Shown here in pieces: positions 1-38,855 of a stretch of 38,855 nt of DNA (position 1 is the stretch's first letter; each line of letters opens with the position of its first letter). Made by a program: the position numbers and the translations under genes. The notes beneath the pieces are model-generated. The model had not been told where the DNA came from and did no database searches. It saw only the letters and a list, made by a program, of their open reading frames with translations. The DNA is from Archaeoglobi archaeon (GTDB lineage: Archaea > Halobacteriota > Archaeoglobi > Archaeoglobales > Archaeoglobaceae), in contig JAPDIW010000079.1 of NCBI GenBank assembly GCA_029259415.1, forward strand, positions 1-38,855, read 5' to 3'.

Positions 1-124
1 TTCTGTCATAAGGTTGTGTAGTAAACCAAGTACAGGTATCTGACGTTCATCCAATTCTAATTTGCAGTTCATAAGCATGTTTTGGTATGATTATATAATA
101 AATGCTTTTCGTTCACACCGTCAG

Positions 125-514
125 TTATAAAAAACCGAACTCTGCAAGGTAGTAGTGCAGATTGGCAAGAAACTCGTTTAGAGCGTGATAGGGAACGATG
201 ATGCATCCGGAGTGAAAGCGGAGAGGATCGTCGATGAAGCTCACTATTACCGGAACAGCCGTTTTTCCCGTTATTACTGAAAATCGCTCCACTCTCTTCC
301 TGTGCTTTTCTGCCTCTTTTTTGATCTGCGAGAGTCTGTATCTTGATGCTGAGTAAAGCTTTGCGTCAAAGCATAGCACGATGCCGTATCTCTCAGCGAC
401 CACATCTATCTCCGACTTCCCCTCTTCATCTTTAAACACGCACCTGAACTTAGTAGAGAAGCCGTGAGCCTCACAGATTCTTCTTACCTCTTCCTCAAAT
501 TCCTGCCACTTCAT
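125..514 (-). CDS. PD-(D/E)XK nuclease-like protein, small
   Basis: This is a 129-residue protein. Residues about 33-52 carry a strand-turn-strand pattern with SEIDVVAE followed by CFDAK, which fits the acidic and D/E-x-K parts of the PD-(D/E)XK nuclease fold seen in restriction endonucleases and Holliday-junction resolvases. A helical region rich in Lys, Arg and Glu follows. The start ATG overlaps the stop of the upstream gene as ATGA (511-514), so the two genes are probably translationally coupled. The nuclease call is by motif only, and the substrate and pathway are unknown. The 124 bases beyond its stop, up to the window edge, show no gene. Confidence 0.6.
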   Translation of the reverse strand: MKWQEFEEEVRRICEAHGFSTKFRCVFKDEEGKSEIDVVAERYGIVLCFDAKLYSASRYRLSQIKKEAEKHRKRVERFSVITGKTAVPVIVSFIDDPLRFHSGCIIVPYHALNEFLANLHYYLAEFGFL

Positions 515-789
515 CTAACAGCCTTCTTTCCGGATTCGCTCAACATTTCCTTCTCAACAAACACGATTGCATACTTCATGAGCTCGTCAAGCTCCTCCTC
601 GTCAGCATCGAATATGTCTGCAGGGATGGCAAACTCCGCGAAGCAGTACTCCTTCTCTCCCACGAGAGATTCCGTAACTTCCTTTCTGAAATCCGTTACG
701 TCACTCGACACAACGATGACGACGTCTTCATCCAGGTGTCCTTCCAGAAATTTGAGGAAGCTCTCCTTGCCGAAAACGTAAGCCGGCAT
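511..789 (-). CDS. Hypothetical acidic protein coupled to the nuclease-like gene
   Basis: This is a 92-residue acidic protein with an Asp/Glu cluster near residues 60-70 (DADEEELDEL). I do not recognise the family. No membrane segment or metal-binding motif is visible. It is the first gene of a two-gene unit with the PD-(D/E)XK-like gene, joined by a 4-base overlap, so it could be a partner or antitoxin-like companion, but that is only inference from position. An A/T-rich box at about 811-822 lies 22-33 bases upstream, at the right distance for a leaderless transcript. The same box could serve the divergent flavodoxin-like gene. Confidence 0.55.
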   Translation of the reverse strand: MPAYVFGKESFLKFLEGHLDEDVVIVVSSDVTDFRKEVTESLVGEKEYCFAEFAIPADIFDADEEELDELMKYAIVFVEKEMLSESGKKAVR

Positions 790-835
790 GTATTAAATAG
801 GGTAAAGAGTAAAAATATTTATCTCAACTCATTTC

Positions 836-1282
836 GTGGAAATTTACTACTACACCTTTACCGGAAATAGTAGGAGAATTGCGGAAGTTCTGGCATCTGA
901 ATTTGGTGGAGAGGTGCGAGAGATAAAGAGTTACAAGCTACCCTACATTTTATGGCTCATCCTCTCCTTTATCCCTTATCTTGGCGTGAAAATAGACACT
1001 CAGCCACCTTCCAGTAGAGAAATTGTGCTGTGCTTTCCGAAGTGGACTCTGAACTGCCCTCCGGTAACAGCTTTTCTCAGAAAATATGCAGATGGCAAAA
1101 AGATTAAAATGGTAATTTGCTACGGCGGGTTCGACGAGAAGAGGTATGCCGAGTTTTACCTAAAATTTGCCATAAAATACGGTGCTTTAACTGCCGATAC
1201 TATGCTGGTGAAGAGAAAGAAACTTAAAGAAAATGAAGAGGCCGTGAAGAACAAACTCATCGATTTTGTCAAATCTAACTAA
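836..1282 (+). CDS. Flavodoxin-like protein
   Basis: This is a 148-residue protein starting at GTG. The N-terminus has a beta strand followed by YTFTGNSRRIA, which matches the phosphate-binding loop of flavodoxins (T/S-x-T-G-N-T/S). The second loop, CFPKWTLNCPPVTAFL, and the third, VICYGGF, sit where flavodoxins contact the isoalloxazine ring. It probably carries FMN and moves electrons between redox enzymes, or belongs to the flavodoxin-fold protoporphyrinogen-oxidase-like group. The partner is unknown. The TATA-like AAATATTTA at about 811-820 is roughly 22 bases upstream of the GTG, so a leaderless transcript is likely. The 3' end overlaps the convergent aconitase X gene by 8 bases. Confidence 0.75.
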   Translation: MEIYYYTFTGNSRRIAEVLASEFGGEVREIKSYKLPYILWLILSFIPYLGVKIDTQPPSSREIVLCFPKWTLNCPPVTAFLRKYADGKKIKMVICYGGFDEKRYAEFYLKFAIKYGALTADTMLVKRKKLKENEEAVKNKLIDFVKSN

Positions 1283-2393
1283 CAGCCGTTTCAACACAGC
1301 TCTTCAAATCTCCAAACCGAACGTTTACCTTTCTGTTCTTGGGGAGGTAATGCAAAGCCTTTCCCGAATTCACCATAACACACTCGAATTTTGAAGTTGC
1401 AGGAGAAACGACCATGCAGGTGTCGGAGAAAACCTTAACGCCAAGCTCTTCCAGCTTTTTAACCAAATCCTGATTTTTCCTCACAACCTCTCTTGCTGTA
1501 AATACCCAGAACTCCCTCTTCACTTTTCTTCCTCTTAGCAAGCTTAGAATTGTCTCAAGCTCTTTCGGCGAGGCGTGTGGGCAACCCACCGTCACAAGGT
1601 CTGGCTCACATCCCCCTTCAATTCTGCCTTCAACCTCCATTTTCTCTTCCGGGACATCAAAGTCCTTCCACTCTGGAGTAATGCCCTCTGCGTGGAACAT
1701 TACTGTGTTCCCGGTAGCTGCAAGAGCCGCACCCAGAAGCTTTAACTCCTCCTCTGGCACGCTCCTGTCAAAAATAAAGTAGGGAACCTCATCTCTCAGA
1801 ACCTTCCCAGCTTCATATCCCGCAGCAGCCAGATCACCCCTGACCTTTACAACAATCGTCGGCGCTCTGTTCTCCTTTATGTGCATCCCGTAGTAGGGGA
1901 TTTTCCCGATTATTGCCGCAGCAATTGCTGACGGCCCACTCTCCCTGTTCGTCCTTGCCCCTATAATTGAGTTGGCGTAAACGATGGCAGAACTCTCAGC
2001 CCATGCGAGATGATCTCCGAATTCAGGTTTCAGGAGGTAGTATGGTGTGCACGTCAGAGTCATCTTAACCCCCAGCCTTTCGAAGACTTTCAGAACGCGC
2101 ATCTGCTTCTCGTAGAATTCCTCGTCAATTCCCATCTCTCTCCATCTCTCCAGATCCATTCCCGCAGGATTGAGCGTTGCGGGAACTTTCAGTTCAGCGT
2201 CAAGGTTCTCAAGCCACTCCAAGCCTCCATCACCAATGTTGTCGTAGCTAACTCCTGAAATGTGCGCTGACTTCACCTCAATAAGCCTCTTAGCCTCGTT
2301 AGCCTCACCCTCAGCAACGAGAATTTCCATGCACTTTCTGACCGTCTCGTTCTCGCTTTCCAGCAACCTCTCTTCATCCTTTGTCAGATACAC
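1275..2393 (-). CDS. Aconitase X catalytic (large) subunit; likely phosphomevalonate dehydratase large subunit
   Basis: This 372-residue protein matches the aconitase X large-subunit family (formerly DUF521). Diagnostic stretches are VSYDNIGDGGLEWLE, VPATLNPAGMDLERW, the ESGPSAIAAAIIGKIPYYGMH segment (quoted here as landmarks), and VTVGCPHAS with a cysteine suited to binding an iron-sulfur cluster. In archaea, members of this family with a small DUF126 subunit dehydrate 5-phosphomevalonate in the archaeal mevalonate pathway to isoprenoid lipids. No small subunit is encoded in the window, so it must lie elsewhere if this is that enzyme. The start overlaps the end of the aminopropyltransferase gene by 10 bases, so they are co-transcribed, although no metabolic link is obvious. 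Confidence 0.88.
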   Translation of the reverse strand: MYLTKDEERLLESENETVRKCMEILVAEGEANEAKRLIEVKSAHISGVSYDNIGDGGLEWLENLDAELKVPATLNPAGMDLERWREMGIDEEFYEKQMRVLKVFERLGVKMTLTCTPYYLLKPEFGDHLAWAESSAIVYANSIIGARTNRESGPSAIAAAIIGKIPYYGMHIKENRAPTIVVKVRGDLAAAGYEAGKVLRDEVPYFIFDRSVPEEELKLLGAALAATGNTVMFHAEGITPEWKDFDVPEEKMEVEGRIEGGCEPDLVTVGCPHASPKELETILSLLRGRKVKREFWVFTAREVVRKNQDLVKKLEELGVKVFSDTCMVVSPATSKFECVMVNSGKALHYLPKNRKVNVRFGDLKSCVETAVS

Positions 2394-3193
2394 TCTTTCA
2401 CCTCCTTTTTAAGCCACTCCGGAAGAGCAAAGGCAGCTCTATGCACTTCGGGGTTGTAGTGAGCCGTCTTTCCCTTTATCCCCTCAAATCTTTTGTCCAA
2501 GCTTTCAAAATCGTAATCACCACCGATTATGAAGCTCCAGAGAGCGAGCGGGTAAGAAGGAACGCAGGATATGTAAACCTCCCTCCTTTCGAATGGGGAT
2601 GAGTTGAACAGCAGAGTTCTGAAATACTCCTTCTGGATGAGCGGGGACTGGGATTGAAGGCTGATGACGTCACATTTCTCCCTTGCCAGCTCAAAGAACT
2701 CTCTATCAAACAGAGTGTCGCTCACCCCAACGGGATCGGTGCTGTCCACTATAATTACATCAAACTTCCCGCAATCTTTCAGGAACTCCTTCCCGTCCAT
2801 GATGACTACTTCAGCCCTTTTATCATCAAACGCTCCTCTGTCAATGCCCAGAAACTTTCTGCAAAGCTCAATAACGTTCCTGTCTATATCCACCAAAACC
2901 GCTCTCTTAACATCGTGCTTAAAAACCTCCCTTAATGCCCCACCGTCACCCCCACCAATAATCGCAACATTCTTGGGATTTTTATGAGAAAGCATCGGAA
3001 CGTGAACAAGCATTTCGTGATAAAAGGCCTCATCAAACTCGGTAAGCTGTATTTTCCCATCTATAACGAGCATCTTCCCGAATGATTCGGTCTCGTAAAT
3101 CTCGACTTTCTGGACTCCTTTTGTCTCGTAGAGCTTTCTTTTAATTTTGATTGCCAGACCACATCCATTGTAGTACTCGTAGAACCAATCCAT
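2384..3193 (-). CDS. speE: Polyamine aminopropyltransferase (spermidine synthase family)
   Basis: This is a 269-residue enzyme of the spermidine synthase family, which moves an aminopropyl group from decarboxylated S-adenosylmethionine to an amine such as putrescine or agmatine. The Rossmann glycine motif GGGDGG is at residues 80-85, the acidic residue VDID follows the next strand, and the catalytic region DVIIVDSTDPVG is present. The N-terminal YETKGVQKVEIYETESFGK beta region is typical. The acceptor amine cannot be read from sequence, and hyperthermophilic archaea often use agmatine. A TATA-like TTTATATT about 22-28 bases upstream suggests a short leader. It heads an operon with aconitase X. 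Confidence 0.92.
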   Translation of the reverse strand: MDWFYEYYNGCGLAIKIKRKLYETKGVQKVEIYETESFGKMLVIDGKIQLTEFDEAFYHEMLVHVPMLSHKNPKNVAIIGGGDGGALREVFKHDVKRAVLVDIDRNVIELCRKFLGIDRGAFDDKRAEVVIMDGKEFLKDCGKFDVIIVDSTDPVGVSDTLFDREFFELAREKCDVISLQSQSPLIQKEYFRTLLFNSSPFERREVYISCVPSYPLALWSFIIGGDYDFESLDKRFEGIKGKTAHYNPEVHRAAFALPEWLKKEVKECI

Positions 3194-3319
3194 GAGCTAA
3201 TGAAGGATTGATGGGAATATAAACCTATGTCCCTGACAAAAAATTTCTCGAATTCATCAAAAATGCTATCAGTCGCAAAAATTCATAAACAGATTGTCTT
3301 GGCGAACCAAAGGATAAGC

Positions 3320-4131
3320 ATGGGCAAAATTGACTTAGACTTCTCGAAGATTGCGGCAGAATACGAGGATATTGCGACAGTACAAAAATCAGCGTCTGAA
3401 ATACTGCTAAAACTTCTGAAAATTGGTGGCAACGATGACGTTTTGGACTTGGGATGCGGAACAGGTCACTTAACGAGGAAGATAAGGAGTTTAACGAAGG
3501 GAAAAGTTGTGGGAATAGATCCTTCAGAGGGTGTGATAAAAGAGGCCGTTGAAAAAAGTAGAAGACTCGACATAGTTTACGAAACCAAAAGTGCGGAAGA
3601 TATGGACTATGAGGACTGTTTTGACGTTATCTTCTGCAATTCTGCACTTCAATGGTTCAAAGAACCGGAGAGGGCAATAAAGAATTGCTACAGAGCACGA
3701 GGAGGAATGGGAGGATTGGAATCCAGGCGCCTGCGAAGAAAGTGTACTGTCCAAATTTTATAGAAGCAATCGAAATGGTGAAGAAAGACGAGAGGACTGG
3801 TGAAACGTTTGCCCACTTCAAAGAACCCTGGTTCTTTCTTGAGACTGCAGAAGAATACACCTCACTTTTCGAAAAGTGCGGTTTCAAGGTTGTCTTTTCG
3901 AAAAGTGAGACCTTCACAACATCACACACTCCTGAGGAGGTGTTCAGGATATTCTCCTCTGGTGCCATAGCCGGATACCTGAACCAGGATTACTACGATG
4001 TAGAGCTGACAGAGGACTACATTTCAGCATTCAAAGAAATCGTAAAGAAAGCATTTGAACAGCAATCGGATGAGAGCGGACTAGTAAATTTGAAGTTTAG
4101 CAGAATATTCCTTGTAGCTGTGAAAGATTAA
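3320..4131 (+). pseudogene. Class I SAM-dependent methyltransferase, broken by a one-base deletion
   Basis: Two overlapping frames make one methyltransferase. The first, from ATG 3320, has motif I VLDLGCGTGH, VVGIDPSEG and FDVIFCNSALQWF. The second continues as RRNGRIGIQAPAKK and runs to the stop at 4131. The frames join cleanly near 3698-3699: one extra base there (for example ctg for cg) gives CYRA-L-RRNGRIGIQ, so one base has been lost. The restored protein would be about 270 residues. The ATG at 3320 is chosen because TATA-like TCATAAAC at 3283-3290 lies about 30 bases upstream. A longer frame opening at 3227 has no family-like N-terminus. The substrate is unknown. A sequencing error is possible. 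Confidence 0.85.
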
Positions 4132-4141
4132 CAAAAAGAAA

Positions 4142-4888
4142 TCACTGCAGTCTTTCGACAAAATTTTTCAACGCCCTGTTAAACTCCTCCGACTTTTCGA
4201 GCATCACCATGTGGCCAGCTTCCTGAATCATCACCATCTCCGCAGACGGGATGTGGTTCTTGAAAAACTCGGAGTACTTCACCGGTGTCAAAGCGTCCTT
4301 TTCGCCAACAACAAGCAAAGTCGGAACGTCAATCTTTAACTTTCCGCTCCTGTAGTCTTCAAGCAGGTCAAATTTGTCGCACAGGGAGAGATCGAGACGA
4401 AGAACTCTCGCTCTCTCAGCGAAAATCCTTGAAAATTCATCAGCAAGCGCTTCATTTGAAAAGGCGTATTTAGAAACCATTTTTGCAGCTTCCTCCGGTT
4501 TCTCCTTCAACAATTTAAGTATCTCTGGTAATACTCTGAGCCTAGCTCCCGTTCCAACGAGTACGAGGGCTTTGACAACTTTCGGGTATTCTATGTATAT
4601 CTTCTGCGCTACAGCCCCACCAAGGCTGTGGCCCACGATAACCGCACTGCCCATTAGCTTCTTCACAGCCTTTGCGACGAAGTAGGCGTAATCAGAGATG
4701 TCCCTTATCTCTGCTGCACAACTCTGGCCGTGGTTAGGCAAATCGATTGCATAACCTCCAACATCTTCAAGCTGCTTTTCCCAGAGCGTGGCATCGCATC
4801 CTGAACCGTGGATGTACACTATGTCCTTTTCTTTTCCCTTCAGCAGCGAGATTTTCAGAGCATCGATATCGAGAGTGATTCCTTCCAT
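4142..4888 (-). CDS. Alpha/beta hydrolase
   Basis: This is a 248-residue alpha/beta-hydrolase-fold protein. Visible landmarks are the oxyanion loop HGSG at residues 27-30, YAIDLPNHGQS, the nucleophile elbow GHSLGG with Ser88, a late acidic residue in VVGEKDALTP, and the catalytic His in EAGHMVMLEK. All three members of a Ser-Asp-His triad are therefore present and the protein should be active. The family includes esterases, C-C bond hydrolases and haloperoxidases, and the substrate is not predictable. It is convergent with the broken methyltransferase and stands alone. Confidence 0.85.
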   Translation of the reverse strand: MEGITLDIDALKISLLKGKEKDIVYIHGSGCDATLWEKQLEDVGGYAIDLPNHGQSCAAEIRDISDYAYFVAKAVKKLMGSAVIVGHSLGGAVAQKIYIEYPKVVKALVLVGTGARLRVLPEILKLLKEKPEEAAKMVSKYAFSNEALADEFSRIFAERARVLRLDLSLCDKFDLLEDYRSGKLKIDVPTLLVVGEKDALTPVKYSEFFKNHIPSAEMVMIQEAGHMVMLEKSEEFNRALKNFVERLQ

Positions 4889-4990
4889 GGTAAAGATTAA
4901 TTTTTACAGATTATATTAAGGTTTTGGAGTGCAAAGTAAACTAAAGCCAGCATTTCATACAAGGTTTTCAGACACCTCCAATGAGTCAAA

Positions 4991-4998
4991 TTTTAATA
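4991..4998 (+). promoter_or_regulatory. TATA box of the taw1-tiaS operon
   Basis: TTTTAATA is centred about 26 bases upstream of the taw1 ATG at 5021. That is the archaeal TATA-to-start distance, so the transcript is predicted to start at or next to the ATG (leaderless). Confidence 0.5.
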
Positions 4999-5020
4999 AC
5001 AACTCGTTCTACTGTATACG

Positions 5021-5914
5021 ATGAACGAAAAGCTGCTCAGCGAACTCAAAGGATATCAGATTGTGGGAAGGCATTCAGCAGTAAAGACGTGTCTATGGTT
5101 GAAGAAGTCGCTGAAGGATGAGGGGGTTTGCTACAAGCAGAAGTTCTACGGGATTAGCAGCCACCGCTGTCTTCAGATGAGCCCTGCTTTGATGTGCAAC
5201 CAAAGCTGCATCTACTGCTGGCGTCCGCTTGAGCTACTAAAGGGATTCAAAGGATGGGACGAACCTGTATTCATCGTTGAGGAGAGTATTAAAGCCCAGC
5301 ACCGCTTACTCAGCGGTTTCCACGGAACTGCCGGAGTCAACAGGAAAAAGCTTGAGGAGGCGTACAAGCCAAATCAGGTAGCAATAAGCCTGATAGGTGA
5401 GCCAACCCTTTACCCAATGCTACCAGAACTCATTGAGGAGTACAAGAAGAGAGGGTTTACGACCTTTTTGGTTACCAATGGAACGAATCCTGAAATGCTG
5501 GAAAGGGTGAATCCGACTCAGCTTTACATCAGCTTAACGGCGTTCGACGAGGAGAGCCATCTTGCCCTTAACAGACCCAGAAGGTCGAACTGGGATAAGA
5601 TTTTGAGGAGTTTAGAAGTCTTGCGAGATAGCAGTAGCAGAACCGTAGCGAGGTTGACCTTAATCAAGGGTTACAACATGGACGAGAAGGCGATAAGAGA
5701 ATATTCCAGGCTTATTGAGAAATATGAGCCGGACTTTATTGAGGCGAAGGCATACATGTATCTCGGCTACTCCAGATTAAGGTTGAAGAGGGAGAACATG
5801 CCCGAACATTCGGACATCGTTGAATTTTCAAGAAAGCTTGCTGAGAATACGAGCTATGAAATAAAAATGGAATCGGAGCCGAGCAGAGTCGTGCTGCTGG
5901 AGAGGGTAAAATGA
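5021..5914 (+). CDS. taw1: tRNA 4-demethylwyosine synthase (TYW1/Taw1)
   Basis: This 297-residue radical-SAM enzyme makes the tricyclic core of wyosine at G37 of tRNA-Phe, condensing pyruvate carbons with N1-methylguanosine. The radical-SAM cysteines are C59, C63 and C66 (CNQSCIYC), and the additional cluster cysteines of the family are C24, C37 and C50. GEPTLYP and LVTNGT are the expected SAM-binding segments. The archaeal form lacks the flavodoxin domain of eukaryotic TYW1, as seen here. It begins a three-gene operon (4-base overlap with the translin gene) that ends in another tRNA modifier, tiaS, so the operon theme is tRNA decoding. Confidence 0.93.
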   Translation: MNEKLLSELKGYQIVGRHSAVKTCLWLKKSLKDEGVCYKQKFYGISSHRCLQMSPALMCNQSCIYCWRPLELLKGFKGWDEPVFIVEESIKAQHRLLSGFHGTAGVNRKKLEEAYKPNQVAISLIGEPTLYPMLPELIEEYKKRGFTTFLVTNGTNPEMLERVNPTQLYISLTAFDEESHLALNRPRRSNWDKILRSLEVLRDSSSRTVARLTLIKGYNMDEKAIREYSRLIEKYEPDFIEAKAYMYLGYSRLRLKRENMPEHSDIVEFSRKLAENTSYEIKMESEPSRVVLLERVK

Positions 5915-6501
5915 GGCTTGAGGATTGTATGAAAAGGCTTGAAGAGCTCGAATCAGCGAGGGAAGAGTTGTTCAAGATTTTGAGAGAGATGAGAATCCAT
6001 TCCACAAAGTCAGTGGCTTTGATTCATGCGGGGAAAATTGAAGAAGCAAAGCTTGAACTAAAAAAGGCAATCGAGCTTCTTGAAAAGGTGAACGAATACC
6101 GCATCTATCCGGAAATTTACTTCTACCTCAGCAACGATGCCATGCAGGAGCTCGTGGAGGCAATTGTATTCAAAAACGCGATATCTGGCGAGTTCACCTT
6201 TGATATTAACCTTGATGTAACACCATCCGCATTTTTGAACGGGTTGGCGGATGCAGTGGGAGAGCTGAGGCGGTACGCGCTTACAAAGCTCATTGAGGGT
6301 GATTTCCAAACTGCCCAGAGGATGCTGGAGATAATGGAAAGAATTTACGAGCACCTGATGGAGTTCACAAGCTTTCCCGAAAAACTCGTCCCCGGTTTAA
6401 GAAAGAAGCTTGATGTGGCGAGAATGAGTATAGAAAGAACGAAATCTGATTATATCGCAGCAAGAGTAGCGAGGTTAAATGAGAGTCTGGGTGGGGATTG
6501 A
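5911..6501 (+). CDS. Translin/TRAX family protein
   Basis: This is a 196-residue, almost entirely alpha-helical protein of the translin family. Recognisable features are the N-terminal helix EELESAREELFKILREMRIHSTKS, the repeated acidic helices, and the segment QELVEAIVFKNAISGE, which aligns with the core of translin and TRAX. In eukaryotes translin and TRAX form the C3PO ribonuclease, which trims pre-tRNA fragments and passenger strands, and archaeal homologues form similar barrels. The start lies in an ATGA overlap with taw1. The 3' end overlaps tiaS by 23 bases. The context agrees with a role in RNA processing, which is inference. Confidence 0.85.
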   Translation: MRLEDCMKRLEELESAREELFKILREMRIHSTKSVALIHAGKIEEAKLELKKAIELLEKVNEYRIYPEIYFYLSNDAMQELVEAIVFKNAISGEFTFDINLDVTPSAFLNGLADAVGELRRYALTKLIEGDFQTAQRMLEIMERIYEHLMEFTSFPEKLVPGLRKKLDVARMSIERTKSDYIAARVARLNESLGGD

Positions 6502-7741
6502 CGATACCGACAGCAGCAAAGGAATGTGCACGACGTATCTGGCAGTCCTCGCAATGGAGAGGGTAGAGAGAGAACTTGGAAAGGTAATAGGGTTTCCAAG
6601 GCTTATCAGGTTGAATCCAACAATACCATACAAAACGAGGGGAAATGGTGCTGTGAGTTTTCTTGCTGAGGTTGATGACGTTGGCGAGCTTGTGGATGTT
6701 GTGAATGAGGTTATAGTAGAGCATGCAATGCTTGAAGATGACAACACGAATCCCGGAGCTGTCTTCATTGATGAAGAGCTTGCGGTTAAGCTGAAACGGT
6801 TTGCCGAGAAGGCTATAAAGGATGTCGTGATGCTTGATGAAGCTCTTTTTATTATCGGTAAGCACTTCATCCCCCATCTAAAGCACAAAAAGGGGAGAGG
6901 ACTTATAGGTGCTCTCGCTGCTGTTGGAGCAGAGCTAAACGACTTCACGCTTGAGCTGATCGCCTACAGGTATCCGGAAAGATTCGGGACTGAGAGGGAG
7001 TACGATGAGGAGAGTTTCTTCGACATGGACTTTGAGCTATATCCAGAGACTTTCGACAACGTGGACTGGTGCAACGATGCTGTTGTTTGTATCCCCAACA
7101 CCCCCTGCCCAGTTCTCTACGGTCTCAGGGGGGAGAATGTCGAAGCCTTGCATAAGGCAATGTCGATGGTCAGAACAGAGCCAATAGACAGGAGAATGAT
7201 TTTCGTAACGAACCACGCAACAGATATGCACATTATCGATGCTGATAATCTGGACAAAGTTGAAAACTACCACTCCTACCGCATAAGGGGGAAGGTCGTG
7301 GAGGAGTCGTATGATATTGAGGGCGGTCACGTCTTCTTCGAAATTGAGACCAAGTTGGGCAACATCAAGTGCGCAGCTTTCGAACCGACAAAGCAGTTCC
7401 GCAACATCGTCAGAATGCTGAAACCCGGGGACGTTGTGGAAGTATATGGCTCAATGAAGAAGGACACGATAAACCTGGAGAAGCTTAGAGTTGTAGAGGT
7501 GGCTGAGGTTTACGTTGAGAGGAATCCGATTTGCCCGCGGTGCGGGAAGAGAATGGAGTCTGCTGGAAGGAATCAGGGATTCAGGTGCAGGAAATGCAAG
7601 ACCACTGCAAAGGAAAGAATCAGGGAGAAGGTGGTAAGAAATCTTGAACCCGGATTTTACGAAGTTCCCCCATCTGCGAGGCGACACCTTTCAAAGCCCC
7701 TTATAAGGATGGACGCTGAAAGGAGACACATTTTCAGGTAA
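6479..7741 (+). CDS. tiaS: tRNA(Ile2) 2-agmatinylcytidine synthetase TiaS
   Basis: This 420-residue enzyme attaches agmatine to C34 of the CAU-anticodon tRNA-Ile2, forming agmatidine so that the tRNA reads AUA. The N-terminus MRVWVGIDDTDSSKGMCTTY is the nucleotide-binding start of the family. TRGNGAVSF follows, then a central kinase-like region, an OB-like segment (RIRGKVVEE), and a C-terminal zinc ribbon with CPRC and CRKC. The start ATG lies inside the end of the translin gene with a GAGGT about 5 bases upstream. A candidate substrate tRNA is encoded 1.6 kb downstream at 9346-9420. Confidence 0.93.
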   Translation: MRVWVGIDDTDSSKGMCTTYLAVLAMERVERELGKVIGFPRLIRLNPTIPYKTRGNGAVSFLAEVDDVGELVDVVNEVIVEHAMLEDDNTNPGAVFIDEELAVKLKRFAEKAIKDVVMLDEALFIIGKHFIPHLKHKKGRGLIGALAAVGAELNDFTLELIAYRYPERFGTEREYDEESFFDMDFELYPETFDNVDWCNDAVVCIPNTPCPVLYGLRGENVEALHKAMSMVRTEPIDRRMIFVTNHATDMHIIDADNLDKVENYHSYRIRGKVVEESYDIEGGHVFFEIETKLGNIKCAAFEPTKQFRNIVRMLKPGDVVEVYGSMKKDTINLEKLRVVEVAEVYVERNPICPRCGKRMESAGRNQGFRCRKCKTTAKERIREKVVRNLEPGFYEVPPSARRHLSKPLIRMDAERRHIFR

Positions 7742-7785
7742 CTTTTTAAGATAACTTTTTAATAATCAGGTGTTAAGGAGTGCCG

Positions 7786-9300
7786 ATGAGCGGTGATGAC
7801 CATAGCATTTTGAAAGCATGGATGGCCTTTCTTCCTGTGAGCGCTGGCCTTTTCATGGTTCTTCTGGATGTCAGTGTTCTGAATGTAGCTCTACCAAGGA
7901 TTGCGGAAGATTTCGGGGCAAAAATGTCTGACCTGCAATGGATAATGAACGCCTACACGTTAACTATGGTCGTACTGCTTGTTATTGCCGGAAGAATAGG
8001 AGATATGGTAAGGAGAGACAGATTTTTCATTCTGGGAATGGTTATCTTCGTTCTCGGCAGTTTTCTCTGTGGACAATCGTGGAATACGCAATCGATGATT
8101 GCATTCAGAGCTCTTCAAGCTGTGGGTGGTACAATTCTCAGCGCAAACACGCTCGCAATAGCTGCTGAACTCTTTCCTCCAGGAAGGAGGGGGGAGGTTA
8201 TGGGTTTGAACGCCATTCTGATGGCGTCGAGCTTCACACTTGGGCCAATCATTGGGGGCTGGCTCACAACCAATTTGAGCTGGCACTGGGTTTTCTACAT
8301 CAACATTCCAATCGGAATTTTTGCGATAGCTGCAGCCTGGCTAACTCTCCCTCCTCTTGGGGGGAAAGAGAGGGTTCCGGTTGACTGGGTTGGAGCATTG
8401 CTGCTGTCAATCGGACTTGGCTCCTTAACGCTCGGCATCATAGAGGGGCAGGATTGGGGATGGTGGAATGAGAGGACAATTTCGTGTTTCATCGTCTCTT
8501 TCCCCTACCTGCTCGCCTTTTCACTGTGGGAGTTGAAAACTAAGTATCCAATGCTTGATTTAAGCCTGTTCAGAGTGAGAAACTTCACAGTTTCTGTTGT
8601 TGCCACATCAATCCTTTTCTTCGGCGTCTCGGCGAGTTTATTCGTTTTTCCGTACTTCCTGCAGGGTCTGAAGTTTCTCACAGCAGAGGAAGCAGGATAC
8701 TGGCTTCTTGGCATCCCGCTCATGAATACCTGCGTTGCCCCAATCGCGGGAAGGCTGAGTGACAGAATGAATCCGAAGTATTTGATGTCCTTAGGGCCGC
8801 TGTTTTTTGCAATTGGTTTAATCGACATTTCTTCAGTGGATGTCGATATTAAATACTGGGAATTTTTCGCGAGAATAGCTCCAATGGGTATAGGGATGGG
8901 CATGCTGATGTCTCCATCTCTGAACGTAGCAATCTCGTCAGTGCCGATAGAAAAGGCAGGAATGGCCAACGGCACCTTGAGGTCGATGAACACGCTTGCT
9001 CAGGCAATGGGTGTTGCTGTCGGTGGTGTGTTGCTGACCACACGCATGAAAGACTGGATTCCCGGATACGGAAACCAGATTCCCGACCCAGGAACGATGA
9101 AAATTCTCATTGCATACGCGAAGTACGGCAATCCTGCACCGCTTGTTGAGATGGTCGAAGGATTCGTTGACAGCATGCATTTTGTCTTTAACACTATGAT
9201 TATCTTCCCAATCCTAACCTCGCTAATAATACTGCTGTTTCTGCGTGGGTCGGAGCATGTCAGAGCGGCAAAGGCTGCAAGAGGTGGAGTCACAGCATAG
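7786..9300 (+). CDS. MFS drug/multidrug exporter, DHA2 (14-TMS) type
   Basis: This is an integral membrane protein of about 504 residues of the major facilitator superfamily, EmrB/QacA group. The DHA2 signatures LDVSVLNVALPRIAEDF near the N-terminus and the motif-A-like GRIGDMVRRDRFF are present. GPIIGGWL (motif C of antiporters) and many hydrophobic helices fit 14 membrane segments. It probably exports a drug or metabolite by proton antiport, and the substrate is unknown. The in-frame GTG at 7780 overlaps the ribosome-binding site AAGGAG (7775-7780). ATG 7786, five bases after that site, is therefore the better start. TTTTTAATAA at 7756-7765 is a likely TATA box. Confidence 0.9.
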   Translation: MSGDDHSILKAWMAFLPVSAGLFMVLLDVSVLNVALPRIAEDFGAKMSDLQWIMNAYTLTMVVLLVIAGRIGDMVRRDRFFILGMVIFVLGSFLCGQSWNTQSMIAFRALQAVGGTILSANTLAIAAELFPPGRRGEVMGLNAILMASSFTLGPIIGGWLTTNLSWHWVFYINIPIGIFAIAAAWLTLPPLGGKERVPVDWVGALLLSIGLGSLTLGIIEGQDWGWWNERTISCFIVSFPYLLAFSLWELKTKYPMLDLSLFRVRNFTVSVVATSILFFGVSASLFVFPYFLQGLKFLTAEEAGYWLLGIPLMNTCVAPIAGRLSDRMNPKYLMSLGPLFFAIGLIDISSVDVDIKYWEFFARIAPMGIGMGMLMSPSLNVAISSVPIEKAGMANGTLRSMNTLAQAMGVAVGGVLLTTRMKDWIPGYGNQIPDPGTMKILIAYAKYGNPAPLVEMVEGFVDSMHFVFNTMIIFPILTSLIILLFLRGSEHVRAAKAARGGVTA

Positions 9301-9316
9301 TCACGAAGCAAAAAAC

Positions 9317-9323
9317 AAATATA
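9317..9323 (+). promoter_or_regulatory. Box A (TATA) of the tRNA gene
   Basis: AAATATA is centred 26 bases before the first base of the mature tRNA, the usual position of an archaeal tRNA promoter. Confidence 0.55.
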
Positions 9324-9345
9324 CTCAAAGCCGAATTAATTCAGG

Positions 9346-9420
9346 GGGCCCGTAGCTTAGCCAGGTCAGAGCGCCCGGCTCATAACCGGGCGGTCGAGGG
9401 TTCGAATCCCTCCGGGCCCA
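9346..9420 (+). tRNA. tRNA with CAU anticodon, probably tRNA-Ile2 (AUA)
   Basis: A 75-base cloverleaf is present. The acceptor stem GGGCCCG (9346-9352) pairs with CGGGCCC (9413-9419) and the discriminator is A9420. The D stem is GCTT/GAGC, the anticodon stem CCCGG/CCGGG, and the loop CTCATAA has anticodon CAT at 9381-9383. The T arm is GAGGG-TTCGAAT-CCCTC. There is no intron and CCA is not encoded. The acceptor stem resembles archaeal tRNA-Ile. Archaeal initiator Met tRNAs usually begin AGCGGG, and elongator Met tRNAs often begin GCCGGGG. I therefore read it as tRNA-Ile2, the TiaS substrate, with elongator Met as the alternative. Confidence 0.85.
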
Positions 9421-9570
9421 TTCCTCGGAGTTACTATTTTCTGAACTTGGCAAGCTGCAGAAATTTGGCTATTTAGTAAATCTTTCTTCAATTTATTTTG
9501 CAAACACAAAAATCAAAAGATTTATTAGCTGTTGTGAAAAAGAATCCAAAAAGTATTACGAGGTGAGAAC

Positions 9571-10458
9571 TTGCACATTCCGGATGGCTACCTTGATTTG
9601 AGCGTGGCTGGTTTGTTTTACATCCTTTCGATAGCCGTGCTCGGATATTCAATATACAGGCTTAGAGAACAGAAGCTGACCTCCCTGTTTGGTATAGTTG
9701 CTGCAGCAATTTTTGCCGCACAGATGCTCAACTGGCCAATTCCTGGTGGAACTTCAGCACACTTCGTTGGCGGAGCGTTGGCAGGAATTCTGCTCGGTCC
9801 ATATGCAGGAACACTTGCTATGGCGGTGGTATTAACCATACAGTGTTTAGTTTTCGCGGACGGAGGCATAACCGCTCTTGGAGCCAACATCTGGAACATG
9901 GCAATAGTAGACGTCTTTGTTGGCTACTACATCTACAAGGCTCTGGAGAGATTCAACAGATCCATAGCGGCTTTTGTTGCTGGTTGGCTTGGTATAACGC
10001 TCGCAGCCATATTCGCAGGAATTGAAATCGGCATCTCATCATCGTTTGGCTACGGACTTGGAGTTACCGTGCCGGTTATGGGAGTGTGGCACGCGATCCT
10101 CGGCATAGTTGAAGGAGTGATCACTGCAGGCGTCGTCAGCTACATAGCTGCAGCAAGGCCGGATGTGTTCGAGCAGAAAGCAGCTCCAGGAAAGCTAGCT
10201 CTCGGAGTGATAGCGGCAATGATAGTAGTTTCGCCGCTCTTCGCCTATGCTGCTGAACTCGTTGGTTATGCTGAGCCGCTTGAAAACGCTGCTGAGAAAA
10301 TTGGACTTGAAGAGAACCCGATTTACGAGGGTCTGTTGCCAGACTACACCCTCCCTGGCCTTGACCCATACGTCGGAACTCTGATTGCGGGGATTGTTGG
10401 AACAGTAATCGTTTTAGGCCTTGGAGTAATTCTATCCAGATATGCACGAACTACTTGA
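9571..10458 (+). CDS. cbiM: ECF-type nickel/cobalt transporter substrate-binding membrane protein (CbiM/NikM fused to a PDGLE/CbiN-like tail)
   Basis: This is a 295-residue membrane protein. The mature N-terminus MHIPDGYLD is the metal-capturing sequence of CbiM/NikM S components (His2 and the amino terminus bind Ni or Co), so the TTG start at 9571 is fixed by homology. A GAGGTGAG site precedes it. GGTSAHFVGG and QCLVFADGGITALGANIWNMA are family signatures. The C-terminal about 90 residues (from KLALGVIAAMIV, then a GLEENPIYEGLLPDY loop and a last helix) resemble the PDGLE/NikN accessory part fused onto NikM. The metal cannot be decided, although Ni is plausible for a hydrogenase- or CODH-bearing archaeon. 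It overlaps cbiQ by 17 bases. Confidence 0.88.
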   Translation: MHIPDGYLDLSVAGLFYILSIAVLGYSIYRLREQKLTSLFGIVAAAIFAAQMLNWPIPGGTSAHFVGGALAGILLGPYAGTLAMAVVLTIQCLVFADGGITALGANIWNMAIVDVFVGYYIYKALERFNRSIAAFVAGWLGITLAAIFAGIEIGISSSFGYGLGVTVPVMGVWHAILGIVEGVITAGVVSYIAAARPDVFEQKAAPGKLALGVIAAMIVVSPLFAYAAELVGYAEPLENAAEKIGLEENPIYEGLLPDYTLPGLDPYVGTLIAGIVGTVIVLGLGVILSRYARTT

Positions 10459-11173
10459 AAGGACGATCAAGGAGGCTTCAAGCTACTTCCAAAATTTTTT
10501 AATTCACGAATATTCGAAAAAAAGCGCTTTGCATGCAGTTGACGCAAGAATAAAGCTTATCGCGACTATAATTTTTATTGTTCTCGCAGTCTCAACATTC
10601 AATCTTGAAAAGGTTTTGCTCGTGCTAGTTTTCCTCATCGCCATTTCTGCAGTCACCGGACTGAGTTTGAGAAGTATAGCTGAGAGGATATGGCCTTTCA
10701 CCTTGTTCTCATTCGTTGTGGTTCTCCCAATCTCCCTCTCCAATCCCACTTATGCGGTCACATTCACCCTGAGGGTTGCCACGTCCCTCGTTGCTATTCA
10801 AATGCTGGTGATGACCACAAGCTTCGCCGAAATCTGCCTAGCGTTGCGTTCCTTCAGAGTTCCCGAAGTCTTTGTCTCAGCACTCTGGCTTGGTTACAGA
10901 TATGCAGTTCTGATGTTCAGGGAGCTGCTTTCAATTCTGCTGGCGAGAGAGAGCAGGAGAGTTTCAAAGGGCAGTCATATGGATGTCTGGAGGAAAGGGG
11001 GAGAGGCTGTCGGCCTGTTTTTCCTCAGAAGTTTCGAGAAAGCAGAAAAAGTCCAACTGGCAATGGAGGCTAGGGGTGAGGCTTTAAATCATTACCACGG
11101 AAAGCTTAAAATGCTCGATTTTGTTTACGCAACTATCGTGGCCTTCACAGCACTCTGGTGGGTGATAATCTGA
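10442..11173 (+). CDS. cbiQ: ECF transporter transmembrane (T) protein CbiQ/NikQ
   Basis: This is a 243-residue membrane protein with about five to six hydrophobic helices. HAVDARIKLI near the N-terminus is the conserved opening of ECF T-components. The C-terminal cytoplasmic coupling helices include RGEALNHYHGK and the EARG motif (AMEARG), which contact the ATPase. It couples the CbiM-type S component to CbiO. Overlaps with both neighbours (17 and 16 bases) show one translationally coupled operon. Confidence 0.88.
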   Translation: MHELLERTIKEASSYFQNFLIHEYSKKSALHAVDARIKLIATIIFIVLAVSTFNLEKVLLVLVFLIAISAVTGLSLRSIAERIWPFTLFSFVVVLPISLSNPTYAVTFTLRVATSLVAIQMLVMTTSFAEICLALRSFRVPEVFVSALWLGYRYAVLMFRELLSILLARESRRVSKGSHMDVWRKGGEAVGLFFLRSFEKAEKVQLAMEARGEALNHYHGKLKMLDFVYATIVAFTALWWVII

Positions 11174-11874
11174 AAGTGATAGAGGCAGAGAATATCAGCT
11201 ACGACTATCCCGACGGCAGCGTGGGGGTTAGGGATGTTACGCTCGAAATACTTGAGGGTGAGAGGATAGGGCTCATCGGTGCAAATGGAAGCGGGAAGTC
11301 AACGCTTATTCTGCTTCTTGCGGGATTGCTGAAGCCGACTAAAGGTAATTTGAGGATATTTGGTAAGGAAGTTGACAAAAAGAATGTTGAGGAGATTAGA
11401 AGGAGAATTGGTGTAGTTTTCCAGAATCCCGACGATTTTCTGTTCAATCCAACCGTCAGGGATGAGCTTCTGTACGTTCCAAGGCAGCTAGAGTGGAGCG
11501 ATGAGGAGATGGAGAAAGCTGTGAAGTACTACGCTGAAATTTTCAGAATTGAGCACGCTCTCGACAAACCACCCTTCAGGCTGAGTGGTGGAGAGAAGAA
11601 GAAGGTTGAAATAGCAAGCGTTCTTGTTTACAGACCTGAGGTGCTGCTGCTCGATGAGCCGACGGCCTATGTTGATGGAAAGACCAGAAGGCTCATTTTG
11701 AAAATTCTTGATGATTTTGAAGGGACTCTAATAATAGCAACGCATGAGCTTGATGTGGCTGAGAAACTGGCTGATAAGTTCATACTGCTCAACCTCGACC
11801 ACAGAATCGAGGCTGTAGGCGGTAAGGAGATTCTGAAAAATGAGGAGTTGCTGGAGAGGGCAGGAGTTATTTAG
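11158..11874 (+). CDS. cbiO: ECF transporter ATPase CbiO/NikO
   Basis: This is a 238-residue ABC ATPase. Walker A is GANGSGKST at residues 41-49, the Q-loop is VVFQNPDD, the signature LSGGEKKKVEIA, Walker B LLLLDEPTA, and the H-loop His lies in IIATHELDV. It powers the CbiM-CbiQ metal importer. The GTG at 11158 is used as the start, although an internal start a few codons later is possible because family members often begin near VIEAEN. It overlaps the convergent methionine aminopeptidase gene by 8 bases. Confidence 0.9.
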   Translation: MGDNLKVIEAENISYDYPDGSVGVRDVTLEILEGERIGLIGANGSGKSTLILLLAGLLKPTKGNLRIFGKEVDKKNVEEIRRRIGVVFQNPDDFLFNPTVRDELLYVPRQLEWSDEEMEKAVKYYAEIFRIEHALDKPPFRLSGGEKKKVEIASVLVYRPEVLLLDEPTAYVDGKTRRLILKILDDFEGTLIIATHELDVAEKLADKFILLNLDHRIEAVGGKEILKNEELLERAGVI

Positions 11875-12742
11875 TTGTTACAGTGGCCCCTCCTTCTTCA
11901 ATTATCATCGTATGCTCCCACTGGCTAACCAGACCTCCGCTTACCTCAGTCAACACGGGATACGCTCTCAGAATCCCCTCTCTTGCGAGCTTTGAGATAA
12001 TTATGTCCGGAGCCTTTTTGAGCCACCTCTTCGCGAAGGGCAGGGTTTTGTAGTTCTCCTCAATCTCCTTCAGAATTTCCCTCGCCATCTTCATCCTGAC
12101 TGGCCTTGGGTTCAGGAGGCTGTAAATCTCGCACTCGCTCCTCTCTCCCACTCTGCCAACCCCATCAGTAGCGAAAGGCTCGATGGCTATCACCATCCCC
12201 TCTTCCAGCGTAACTCCCTTTTCAGTAGCGTAGTTGTAAATGCTTGGCGGTGCGTGAGTTATGTAGGGAAGGAGACCGTGTCCCGTAAGGTTCACTATTG
12301 GTTTCAGCCCGTAGTTGGTTATCGCTTCTTCAATTGCTTTACCTATTTCTGAAACGCTTACACCGGCTCTCGCAATCTCTATTGCAGCGTCAAGTGCTTC
12401 TTTAGAGGCTTTCACCAGTTCTGTATTGTCTCCAAGGTCAACAGTGACTGCCATGTCGGCGATGTAACCGTCAATGTGCGCTCCAACATCTAGCTTGACA
12501 ACATCCCCTTCCTTAAACACTCTGTCATCGTTTCTCTTTGGTGTGAAATGTGCCGCATCGCTGTTGATTGAGATGTTTGCCGGAAAAGCAGGTTTTGCTC
12601 CGAGTTCAATTATTCTGTTCTCGACAAACTCCGCAACCCCAAGAATCTTAACACCGGGTGCGATTTTTTCAGCAGCCTCATAGGCAGCCTGCTTCAGTAT
12701 CCTTCCAGCCTCGATTAGTTTCTTTCTCACTTCCTCATCCAT
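11867..12742 (-). CDS. map: Methionine aminopeptidase, type II (archaeal)
   Basis: This is a 291-residue enzyme that removes the initiator methionine from nascent proteins. The dinuclear metal site is visible: Asp pair in KLDVGAHIDGYIADMAV, His in NLTGHGLLPYITH, Glu in AIEPFATDG, and the last Glu in WEHTMIIEEGG. NISINSDAAHFTPKRND carries the substrate-binding His. The insert between the His and the first Glu, and the length, fit the archaeal type II form. It is the last minus-strand gene before the nad operon, with only about 30 bases between, so it may be co-transcribed with nadC. Confidence 0.93.
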   Translation of the reverse strand: MDEEVRKKLIEAGRILKQAAYEAAEKIAPGVKILGVAEFVENRIIELGAKPAFPANISINSDAAHFTPKRNDDRVFKEGDVVKLDVGAHIDGYIADMAVTVDLGDNTELVKASKEALDAAIEIARAGVSVSEIGKAIEEAITNYGLKPIVNLTGHGLLPYITHAPPSIYNYATEKGVTLEEGMVIAIEPFATDGVGRVGERSECEIYSLLNPRPVRMKMAREILKEIEENYKTLPFAKRWLKKAPDIIISKLAREGILRAYPVLTEVSGGLVSQWEHTMIIEEGGATVTTK

Positions 12743-12772
12743 TGATGTTGGTTGGCTGCATGTTATTTGAAG

Positions 12773-13597
12773 TTATTGCAAAACTTTTAAGCTAAAATCT
12801 ATAGCATGAGCCGAGTGTGTTATGTAGCCGGAAGATATTACGTCAACGTCAAGCGCAGCGTACTCGTCAACATTTTCGGGAGTTATTTCGCCTGAAACCT
12901 CCAGAATGACTTTATCCCTCAATCCCAATCTTTTAAGGGCTTCTGAAGCTTCAGCAACCATCTCAGGAGTGAAGTTGTCCAGCATAATTATGTCTGCTCC
13001 GAGCTTTGCCGCTTTAATAGCATCATCAACACTTCCAACCTCTACTTCTAGCTTCTTCGTAAAGCTCTTTCTCATTTTCATTGCGTTCTCTAAAGAACCA
13101 GCAATGGCGATATGGTTGTCCTTCAGCATCACACAGTCTGAGAGTGAAAATCTGTGTGTATCTCCACCACCAATTTCAACTGCAATTTTTTCAAACAATC
13201 TAAATCCGGGAGTTGTTTTTCTTGTAGCAGCTATTATTACCTTATTGTTTAGCCTTCTCACCTTTTCAACCATTCTTCTCGTCGCTGTTGCAACACCACT
13301 CATTTTCATCAGAATGTTGAGGGCAACTCTTTCAGTTGACAGGATGGATTCAGAGCTTCCGTGAATCCTCATAATCACATTTCCTGCCTCTATCAAATCG
13401 CCATCATTCATCGAGTCAATAACTTCAATCTCAGCAAGCTCGAAAAGAATTTTAACGATTTCAACCCCTGCGAGCACACCATTTTCCTTTGATACGATCT
13501 CAGCTTCAACTTCTCTCGGCGGTACAACACTAATGTCCCCATAAGGCATATCTTCTTCCAGAAATTCGATCAACTTCTTTTTTATAATCTCCTTCAA
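12773..13597 (-). CDS. nadC: Nicotinate-nucleotide pyrophosphorylase (quinolinate phosphoribosyltransferase)
   Basis: This is a 274-residue enzyme converting quinolinate and PRPP to nicotinate mononucleotide with loss of CO2. Signature segments are EDMPYGDIS at the N-terminus, ATRKTTPGFR (substrate phosphate binding), GGGDTHRFSLSD and MLKDNHI, and the C-terminal ISSGYITHSA. It overlaps nadX by 4 bases (13594-13597) and is the third step of the nadA-nadX-nadC operon, which gives a complete path from aspartate to NaMN. Confidence 0.95.
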   Translation of the reverse strand: MKEIIKKKLIEFLEEDMPYGDISVVPPREVEAEIVSKENGVLAGVEIVKILFELAEIEVIDSMNDGDLIEAGNVIMRIHGSSESILSTERVALNILMKMSGVATATRRMVEKVRRLNNKVIIAATRKTTPGFRLFEKIAVEIGGGDTHRFSLSDCVMLKDNHIAIAGSLENAMKMRKSFTKKLEVEVGSVDDAIKAAKLGADIIMLDNFTPEMVAEASEALKRLGLRDKVILEVSGEITPENVDEYAALDVDVISSGYITHSAHAIDFSLKVLQ

Positions 13598-14304
13598 ATT
13601 ACCAGCCCCTCCTTCAGGTTTCTCAGAATCCTAGTAACAGAAAGAGCAGCCAGAAAGCTTGTTCTCGGATTATCCACCATGGGTCTGTTTTTCACTCTGA
13701 TCTCAAGCTCACCAAAATTACCCCGAGCATGAATTTCGTGAACGTTCTCCTCCACATCATCCGCGATAAGCCTAACCTTCACATCTTTGTTTGCCGCAAC
13801 ACTTAAGGTTGCGGAAACGTTCAGGTTTTTGGGAAACTTTCGAGCCGCTTCAGAGGCAAAACCATCGAAAATAACTCCCTTTTTGCCAAACTGTCGCCAG
13901 TTCTTTCTTGTTGTCAAAGTGATTTCTTCAACATGGTCCAACGCTGAATAAATAGCGTCCAGACCACCAATGGCTCCTGACGCAAGATATACCCTCCTGT
14001 TTTTCTCCTTACAGATTTTTTTAATCTTTTCGAGAAATTCCTTATCAGCAAAAGCTCCCGTACTTAAAACGATCAGGTCTATTCCAGCATTCAGTATTCT
14101 CTCTGCATATTCTTTAACCGCCTGTTGTGAGGCGGCTTCAACAACTATATTCATTTTTCTTTGGAGGAACTCATCGAAACTTCTTACCATCTTTTCGTGC
14201 TCTCCTTTCAGGTCGTAAATTGCCGCAATCTCAAAGCCGTTTTCTTCAAGCCACTTTGCGAGGAATTTTCCCGCTGCCCCGTAACCAATCAAACCCACTA
14301 ACAT
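13594..14304 (-). CDS. nadX: L-aspartate dehydrogenase
   Basis: This 236-residue NAD(P)-dependent dehydrogenase oxidises L-aspartate to iminoaspartate, replacing the flavoenzyme NadB. The N-terminal Rossmann motif is GLIGYGAAGKFL. The central VYLASGAIGGLDAIYSA loop and the late HARGNFGELEIRVKNRPMVDNPRTS segment, which holds the active-site region, are family hallmarks. An archaeal enzyme of this family and length is known from Archaeoglobus. The gene overlaps nadA by 7 bases and nadC by 4. Confidence 0.95.
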   Translation of the reverse strand: MLVGLIGYGAAGKFLAKWLEENGFEIAAIYDLKGEHEKMVRSFDEFLQRKMNIVVEAASQQAVKEYAERILNAGIDLIVLSTGAFADKEFLEKIKKICKEKNRRVYLASGAIGGLDAIYSALDHVEEITLTTRKNWRQFGKKGVIFDGFASEAARKFPKNLNVSATLSVAANKDVKVRLIADDVEENVHEIHARGNFGELEIRVKNRPMVDNPRTSFLAALSVTRILRNLKEGLVI

Positions 14305-15203
14305 AACTCAAACATCCTCTCAATAGCCATTTTTGCTCTTTCAGCAATTTTATTATCAACCTTTACAACGTTGCTCTCTTCAGACAGTATTCTGACAAGT
14401 TTGTCAATCGTGTTCTTTTTCATAGCCCTGCAAATACTCTCTCTCAGAGAGAGAATAATTTTGTCTGGCCTATCTTTTCTTAGCCTCTCTACGAGCCCGA
14501 TCTCAGTGCCAATTATTATCTTCTTGTCATTGCTATTTTTAACGAACTTGATCATCTGACTTGTTGAACCAACAAAATCTGCCAGTTTCTGCACATCAGG
14601 TCGACACTCTGGATGCACTATTATCTTTGCATCCGGATGCTCTTTTCTTGCCACCATTACATCCTCCACTTTAAATGCTTGATGGACGCAGCAGTTTCCG
14701 TACTGTGGGACAGGAATAACCTCTTTTCCAGTTTTTTCAGCGGCATACCAAGCCAAGTTTGCATCAGGCCCGAGTAAAACTCTTTCTGAATCGAGATTTT
14801 CTACAACCTTGACAACATTGGCAGAAGTGCAACAAACATCAGCTAAAGCCTTGGTTTCCGCATGGGTGTTGACGTAAGCGACGAAAGGGGCATTGTATTT
14901 TTCTTTTGCCTTTTTTACCATATCAGCGTTTATCTGCATTGCCATTGGACAAATTGCCTCTTTCGAGGGGATCAAGACCTTTTTATCAGGGTTTAGAATA
15001 GCTGCCGTCTCTGCCATAAAATCGACTCCGCAGAAAACGATGATATTGGAATCAGTATCCCTTGCAGCCATCGAAAGTTCCAAACTGTCTCCTGTGAAAT
15101 CTGCCACGTTCTGAATCGGTAGTATCTGGTAGTTGTGGGCCAGTATGACGGCGTTTTTCGCTTTTTTCAGACCTTCGATGTCGAACATTTGTTCGACGAA
15201 CAT
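14298..15203 (-). CDS. nadA: Quinolinate synthase
   Basis: This enzyme condenses iminoaspartate with dihydroxyacetone phosphate to quinolinate, using a [4Fe-4S] cluster. From ATG 15203 the protein has 301 residues. The three cluster cysteines are C85 (EAICPMAM), C172 (GNCCVHQ) and C258 (ESICRAM), with spacings of 87 and 173 that match known archaeal enzymes. AHNYQ, the GDSLELS region and HPECRPD are also seen. The open frame extends to 15374, but that stretch is not NadA-like. A TATA box at 15226-15233 places transcription start near 15203, so a leaderless ATG at 15203 is preferred, with ATG 15188 (296 residues) as the alternative. Confidence 0.94.
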   Translation of the reverse strand: MFVEQMFDIEGLKKAKNAVILAHNYQILPIQNVADFTGDSLELSMAARDTDSNIIVFCGVDFMAETAAILNPDKKVLIPSKEAICPMAMQINADMVKKAKEKYNAPFVAYVNTHAETKALADVCCTSANVVKVVENLDSERVLLGPDANLAWYAAEKTGKEVIPVPQYGNCCVHQAFKVEDVMVARKEHPDAKIIVHPECRPDVQKLADFVGSTSQMIKFVKNSNDKKIIIGTEIGLVERLRKDRPDKIILSLRESICRAMKKNTIDKLVRILSEESNVVKVDNKIAERAKMAIERMFELC

Positions 15204-15210
15204 ATGTTCG
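15182..15210. promoter_or_regulatory. Tandem palindromic operators over the nadA start
   Basis: Two 14-base palindromes lie one base apart: CGAACATTTGTTCG (15182-15195, arms CGAACA/TGTTCG) and CGAACATATGTTCG (15197-15210, perfectly self-complementary). Their centres are 15 bases apart and they cover both candidate ATG codons and the predicted transcription start of nadA. A bound dimeric repressor would block the NAD operon. The regulator is not known, and end-product control by an NAD-responsive repressor is an inference. Confidence 0.7.
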
Positions 15211-15225
15211 ATTGAACTACAGCTA

Positions 15226-15233
15226 GTTAAAAA
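15226..15233 (-). promoter_or_regulatory. TATA box of the nadA-nadX-nadC operon
   Basis: On the minus strand this reads TTTTTAAC, preceded by CCGAAATCC, which resembles a BRE element. The centre is about 26 bases from the ATG at 15203. Confidence 0.5.
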
Positions 15234-15423
15234 GGATTTCGGTCTAGAATAGGACTTTAGGAGGGTATGTGCGTGAGAGAAACGTGAAAAATATCCCCTT
15301 GCATCCTTTACGAATGTCTGTCTTGTAGCAACCTTCAGACAAAATTTTGATCCTCTAAATAGTCTTGCAACCAAACCATTTAAACCACAATTCTTTTCAG
15401 CAATTACACATTGCTTTGACGAG

Positions 15424-15439
15424 ATGCCATCAATGGCAT
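15424..15439. promoter_or_regulatory. Small palindrome in the nadA/acyl-CoA synthetase divergent region
   Basis: ATGCCAT-CA-ATGGCAT is an inverted repeat with 7-base arms. It lies in the 348-base gap 15211-15558 between divergent genes, well upstream of both predicted TATA boxes. It could be a regulator site, or chance. Apart from this palindrome and the two TATA boxes I see nothing else in the gap. Confidence 0.3.
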
Positions 15440-15530
15440 TTTCAGCTTGCCGTCCTCTCTTTCATGACTTCAAAATCTATTAGATACTTTTCAACTTCAA
15501 GTAACTTTGGAATTTCAATATGGACAAGGT

Positions 15531-15539
15531 TTTTTAAAG
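15531..15539 (+). promoter_or_regulatory. TATA box of the acyl-CoA synthetase gene
   Basis: TTTTTAAAG is centred about 24 bases upstream of the ATG at 15559, predicting a leaderless transcript. Confidence 0.45.
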
Positions 15540-15558
15540 TAATCGTTAATTATAGATT

Positions 15559-17235
15559 ATGGTTGTTCTGTATGGAAAGGACTTGGTGGATAAATACGTT
15601 TCGGAGGGATGGTGGGATAACGTAACGCTTTCAGAGCGGTTCAGGAGAAACTGCAAAAAGAATCCTGACAGAATTGCTGTTGTGGATCCGCCGAACAAAG
15701 AAGAGCTGGTTGGATTTAAGCCAGAAAGACTGACCTATGCCGAGCTCGAAGAGTTTAGTGACCGTTTAGCTTCATTCCTGCTTGATAACGGTGTATTTAA
15801 GGACAGCTGCGTTCTTGTCCAGCTTCCCAATACAGTAGAGTTCATTGCAACCTACTTCGCAACATGGAGGGCTTCAGCCTTCATCTCCCCCGTTCCAATG
15901 CAGTGGAGGAAGCATGAACTAAGTCAGGTTTGCAGAATTCTCCAGCCAAAGGTTTTCATAACTGCTGAAACTTTTAAAGGCCATGATCACGCCCGGATGG
16001 CGGGAAAAATCAAAGAAGCGTTTCCAAGCATAGAGAAAGTCATACCTTACTCTCAGCTTTACGAAATCTGCAGAGATTACCGCATAAGAGAGGATCTGGA
16101 TGAGGCATCATCCTACCTCAGCGGCAATGATGTTGCTGTCGTGCAATGGACTTCCGGAACTGAGGCTGAACCGAAAGCCTGTCCGCTCACACACAACAAC
16201 TGGGGTTTTCTGCGGTTTCTTTACAACGGTGAGAAATACAGGGGAGGATTGCTCAGCGATGGAGACGTGATAATGAATCCAGCCCCTATTGTGAATATGA
16301 CAGGAATTGGTGTCGGCCTCGTTCCGTGGATAATGTGCTCAGGGACTTTTGTTCTCCATCACCCCTTTGATCCAATGCTTTATGTCAGGCAGCTAATAGA
16401 GGAGGGTGTTAACTTCACCCTCGCTCCGCCCGCAGTGGTGGTGGCAATTCTGAAGCATCCTATGGCCTCTCAGCTTACCTTCGACAAGCTGAAGTACTTC
16501 GCACAGGGCTCAGCTCCTCCACCACCATGGACCTTTGTGGAGCTTAAAAACAGGGGTATCGAGCCGATGAACATCTGGGGGCAGAACGAGGGGACAGGAC
16601 TGTTCTCCTACGATAAAACGATTCCCGACCTTGAGAAGAGGGCGAAGGCCTTTCCTATTCCTGAAAAAGTCAGTGAACTGCCTTTCTTCAGAGCCATAGA
16701 GATAAAGGTTGTCGATGAAAGTGGTAATGAGCTAAAAGAACCGGGAAGTGTGGGAGAGCTTTGTTACAGAAGCCCACTCACGATGCCCTGCTACTACAGA
16801 CAGCCCGAATTAACGAGAAAGTCCTTCGACGCTGAAGGGTTCTTCCACACCGGAGATTTGTTTGAAATAGTGGACGAAAGCTCAATCGCCTTCTTCGACA
16901 GAAAGAAGGACATAATCATCAGGGGTGGATTCAACGTCACTTCTGCAGAGGTTGAGGACATTGTTAAGAAGCTTCCTAACGTCATGGACGCTGCTGCTGT
17001 TGGTGTCCCGGATGAGAGGTTGGGTGAGAGAGTTGGACTCTTTGTTGTTCCCAAGCCCGGCACCACGATAACGCTTGAAGACATAAAGAAGTTCATGGAA
17101 GAGAACGGGGTAGCCATCTACAAGTGGCCTGAAGTAGTAGTCGTTGTCGATGAAATCCCGAGAAATCCAGTAGGCAAGGTTCTGAAGAGCAGGCTGAGGA
17201 AGGAGATTGTTGAAAGGATAAAGAAAGGGTCGTGA
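15559..17235 (+). CDS. AMP-forming acyl-CoA synthetase / acid-CoA ligase
   Basis: This is a 558-residue enzyme of the acyl/aryl adenylate-forming superfamily. The P-loop-like A3 motif is VQWTSGTEAEPKACPLTH, A5 lies in MNIWGQNEGTG, A7 is FFHTGDL, A8 is DRKKDIIIRGGFNVTSAEVE, and the catalytic Lys is in NPVGKVLKSRL. It activates a carboxylic acid to an acyl-AMP and then to acyl-CoA. The acid is unknown; Archaeoglobus carries many paralogues for fatty- or aromatic-acid degradation. The A3 motif is unusual in having Glu-Ala-Glu after SGT in place of the usual Gly-rich TTGxPK. The gene stands alone. Confidence 0.9.
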   Translation: MVVLYGKDLVDKYVSEGWWDNVTLSERFRRNCKKNPDRIAVVDPPNKEELVGFKPERLTYAELEEFSDRLASFLLDNGVFKDSCVLVQLPNTVEFIATYFATWRASAFISPVPMQWRKHELSQVCRILQPKVFITAETFKGHDHARMAGKIKEAFPSIEKVIPYSQLYEICRDYRIREDLDEASSYLSGNDVAVVQWTSGTEAEPKACPLTHNNWGFLRFLYNGEKYRGGLLSDGDVIMNPAPIVNMTGIGVGLVPWIMCSGTFVLHHPFDPMLYVRQLIEEGVNFTLAPPAVVVAILKHPMASQLTFDKLKYFAQGSAPPPPWTFVELKNRGIEPMNIWGQNEGTGLFSYDKTIPDLEKRAKAFPIPEKVSELPFFRAIEIKVVDESGNELKEPGSVGELCYRSPLTMPCYYRQPELTRKSFDAEGFFHTGDLFEIVDESSIAFFDRKKDIIIRGGFNVTSAEVEDIVKKLPNVMDAAAVGVPDERLGERVGLFVVPKPGTTITLEDIKKFMEENGVAIYKWPEVVVVVDEIPRNPVGKVLKSRLRKEIVERIKKGS

Positions 17236-17472
17236 TTTACTTGCAATAAGGGAGGTCTTAATGAAAAAGTCCTCGCTCGATCTATAAGGTAAAAAGAGTT
17301 TAAGGTGTTCCACTAACTTGCCATTCAATCTCAACTCAGACAGCTCTATACTAAAAACAAGCAACTGATTCACCCTCTATTCCAACGGGACAAAACCATA
17401 TAACTTGAAATCTAAAATAAAACCACCATAAACCGTAAAATTAATAAATCTTGTTGATTTTAACTTTATTGG

Positions 17473-18510
17473 GTGATTGGAGTGAGATTATCGATCATTC
17501 CAGTGAAAGGAGACGAGAAGTGGGAGCTTCTATCGAAAATCGTTGATAAGTTCGAATCAAGGGAAACCAGGAAGGCTTTAGCAAGAAATGGAATAACGCC
17601 AGTCAACAAAGCCATAAAAATGCTCAAAATCATCATTCTGGCAATGTTCTTCGAGTTAGAGATCTCTTATGCTGTCAGCGAGGTAAATAAGCGATATGAA
17701 CTGAGAAAGTTCTTGAGGATAGAAGAGGAGGTTAAATTAAGATCGGTCTACAATTTCATGGCAAAATTCGAAGTAGACCAATTTGTAAACTTTGTCTTCT
17801 CAATTCTTAATGCTAGTTCAAAGAAAAGGAGAAATAAGCCATACATTTTAATATTGGATTGGACTGATATAAGCCTTGATCTAAATCCCTTCAGAAAGAG
17901 AGATTTGAAGGATAAGCCTTACAAATGGGGATATTCAACTAAAGGATTCTTTCTTGGCATGAAGATGATGATTCTGATTGACTACAGCACCATTACACCT
18001 TTGTTCTTCCACGTTTATCCAGCAAACATTCACGAAAGCAGGATATATCCTTTAATTTTAGGAATACTTAAGAGGAAGAAGTTAATCAGGTTTGGAGATT
18101 CTGTAATCGGATAGAGGCTTTTACGCCTACAAGAACTATCTGATCGGGATAAGGTACGGAATAGTGCCTTTAATCATTCCGAGGAAGAACTTCAGGTTGG
18201 AGAAGCTAAAGGGCTGATTAGTTATCCTCTCTTCATTTTTAACTCCAAGAACGTTGAGAAGGAGAAGAAAAAGTACAGGAAGATCGTTAAAAAGTTGTTT
18301 GAAGGATTAAAGGAGAATCTGAAGACTTTGAGGAGCATAATAGAAGATGTAATCAAATTGGGGAAAGAAGCTTTCAGTTTGAAGCGATTGCACTGCTATG
18401 ATTACGAGCCTGTGAGAAAGAGGTACTCTCTTTCTGTCCTGCTGACTGGGATGACGATTAAGCTCGGATTCAGGGAAAAGAAGCTCATTCAGAAGTTATC
18501 AGAGTGGTGA
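17473..18510 (+). pseudogene. DDE transposase of an insertion sequence, broken by two frameshifts
   Basis: Three frames join into one transposase. The first part (to the stop at 18114) has ILDWTDISLDLNPF with a likely catalytic Asp and ends at FGDSVI. The reading continues in another frame as [28 protein letters not shown] (landmark, quoted in part) to a stop near 18212. A third frame, ISYPLFIFNSKNVEKEKKKY, carries on to LKRLHCYDYEPVRKRYSLSVL and ends at 18510. Frame breaks lie near 18108 and 18212. The layout suggests an IS4-type DDE enzyme, but the family is unsure. I could not find convincing terminal inverted repeats in the flanks (17236-17472 and 18511-18740), so the element ends are undefined. 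Confidence 0.8.
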
Positions 18511-18607
18511 GATGAAGAAGACCCTAAATCTCTTCTTTCTAAACCAAAAATAAACCTCATTCAGAGAATTAAGTCGCATGAAGTACACACTAAACCACTC
18601 TTTCTAC

Positions 18608-18856
18608 TCTCCACAGGAAACAAAGGGGTGGTAGCGTAGAATTTTTTAGCTTCAAAAATGAAAGTTTTCTGAAAGTCGGCAAGGCAAATACGGGAGACTG
18701 TAAACTTATCCCCTCTAAAACAACTCAGAAAAACGTTTTATATTGAGATATTGCCTTCTGTCCACTTCTTTGTGCTCTTTTACCATTTCTCGTCAATGTA
18801 TTCGTCGAAAAACACCTCCACCTCCCATTTCCACTTCTCCACAGGAAACAAAGGGG
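18608..18856 (+). repeat. Pair of 21-base direct repeats 228 bases apart
   Basis: The same 21-base string (starting TCTCCACAGG and ending AAACAAAGGGG) occurs at 18608-18628 and 18836-18856. Both copies are preceded by a CCACT-containing pyrimidine stretch and followed by GTAG. They lie in the gene-free 18511-18892 stretch between the dead transposase and the ribbon-helix-helix gene. They may be ends or excision scars of a lost mobile element. No array and no further copies are visible. Confidence 0.6.
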
Positions 18857-18861
18857 GTAGG

Positions 18862-18870
18862 CTTAAGTAA
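18862..18870 (+). promoter_or_regulatory. TATA box of the ribbon-helix-helix gene
   Basis: CTTAAGTAA is centred about 27 bases before the GTG at 18893 and is the main reason for choosing that start over the longer open frame. Confidence 0.4.
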
Positions 18871-18892
18871 TTCGCACGTATTACAAGACCTT

Positions 18893-19753
18893 GTGAAACT
18901 CGTCTCGTTAAGACTTGAAAACGAGCTGGTAGAAAAGCTCGATGAGGTGGCGAGAAAAACCCTCCAGTCGAGATCCGAGATAATCAGGTCTTCAATAGCC
19001 CTCTACCTTTCCCTTCTTGAGAACATAGGGTTCTACTTCAAGCCCTCTCTGCCCATCAGAAACGCAGACGTTTACGAGGAGAGGAATGCAGTAAACATTG
19101 ATCTCGGAAATCTCACATCTGTGAGTGTGCTCAGTGTATCCTATGGTGGTGTGGGGGAGCTTGAGCTGGACTTTAAGAGGGATCTGGAGTTTGTGGCAGA
19201 GGTGATGGCCAACCAGGTGGCAGTTGAGACTCTCTGCAGGTTTATTACGCCTTTACTGGTAATGCTGAACTCAACATGCGACTTCTTTTACACCCACAGC
19301 TTTTTCAGGGCGTTCTCCGAAGCCATCAGGAGAAAAATAAATGTCCGCACAATGCTCGCTGGCTACGAGGAGTTTTTTGAGAGCAAGCAGAGCGGCTTTG
19401 TTGCGACTGTCATCGGCCTGAGAGACATGCAAGTTCGAAACTGCCCGAGGAGGGGAGACAGAATTTACTTTTTCGGAAAAAGCGTCAACGGGCCGGATTT
19501 GTCCATGGAAGACCTGCTAAGCATGAGTGACGTTGAGAGACTGGTTGGACTTGTCAGGGACGGAAAAGCCTCTGCAATTTTCCCGGTCAAGAGTGGAGGG
19601 TTAGAGGAAGTAGCAGATTTCGCAGCCGCTCTTGCCGGAGGGAAGGCCATGCTGTTCGAGAGAAGAGAAGGCTGTCCAGCTACGGCAGTTGTACTCACTT
19701 CTGCCGATGATCTCAGTAATTTTGGATGCGAACATGTTGGGGAAATACTTTAA
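18893..19753 (+). CDS. Ribbon-helix-helix protein with a large unknown C-terminal domain
   Basis: This is a 286-residue protein from GTG 18893. Residues 1-45 (VKLVSLRLENELVEKLDEVA, then RKTLQSRSEIIRSSIALYL) form a ribbon-helix-helix DNA-binding domain of the CopG/NikR/MetJ type. The remaining 240 residues are not NikR-like: no nickel-binding ACT domain is visible. The last part (SGGLEEVADFAAALAGGKAML) only vaguely recalls AIR-synthase-related folds. The open frame extends back to 18743, but that part is Pro/Ser/Thr-rich and unlike protein. It precedes the siroheme/heme genes by 25 bases and may regulate them, which is unproven. Confidence 0.7.
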   Translation: MKLVSLRLENELVEKLDEVARKTLQSRSEIIRSSIALYLSLLENIGFYFKPSLPIRNADVYEERNAVNIDLGNLTSVSVLSVSYGGVGELELDFKRDLEFVAEVMANQVAVETLCRFITPLLVMLNSTCDFFYTHSFFRAFSEAIRRKINVRTMLAGYEEFFESKQSGFVATVIGLRDMQVRNCPRRGDRIYFFGKSVNGPDLSMEDLLSMSDVERLVGLVRDGKASAIFPVKSGGLEEVADFAAALAGGKAMLFERREGCPATAVVLTSADDLSNFGCEHVGEIL

Positions 19754-19778
19754 ATTGTGGGAGCCCTTTTGATTTTCA

Positions 19779-20471
19779 ATGAGAATTCCCCTCTACATTG
19801 AGTTTTCAGGGAAAAAGGTCGCTGTGATTGGTGGTGGCGGAGTCGGCACCCTCAGAGCTAAAAAATTTGTGGAAGTGGGTGCTGAAGTTACAGTCTTCAG
19901 CAGGGAGTTTAGCGATGAGCTCAAATTAATGTCTGAGAGAGGGGAGGTTAAGCTGGTTGAGGCTTCAGCTGATGATCTCGATTTTGACGAAATCGCGAAG
20001 AATTTTGACCTTATTGTTGTTGCGGTAGGCAGTAAGGAGTTTAATGATAGGATAATTGAAGCCGCGTCAAAATACAGGGCGATGGTTAACCTTGCGAACG
20101 ACGCAAGGAAAACGGAGGTTGTTGTCCCCTTTGAAGGAGGGAAGGACGGGATAAGGTTTGCGGTCACCACTGAGGGAAAAAGTGGAGTGGTCGCGAGAAA
20201 GGTGAAGGAGCTGTTTCAGAAGGCTCTTGAAGAGCAGGAAGAGCTTGTACACTTTTTAAAGGCTATGGACTATCTCAAAGAGTACATGAAGTCCAACGAG
20301 GTTCCGGTAAATTTGAGAATGAAGCTGTATCCTATTGTCAGCAGTAATGAGGAATTTCTTGAGCTTGTCAGGGAAGGGAAAGTTGACGAGGCAAAAAAGC
20401 TTGCTGAGAAAATAGTTGAGGATTACGTTTCAGGGAGAAAAAAGGCTGAAGAAGGAGGGATTCAGTTTTGA
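19779..20471 (+). CDS. Precorrin-2 dehydrogenase / sirohydrochlorin ferrochelatase (Met8/CysG-N type)
   Basis: This is a 230-residue protein that oxidises precorrin-2 to sirohydrochlorin with NAD+ and may insert iron to make siroheme. The N-terminus MRIPLYIEFSGKKVAVIGGGGVGTLRAKKF is the Rossmann start of the family (key residues GGGGVGTLRA). VNLANDARKTEVVVPF and RFAVTTEGKSGVVARKVKE are the conserved catalytic and dimer segments. The gene overlaps the siroheme decarboxylase by 4 bases, which fits a pathway order of sirohydrochlorin, siroheme and then heme or siroheme for sulfite reductase. Confidence 0.9.
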   Translation: MRIPLYIEFSGKKVAVIGGGGVGTLRAKKFVEVGAEVTVFSREFSDELKLMSERGEVKLVEASADDLDFDEIAKNFDLIVVAVGSKEFNDRIIEAASKYRAMVNLANDARKTEVVVPFEGGKDGIRFAVTTEGKSGVVARKVKELFQKALEEQEELVHFLKAMDYLKEYMKSNEVPVNLRMKLYPIVSSNEEFLELVREGKVDEAKKLAEKIVEDYVSGRKKAEEGGIQF

Positions 20472-21406
20472 AGCTTGACATTGAGCTTTTGATAGCTTTA
20501 CAGTACAACCTGCCTCTCACAACTACACCTCTTGTTGACCTGGCGGAGCAGTTGGGGAGGAATCCGGAAGAGGTAATCAGGCAGATTAGAGATTACGTTG
20601 AGAGAGGGGTTGTGAAGAGGTACGGGCTGAATCTGAACTACAGGGCATTTTCGAATTACAAGAGAGCAGCTCTGGTCGGGTTCAGGACTGATGATGTTGA
20701 AGGTGTGGCGAGAAAGGTAAATGCATACGACGAGTTCAGGGTGAAGCACAACTTTTTGAGGGAGGCTTACTACAACGTCTGGTTTACGGTGAAGGGCAGG
20801 GATCTGGATGAAATCAATGCGATAGTTGGAAAAATTGCCGGGGAATGCGGTGTTGACGAATACGTAGTGCTGCCAACGAAGAGGGTTTACAAGATGGACG
20901 TGAAGTATGATTTGATTAAGGGAGTTTCGTGGAGTAACAGGGGCTTGGAGCCAGAAAGCGTTCCGCTTGTGAGGGAATTGGGCCTTGAAGAAGATTTTGT
21001 TAGGTCTCTGGAGTCTCTGGATATTGTTGAAAGACCGTTTGCAAAGTTCAACTGCTCAGAAGAGGAGGTTGTTGACATCATACAAGAGCTAATGAAAAAG
21101 GGAGTGGGAAGGGACTTCAGTGGTGTGCTGAGAGAGAGGAAGGTTGGGTTCAAGGAGAACGGAATGACGGTCTTGAAGCTCTCCGACAGGCCAGAAAAGG
21201 TGGCGATGCAACTCCTGAAGAATTTTCCCCAGATAACACATCTCATTGAGAGAATAGCCAACGAGAAGTGGAACTACCCGATTTATTTCATGGTTCACGC
21301 TGTAAAGAGGGAGACAATTGACGAGATAAGACAGCGGGTTCTTCAGGTTAAGGGAGTGGAGGAGGCAGAGACGATTTACAGCAGGGCAAATCTGAGGGAA
21401 ACATGA
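20468..21406 (+). CDS. ahbAB: Siroheme decarboxylase, AhbB and AhbA halves fused
   Basis: This is a 312-residue protein with two tandem Lrp/AsnC-like units, each with a winged-helix part and a RAM-like beta part. Unit 1 covers about residues 1-155 (DIELLIALQYNLPLTTTPL ... EAYYNVWFTVKG ... LPTKRVYKMDVKYD). Unit 2 covers about 160-312. In the alternative heme pathway AhbA and AhbB decarboxylate siroheme to didecarboxysiroheme, normally as two separate proteins of about 150-170 residues. The TTG start at 20468 has GGAGGG upstream and overlaps the previous stop. A DNA-binding Lrp-type regulator is the alternative reading, but the context favours the enzyme. Confidence 0.85.
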   Translation: MKLDIELLIALQYNLPLTTTPLVDLAEQLGRNPEEVIRQIRDYVERGVVKRYGLNLNYRAFSNYKRAALVGFRTDDVEGVARKVNAYDEFRVKHNFLREAYYNVWFTVKGRDLDEINAIVGKIAGECGVDEYVVLPTKRVYKMDVKYDLIKGVSWSNRGLEPESVPLVRELGLEEDFVRSLESLDIVERPFAKFNCSEEEVVDIIQELMKKGVGRDFSGVLRERKVGFKENGMTVLKLSDRPEKVAMQLLKNFPQITHLIERIANEKWNYPIYFMVHAVKRETIDEIRQRVLQVKGVEEAETIYSRANLRET

Positions 21407-22317
21407 AAAAGTGCTCTAAATGTGGTAGAAGGGCAGTAATATTTCAGAGGCACTCAAACAGGCACCTCTGCAAGAGGCACTTTATCGAGGACTTTGAGAG
21501 GAGAGTCAAGCTTGCAGTCAAGAAGTACAGCATGATTCAGAAAGGAGACAAAATCGCCATTGCCTTGAGCGGCGGTAAGGACAGCGTGACACTCGCTTTT
21601 GTGCTAAACAAGCTCTACGGATTCAGGAGTGATCTTGAATTCTTCGCAATAACTGTTGATGAAGGAATTGCGGGCTATCGTCCCCCGACAGTTGAAATTG
21701 CCAGGAAGGTTACCGAGCAGATAGGCATGGAGCATGTGGTTGTATCTTTCGAGGAGAACTTCGGCATGACGCTGGACGAGATGGTCAAAAGAGGAGATAA
21801 GAAGCCGTGCACTTATTGCGGAGTTTTCAGGAAGTATTTGCTAAACAGAACTGCCAGAGAAATGGGGGCGACAAAGCTCGCAACCGGCCACAACCTCGAC
21901 GATGAAACCCAGACGATTCTGCTCAACTTCCTCAATGCTGATATGGAAAGAATGGCGAGGTTAGTGCCGCAGAGGGTTCAAGAGGGGCTGGTAATGCGAA
22001 TTAAACCCTTCAGATATGTTTACGAGAAGGAAGTGGTCGTTTACGGAATGCTTCATGAACTGCCAATGGACTTCGATGAATGTCCCTACAGTCACTTTCC
22101 CGTCAGGGCGGCGGTTAGGGATTTTCTTTACGATTTTGAGAACAAGTATCCCGGAAGGAAGTTCTCGGTTATGAGCAGCTTTGAAAAGCTGATTCCCTGC
22201 CTGAGAGAAATGTATCCTCAAATTGAGTTAAACAGGTGCGAAAAATGTGGCGAACCTACACCACGCAAGATATGCCAGGCGTGCAAGCTTCTTGAGGAGC
22301 TTCGTGGTTCGGAGTGA
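21403..22317 (+). CDS. ttuA: tRNA 2-thiolation protein, TtuA/NcsA family
   Basis: This is a 304-residue PP-loop ATPase. The N-terminal zinc finger is C4-x2-C7 ... C23-x2-H26, and the PP-loop SGGKDS is at 56-61. The [4Fe-4S] cysteines are C136, C139 (PCTYCG) and C227 (DECPYS). TGHNLDDE is the family motif, and the C-terminal zinc ribbon has CEKC and CQAC. It puts sulfur on a tRNA uridine or 5-methyluridine (U54 or U34 according to subfamily), using a ubiquitin-like sulfur carrier encoded elsewhere. It has a 4-base overlap with the siroheme decarboxylase gene and so ends that operon. Confidence 0.92.
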   Translation: MKKCSKCGRRAVIFQRHSNRHLCKRHFIEDFERRVKLAVKKYSMIQKGDKIAIALSGGKDSVTLAFVLNKLYGFRSDLEFFAITVDEGIAGYRPPTVEIARKVTEQIGMEHVVVSFEENFGMTLDEMVKRGDKKPCTYCGVFRKYLLNRTAREMGATKLATGHNLDDETQTILLNFLNADMERMARLVPQRVQEGLVMRIKPFRYVYEKEVVVYGMLHELPMDFDECPYSHFPVRAAVRDFLYDFENKYPGRKFSVMSSFEKLIPCLREMYPQIELNRCEKCGEPTPRKICQACKLLEELRGSE

Positions 22318-22329
22318 TCATAAAAACCA

Positions 22330-22741
22330 TCATCCAAAGTACTCCTGCTCTATTTCTTCCATCTCCTCAATGCTTCCTTCTCTGACAATCTGACCGCTCG
22401 CGAGGATGTAAACTCACGAGGAGTATCGAAATCCCAAGCTCGTCCTTAATCGTTTCAGTTCTTTCTGCAATGCTTTCCACGACAATGGGTGCGAGGCCCA
22501 TTGAGGACTCGTCCAGAAGCAGAAGCTCTGGCAATTGCTATCATCTGCTGCTCTCCCCCGCTCAGGTTCTTCGCATTCTCTTTTCTCTTCTCTCTAAGAT
22601 TGGGGGAGAGTGAGTAAAGGAAGTCGAGTTTGTCAGAGTTTCCGGCAATAAGTAGGTTATCCTCAACGCTTCTGGGCTTATCGCGATGCCGAGCCTAATC
22701 CTCTCGTGGGGTTTGAGGAAGGTGATATCTTTCCCGTCAAA
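22330..22741 (-). pseudogene. Remnant of livF (branched-chain amino-acid ABC transporter ATPase)
   Basis: The minus strand reads in pieces. FDGKDITFLKPHERIRLGIAISPE comes first (landmark FLKPHERIRLG), then SVEDNLLIAG ... NAKNLSGGEQQMIAIA in a second frame. ELLLLDESSMGLAPIVVE follows, then ISILLV, then YILASGQIVREGSIEEMEE ending EYFG-stop at 22330-22332. These are the Q-to-H-loop parts of a LivF ATPase with several internal deletions and frame changes, and the Walker A part is missing. It is therefore dead. It ends abruptly at 22741, where a LivM piece begins on the other strand. Confidence 0.85.
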
Positions 22742-22861
22742 AAACTCTCAGCAGTTCTTGGAGGTTTGGGAACGCTTTACGGATCTTTGATTGGTGCGAT
22801 AGTGATTTACCTCGCAAAGAACTGGTGGATTGGCGACGTCATCCGCGCTCTCTCCCCATAA
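22742..22861 (+). pseudogene. Remnant of livM (branched-chain amino-acid ABC transporter permease), 3' end only
   Basis: The plus strand from 22742 reads KLSAVLGGLGTLYGSLIGA and IVIYLAKNWW, then IGDVIRALSP and a stop at 22859-22861. The GGLGTLYG-x-LIGA loop is the conserved C-terminal signature of LivM permeases. Only about 40 codons remain. It abuts the livF remnant head to head, so a deletion or inversion has joined two pieces of one former transporter operon. The rest of 22862-22973 has no gene; AAATCAAATAA near 22943-22953 may be the nitroreductase promoter. Confidence 0.7.
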
Positions 22862-22973
22862 ACGACGAGATCGTGTTGATGCATTGCAGTTGGGATACTC
22901 ATGCCCGAATGTCTTTATCAAGAAATTAAGGAAAGTGGGTAAAATCAAATAAGCAGTGAGGAAAAATGAGGCT

Positions 22974-23492
22974 ATGGAATGCTTGGATTTGCTGTTCAGA
23001 AGAGTATCAATCAGGAAGTTTAAGCCTGATGACATTGACGATGATACTTTAATGAAGATTTTGGAGGCCGGAAATGCCGCACCCTCAGCCGGAAATCTGC
23101 AGGCAAGAGATTTTGTTGTTGTAAGGAATGAGCAGACGAAGAAAAAGCTCGCTATGGCCGCTTTGAAGCAGATGTTCATCGCCGAGGCACCTGTTGTGGT
23201 TGTTGTGTGTGCCAACTATCCGAGAAGCATGAGGGTTTACGGTGAGAGAGGAAGACTCTACGCTGAGCAGGACGCTACTGCAGCGATTGAGAACATCCTT
23301 CTCGCCGTGACGGCGCTAAATCTGGGAGCGGTCTGGGTGGGAGCATTTGATGAGGAGCAGGTTTCGGAGATACTTGAGCTGCCCGAACACGTCAGGCCGA
23401 TGGCAATAATACCAATTGGCCATCCAGCGGAAAATCCAGCTCCGAGAAACAGGTATCCGGTTAGCATGCTGACGCATTTCGAGAAATGGTGA
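22974..23492 (+). CDS. Nitroreductase family protein
   Basis: This is an FMN-dependent oxidoreductase of about 172 residues. The N-terminus has the FMN phosphate-binding RRVSIRKFK, then [19 protein letters not shown] (landmark APSAGNLQ). The later part has [29 protein letters not shown] (landmark LGAVWVGAF) and IIPIGHPAE. It uses NAD(P)H to reduce flavin-accessible substrates, which cannot be predicted. GTG 22956 is an in-frame alternative, but ATG 22974 has GAGG just upstream and starts at the family-like [10 protein letters not shown]. It is convergent with the BREX operon. Confidence 0.88.
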
Positions 23493-23519
23493 TCTCCTTC
23501 CAAACCGCACCGCCCGATA

Positions 23520-23605
23520 GCCTAACGTTCCGGGGATATGCGAAGTTTACCCGTAAGGGCAAATTTGGGCGTAGCATAGCGAAGCCACATATCCTCCTGT
23601 TAGGC
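23520..23605 (-). repeat. attC-like folded recombination site downstream of brxL
   Basis: The minus strand has an R'' box GCCTAAC (RYYYAAC), a 4-base spacer AGGA, L'' GGATATG and a 47-base inner region. L' CATATCC, a 7-base spacer CCGGAAC, and the R' box GTTAGGC (GTTRRRY) follow. R''/R' and L''/L' pair perfectly over 7 bases each, as in integron attC sites with their unpaired central spacer. The inner region contains its own hairpin TTTGCCC-TTAC-GGGTAAA. It lies between the convergent brxL and nitroreductase genes, so a terminator-like stem is the main alternative. Confidence 0.55.
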
Positions 23606-23616
23606 GACGAACTCAT
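23599..23616 (+). repeat. Inverted repeat, brxL end of the BREX island
   Basis: GTTAGGCGACGAACTCAT. Its reverse complement recurs with one mismatch at 33233-33250, just upstream of brxP. The repeat begins five bases outside the brxL stop. Confidence 0.8.
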
Positions 23617-23620
23617 ATTT

Positions 23621-25042
23621 TTATGTGATTTTAATTTCAGGTAAAGTGTCATTGAATTCGTTGTCGATTAGACTTATTTGCCTTTTAATGATTTTTCTCA
23701 TCTCTATTGCTGGTTTTAAACAAAATGTTTCAAATTCTTTTTTACTAATGTCATCTCTCTCATATACATGAGGGAAAAGTAGCTTTAGATAACCTGTGCA
23801 TATTTTTACTATAGCTCTAGTATCTCTCGTATCTGCGTTTTTAGGTATATCTAACAAAGAATCAACTACCTTAGCAAAATCTGGTACTGTCCTTAGTTTG
23901 TGTAATATTTCGGAGAAATATTCAACATTCAACGCATATCCTCTCAACTTTAAATCTTCTCGCATTCTAGGTAATTTCCATCCTTCAATGAAACCATGAA
24001 ATCTGTCTAACAAGGCAGAATCTTGAAAGAACTTTGGTAAATTAACGAAATATTTGCTATGTAGTGGTTTTCTATCCTTTGTTAAAGGAATATTTCCTAA
24101 TAAAATAAGACCTGCGTCAGAATTATCTCTATAATCAGCTATCGCAAATGTTCCAGACTCTAAATAATTTTTTAACGCCCCTTGTAATTCGGCAGGATCT
24201 GAAAACTTTATAGACGAAATTTCATCTAGAGCAACAAAATCATAACGTTTTATTATTCCTGGAGTAGCCCGAGCAATATCATAAAAAAGTTTGGCCCTTG
24301 AAACAACACCACCACTTATAACCCAGCCATATTTACTTAGATTATTGAAGGTATAAGACTTACCTGTTCCTTTAGGTGCGAGTTCTATCATGTTTAAGTT
24401 CGGTTCAACAAAAACGAGAAGCCGAGCTAGAAATAATAACTTTTGAGAAAGCGATTCGAAACCATCAGGGTTGTATTCCATAGAACGTATCAGAACATCT
24501 ATCCATTCTTCTAAAGAAAATTCTTTTCGTTTCTCCCTGAAATACTCTACATCCACTTCATAAGGTTTAAATGGTTTATAGTCAACTATTTCTATTGCTC
24601 CTTTTTGTTTTCCTTCAGGCGGAATATAAACTAATTTAACGACACCCCAAACTTCCCCTCCTTTTAATTCTGGGAACTTCTTAGCAATATATTGAGGAAT
24701 CCTACCTTCATTGAGTTTTATACCAATATCTGGTATAGAAAATCTCAATATCCCTGATTTTATATCTGGTTCTACTACAATTCTTGCAAGTAATGTGACC
24801 TCCTTTAAATCGTTTAAAAGAGTTCCTTTTATTTTGCTCCTTTTATGGGCAATATGAGTATTCAAAAAAAGTTTTAAAGCATCTACATCCAAATTTCCAT
24901 ACTCATCTGTAAACTTCCTTAGTATCCAATCTTTAACAAAAGAAGGTAGGTTATATCCAGAGAATACTCTATACTCCTTTGGGCTTTTGAATACAGACTC
25001 TTCTGGGAATACTCTTTTTATTTTTTCATCTAACTCATTCAT
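23621..25042 (-). CDS. brxL: BREX AAA+ protein BrxL (short, without Lon protease domain)
   Basis: This is a 473-residue AAA+ protein of the BrxL/Lon-like family. Walker A is PKGTGKS at 223-229, Walker B FVALDE at 269-274, and a sensor-like LLGNIPLTKDRKPLHSKYF (landmark LLGNIPL) follows. The N-terminal 200 residues hold an OB-like region (GGEVWGVVKLVYIP). Type 1 BrxL proteins are about 680 residues with a C-terminal Lon-protease-like domain. Here the protein ends about 200 residues after Walker B with no Lon Ser-Lys region, so it is an ATPase only. In BREX, BrxL is a DNA-translocating ring needed for defence. It is the last gene of the operon, with an ATGA overlap with pglZ. Confidence 0.88.
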   Translation of the reverse strand: MNELDEKIKRVFPEESVFKSPKEYRVFSGYNLPSFVKDWILRKFTDEYGNLDVDALKLFLNTHIAHKRSKIKGTLLNDLKEVTLLARIVVEPDIKSGILRFSIPDIGIKLNEGRIPQYIAKKFPELKGGEVWGVVKLVYIPPEGKQKGAIEIVDYKPFKPYEVDVEYFREKRKEFSLEEWIDVLIRSMEYNPDGFESLSQKLLFLARLLVFVEPNLNMIELAPKGTGKSYTFNNLSKYGWVISGGVVSRAKLFYDIARATPGIIKRYDFVALDEISSIKFSDPAELQGALKNYLESGTFAIADYRDNSDAGLILLGNIPLTKDRKPLHSKYFVNLPKFFQDSALLDRFHGFIEGWKLPRMREDLKLRGYALNVEYFSEILHKLRTVPDFAKVVDSLLDIPKNADTRDTRAIVKICTGYLKLLFPHVYERDDISKKEFETFCLKPAIEMRKIIKRQISLIDNEFNDTLPEIKIT

Positions 25043-27420
25043 AGGAGATCCCTCTCTTTAAATCCTCCTCTGATAGTTACCTTTATTCGATACTTCATAT
25101 CACCTATCTTCAATATTATCGTGTACGTCCCAACTTTTAATCCTTTTAGATCTATCTTGTAGACATCATTCTCTTTCTCGTATGATACATTCAATGAACG
25201 CTCATTGAGAAAAGCCTCAGGAATATACAAAGGTTGTGGGTATATTTTGAATTGAACTACCGGATTGGTTATCCAAATTTCAGGATTAATAATTTCAATT
25301 TTATATTTGATTTTATCTTTTTCAGTTTCTATTATAATATAAGGTACTAAAACTTCTTCGGGAGTTGCACCTCCATGAACTTCTCTATAAGGAGTATTAT
25401 TTAACGAAACATGTTTCAATGCTACAAGAGTCTTTCTGCCCCGACAATTTCCTTCATCAACGTTCCACATAATAAAATACTCGTCATCCTTGTAATCTAC
25501 CCCGTCAATCCACATACATCTTCCCTCATGTTCGGCATTTTGCAAATTGAGTCTTTTAAAGTTACCAAAATCTTTCAAACACAAAAAACTGAATCCATGA
25601 TCTGAAACGATGCCAATTTTGTTATGTGGCATTTCAATAATTTTCTTTACGATTTTTTCTATAATCTCAATTTCTTTGATTAGGTCATCTGGATATTTAT
25701 ATGGTTTTTGATTGTGGATGTATTTATCTAAATCTTCAATTTTTTCAAATTCGTATCTATTGCATTCTGTAGTACTTGGCAAATTGGCTCGTGTAAGCAT
25801 TTTCTTTTTTACAATTCTTCTGTTCTCTTTGCCATATCTACTGAGTAGATGAACTATTAAAGGAAACCATTCTGCTCCTAACCCATCTACCCACACATAT
25901 TTAATATTCTCTTCTATTTTTGCTTTAGGCAGTGAATAATACCAATCTGAAAAAGTAGACTTGTTTTTATTCTTATTATTAATTAGTTCTTCTATTTTTG
26001 GCGATGTAGTATGTCTTATTTTTGAAAAGTTATACTCCTTAAAATATTCGAGTATCCAATTATCCACTTCATTATCAGGCTTTATTAGGTCCCAATCTAA
26101 ATAATAGGCTAATTCTGGATAAATCTTTTTTAGATCAAGAATGATTTCTTGAACATCAATATTCCTTAATTCAGAAATAATATACTCCCTCTCAGTAAAT
26201 GTTATGTTAGTCAGATATTCGAGCTTTTTCTTTAGTGAATAACTTTTTATATTACCAAGTGCATTGGCAAGTTCTCTTTCTACAAATTGAGCTGGGAAGT
26301 TGAGATTCTTGTGTATGAGGTTTAAAAATTCTTTCCTCTCGGAAAAAACATCTTTAGTTAGCGTTTCGGGAGGTAGGTGAAATATTTCTAACCATAACTT
26401 TTCTATCAAATCCTCTTCTTTTAATTCCCTCAATCTTTTGAAACATTTATATAAATAGGAAGATTTAAACTTATCTAAAGCTAAGAAAAGGTTTTTAATT
26501 AACCATCTTTCATAATACTCGTTCGTTCTCAAATAGAGAACGAGAAGGTCTTTGGGTGTTAATCTTTCTATACTTCTAAAATTAAAATGTCTCAAAAATA
26601 TGTTTTCTATGGTTAATCCTTTTTCATTATATCTGCTGCCTACCTCCTTTATGAGTTCGTTCCAAAACTCTACTTCATCATCTTTAAACTTTACCGGAAC
26701 CTTGATTTCAAAAATCTCTTCAAGAAATTCTTTTTGATTTGAAATCTCCCTTAACTCAAATGCTTGATCTGGGAGAAAATTTTTATAAAAACATGACAAA
26801 GATTTAGACAGAGATAAAATACCTTCCACATTTTCCCTTTTCCAAACACTTAGCCATTCTTCAGTAGTAGATATTACTGCAAGGTTTTCTAAGGAAATAT
26901 TCTTATAATCTAAATCAAAATTTATTTGATATATGGTTATTTTTCGAGAAGAGGTTTCTAACTTCCAAACTGGTGCCCATTCTTCCTTTCTGTAAAAGTT
27001 AGTCCAGAATTCTTGTTCAAATCTTTCCCACAAACCAACTAAGGGTATATAAATTCTTATATTGTTTTGCTTTTCAATTTCAGTTAGGCTTTTTAAGGTT
27101 ATATAAAAATCTTCTTTGCCTTGAAATCTCAGAAATTCCGAGAGTGGTGCCACAACAGCATTGTTAGGTATTTCCTTTACCCAATTTATTATTTCATCTG
27201 TTGTCAGCCATCGATTTTTACCAGATAAAATTTCCGTTATTTCTCTACTTTCAACATTACAATTTTTAATCAGAAATCTAATAATTTCTCGTAATTCTTC
27301 GAAAGAATTGACGAAGATAAATCTTACTGGAAACCTTCTGTCAGAGATCCTTTCAGAATATTTATCCTGCCTTATTCTATTGTATAACTCTCCAAGAGAA
27401 TGGAATTTTTCTACTCCCAT
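25039..27420 (-). CDS. pglZ: BREX phosphatase-fold protein PglZ
   Basis: This 793-residue protein has a C-terminal PglZ domain of the alkaline-phosphatase superfamily. Metal and active-site landmarks are YVWVDGLGAEW (Asp512), LPSTTE (547-552, possible Thr nucleophile), VSDHGFS (606-611), HEGR (631-634) and VHGGATPEEVLVPY (His682). The N-terminal 450 residues are helical and not recognisable in detail. PglZ is the signature protein of all BREX systems; some members hydrolyse nucleotides or phosphodiesters, but its role in defence is unresolved. It is joined to brxC by a one-base stop/start overlap and to brxL by four bases. Confidence 0.93.
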   Translation of the reverse strand: MGVEKFHSLGELYNRIRQDKYSERISDRRFPVRFIFVNSFEELREIIRFLIKNCNVESREITEILSGKNRWLTTDEIINWVKEIPNNAVVAPLSEFLRFQGKEDFYITLKSLTEIEKQNNIRIYIPLVGLWERFEQEFWTNFYRKEEWAPVWKLETSSRKITIYQINFDLDYKNISLENLAVISTTEEWLSVWKRENVEGILSLSKSLSCFYKNFLPDQAFELREISNQKEFLEEIFEIKVPVKFKDDEVEFWNELIKEVGSRYNEKGLTIENIFLRHFNFRSIERLTPKDLLVLYLRTNEYYERWLIKNLFLALDKFKSSYLYKCFKRLRELKEEDLIEKLWLEIFHLPPETLTKDVFSERKEFLNLIHKNLNFPAQFVERELANALGNIKSYSLKKKLEYLTNITFTEREYIISELRNIDVQEIILDLKKIYPELAYYLDWDLIKPDNEVDNWILEYFKEYNFSKIRHTTSPKIEELINNKNKNKSTFSDWYYSLPKAKIEENIKYVWVDGLGAEWFPLIVHLLSRYGKENRRIVKKKMLTRANLPSTTECNRYEFEKIEDLDKYIHNQKPYKYPDDLIKEIEIIEKIVKKIIEMPHNKIGIVSDHGFSFLCLKDFGNFKRLNLQNAEHEGRCMWIDGVDYKDDEYFIMWNVDEGNCRGRKTLVALKHVSLNNTPYREVHGGATPEEVLVPYIIIETEKDKIKYKIEIINPEIWITNPVVQFKIYPQPLYIPEAFLNERSLNVSYEKENDVYKIDLKGLKVGTYTIILKIGDMKYRIKVTIRGGFKERDLL

Positions 27421-30400
27421 TAAACTCCCTCCAGATACTTTTCAATTATTTCTACGATATCTGGGTGTTTATCTTTTAATTCATCTATAAGTTTAATTAG
27501 GATTTCTTTGACATTCTTTTCAGAACTTTCCCAAATCCGTTTTTTAATATTTTCAATCCTTCCCGCAGGTATGAAAGAATGGGATTCAGTATATTGAGAA
27601 ACAGTTATTTTATTATCCTGTGTAATTATCTCACTACTCTTAGTCTGTTTCAATTCTTCGATTTGCTTTTCAAGTTGTGCCTGACTTTTCTTAAGTTTCT
27701 CTGTGTACCAATCTTTAACTTTCTCTCTAACTCTATCTTCTGTCCAAGAAGCAACTTCTTCTTGCATATTTTTCCTAATATAATTTATAACCTCTTCTAT
27801 ATCCTCAGATGAAATTTCAACTCCTTCTATACTTTTCAACCACTTTTTAAACAATTCCTTCAGATTTTCTTGGTCTATTAAAATGTCAAGATCATACCTT
27901 ACACCCTCTATAGCATTTAAGCAATCCCTTATCTTTTCATACGTAAGCTCCCTATCAATTGATTGAACGAGTTCAAAAATAGCATCTATAGCTTTCGTAG
28001 TATTTTCATTAATATTCTCTGCGAATTTGAATGCCCATATTGGAAAGCCTTGTTTTTTAACCCATTCTCTTACCTTCCATCTTGCATCATTCAAACTTCT
28101 AACATCCTCAAGTTTAAATAAATCTTTCAAAATCTCAATAAGTTTTTCTTCATCTTCTGTTCCAAAACGAACTTCCAACTTCTCTCTATGCGTTCCTTTT
28201 TCCCAGTAATCAAACAAAGTTAATATTTTATCTCTCATTACCTCTTTTTGAATTGGTATTCCTGTTCCAGCTTCAAAAAGTTTACCAATATATTCCCTCA
28301 TCAAAAAACCAACTGCTGCCATATTAACCATATTGGGGTACAATCCATAAGGTGGTTTGGTGAGGAATCTTAGAGCATCTCCTAGATTAAATACTCCGCT
28401 ATCTTTTTCTTTTTCAAAGACTTTTCTTATTTCTAAATACATCTTTTTCAGGGGATGGTTTTCAAAAATGTCATCTTTTATTTTTAGATTTATATCTACA
28501 ATGTATTCCCCATTGTTGTCTTTAATAATCTCTCGTAGATATCTTTCTGGACCTTTAGATGTCTTTTCTTCTATATCCTTTCTGCTATTGGCGAATAAAA
28601 ATATTTCAGCAGAGGTTTTAGATCGTTTGTATGTCCAAATATTCCTGTTTTTTTGTGTCTCCTCTATATTCTCTAAACCATAAGAGAATATCTTTCTAGA
28701 CAATTCCTCGTTTATCTTTCTGCTAAACTGACTCATTAATTCTTTACCACTTTCATTCTGCAAGAACCACTCAATATATCCCGATTTTACTTGATTAATC
28801 CAGTCATCAATAATCTTTCTTGCATATTCCTCGTTTATATTTCGCTCTTCTGGATAATTATGTTTGTCTGCGACTATTGCCCTTGCTTTATATTCTATGA
28901 ATCTATTAAATGTTTTGTCATCTAGGGTTACTTCAGATACGACAAAAATTATATTTCTGAGGTCATCATCATTAGAGATCTCCTTTAATATGTTTTTTAT
29001 TTGTTGTAATTCTTGTTCACTTTTTCCTAAAAACAAACATAGGTGAATTGTATAATCCTTTTTAAAGGCTTTTTCTGTTTTTCTCCTTATTAGATGTCCA
29101 TTTAAACTAGTGTCCATTATTATGAATTCAACATCTCTATTTACGGAAGCACTAATGGTATCTTGTAGTTCTTTTTCTTGCTTACTATTGAGTATTCTGT
29201 CAATTGTATTATATTCACTTTTTATCTTATTCTTTTCGGTTTCAACTTCTCTTGAGGGTAGACCTGAGCTTGTAATTAAGTATAAATTATCTGGTGTTTT
29301 ATTGATTATTTGCTTGTCATCAATGAATGATAGAATGCTGGTTAAATCTTTCTGATCAATAGCCCCAGCAAAAAGATTTATTATATTCTTCTCAGAAGGA
29401 ACAACAAGAGAAGATTCTCCAACCTCCACAAATCTGTAAAGAAGGTTTAGAAGAAGTGCACCTTTAAACACAGACAAATATTTATCACCTTTCTCCTCCA
29501 AAGCGTCCTTGTGAAGTTTAAATTTTTCCAGCACGGCATGAACTTTTTCGCTTTCCATCCTTTCAAATTCTTCATAGAAAAAGTCCCAAAGATAATCTGC
29601 TGTCAAAAATATCTTTCCATTCTCTCCTGGATTTTCTTTTATGAATTTCTTGAAACCACTTCTTTCATCATACAAAAAATTGAAAATGCTCCTTTCTGTA
29701 GAACCTATATTTCTTGCTATAAAAGTTGCTAAATACGCAGTATAAGGATGGATTGGGAAAAGATTCTTTAGGGATTTTTGAACTTGCGTTCCTTCACTCC
29801 CGGTAATTTCCTCTATTAAAGATTTCACTGAATCTATATACTTATCTTTAATCTCTGTAAATTTGTCCATATCTTTTTTCTTAATAGCGGCGTTGATAAT
29901 GTGGTAAGTGGTTATAGGCTCCATTGAATAATCCAATACTTTAAATCTTCCAAGAACTTTTTCTACATCATCTCTTGAAATATTTGTCTGGTAGGGTTTT
30001 CTATGAGCGACAACAAACAAATAAACACCTTTGTTGGTAGATAGTTCTGCTATATTCTGCAATTCTGTCAATAATAGACCAGATTTAGGCAATTCCAAAA
30101 TCCCAGTAAATTCATCCCAATAAATTACTAAATAATCTGCAATTCCTTTATTTTTTAGTTCATTTCTTACATCTACCAACCAGTTTGCAATATTTTCAGT
30201 AGAGAAGTGAATACCTTTTTGTGAAAGTATGTCTTCTATTTTGGTTAATATATTGATGTTCCCTTGTTGAAGCTTAGAAATTATATCTTCTTTAGTTCCA
30301 TAAACCTCTAATTCTGTTCCCCTGAAAATATTTTCCCAGTTTATTTCATCACTTTTTAATTTTGCAATCATTTTATCAAAATCAGTTTTTGTAATGAGTT

Positions 30401-30833
30401 CAATTCCTTCTTTCTTTAAGGCATTTTTTACCGCTTTTTCAAGTACCAATGCAAAGGTTCTATTATCAATAATTGAGGACGTTCCCTTTAAAACAACTGG
30501 AAAAACCCTCCTATTTTTACGGAAATTTTTTATTTTAAATTTTATTTGTTCTTCCAGATTTTCAATGAAGTCATTTATCTCATTAAGATCATCAAAAAGA
30601 AGGTGTTTTACTACAGCGGTTGCATGGCTTTTTCCGGTGCCATAAGCTCCCTGCAGCCATATTGGTTTTCTTTCTTCTGGTTTGCTACTTTCAAGCGAGT
30701 TTATCGTTTCTGATAGCACTTTATAAAATTTTTCGTTAGGAATAAATTGCTTCCAGTATGTTCCAATTTCGTTTTCTAAATCATAAACAGGTTGGAAGTA
30801 ATCATTTAACCCTACAATTTCCTCATACCTCAT
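27420..30833 (-). CDS. brxC: BREX large P-loop ATPase BrxC/PglY
   Basis: This is a 1137-residue ATPase, the usual size for the BrxC/PglY family. Walker A is GAYGTGKS at 62-69 and Walker B is YLVIYWDEF at 234-242. The N-terminal YFQPVYDLENE is typical. The C-terminal third is coiled-coil-like (LKKSQAQLEKQIEELKQTK), followed by a helical tail. BrxC is a core BREX component thought to act with PglZ. It overlaps brxP by 4 bases and pglZ by 1, so all four genes form one translationally coupled unit. The codons are A/T-rich, with many AAA, ATA and TTT. Confidence 0.92.
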   Translation of the reverse strand: MRYEEIVGLNDYFQPVYDLENEIGTYWKQFIPNEKFYKVLSETINSLESSKPEERKPIWLQGAYGTGKSHATAVVKHLLFDDLNEINDFIENLEEQIKFKIKNFRKNRRVFPVVLKGTSSIIDNRTFALVLEKAVKNALKKEGIELITKTDFDKMIAKLKSDEINWENIFRGTELEVYGTKEDIISKLQQGNINILTKIEDILSQKGIHFSTENIANWLVDVRNELKNKGIADYLVIYWDEFTGILELPKSGLLLTELQNIAELSTNKGVYLFVVAHRKPYQTNISRDDVEKVLGRFKVLDYSMEPITTYHIINAAIKKKDMDKFTEIKDKYIDSVKSLIEEITGSEGTQVQKSLKNLFPIHPYTAYLATFIARNIGSTERSIFNFLYDERSGFKKFIKENPGENGKIFLTADYLWDFFYEEFERMESEKVHAVLEKFKLHKDALEEKGDKYLSVFKGALLLNLLYRFVEVGESSLVVPSEKNIINLFAGAIDQKDLTSILSFIDDKQIINKTPDNLYLITSSGLPSREVETEKNKIKSEYNTIDRILNSKQEKELQDTISASVNRDVEFIIMDTSLNGHLIRRKTEKAFKKDYTIHLCLFLGKSEQELQQIKNILKEISNDDDLRNIIFVVSEVTLDDKTFNRFIEYKARAIVADKHNYPEERNINEEYARKIIDDWINQVKSGYIEWFLQNESGKELMSQFSRKINEELSRKIFSYGLENIEETQKNRNIWTYKRSKTSAEIFLFANSRKDIEEKTSKGPERYLREIIKDNNGEYIVDINLKIKDDIFENHPLKKMYLEIRKVFEKEKDSGVFNLGDALRFLTKPPYGLYPNMVNMAAVGFLMREYIGKLFEAGTGIPIQKEVMRDKILTLFDYWEKGTHREKLEVRFGTEDEEKLIEILKDLFKLEDVRSLNDARWKVREWVKKQGFPIWAFKFAENINENTTKAIDAIFELVQSIDRELTYEKIRDCLNAIEGVRYDLDILIDQENLKELFKKWLKSIEGVEISSEDIEEVINYIRKNMQEEVASWTEDRVREKVKDWYTEKLKKSQAQLEKQIEELKQTKSSEIITQDNKITVSQYTESHSFIPAGRIENIKKRIWESSEKNVKEILIKLIDELKDKHPDIVEIIEKYLEGV

Positions 30834-33202
30834 TTTAACCTCGCCTCCGCAATTTTTACTACATCCAAAGATGAAAGGTCGTCCCTCAAATAAATATTAT
30901 CCAAGTCTGCAACTAAATCTACCCTTAGGATTTGCTCCTTATCTTCCTGAAGACCTCTTAAAATTCTTTCCAATTTATCTTTTGAAATCCCAAATAATTT
31001 ATATGGTCCCCCTTTGAATTTTTTGCTGTACAATTCCGATATGGTGAAGTCTTTTCTTCCCATATGTTCTGCTGCCTTATAAAGACTGTATGCAACTGCC
31101 AATGGATGAATATCGTCCGTGCCAATTTTCTTAATAGATTTTACAACCCTTCCTTTTTTATCTAAAAGACCGATTTGAAGTTTCTCCCCTAATGGAGAGT
31201 TATCAAACATATTAACCATAGCATCAATTGGATTACTTAGTGTGCCTTTACTTAGATTAGGATGCGATAAAGCAATTTTTTCTTTTAATTCTTTTTTGGT
31301 ACATATAATCCCCCAATCTACTTGATCACAGTACCACTCGATTACCCGCGAATTATAATATAGATTGTTCCAAATTATGCACCATACAAAAAGATTGTTT
31401 TTAAGATATATTTTTCTTAGATATTCACCTAACGCGGTAGTCTTTTTAGTTTTAGGCTCTACCAACTCCGCATCAATAAGCCAGTGAAGTACCGCTGGTA
31501 TTTGTTTTGGACCCAAGTTATTTTTCTCTAACCACCGATCACCAAAATTTAGAAATGAACTTAGCCACTCTTCTCTTAATCCAAAAGTGGAATATTTATC
31601 AATACCTCCAGTCTTTTTCTTCATAGAGCCACCTCCAACATTTTCGTGTATCGATTTGGATACTAAACATCCCTTTTTAACAAAATATATACAGTTTCCG
31701 CAATGAGTACATAACTCGCTGTTTATTTGTACATAGGGTCTAACCCTTAAGGCTTCTGTCGGACATTCAGCTTCGCATGCTCCACAGTGGATACAAAAAG
31801 TGCTTTTATATAATACCCTCTTTAGCTTATTAAGGAAATCAATGTCACACCCAATATTGTAAAACTCTACAATTTCCTTTTTACTATTTTTTGAAATTAC
31901 AAATGAATATAGCCTATTTCCTGTTTTAAATTCTCCAAAAATCTTATTGGGTGTTTTTTGCCTGTATAACACACTTCCTACAACTTTTACCCATTCTAAA
32001 AAATTTTCTTTGGGATATATCATTACTGCTTTAAGATGATTCCCATCAATCGAGAAATTTATAGTAGACTTATTTTTTAACCCTCTCCCACCAGCTCTTT
32101 TTTTCCATTGTCCACTTGCAATATATCTATTTATGTCTTTTTCCTCATCCAAACCCATCGCTTTAGAGTATTCTTTTAACAATTGAAAATACTCATTTAC
32201 TGAGTCATCTTCAATTTTGCTAAGGATATATTCCGACCACTCCGACGAAAAAGGACAAACCGAGCAGCCTACTCGAGTTAAACCTAGTCGGTACCCAAAA
32301 TTCATTCTAAGACGCCTTAAAAAAACATATAGTACTACTTCTGAAAGATTCCAGTATAGGATGGGTCTTACATTTATGATAGGAAAATGCTTAACTCCCT
32401 TCGCAATTCTCTGATAATTCGACCGTTTGTCGCTTTCTTCGGTTCTTACTCCTTCAAATACAACAATTTTAGACATTGTTCCGTTCTTTAAAATGTTTCT
32501 AATGAGATTAGTAAAAGGTGCAGTTTTAATCACTGTGCAGCACCATCTATGAACCCTACTAGGCGGACCGAACTCTCTCCAAAACTCTATTGCTGGCTTA
32601 GGAGGCTTAGCAATATAAAATTTTAATCCAGGATATCGTTTCTCATATTCTTCTTTAGTTTTTTCTACATTCTCATATGTATACGAAATTTCCATTGTAG
32701 TGTCTGAAAAGATGACTACTAAATCATCAGGAGGGATAACTCTTGTTACAAGGTCTAATACGACCTGTGAATCTTTTCCTCCACTGTAAGACACAGCAAA
32801 TAAGTAACCCTTCTTTTTGTAAACTTTATATGTATGCTCTATAAAATCCAAAGCTTCATTCTCCAACACAAATAAAGCTTCTTTATTTTTTTCAATTACC
32901 TTATTAATATCTATTGGTTCCAACTTGAGGTTTTGCCCTTTTTCTGTGAGTACTATTTTAGGGGGTTCAAATATGTTGCCTCCTTTAGCCTCAGCTACAA
33001 GCTCCCCTTTATAGTAGTATCTTCTCCCAATAGCCCAGAGTAATGGCTCCTGAGCTTTAGGATAGTCCCAAAACTTATCAAAACCCAAGAGATCTAATTC
33101 TTCGAAAAAGACAGGACGTGGCGGAGCTATAATTTTAGAACTATTCTCATTATCTACTAACAGAATACTATTTGTGTCTCTATCCCATGTTACTTTATAC
33201 AT
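30830..33202 (-). CDS. brxP: BREX type 4 PAPS-reductase-domain protein BrxP
   Basis: This 790-residue protein is built of several parts. The N-terminal segment is unknown (1-130). A PP-loop PAPS-reductase/DndC-like domain follows, with SGGKDS at 140-145, HRWCC at 219-222 and GCSVC at 312-316, whose cysteines could hold an Fe-S cluster as in DndC. A two-cluster ferredoxin segment has C470, C473, C476, C480 and C498, C501, C504, C512. The C-terminal DUF4007-like region starts near 533 (GGIDKYSTFGLREEW). BrxP defines type 4 BREX, which has no PglX methyltransferase. DndC-family proteins insert sulfur into DNA, so a sulfur-based self mark is a plausible role. ATG 33202 follows AAGGTGAAG. Confidence 0.92.
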   Translation of the reverse strand: MYKVTWDRDTNSILLVDNENSSKIIAPPRPVFFEELDLLGFDKFWDYPKAQEPLLWAIGRRYYYKGELVAEAKGGNIFEPPKIVLTEKGQNLKLEPIDINKVIEKNKEALFVLENEALDFIEHTYKVYKKKGYLFAVSYSGGKDSQVVLDLVTRVIPPDDLVVIFSDTTMEISYTYENVEKTKEEYEKRYPGLKFYIAKPPKPAIEFWREFGPPSRVHRWCCTVIKTAPFTNLIRNILKNGTMSKIVVFEGVRTEESDKRSNYQRIAKGVKHFPIINVRPILYWNLSEVVLYVFLRRLRMNFGYRLGLTRVGCSVCPFSSEWSEYILSKIEDDSVNEYFQLLKEYSKAMGLDEEKDINRYIASGQWKKRAGGRGLKNKSTINFSIDGNHLKAVMIYPKENFLEWVKVVGSVLYRQKTPNKIFGEFKTGNRLYSFVISKNSKKEIVEFYNIGCDIDFLNKLKRVLYKSTFCIHCGACEAECPTEALRVRPYVQINSELCTHCGNCIYFVKKGCLVSKSIHENVGGGSMKKKTGGIDKYSTFGLREEWLSSFLNFGDRWLEKNNLGPKQIPAVLHWLIDAELVEPKTKKTTALGEYLRKIYLKNNLFVWCIIWNNLYYNSRVIEWYCDQVDWGIICTKKELKEKIALSHPNLSKGTLSNPIDAMVNMFDNSPLGEKLQIGLLDKKGRVVKSIKKIGTDDIHPLAVAYSLYKAAEHMGRKDFTISELYSKKFKGGPYKLFGISKDKLERILRGLQEDKEQILRVDLVADLDNIYLRDDLSSLDVVKIAEARLK

Positions 33203-33232
33203 CTTCTCTTCACCTTTATTTTGTTTTGAGTT

Positions 33233-33250
33233 ATGAGTTTGTCGCCTAAC
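33233..33250 (-). repeat. Inverted repeat, brxP end of the BREX island
   Basis: The plus strand reads ATGAGTTTGTCGCCTAAC, the reverse complement (17/18) of 23599-23616. It lies 31 bases upstream of the brxP ATG, between it and the palindromes at 33257-33311. Confidence 0.8.
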
Positions 33251-33256
33251 TCGTTC

Positions 33257-33311
33257 ATATACGCATTGCGTATATCATTCCAAATTAGAGTCATATCTGC
33301 ATTGCATATAT
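33257..33311. promoter_or_regulatory. Two tandem 19-base palindromes and probable BREX promoter
   Basis: ATATACGCATTGCGTATAT (33257-33275, 9-base arms perfect around one base) and ATATCTGCATTGCATATAT (33293-33311, 8 of 9 arm bases pair) have centres 36 bases apart. On the minus strand the first contains GTATATGA, a TATA-like box about 60 bases from the brxP ATG and the best promoter candidate for the operon. The sites may bind an autoregulator, or be the arm sites of a recombinase, since the GTTAGGC core begins six bases away. This would place the BREX promoter outside the cassette, like the Pc promoter of integrons. The rest of 33312-33364 shows nothing. Confidence 0.55.
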
Positions 33312-33364
33312 ATACTCATTCTGGATGCCTACCACCTCCCATCAAATCCAGCGGACTCTTAATC

Positions 33365-34351
33365 TTACTCAGATTTTTTTGTGCTCACGTGAGTATAAAT
33401 CTCTGTCGTTTTCGAATGCTTATGTCCTAGCAGCTCCTGAATGTACCTCAGATCAACTCCACTTTCGAGTAAATGGGTTGCGAATGAATGCCTTAAGGAA
33501 TGAACTGTAGCATCCTTTTTAATGTCAGCTCTATCCCGTGCTCGCTCAAAGATCGCCTGAACTGTTCTGGTTGAAATGTGCCTGTCCTTTTTCTGCCCCG
33601 GAAACAGCCACTTTTCTGGCTTATATTTCTGTAAGTATTCTTTAAACGTTTCCAGTGCCACTTCAGAAAGGATTGTGTAGCGATCCTTCCTGCCCTTTCC
33701 ACCCCTTATTCTGATCAATTTTCTTTTCACGTCAACATCCTCAACCGTGAGCTTTACAACCTCTCCAACTCTCAATCCGGCAGAATACATGAGCATCAGG
33801 ATCAGCCTGTGCTTGATGTTTTTGACAGAGGAAAGAATCTTTGAAACCTCTTCCTGACTCAAAACAACGGGCAGCTTTTTATCCTTCTTCGGTCTCCTGA
33901 TATTGTAAGCAAATCTCTGCTTCAAAATTTCGCCATATTAAAACTTCAATGCGTTGATTGCTATGTTCAATGTTGAAGCTGAACAGTTCTTCTTTTCAGC
34001 CAAGTAATACAGATAGCCTCTCACATCATCATTGGACACCTGATACGGAGTTTTATTACAGAATTTCAAAAATTCTTCATTGTAATGCAGGTAAAGCTTT
34101 ACCGTTCTCCTACTGTACTTTCTTGCTATCAGTTCTTTCTTCAGTTCATAAAACCAGACAGATTCGTCGATCTCAACTCTCTCACCACCGAATGCAGATA
34201 AAAAATTCTTCAGTTCGGAGTACGGAATGCTCCAGTACTTTCCATCGGGGTGCCACTTATAACCCTTAACAGTTTTAATTCTCGCAATGTAATCAGGATT
34301 GTAAGGAAATCTGACTACGACAGCATCCCTTCCACTTTCAATCCTTATCAT
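33365..34351 (-). pseudogene. Tyrosine recombinase (XerC/integrase type) with HARP-like N-terminus, interrupted by one in-frame TAA
   Basis: One frame runs from ATG 34351 to 33365, with a single TAA at 33938-33940 and no frameshift. Residues about 10-50 (VRFPYNPDYIARIKTVKGYKWH and PDGKYWSIPYSE) resemble a HARP-like segment. A SAM-like DNA-binding region follows (YSRRTVKLYLHYNEEFLKF). After the stop, the catalytic domain holds AGLRVGE (Arg), GGKGRKDR (Lys), HSLRH (His, Arg), LGHKH (His) and EIYTHV (Tyr). Without the stop the protein would have 328 residues. Restarting at TTG 33925 would give only the catalytic half. The IntI-specific insert before HSLRH is absent, so it is Xer-like. It sits one base after the TPR gene. 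Confidence 0.85.
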
Positions 34352-34352
34352 C

Positions 34353-35555
34353 TTACCCCTCCAACCTCTCCCTTAGCTCAACAGGCACGTATGCAACCTT
34401 GCAGTATCTGTCGAGCTTCATGACTCCAACGAAAAGCAATCCATGACTTCTGAGCATTCCAACAGCAGATCTCTGCTTTTTCTTTGACCACCACCAGCTT
34501 ACAGAACAATCAAAATTCCTCCTCAGCTCCGAATACCTGACAACTCCTCCCCTATCCATTACGAACGCCAAAGCTTGCCTTGCATCCTCGGGCATCGATT
34601 CAGCGATTTCATCGCATCTCTCCTTCAAAAGCTCTGCAATAAGCTCAACCTTCTCCCTCTTCCTCCTCGCTTTCACACCAAGATTTTTTGCTATCCCATT
34701 AACCCATTCAGCAGGAAGCTTGTTCAGCAAAGTCTTCAGACTTGACCTCTTTGTTATCTTCATGAGCTCAGCGTAACCAATCCATGTTTTTTCCAGATTC
34801 TCCATGAGACGTCTGACGAAGTCGTCCATGTCTCTTGGAATTCCAAAGACGTCAAGACTTTCTCTGCCAGATACGTAATCAAGCAAGAGAGCGAGAGGAT
34901 CTGGGATATATTCAATTTTATCCAGAATTTCTTTAGCTTTTTCAACCACTTCGTCAAAATCTGTACTGACAATTGACTTCAGCCTCTTCAACCTCTCAAC
35001 CTTCGGTTTATCAACAGCAACTTCAATTGCCTCATCCAGAATCTGCATCGCCTGATTGATGTCCTTGGCGTCGATAAACTTTGCAAGCAATCCAGCAATT
35101 GCGAAATCCTCGTTCCATATCCAGTAAGTTCGAAGAAATCTATCTGTCCTTTCATCATCGATTTTCCTCGCTCTCTCAATGTAATCGCAGAAATAATCGT
35201 CTCCAAGCCAGTACATGATGTTGGCTTTGCTTATGAGCAGATCGAAGTTCTCTTCAATTTCCAAACCCCTATCAGCCCACTTCAAGGCTTCTTTAAACCT
35301 GAAGGTGAACATTCTGTTCATGCAGCCAATAACGTATGCCATTACATCATCTTCACCTTCAGCTTCAGCAAGAACCTTTTCGATGATCTCGTCGGATTCA
35401 AAATACCTGCCAAGCTTTGTTAAAGCTTCAGCCTTGATTAAAGCTGCATCGACGTCAAATACCCTTTTCAACACCTTATTTGCAAGCTTTATCGCAGTAT
35501 GAAGGTCTTCATTGAGTAAAGCCTCCATTGCTCTCTCAATATCTTTCTTTTTCAT
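34353..35555 (-). CDS. TPR-like helical protein with C-terminal winged-helix-like region
   Basis: The protein has about 400 residues from ATG 35555, which follows a strong GGAGGGGG site; a longer open frame to 35648 lacks support. Residues 1-230 are a run of helix pairs of TPR type (AIKLANKVLKRVFDVDAALI, then KAEALTKLGRYFESDEIIEK as one repeat). The C-terminal about 90 residues (ARQALAFVMDRGGVVRYSEL, RRNFDCSVSWWWSKKKQRSA, VGMLRSHGLLFVG) look like a winged helix. It overlaps the upstream TPR gene by 20 bases and precedes the recombinase by one base, so all are co-transcribed. The function is unknown; scaffold or regulator is a guess. Confidence 0.7.
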   Translation of the reverse strand: MKKKDIERAMEALLNEDLHTAIKLANKVLKRVFDVDAALIKAEALTKLGRYFESDEIIEKVLAEAEGEDDVMAYVIGCMNRMFTFRFKEALKWADRGLEIEENFDLLISKANIMYWLGDDYFCDYIERARKIDDERTDRFLRTYWIWNEDFAIAGLLAKFIDAKDINQAMQILDEAIEVAVDKPKVERLKRLKSIVSTDFDEVVEKAKEILDKIEYIPDPLALLLDYVSGRESLDVFGIPRDMDDFVRRLMENLEKTWIGYAELMKITKRSSLKTLLNKLPAEWVNGIAKNLGVKARRKREKVELIAELLKERCDEIAESMPEDARQALAFVMDRGGVVRYSELRRNFDCSVSWWWSKKKQRSAVGMLRSHGLLFVGVMKLDRYCKVAYVPVELRERLEG

Positions 35556-36749
35556 TTTCCCCCTCCACAACATCCCTGTATTCAACATTGAGGCCATACA
35601 TTCTGTTAATTTTGAAAAATGCGATGAACCTGTTTGCAGATTCGTCATATTTCAGCTTCTTCATGAGCTTTCCGTATTTGTTTATTATCTGCCTTTCATG
35701 CCTTTTATCGAACAGAAAACCTCCCTGAGTTACATTGAACTCAAGAGGGATTATTCTGGTGAAAATAAGAACTCCGGGTTTTGCTGTTTTGCTCAGGTTT
35801 ATGTTTACAACCCTTATCTTTTCCCCATTCAGCAAATCCTCAAGTTCAACCTCACACTTCAGCTTTGAAGCGGAGATTATTCTGAAGAGAGACGTGTAGG
35901 ATGAGAGCATACCCCTCAAAACTTCAGCTTCGACATCATTTTCTGCTTTTCCGTATATTTCTATTGGGTTCTTCCCGTCTTTTCTGTATTCGTAAAGGAC
36001 GAATTCCCAGAAGATGTCCGCTTCATCCTCGTCCCTCAGCAGCACAGCCTTTCCCCTTGCAATTCCGAGCATCTTCGCTGAATTTATTGCTTCTTCGCTT
36101 ATATCCTCCAGAACTCTGAGGCATACATCCGCAATGGCTTTCCTGTAAGCCTTATATTTCTCAATTCTTTTCGGATCGGCAATTTTATTCATAACTTCCC
36201 TTACTTTCTCCTCGGCATTATCGTAAAGCAAGCCAAATCTTTCGTATATAACATCCATCTCATCCTCATCCGCAAATTCAATTGCCCTCGTGTAGAGTTC
36301 CTCGGCTTTTTCGTCTCCAAGCTCGTAGAGCACATCACCATAGCCTATATACCCCAAAAGTAATTCGGATGCTCTCTTATCAACTCTTCAAATTTTTCCT
36401 TGCTTTTCTCGGTCTCTCCAAGGTAGAAGTAGGTTTCCGCTATGCCCCTCTTGAATTCTGGATCATCACTGATTTCTGTCAGCTCTTTGAGGAATTCAAG
36501 TCTCTTGAGAAGATAACTTCTATCTTCCATTCCCGCATTCTCCAATGCCATGTCGAGATCATAAACCCAGTTTGAGATGAAGTAATCGAATGGAAGCTCG
36601 TCAAGCTCTTCAATGCTTGCTGCCATCGATTTCACGATTTTCCACGCTTCAAGCCACACATCGCACGCTTTTTTGATATTTTCATCTTGAAGCTCATATC
36701 CTTCCTCTATCAGGCCGTTAGCCCTCTTTATGTCAATTCTTCTGGGCAT
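35536..36749 (-). pseudogene. TPR-containing protein split by loss of one G
   Basis: Two frames join into one protein of about 404 residues. The first part (36749 to 36345) ends ...EKFEELIREHPNYFWGI-stop. The second continues GYIGYGDVLYELGDEKAEEL. Adding one G to the run GGGG at the junction (about 36350-36355) gives NYFWGYIGYGD, a standard TPR helix pair, so one G has been lost. The C-terminal half (from about 35900) has a beta-rich region ending FFKINRMYGLNVEYRDVVEG. The slip is in a homopolymer, so it may be a sequencing error and the gene may be intact. The family is unknown. It lies between the zinc-finger pRiA4b-type gene and the second TPR gene. Confidence 0.75.
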
Positions 36750-36757
36750 GCTCCCAC

Positions 36758-37408
36758 TTAATCGTATTTCCCGCCTTCATATCCGCAAACACCGCATCTT
36801 GGTGAATTAACGACAGGCAAAAGCATGTCTTCGCCACACTCATGTTCTCTTGCACACTTATCGCAGAAATAGCAGTTTTCCTCACCCTCAACAAGGCACA
36901 TCGGACAGACCCACTTGGCTTTTTCACCGCAATCGCATCTTATATCTGGCGGATCGTTCCTTGCAAGAATTCTGACTTTCTTTTCAGCCTTTCCCATTCT
37001 CTCTCCCACAACCTTAAGTCTCAGCTCTGTTGGAGTGCCAAAGTCGTAGATGTGGTAGAACTCCGTTCCTACGCTTAGAACTCTGCCCAGCTTGTAGTGC
37101 ATGCCTTTCTCGCCTTCGGGCATGGAATGGTACTCAACTCCATTGATCTCGAAAGCACTCAGATGTCCACAGCATTCAAGCCATATATCCCTCAAAAATT
37201 GATCGAGGTCTTTAAGCTTCGCATCAGCTTTAATTTCGATGTGAAGCCAGTATTGTGGCCGATACAATCCATCAACCATGATGTGGTAAAGCTTTGCATC
37301 TCCATCATCCTTTAAATGCGTTTTCAGGTGTTTTGTTATCCCAGCTTTGCTGAAAGTCTTGTTGCAGATGTAGCATTTGCCATGCATGACGTTACTCTTA
37401 CTCTTCAT
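36758..37408 (-). CDS. Plasmid pRiA4b ORF-3 family protein with zinc-binding arms
   Basis: This is a 216-residue protein. Residues about 12-32 form a C2H2 finger (CYICNKTFSKAGITKHLKTH). The middle (YRPQYWLHIEIKADAKLKDL, DQFLRDIWLECCGHLSAFEI) matches the pRiA4b ORF-3 domain, found on plasmids and next to mobile elements. The C-terminal 60 residues contain several Cys/His pairs (CDCG, CPMC, CYFCDKC, CGVCGY), suggesting two zinc ribbons. It is the first gene of the minus-strand row leading to the TPR genes and the recombinase. GCATAAAC near 37440 is a possible TATA box. The molecular role is unknown; nucleic-acid binding is likely. Confidence 0.75.
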   Translation of the reverse strand: MKSKSNVMHGKCYICNKTFSKAGITKHLKTHLKDDGDAKLYHIMVDGLYRPQYWLHIEIKADAKLKDLDQFLRDIWLECCGHLSAFEINGVEYHSMPEGEKGMHYKLGRVLSVGTEFYHIYDFGTPTELRLKVVGERMGKAEKKVRILARNDPPDIRCDCGEKAKWVCPMCLVEGEENCYFCDKCAREHECGEDMLLPVVNSPRCGVCGYEGGKYD

Positions 37409-37454
37409 TATGAGGAAATCACTTCACTCCGTTGAAAAAAGTTTATGCTAACCA

Positions 37455-37990
37455 ATGATAATGATTATTGTAGTAACGGAGAAGGAGATAGTAGTGAAGA
37501 AATGCCATGAGATACGTCAGAGAGCCGGGATACAGCAACAAAATGATACAGAAGTACTAATTTTGGCAGTTAATAGCATAGCATGTTCCTACATAAGTTT
37601 ACAATCTAACGTACAAGGATTTGGAAGAGTTAGGATTGGTGAAGTTTTGAGAGAGCATCGAATCTGAAGAAGCTCCTCACTACTCAACGATATATAAAGT
37701 GAAAAGGTTGAGGGAGGAAGATTTGAAGAAGCTGTTAGAAGAGAGTTCCAGACTGTTGAACGTGAAGTTAGAAGTCTTAATAGATTCTACTGGGTTAAGG
37801 GAAGATGATTCAAGCTTCTACTACGCTAATAGGACTGGGAATAAGAAGAAGAACTCGGCTAAGATGACTGTAGTTGACGTGAATCACAGGTAATTTCGGC
37901 TGGAAGGTGTTAAGAATGTGATCGGGAAATGACGGTGTAGTTTTGAAAGATGTTTGGGAGAGATGATATTCACGTATGTAGTTTTATTAA
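37455..37990 (+). pseudogene. Decayed DDE transposase (IS5-like) relic
   Basis: Pieces in different frames together resemble a transposase. IQQQNDTEVLILAVNSIA is an N-terminal helix, YSTIYKVKRLREEDLKKLLE a linker, and VLIDSTGLREDDSSFYYANR the first catalytic Asp region. NKKKNSAKMTVVDVNHR follows, and then, after several stops and shifts, VLLTDSGYDCD as the second Asp region. No frame is intact, so it is dead. Its 3' end is replaced by another relic on the opposite strand. The element ends are not visible. AATGATAATGATTATTG near 37454 is a near-palindrome of iron-box appearance, probably chance. Confidence 0.65.
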
Positions 37991-38018
37991 CTGATTCGGG
38001 TTACGATTGCGACGTGTC

Positions 38019-38363
38019 CTAATAACACCTCCTAACGACATTGAAGTAAAACATGAACATCCTGCAAAACCTGTTCCAGCATTCTAAAGCTCTTCTCCAC
38101 CTTGCAAACCTCTTCTCTCTCCTCCTGAAGTTAACCGTAATGGAACAGAAGAAAATCCTTGCTCTCTGCTTGAAAGCTAAAGACAGATTCAACCAAACTC
38201 CTCTCTCCGAAGCTTTCATGTCTAAATTTAATACCTAAACGATTTAGAGCGTCTCTGTATCATGGTCCTCTATCCAGGACAACCTCCTCTACTTCACACA
38301 TCCTTAAAACTTCCTTGAGGAAAGAGTAAGCTGTTAAAGCATTTTTGCAATAAACTTTCAGAT
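38019..38363 (-). pseudogene. C-terminal remnant of an IS6-like DDE transposase
   Basis: The minus strand reads NLKVYCKNALTAYSFLKEVL and EEVVLDRGP-stop-YRDALNRLGIKFRHESFGERSLVESVFS, and then in another frame FKQRARIFFCSITVNFRRRE ending FNVVRRCY. The DRGPWYRDA and HESFGERSLVES-type blocks are typical of IS6-family DDE enzymes. The Trp codon is now TGA (P-stop-Y) and one base is missing before FKQR, so the gene is dead. Its 5' part is cut off at about 38364, where the IS481-like element begins. Confidence 0.75.
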
Positions 38364-38855
38364 TGTAGTATCCCGAAATAACTTTACACTCCAACAAGAT
38401 TGCCATGTGAGGAAGCTAACAAACAAGGACATAGCAAGAATAGTGAAACAGTGGCTTAAAGGGAAACCGATAACAAAGATAGCGAAATTCTTCCAGGTAA
38501 CAAGGCAAAGAGTCCACCAGATAATCAAAAAGTTCAGGGAGACAGGAGAAATTCCCTTCCTTCGAAAACCGGGGAGGAAACCCAAAGAGATAGACGAAGA
38601 TACAGAAAAAATCATCCTACAAGCCCACAAACAGTTCAATCTTGGACCAGTTCACTTGGAAAAGAAGATAGAGGAAGTTTATGGGATCCATATCCCTCAC
38701 AACACCATCTACAAAGTTCTGCTAAACTATGGTTTGGTGGAGGAGAACATGAAGAAGAAAAAGCAGAGGAAGTGGGTTAGATACGAGAGAGCTCATTCAA
38801 TGTCTCTATGGCAGGGAGACTGGAAGCTGATCAATCTTAATGGAGAGGAGAAATG
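38364..38855 (+). mobile_element. IS481-like insertion sequence, left part, truncated by the window end
   Basis: The element probably begins at TGTAGTATCCCG (38364), since the IS6-like relic stops making sense there and IS481 elements commonly begin with TGT. The right end lies outside the window, so the inverted repeat and target duplication cannot be checked. It interrupts an older dead transposase, giving a nested insertion. Confidence 0.55.
38407..38855 (+). CDS. IS481-like transposase, N-terminal part (runs off the window)
   Basis: The open frame starts at GTG 38407 and is uninterrupted to the window edge (149 codons). Residues 1-50 are a helix-turn-helix (LTNKDIARIVKQWLKGKPIT, KIAKFFQVTRQRVHQIIKKF). 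The second HTH region (LGPVHLEKKIEEVYGIHIPH) and NTIYKVLLNYGLVEE follow. The integrase core begins at SLWQGDWKLI with the first catalytic Asp. This domain order fits the IS481 family. The copy looks intact so far and may be active. The preceding ATG at 38405 is in another frame and meets TGA at once. Confidence 0.8.
   Translation, partial: MRKLTNKDIARIVKQWLKGKPITKIAKFFQVTRQRVHQIIKKFRETGEIPFLRKPGRKPKEIDEDTEKIILQAHKQFNLGPVHLEKKIEEVYGIHIPHNTIYKVLLNYGLVEENMKKKKQRKWVRYERAHSMSLWQGDWKLINLNGEEK

What the first reader, a model, noticed from the sequence alone, without database searches (positions are those of the whole stretch)
23520..33311. A complete type 4 BREX operon packaged like an integron cassette in an archaeon
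Seen: four overlapping BREX genes bracketed by an 18-base inverted repeat (GTTAGGCGACGAACTCAT at 23599; reverse complement with one mismatch at 33233). There is an attC-like site after the last gene, a GTTAGGC core right before the first gene, and a tyrosine recombinase gene next to that core. Known: integron cassettes have the order core site, gene, attC, and GTTRRRY/RYYYAAC are the attC/attI core boxes. Inference: a 9.7-kb defence operon moved as one cassette. Cassettes are normally single-gene and much smaller, so this would be a new way of moving BREX.
Basis: partly seen in the sequence, partly recalled or inferred. Interest (0 to 1): 0.9.

Follow-up and report, generated by a model that had tools for sequence, protein, structure and literature searches.

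The report
BREX operon as archaeal integron cassette
A complete four-gene virus-defence operon sits in an archaeal genome as one very large gene cassette of an integron-like gene-capture system whose integrase lacks the domain thought essential for integrons, which points to a second, widespread and apparently undescribed kind of integron.

Summary
A complete type 4 BREX operon (brxP-brxC-pglZ-brxL) lies between an attC-like site (23520-23605) and a GTTAGGC core at 33250, next to a tyrosine recombinase gene. The 18-bp inverted repeat alone is at chance level. What makes the case is comparison. (1) The attC-like site belongs to a covarying structured family (71 sites aligned), found in 23/55 family genomes and 101/393 phylum genomes, often in co-oriented arrays (57 of 58 close pairs). 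(2) The same recombinase heads such arrays elsewhere. It is followed by a conserved attI-like site with a different cassette in each of 13 loci. (3) The two ends of each cassette match each other far better than those of other cassettes, and the BREX ends do so. The operon is therefore one 9.72-kb cassette in first position; the median of 43 cassettes is 1.06 kb. The system works like an integron but is not the canonical one. Its integrase lacks the IntI additional domain, groups apart from IntI1, and extends to Bacteroidota. Its attC fold differs, and a small canonical attC model finds none of these sites. In this genome the integrase carries one in-frame stop, so the cassette is probably immobile in cis. 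No recombination was tested.

The parts
23526..33249 (-). whole BREX cassette, 9724 bp, from inferred crossover (G^TTAGGC at 33250) to the G of R' at 23526
   Evidence: crossover positions by comparison with 43 cassettes and 13 attI loci
23520..23605 (-). attC of the BREX cassette (cassette strand minus; the predicted folded 'bottom' strand is plus); R' = GTTAGGC at 23526-23520, R'' = GCCTAAC at 23605-23599
   Evidence: best member of covariance model R1 in the family (92.8 bits; the model was built in part from this site); fold z -2.18 on plus strand, -0.52 on minus
23599..23616 (.). 3' cassette end: R'' plus 11 nt; 17 of 18 nt complementary to the cassette's own 5' end at 33233-33250
33233..33250 (-). 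5' cassette end GTTAGGCGACAAACTCAT; core GTTAGGC at 33250-33244
30830..33202 (-). brxP (PAPS-reductase/4Fe-4S/DUF4007 protein of type 4 BREX)
   Evidence: PADLOC BrxP E 1.9e-302; Pfam
27420..30833 (-). brxC
   Evidence: PADLOC BrxC 2117 bits
25039..27420 (-). pglZ, BREX-4 phosphatase
   Evidence: NCBIfam NF033445 673.6 bits, cut-off 140
23621..25042 (-). brxL
   Evidence: NCBIfam TIGR02688 497.6 bits, cut-off 329
33251..33321 (-). attI-like site: two imperfect palindromes of the type ATATACGCAATGCGTATATGA, the second ending in ACGA just before the crossover GTT
   Evidence: conserved behind the integrase in 13 loci, each followed by a different sequence
33365..34351 (-). tyrosine recombinase (integron-like clade, no IntI additional domain), one gene split by an in-frame TAA at 33938-33940
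   Evidence: intact relative L133:2516-3571
22956..23492 (+). left flank: nitroreductase-like gene, directly followed by pheA in the relative G004 (empty platform site)

Best explanation
The type 4 BREX operon is one four-gene, 9.72-kb gene cassette in first position of an archaeal integron-like platform: integrase, attI, BREX, attC. A tyrosine recombinase of a clade related to XerA and IntI, but without the IntI additional domain, would recombine a folded single strand of the cassette's attC with the double-stranded attI next to its own gene, cutting at G^TT. It would thus insert circular cassettes next to itself and excise them again. Shown by sequence: genes, sites, array order, conserved attI-like edge with changing cassettes, own-end matching, attC covariation with a strand bias. 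Inferred: that this recombinase acts on these sites, that the attC is used as a single strand, that a BREX circle existed, and that transcription starts in the attI region. In this genome the integrase has a nonsense codon, so the cassette is probably now fixed unless served in trans.
For: Covariance model of the site: 92 hits in 23/55 family genomes and hits in 101/393 phylum genomes; covariation score 0.417 against 0.172 shuffled and at most 0.064 slid (the alignment was fitted to the model); G-T 175 against A-C 52 pairs, so the plus strand folds. Close neighbours: 57 co-oriented, 1 opposed. The integrase or its remnants sit at the head of arrays; 41-45% relatives outside the clade have no convincing site. 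13 attI-like edges, each with different DNA beyond. Own cassette ends match: 8.58 against 5.93 for others, 0 of 100000 permutations; letters 5-9 of the core 4.28 of 5 against 2.56. Longest ORF on the cassette strand in 39 of 43 cassettes. BREX genes overlap, leaving no room for an attC between them. PglZ found in none of the other family or phylum genomes searched; cassette GC 32.6% against 45.6% to its left.
Against: No recombination shown; no circle or read evidence. Integrase broken here, and decayed in most Archaeoglobaceae copies. Many attC clusters lack a neighbouring integrase. The BREX cassette is 2.5 times larger than the next largest of 43 measured. The inverted repeat alone is at chance level. 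Some attC calls are weak.
Confidence: 0.85

Rival explanations
1. The attC-like elements are ordinary dispersed structured repeats (MITE-like); the BREX operon merely lies between one of them and a decayed integrase.
For: The elements are abundant and many clusters have no integrase nearby. The repeat pair is at chance level.
Against: Almost all close pairs are co-oriented, genes run in one direction between them, cassette ends match their own partner better than others, and the integrase-side edge is shared while the cassette changes.
Confidence: 0.07
2. The operon is a transposon or island bounded by 18-bp terminal inverted repeats.
For: Inverted repeat at both ends, low GC.
Against: No transposase inside; the repeat is the extended stem of an attC; the same integrase-side edge occurs with unrelated genes in other genomes.
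Confidence: 0.03
3. A canonical integron with a diverged IntI; nothing new beyond a large cassette.
For: G^TTRRRY cores, attI and attC order, bottom-strand fold, SPLD-like C-terminus shared with IntI1. The integrase scores about as well against IntI4 (143.6 bits) as against XerA (146.5 bits). [quoted passage not shown]
Against: The additional domain is missing: TIGR02249 positions 181-230 and IntI4 residues 182-239 are skipped. No match in 55 genomes reaches the TIGR02249 cut-off. A small canonical attC model finds none of these sites but finds held-out canonical ones.
Confidence: 0.1
4. The sites are recombined, but by another recombinase; the adjacent integrase is a bystander.
For: Integrase decayed in most family genomes while attC sites persist.
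Against: The attI-like site and attC arrays follow this clade and not its nearest relatives outside it, and integron-like intervals follow it in Bacteroidota too.
Confidence: 0.1

Closest known systems
Archaeal integrons with IntI (Ghaly et al. 2022, PMC9668308)
   Same: attI next to the integrase, co-oriented cassettes, attC sites folding on one strand, archaeal hosts, defence genes among cassettes
   Different: Those IntIs carry the IntI additional domain and form one clade; six IntIs and 539 attCs in 75 MAGs were reported. The main text names no Archaeoglobi; the supplement was not readable here.
Class 1 integron (IntI1, attI1, attC of resistance cassettes)
   Same: G^TTRRRY cores, inverted cores in attC, cassette logic
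   Different: IntI1 has the additional domain and lies outside the clade; attC here has a three-way-junction consensus with conserved inner sequence; integrase and cassettes point the same way.
Archaeal XerA
   Same: Closest solved chains are XerC-like 4a8e and XerA 5hxy; no additional domain
   Different: XerA resolves chromosome dimers (established knowledge) and is not tied to attC arrays; this clade has an extra N-terminal region of about 70 residues.
Type 4 BREX (BrxP, BrxC, PglZ, BrxL)
   Same: All four genes, near full length
   Different: Lies in a cassette; the only plasmid-borne PglZ relatives found are 38.5% identical, in Methanosphaera
XerD-like recombinase upstream of tet(X3)
   Same: In the same clade as this integrase, 52% identical to L133 over the aligned part
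   Different: Known as a plasmid resistance context; link to cassettes not tested

Membership tests
Integron | IntI-type integrase with the additional domain | tested here: not met
   Matches to TIGR02249 skip positions 181-230 and none reaches the cut-off; alignment with IntI4 2a3v has 58 residues in the chain where the query has 16
Integron | Primary recombination site (attI) beside the integrase gene with G^TT crossover | tested here: met
   Conserved site behind the integrase, different sequence beyond GTT in 13 loci; by sequence only
Integron | Array of co-oriented cassettes separated by attC sites | tested here: met
   in the window itself there is a single cassette
Integron | attC with inverted R''/R' cores RYYYAAC/GTTRRRY and a bottom-strand fold | tested here: met
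   inner fold differs from the canonical hairpin
Integron | attC recognised by canonical attC models | tested here: not met
   Small model R2 from 7 class 1 cassettes finds none here, but finds held-out canonical sites; IntegronFinder itself not available
Integron | attI x attC recombination by the integrase | not testable with these tools
   Needs an assay
Integron | Promoter Pc driving cassette expression | not tested
   Only 48 nt lie between the crossover core and the brxP start codon, with a ribosome-binding-like AGGTGA
Type 4 BREX | brxP, brxC, pglZ, brxL together | tested here: met
Type 4 BREX | Defence activity | not testable with these tools
   No assay
Transposon with terminal inverted repeats | Transposase within the element | tested here: not met
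   Only the four BREX genes lie between the ends

The most novel reading that the evidence does not exclude
A second lineage of integrons, present in archaea of the phylum searched (Archaeoglobaceae, Alkanophagales and others) and in Bacteroidota, works with a Xer-like integrase without the IntI additional domain and with its own attC family, and it moves whole multi-gene defence operons such as BREX as single cassettes.
Probability: 0.65. Interest if true: 0.92.

Novelty: new variant of a known kind. Interest (0 to 1): 0.82.

Why it matters
The IntI additional domain is used as the defining and essential mark of integron integrases, and search tools rely on it and on canonical attC models. 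A cassette system without it, common in archaea and present in Bacteroidota, would show that integron-type recombination arose in, or can be done by, a simpler enzyme, and would help explain why integrons seemed absent from complete archaeal genomes (PMC9024848). A 9.7-kb operon as one cassette would also widen what cassettes can carry and give a direct way by which BREX, and other defence genes, reach archaea.

Tried and rejected
Rfam gathering search gives only a tRNA in the window. Viral contigs: no relative of the integrase C-terminal part. An inner attC within BREX: the only weak call (24847-24938, E 0.056) lies inside brxL, on the wrong strand for this array, and is rejected. Terminal-repeat transposon and dispersed-repeat readings rejected as in the rivals. 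The inverted repeat as evidence on its own was dropped after the shuffle test. Structure prediction was not used; sequence alignment to solved IntI4 and XerA answers the domain question.

Full report
What is there. On the minus strand, four overlapping genes form a complete type 4 BREX operon: BrxP, BrxC, PglZ, BrxL. Taken alone they are at chance level: two such pairs in the window, 0-2 in each of 12 shuffles.

The attC-like site. The 86 nt at 23520-23605 are a member of a family found by DNA similarity in 10 of 55 family genomes. A covariance model from 12 copies finds 92 sites in 23 of 55 family genomes and sites in 101 of 393 phylum genomes, where scoring was limited to 11 candidates a genome. 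On 71 aligned sites, 90.7% of pair cells are paired, and the covariation score is 0.417 against 0.172 in shuffles and at most 0.064 in slid controls; the alignment was fitted to the model, which leans towards the structure. The consensus is an outer core stem, a second stem and two inner hairpins. Wobble pairs favour the strand opposite to the cassette genes, 175 G-T against 52 A-C, as in canonical attC, where the bottom strand is used (established knowledge). The window site itself folds better on that strand.

Arrays. Of adjacent sites closer than 4 kb in the loci read, 57 pairs are co-oriented and 1 is not. In 39 of 43 intervals the longest ORF is on the cassette strand, starting a median 66 nt after the crossover. 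Interval sizes run from 309 to 9724, median 1064; BREX is the largest, the next is 3818. Other intervals hold DNA methylases, a type I-like methylase, a SIR2-TPR protein and a Cas10 of type III CRISPR; the borders of the last are weak.

The integrase and attI. The recombinase 33365-34351 is one reading frame with an in-frame TAA at 33938-33940, where relatives have a tyrosine codon. An intact relative is L133, 351 aa, in a Candidatus Alkanophagales MAG. Intact or near-intact copies also occur in G388, G080, G081, G138, G162 and G208. Behind the gene lies a site of two or more imperfect palindromes, the last ending in ..ATATGAACGA or ..ATATACCGAA just before GTT. In 13 loci this edge is followed by a different sequence each time: BREX in the window, a nucleotidyltransferase-like gene in G019, others elsewhere. 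Integrases or their remnants sit at the head of attC arrays in many genomes. Relatives of 41-45% identity outside the clade have no convincing attC sites behind them.

The end-matching test. In a circular cassette the start of the cassette completes the attC, so its 5' end should match its own 3' end and not that of its neighbour. Over 43 cassettes, outside the first four core letters, own ends score 8.58 against 5.93 for other pairs, with 0 of 100000 permutations reaching the sum. Letters 5-9 of the core agree in 4.28 of 5 positions against 2.56. Own beats the upstream neighbour in 12 of 16 cases. The BREX cassette is among the best (12.5, rank first). The 18-bp repeat is thus explained as the extended stem of its attC.

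Is it an integron? It works like one by anatomy. It fails one defining test: the IntI additional domain is absent. TIGR02249 is matched at 4-180 and 231-304 only, and against solved IntI4 the query has 16 residues where IntI4 has 58. In a tree the clade of 16 proteins, archaeal and Bacteroidota with the tet(X3)-linked XerD, has support 99/99 and leaves out IntI1, XerC, XerD and other archaeal relatives; some rows have long branches. A small canonical attC model finds held-out class 1 sites but none here. Ghaly et al. 2022 describe archaeal integrons with the additional domain and do not name Archaeoglobi in the main text (PMC9668308). IntegronFinder 2.0 found none in the archaeal genomes of its RefSeq set (PMC9024848). 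Smyshlyaev et al. 2021 note that the insertion is not fully conserved in their integron-like subgroup (PMC8138268), so the protein type may have been seen without its arrays.

Where the platform sits. In G004 the nitroreductase gene is followed directly by pheA. In this genome the pheA side is on contig C50, with a second attC-like site close by (68 nt from the end of the match) and the heptamer AAATGGT at both outer junctions. So the whole platform was inserted there or the region rearranged; this is separate from the cassette edges. BREX-4 PglZ is absent from all other family and phylum genomes searched, and the cassette has 32.6% GC against 45.6% to its left, in line with capture from outside.

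Bacteroidota. A Bacteroidetes MAG (L135) and Chryseobacterium plasmids (L197, L198) carry the related integrase. In L135 and L197 it is followed by co-directional small genes whose intervals have matching ends, e.g. GTTATAGCCAATTTT/AAAACTGGCTATAAC in L135. Their sites are not found by the archaeal model.

Limits. All evidence is sequence. MAG assembly and the TAA were not checked against reads. The literature search covers open PMC papers only, and supplements were not readable.

Noticed in passing
L199:2528-3193 (NZ_CP104735.1): The XerD-like recombinase upstream of tet(X3) in Acinetobacter plasmids belongs to the same integrase clade (52% identical to L133); tet(X) may once have been a first cassette of a Bacteroidota platform of this kind.
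   Followed up: partly
L197:8968-13214; L135:1052-6352: Chryseobacterium plasmid and Bacteroidetes MAG with related integrase followed by co-directional small genes whose interval ends match each other, i.e. an integron-like array in Bacteroidota.
   Followed up: partly
L209, L211, L212, L215, L216, L217, L221: Clusters of three to six attC-like sites without a neighbouring integrase in other archaea of the phylum (CALIN-like).
   Followed up: partly
L033:9853-11832; L022:6974-8977; L113:7343-11819; L174:1673-4552: Other cassettes carry a Cas10, DNA methylases and a SIR2-TPR protein, so defence genes recur in these cassettes.
   Followed up: partly
L129:8286-8356 (G000:C50:13285-13355): Second attC-like site at the far edge of the platform next to pheA, with AAATGGT at both outer junctions and a truncated gene tail in front of it.
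   Followed up: yes
34353-36749: Three ORFs between the integrase and the PRiA4-ORF3-like gene that are absent at the same place in G002 and G039; the first has a weak PglX match (E 6e-5).
   Followed up: no
22743-22745: Deletion joint: G004 has about 3.7 kb more here, in a transporter gene region left of the nitroreductase gene.
   Followed up: no
38010-38855: Contig end lies in repeated, insertion-sequence-like DNA with many copies in this genome and relatives, which probably broke the assembly.
   Followed up: no
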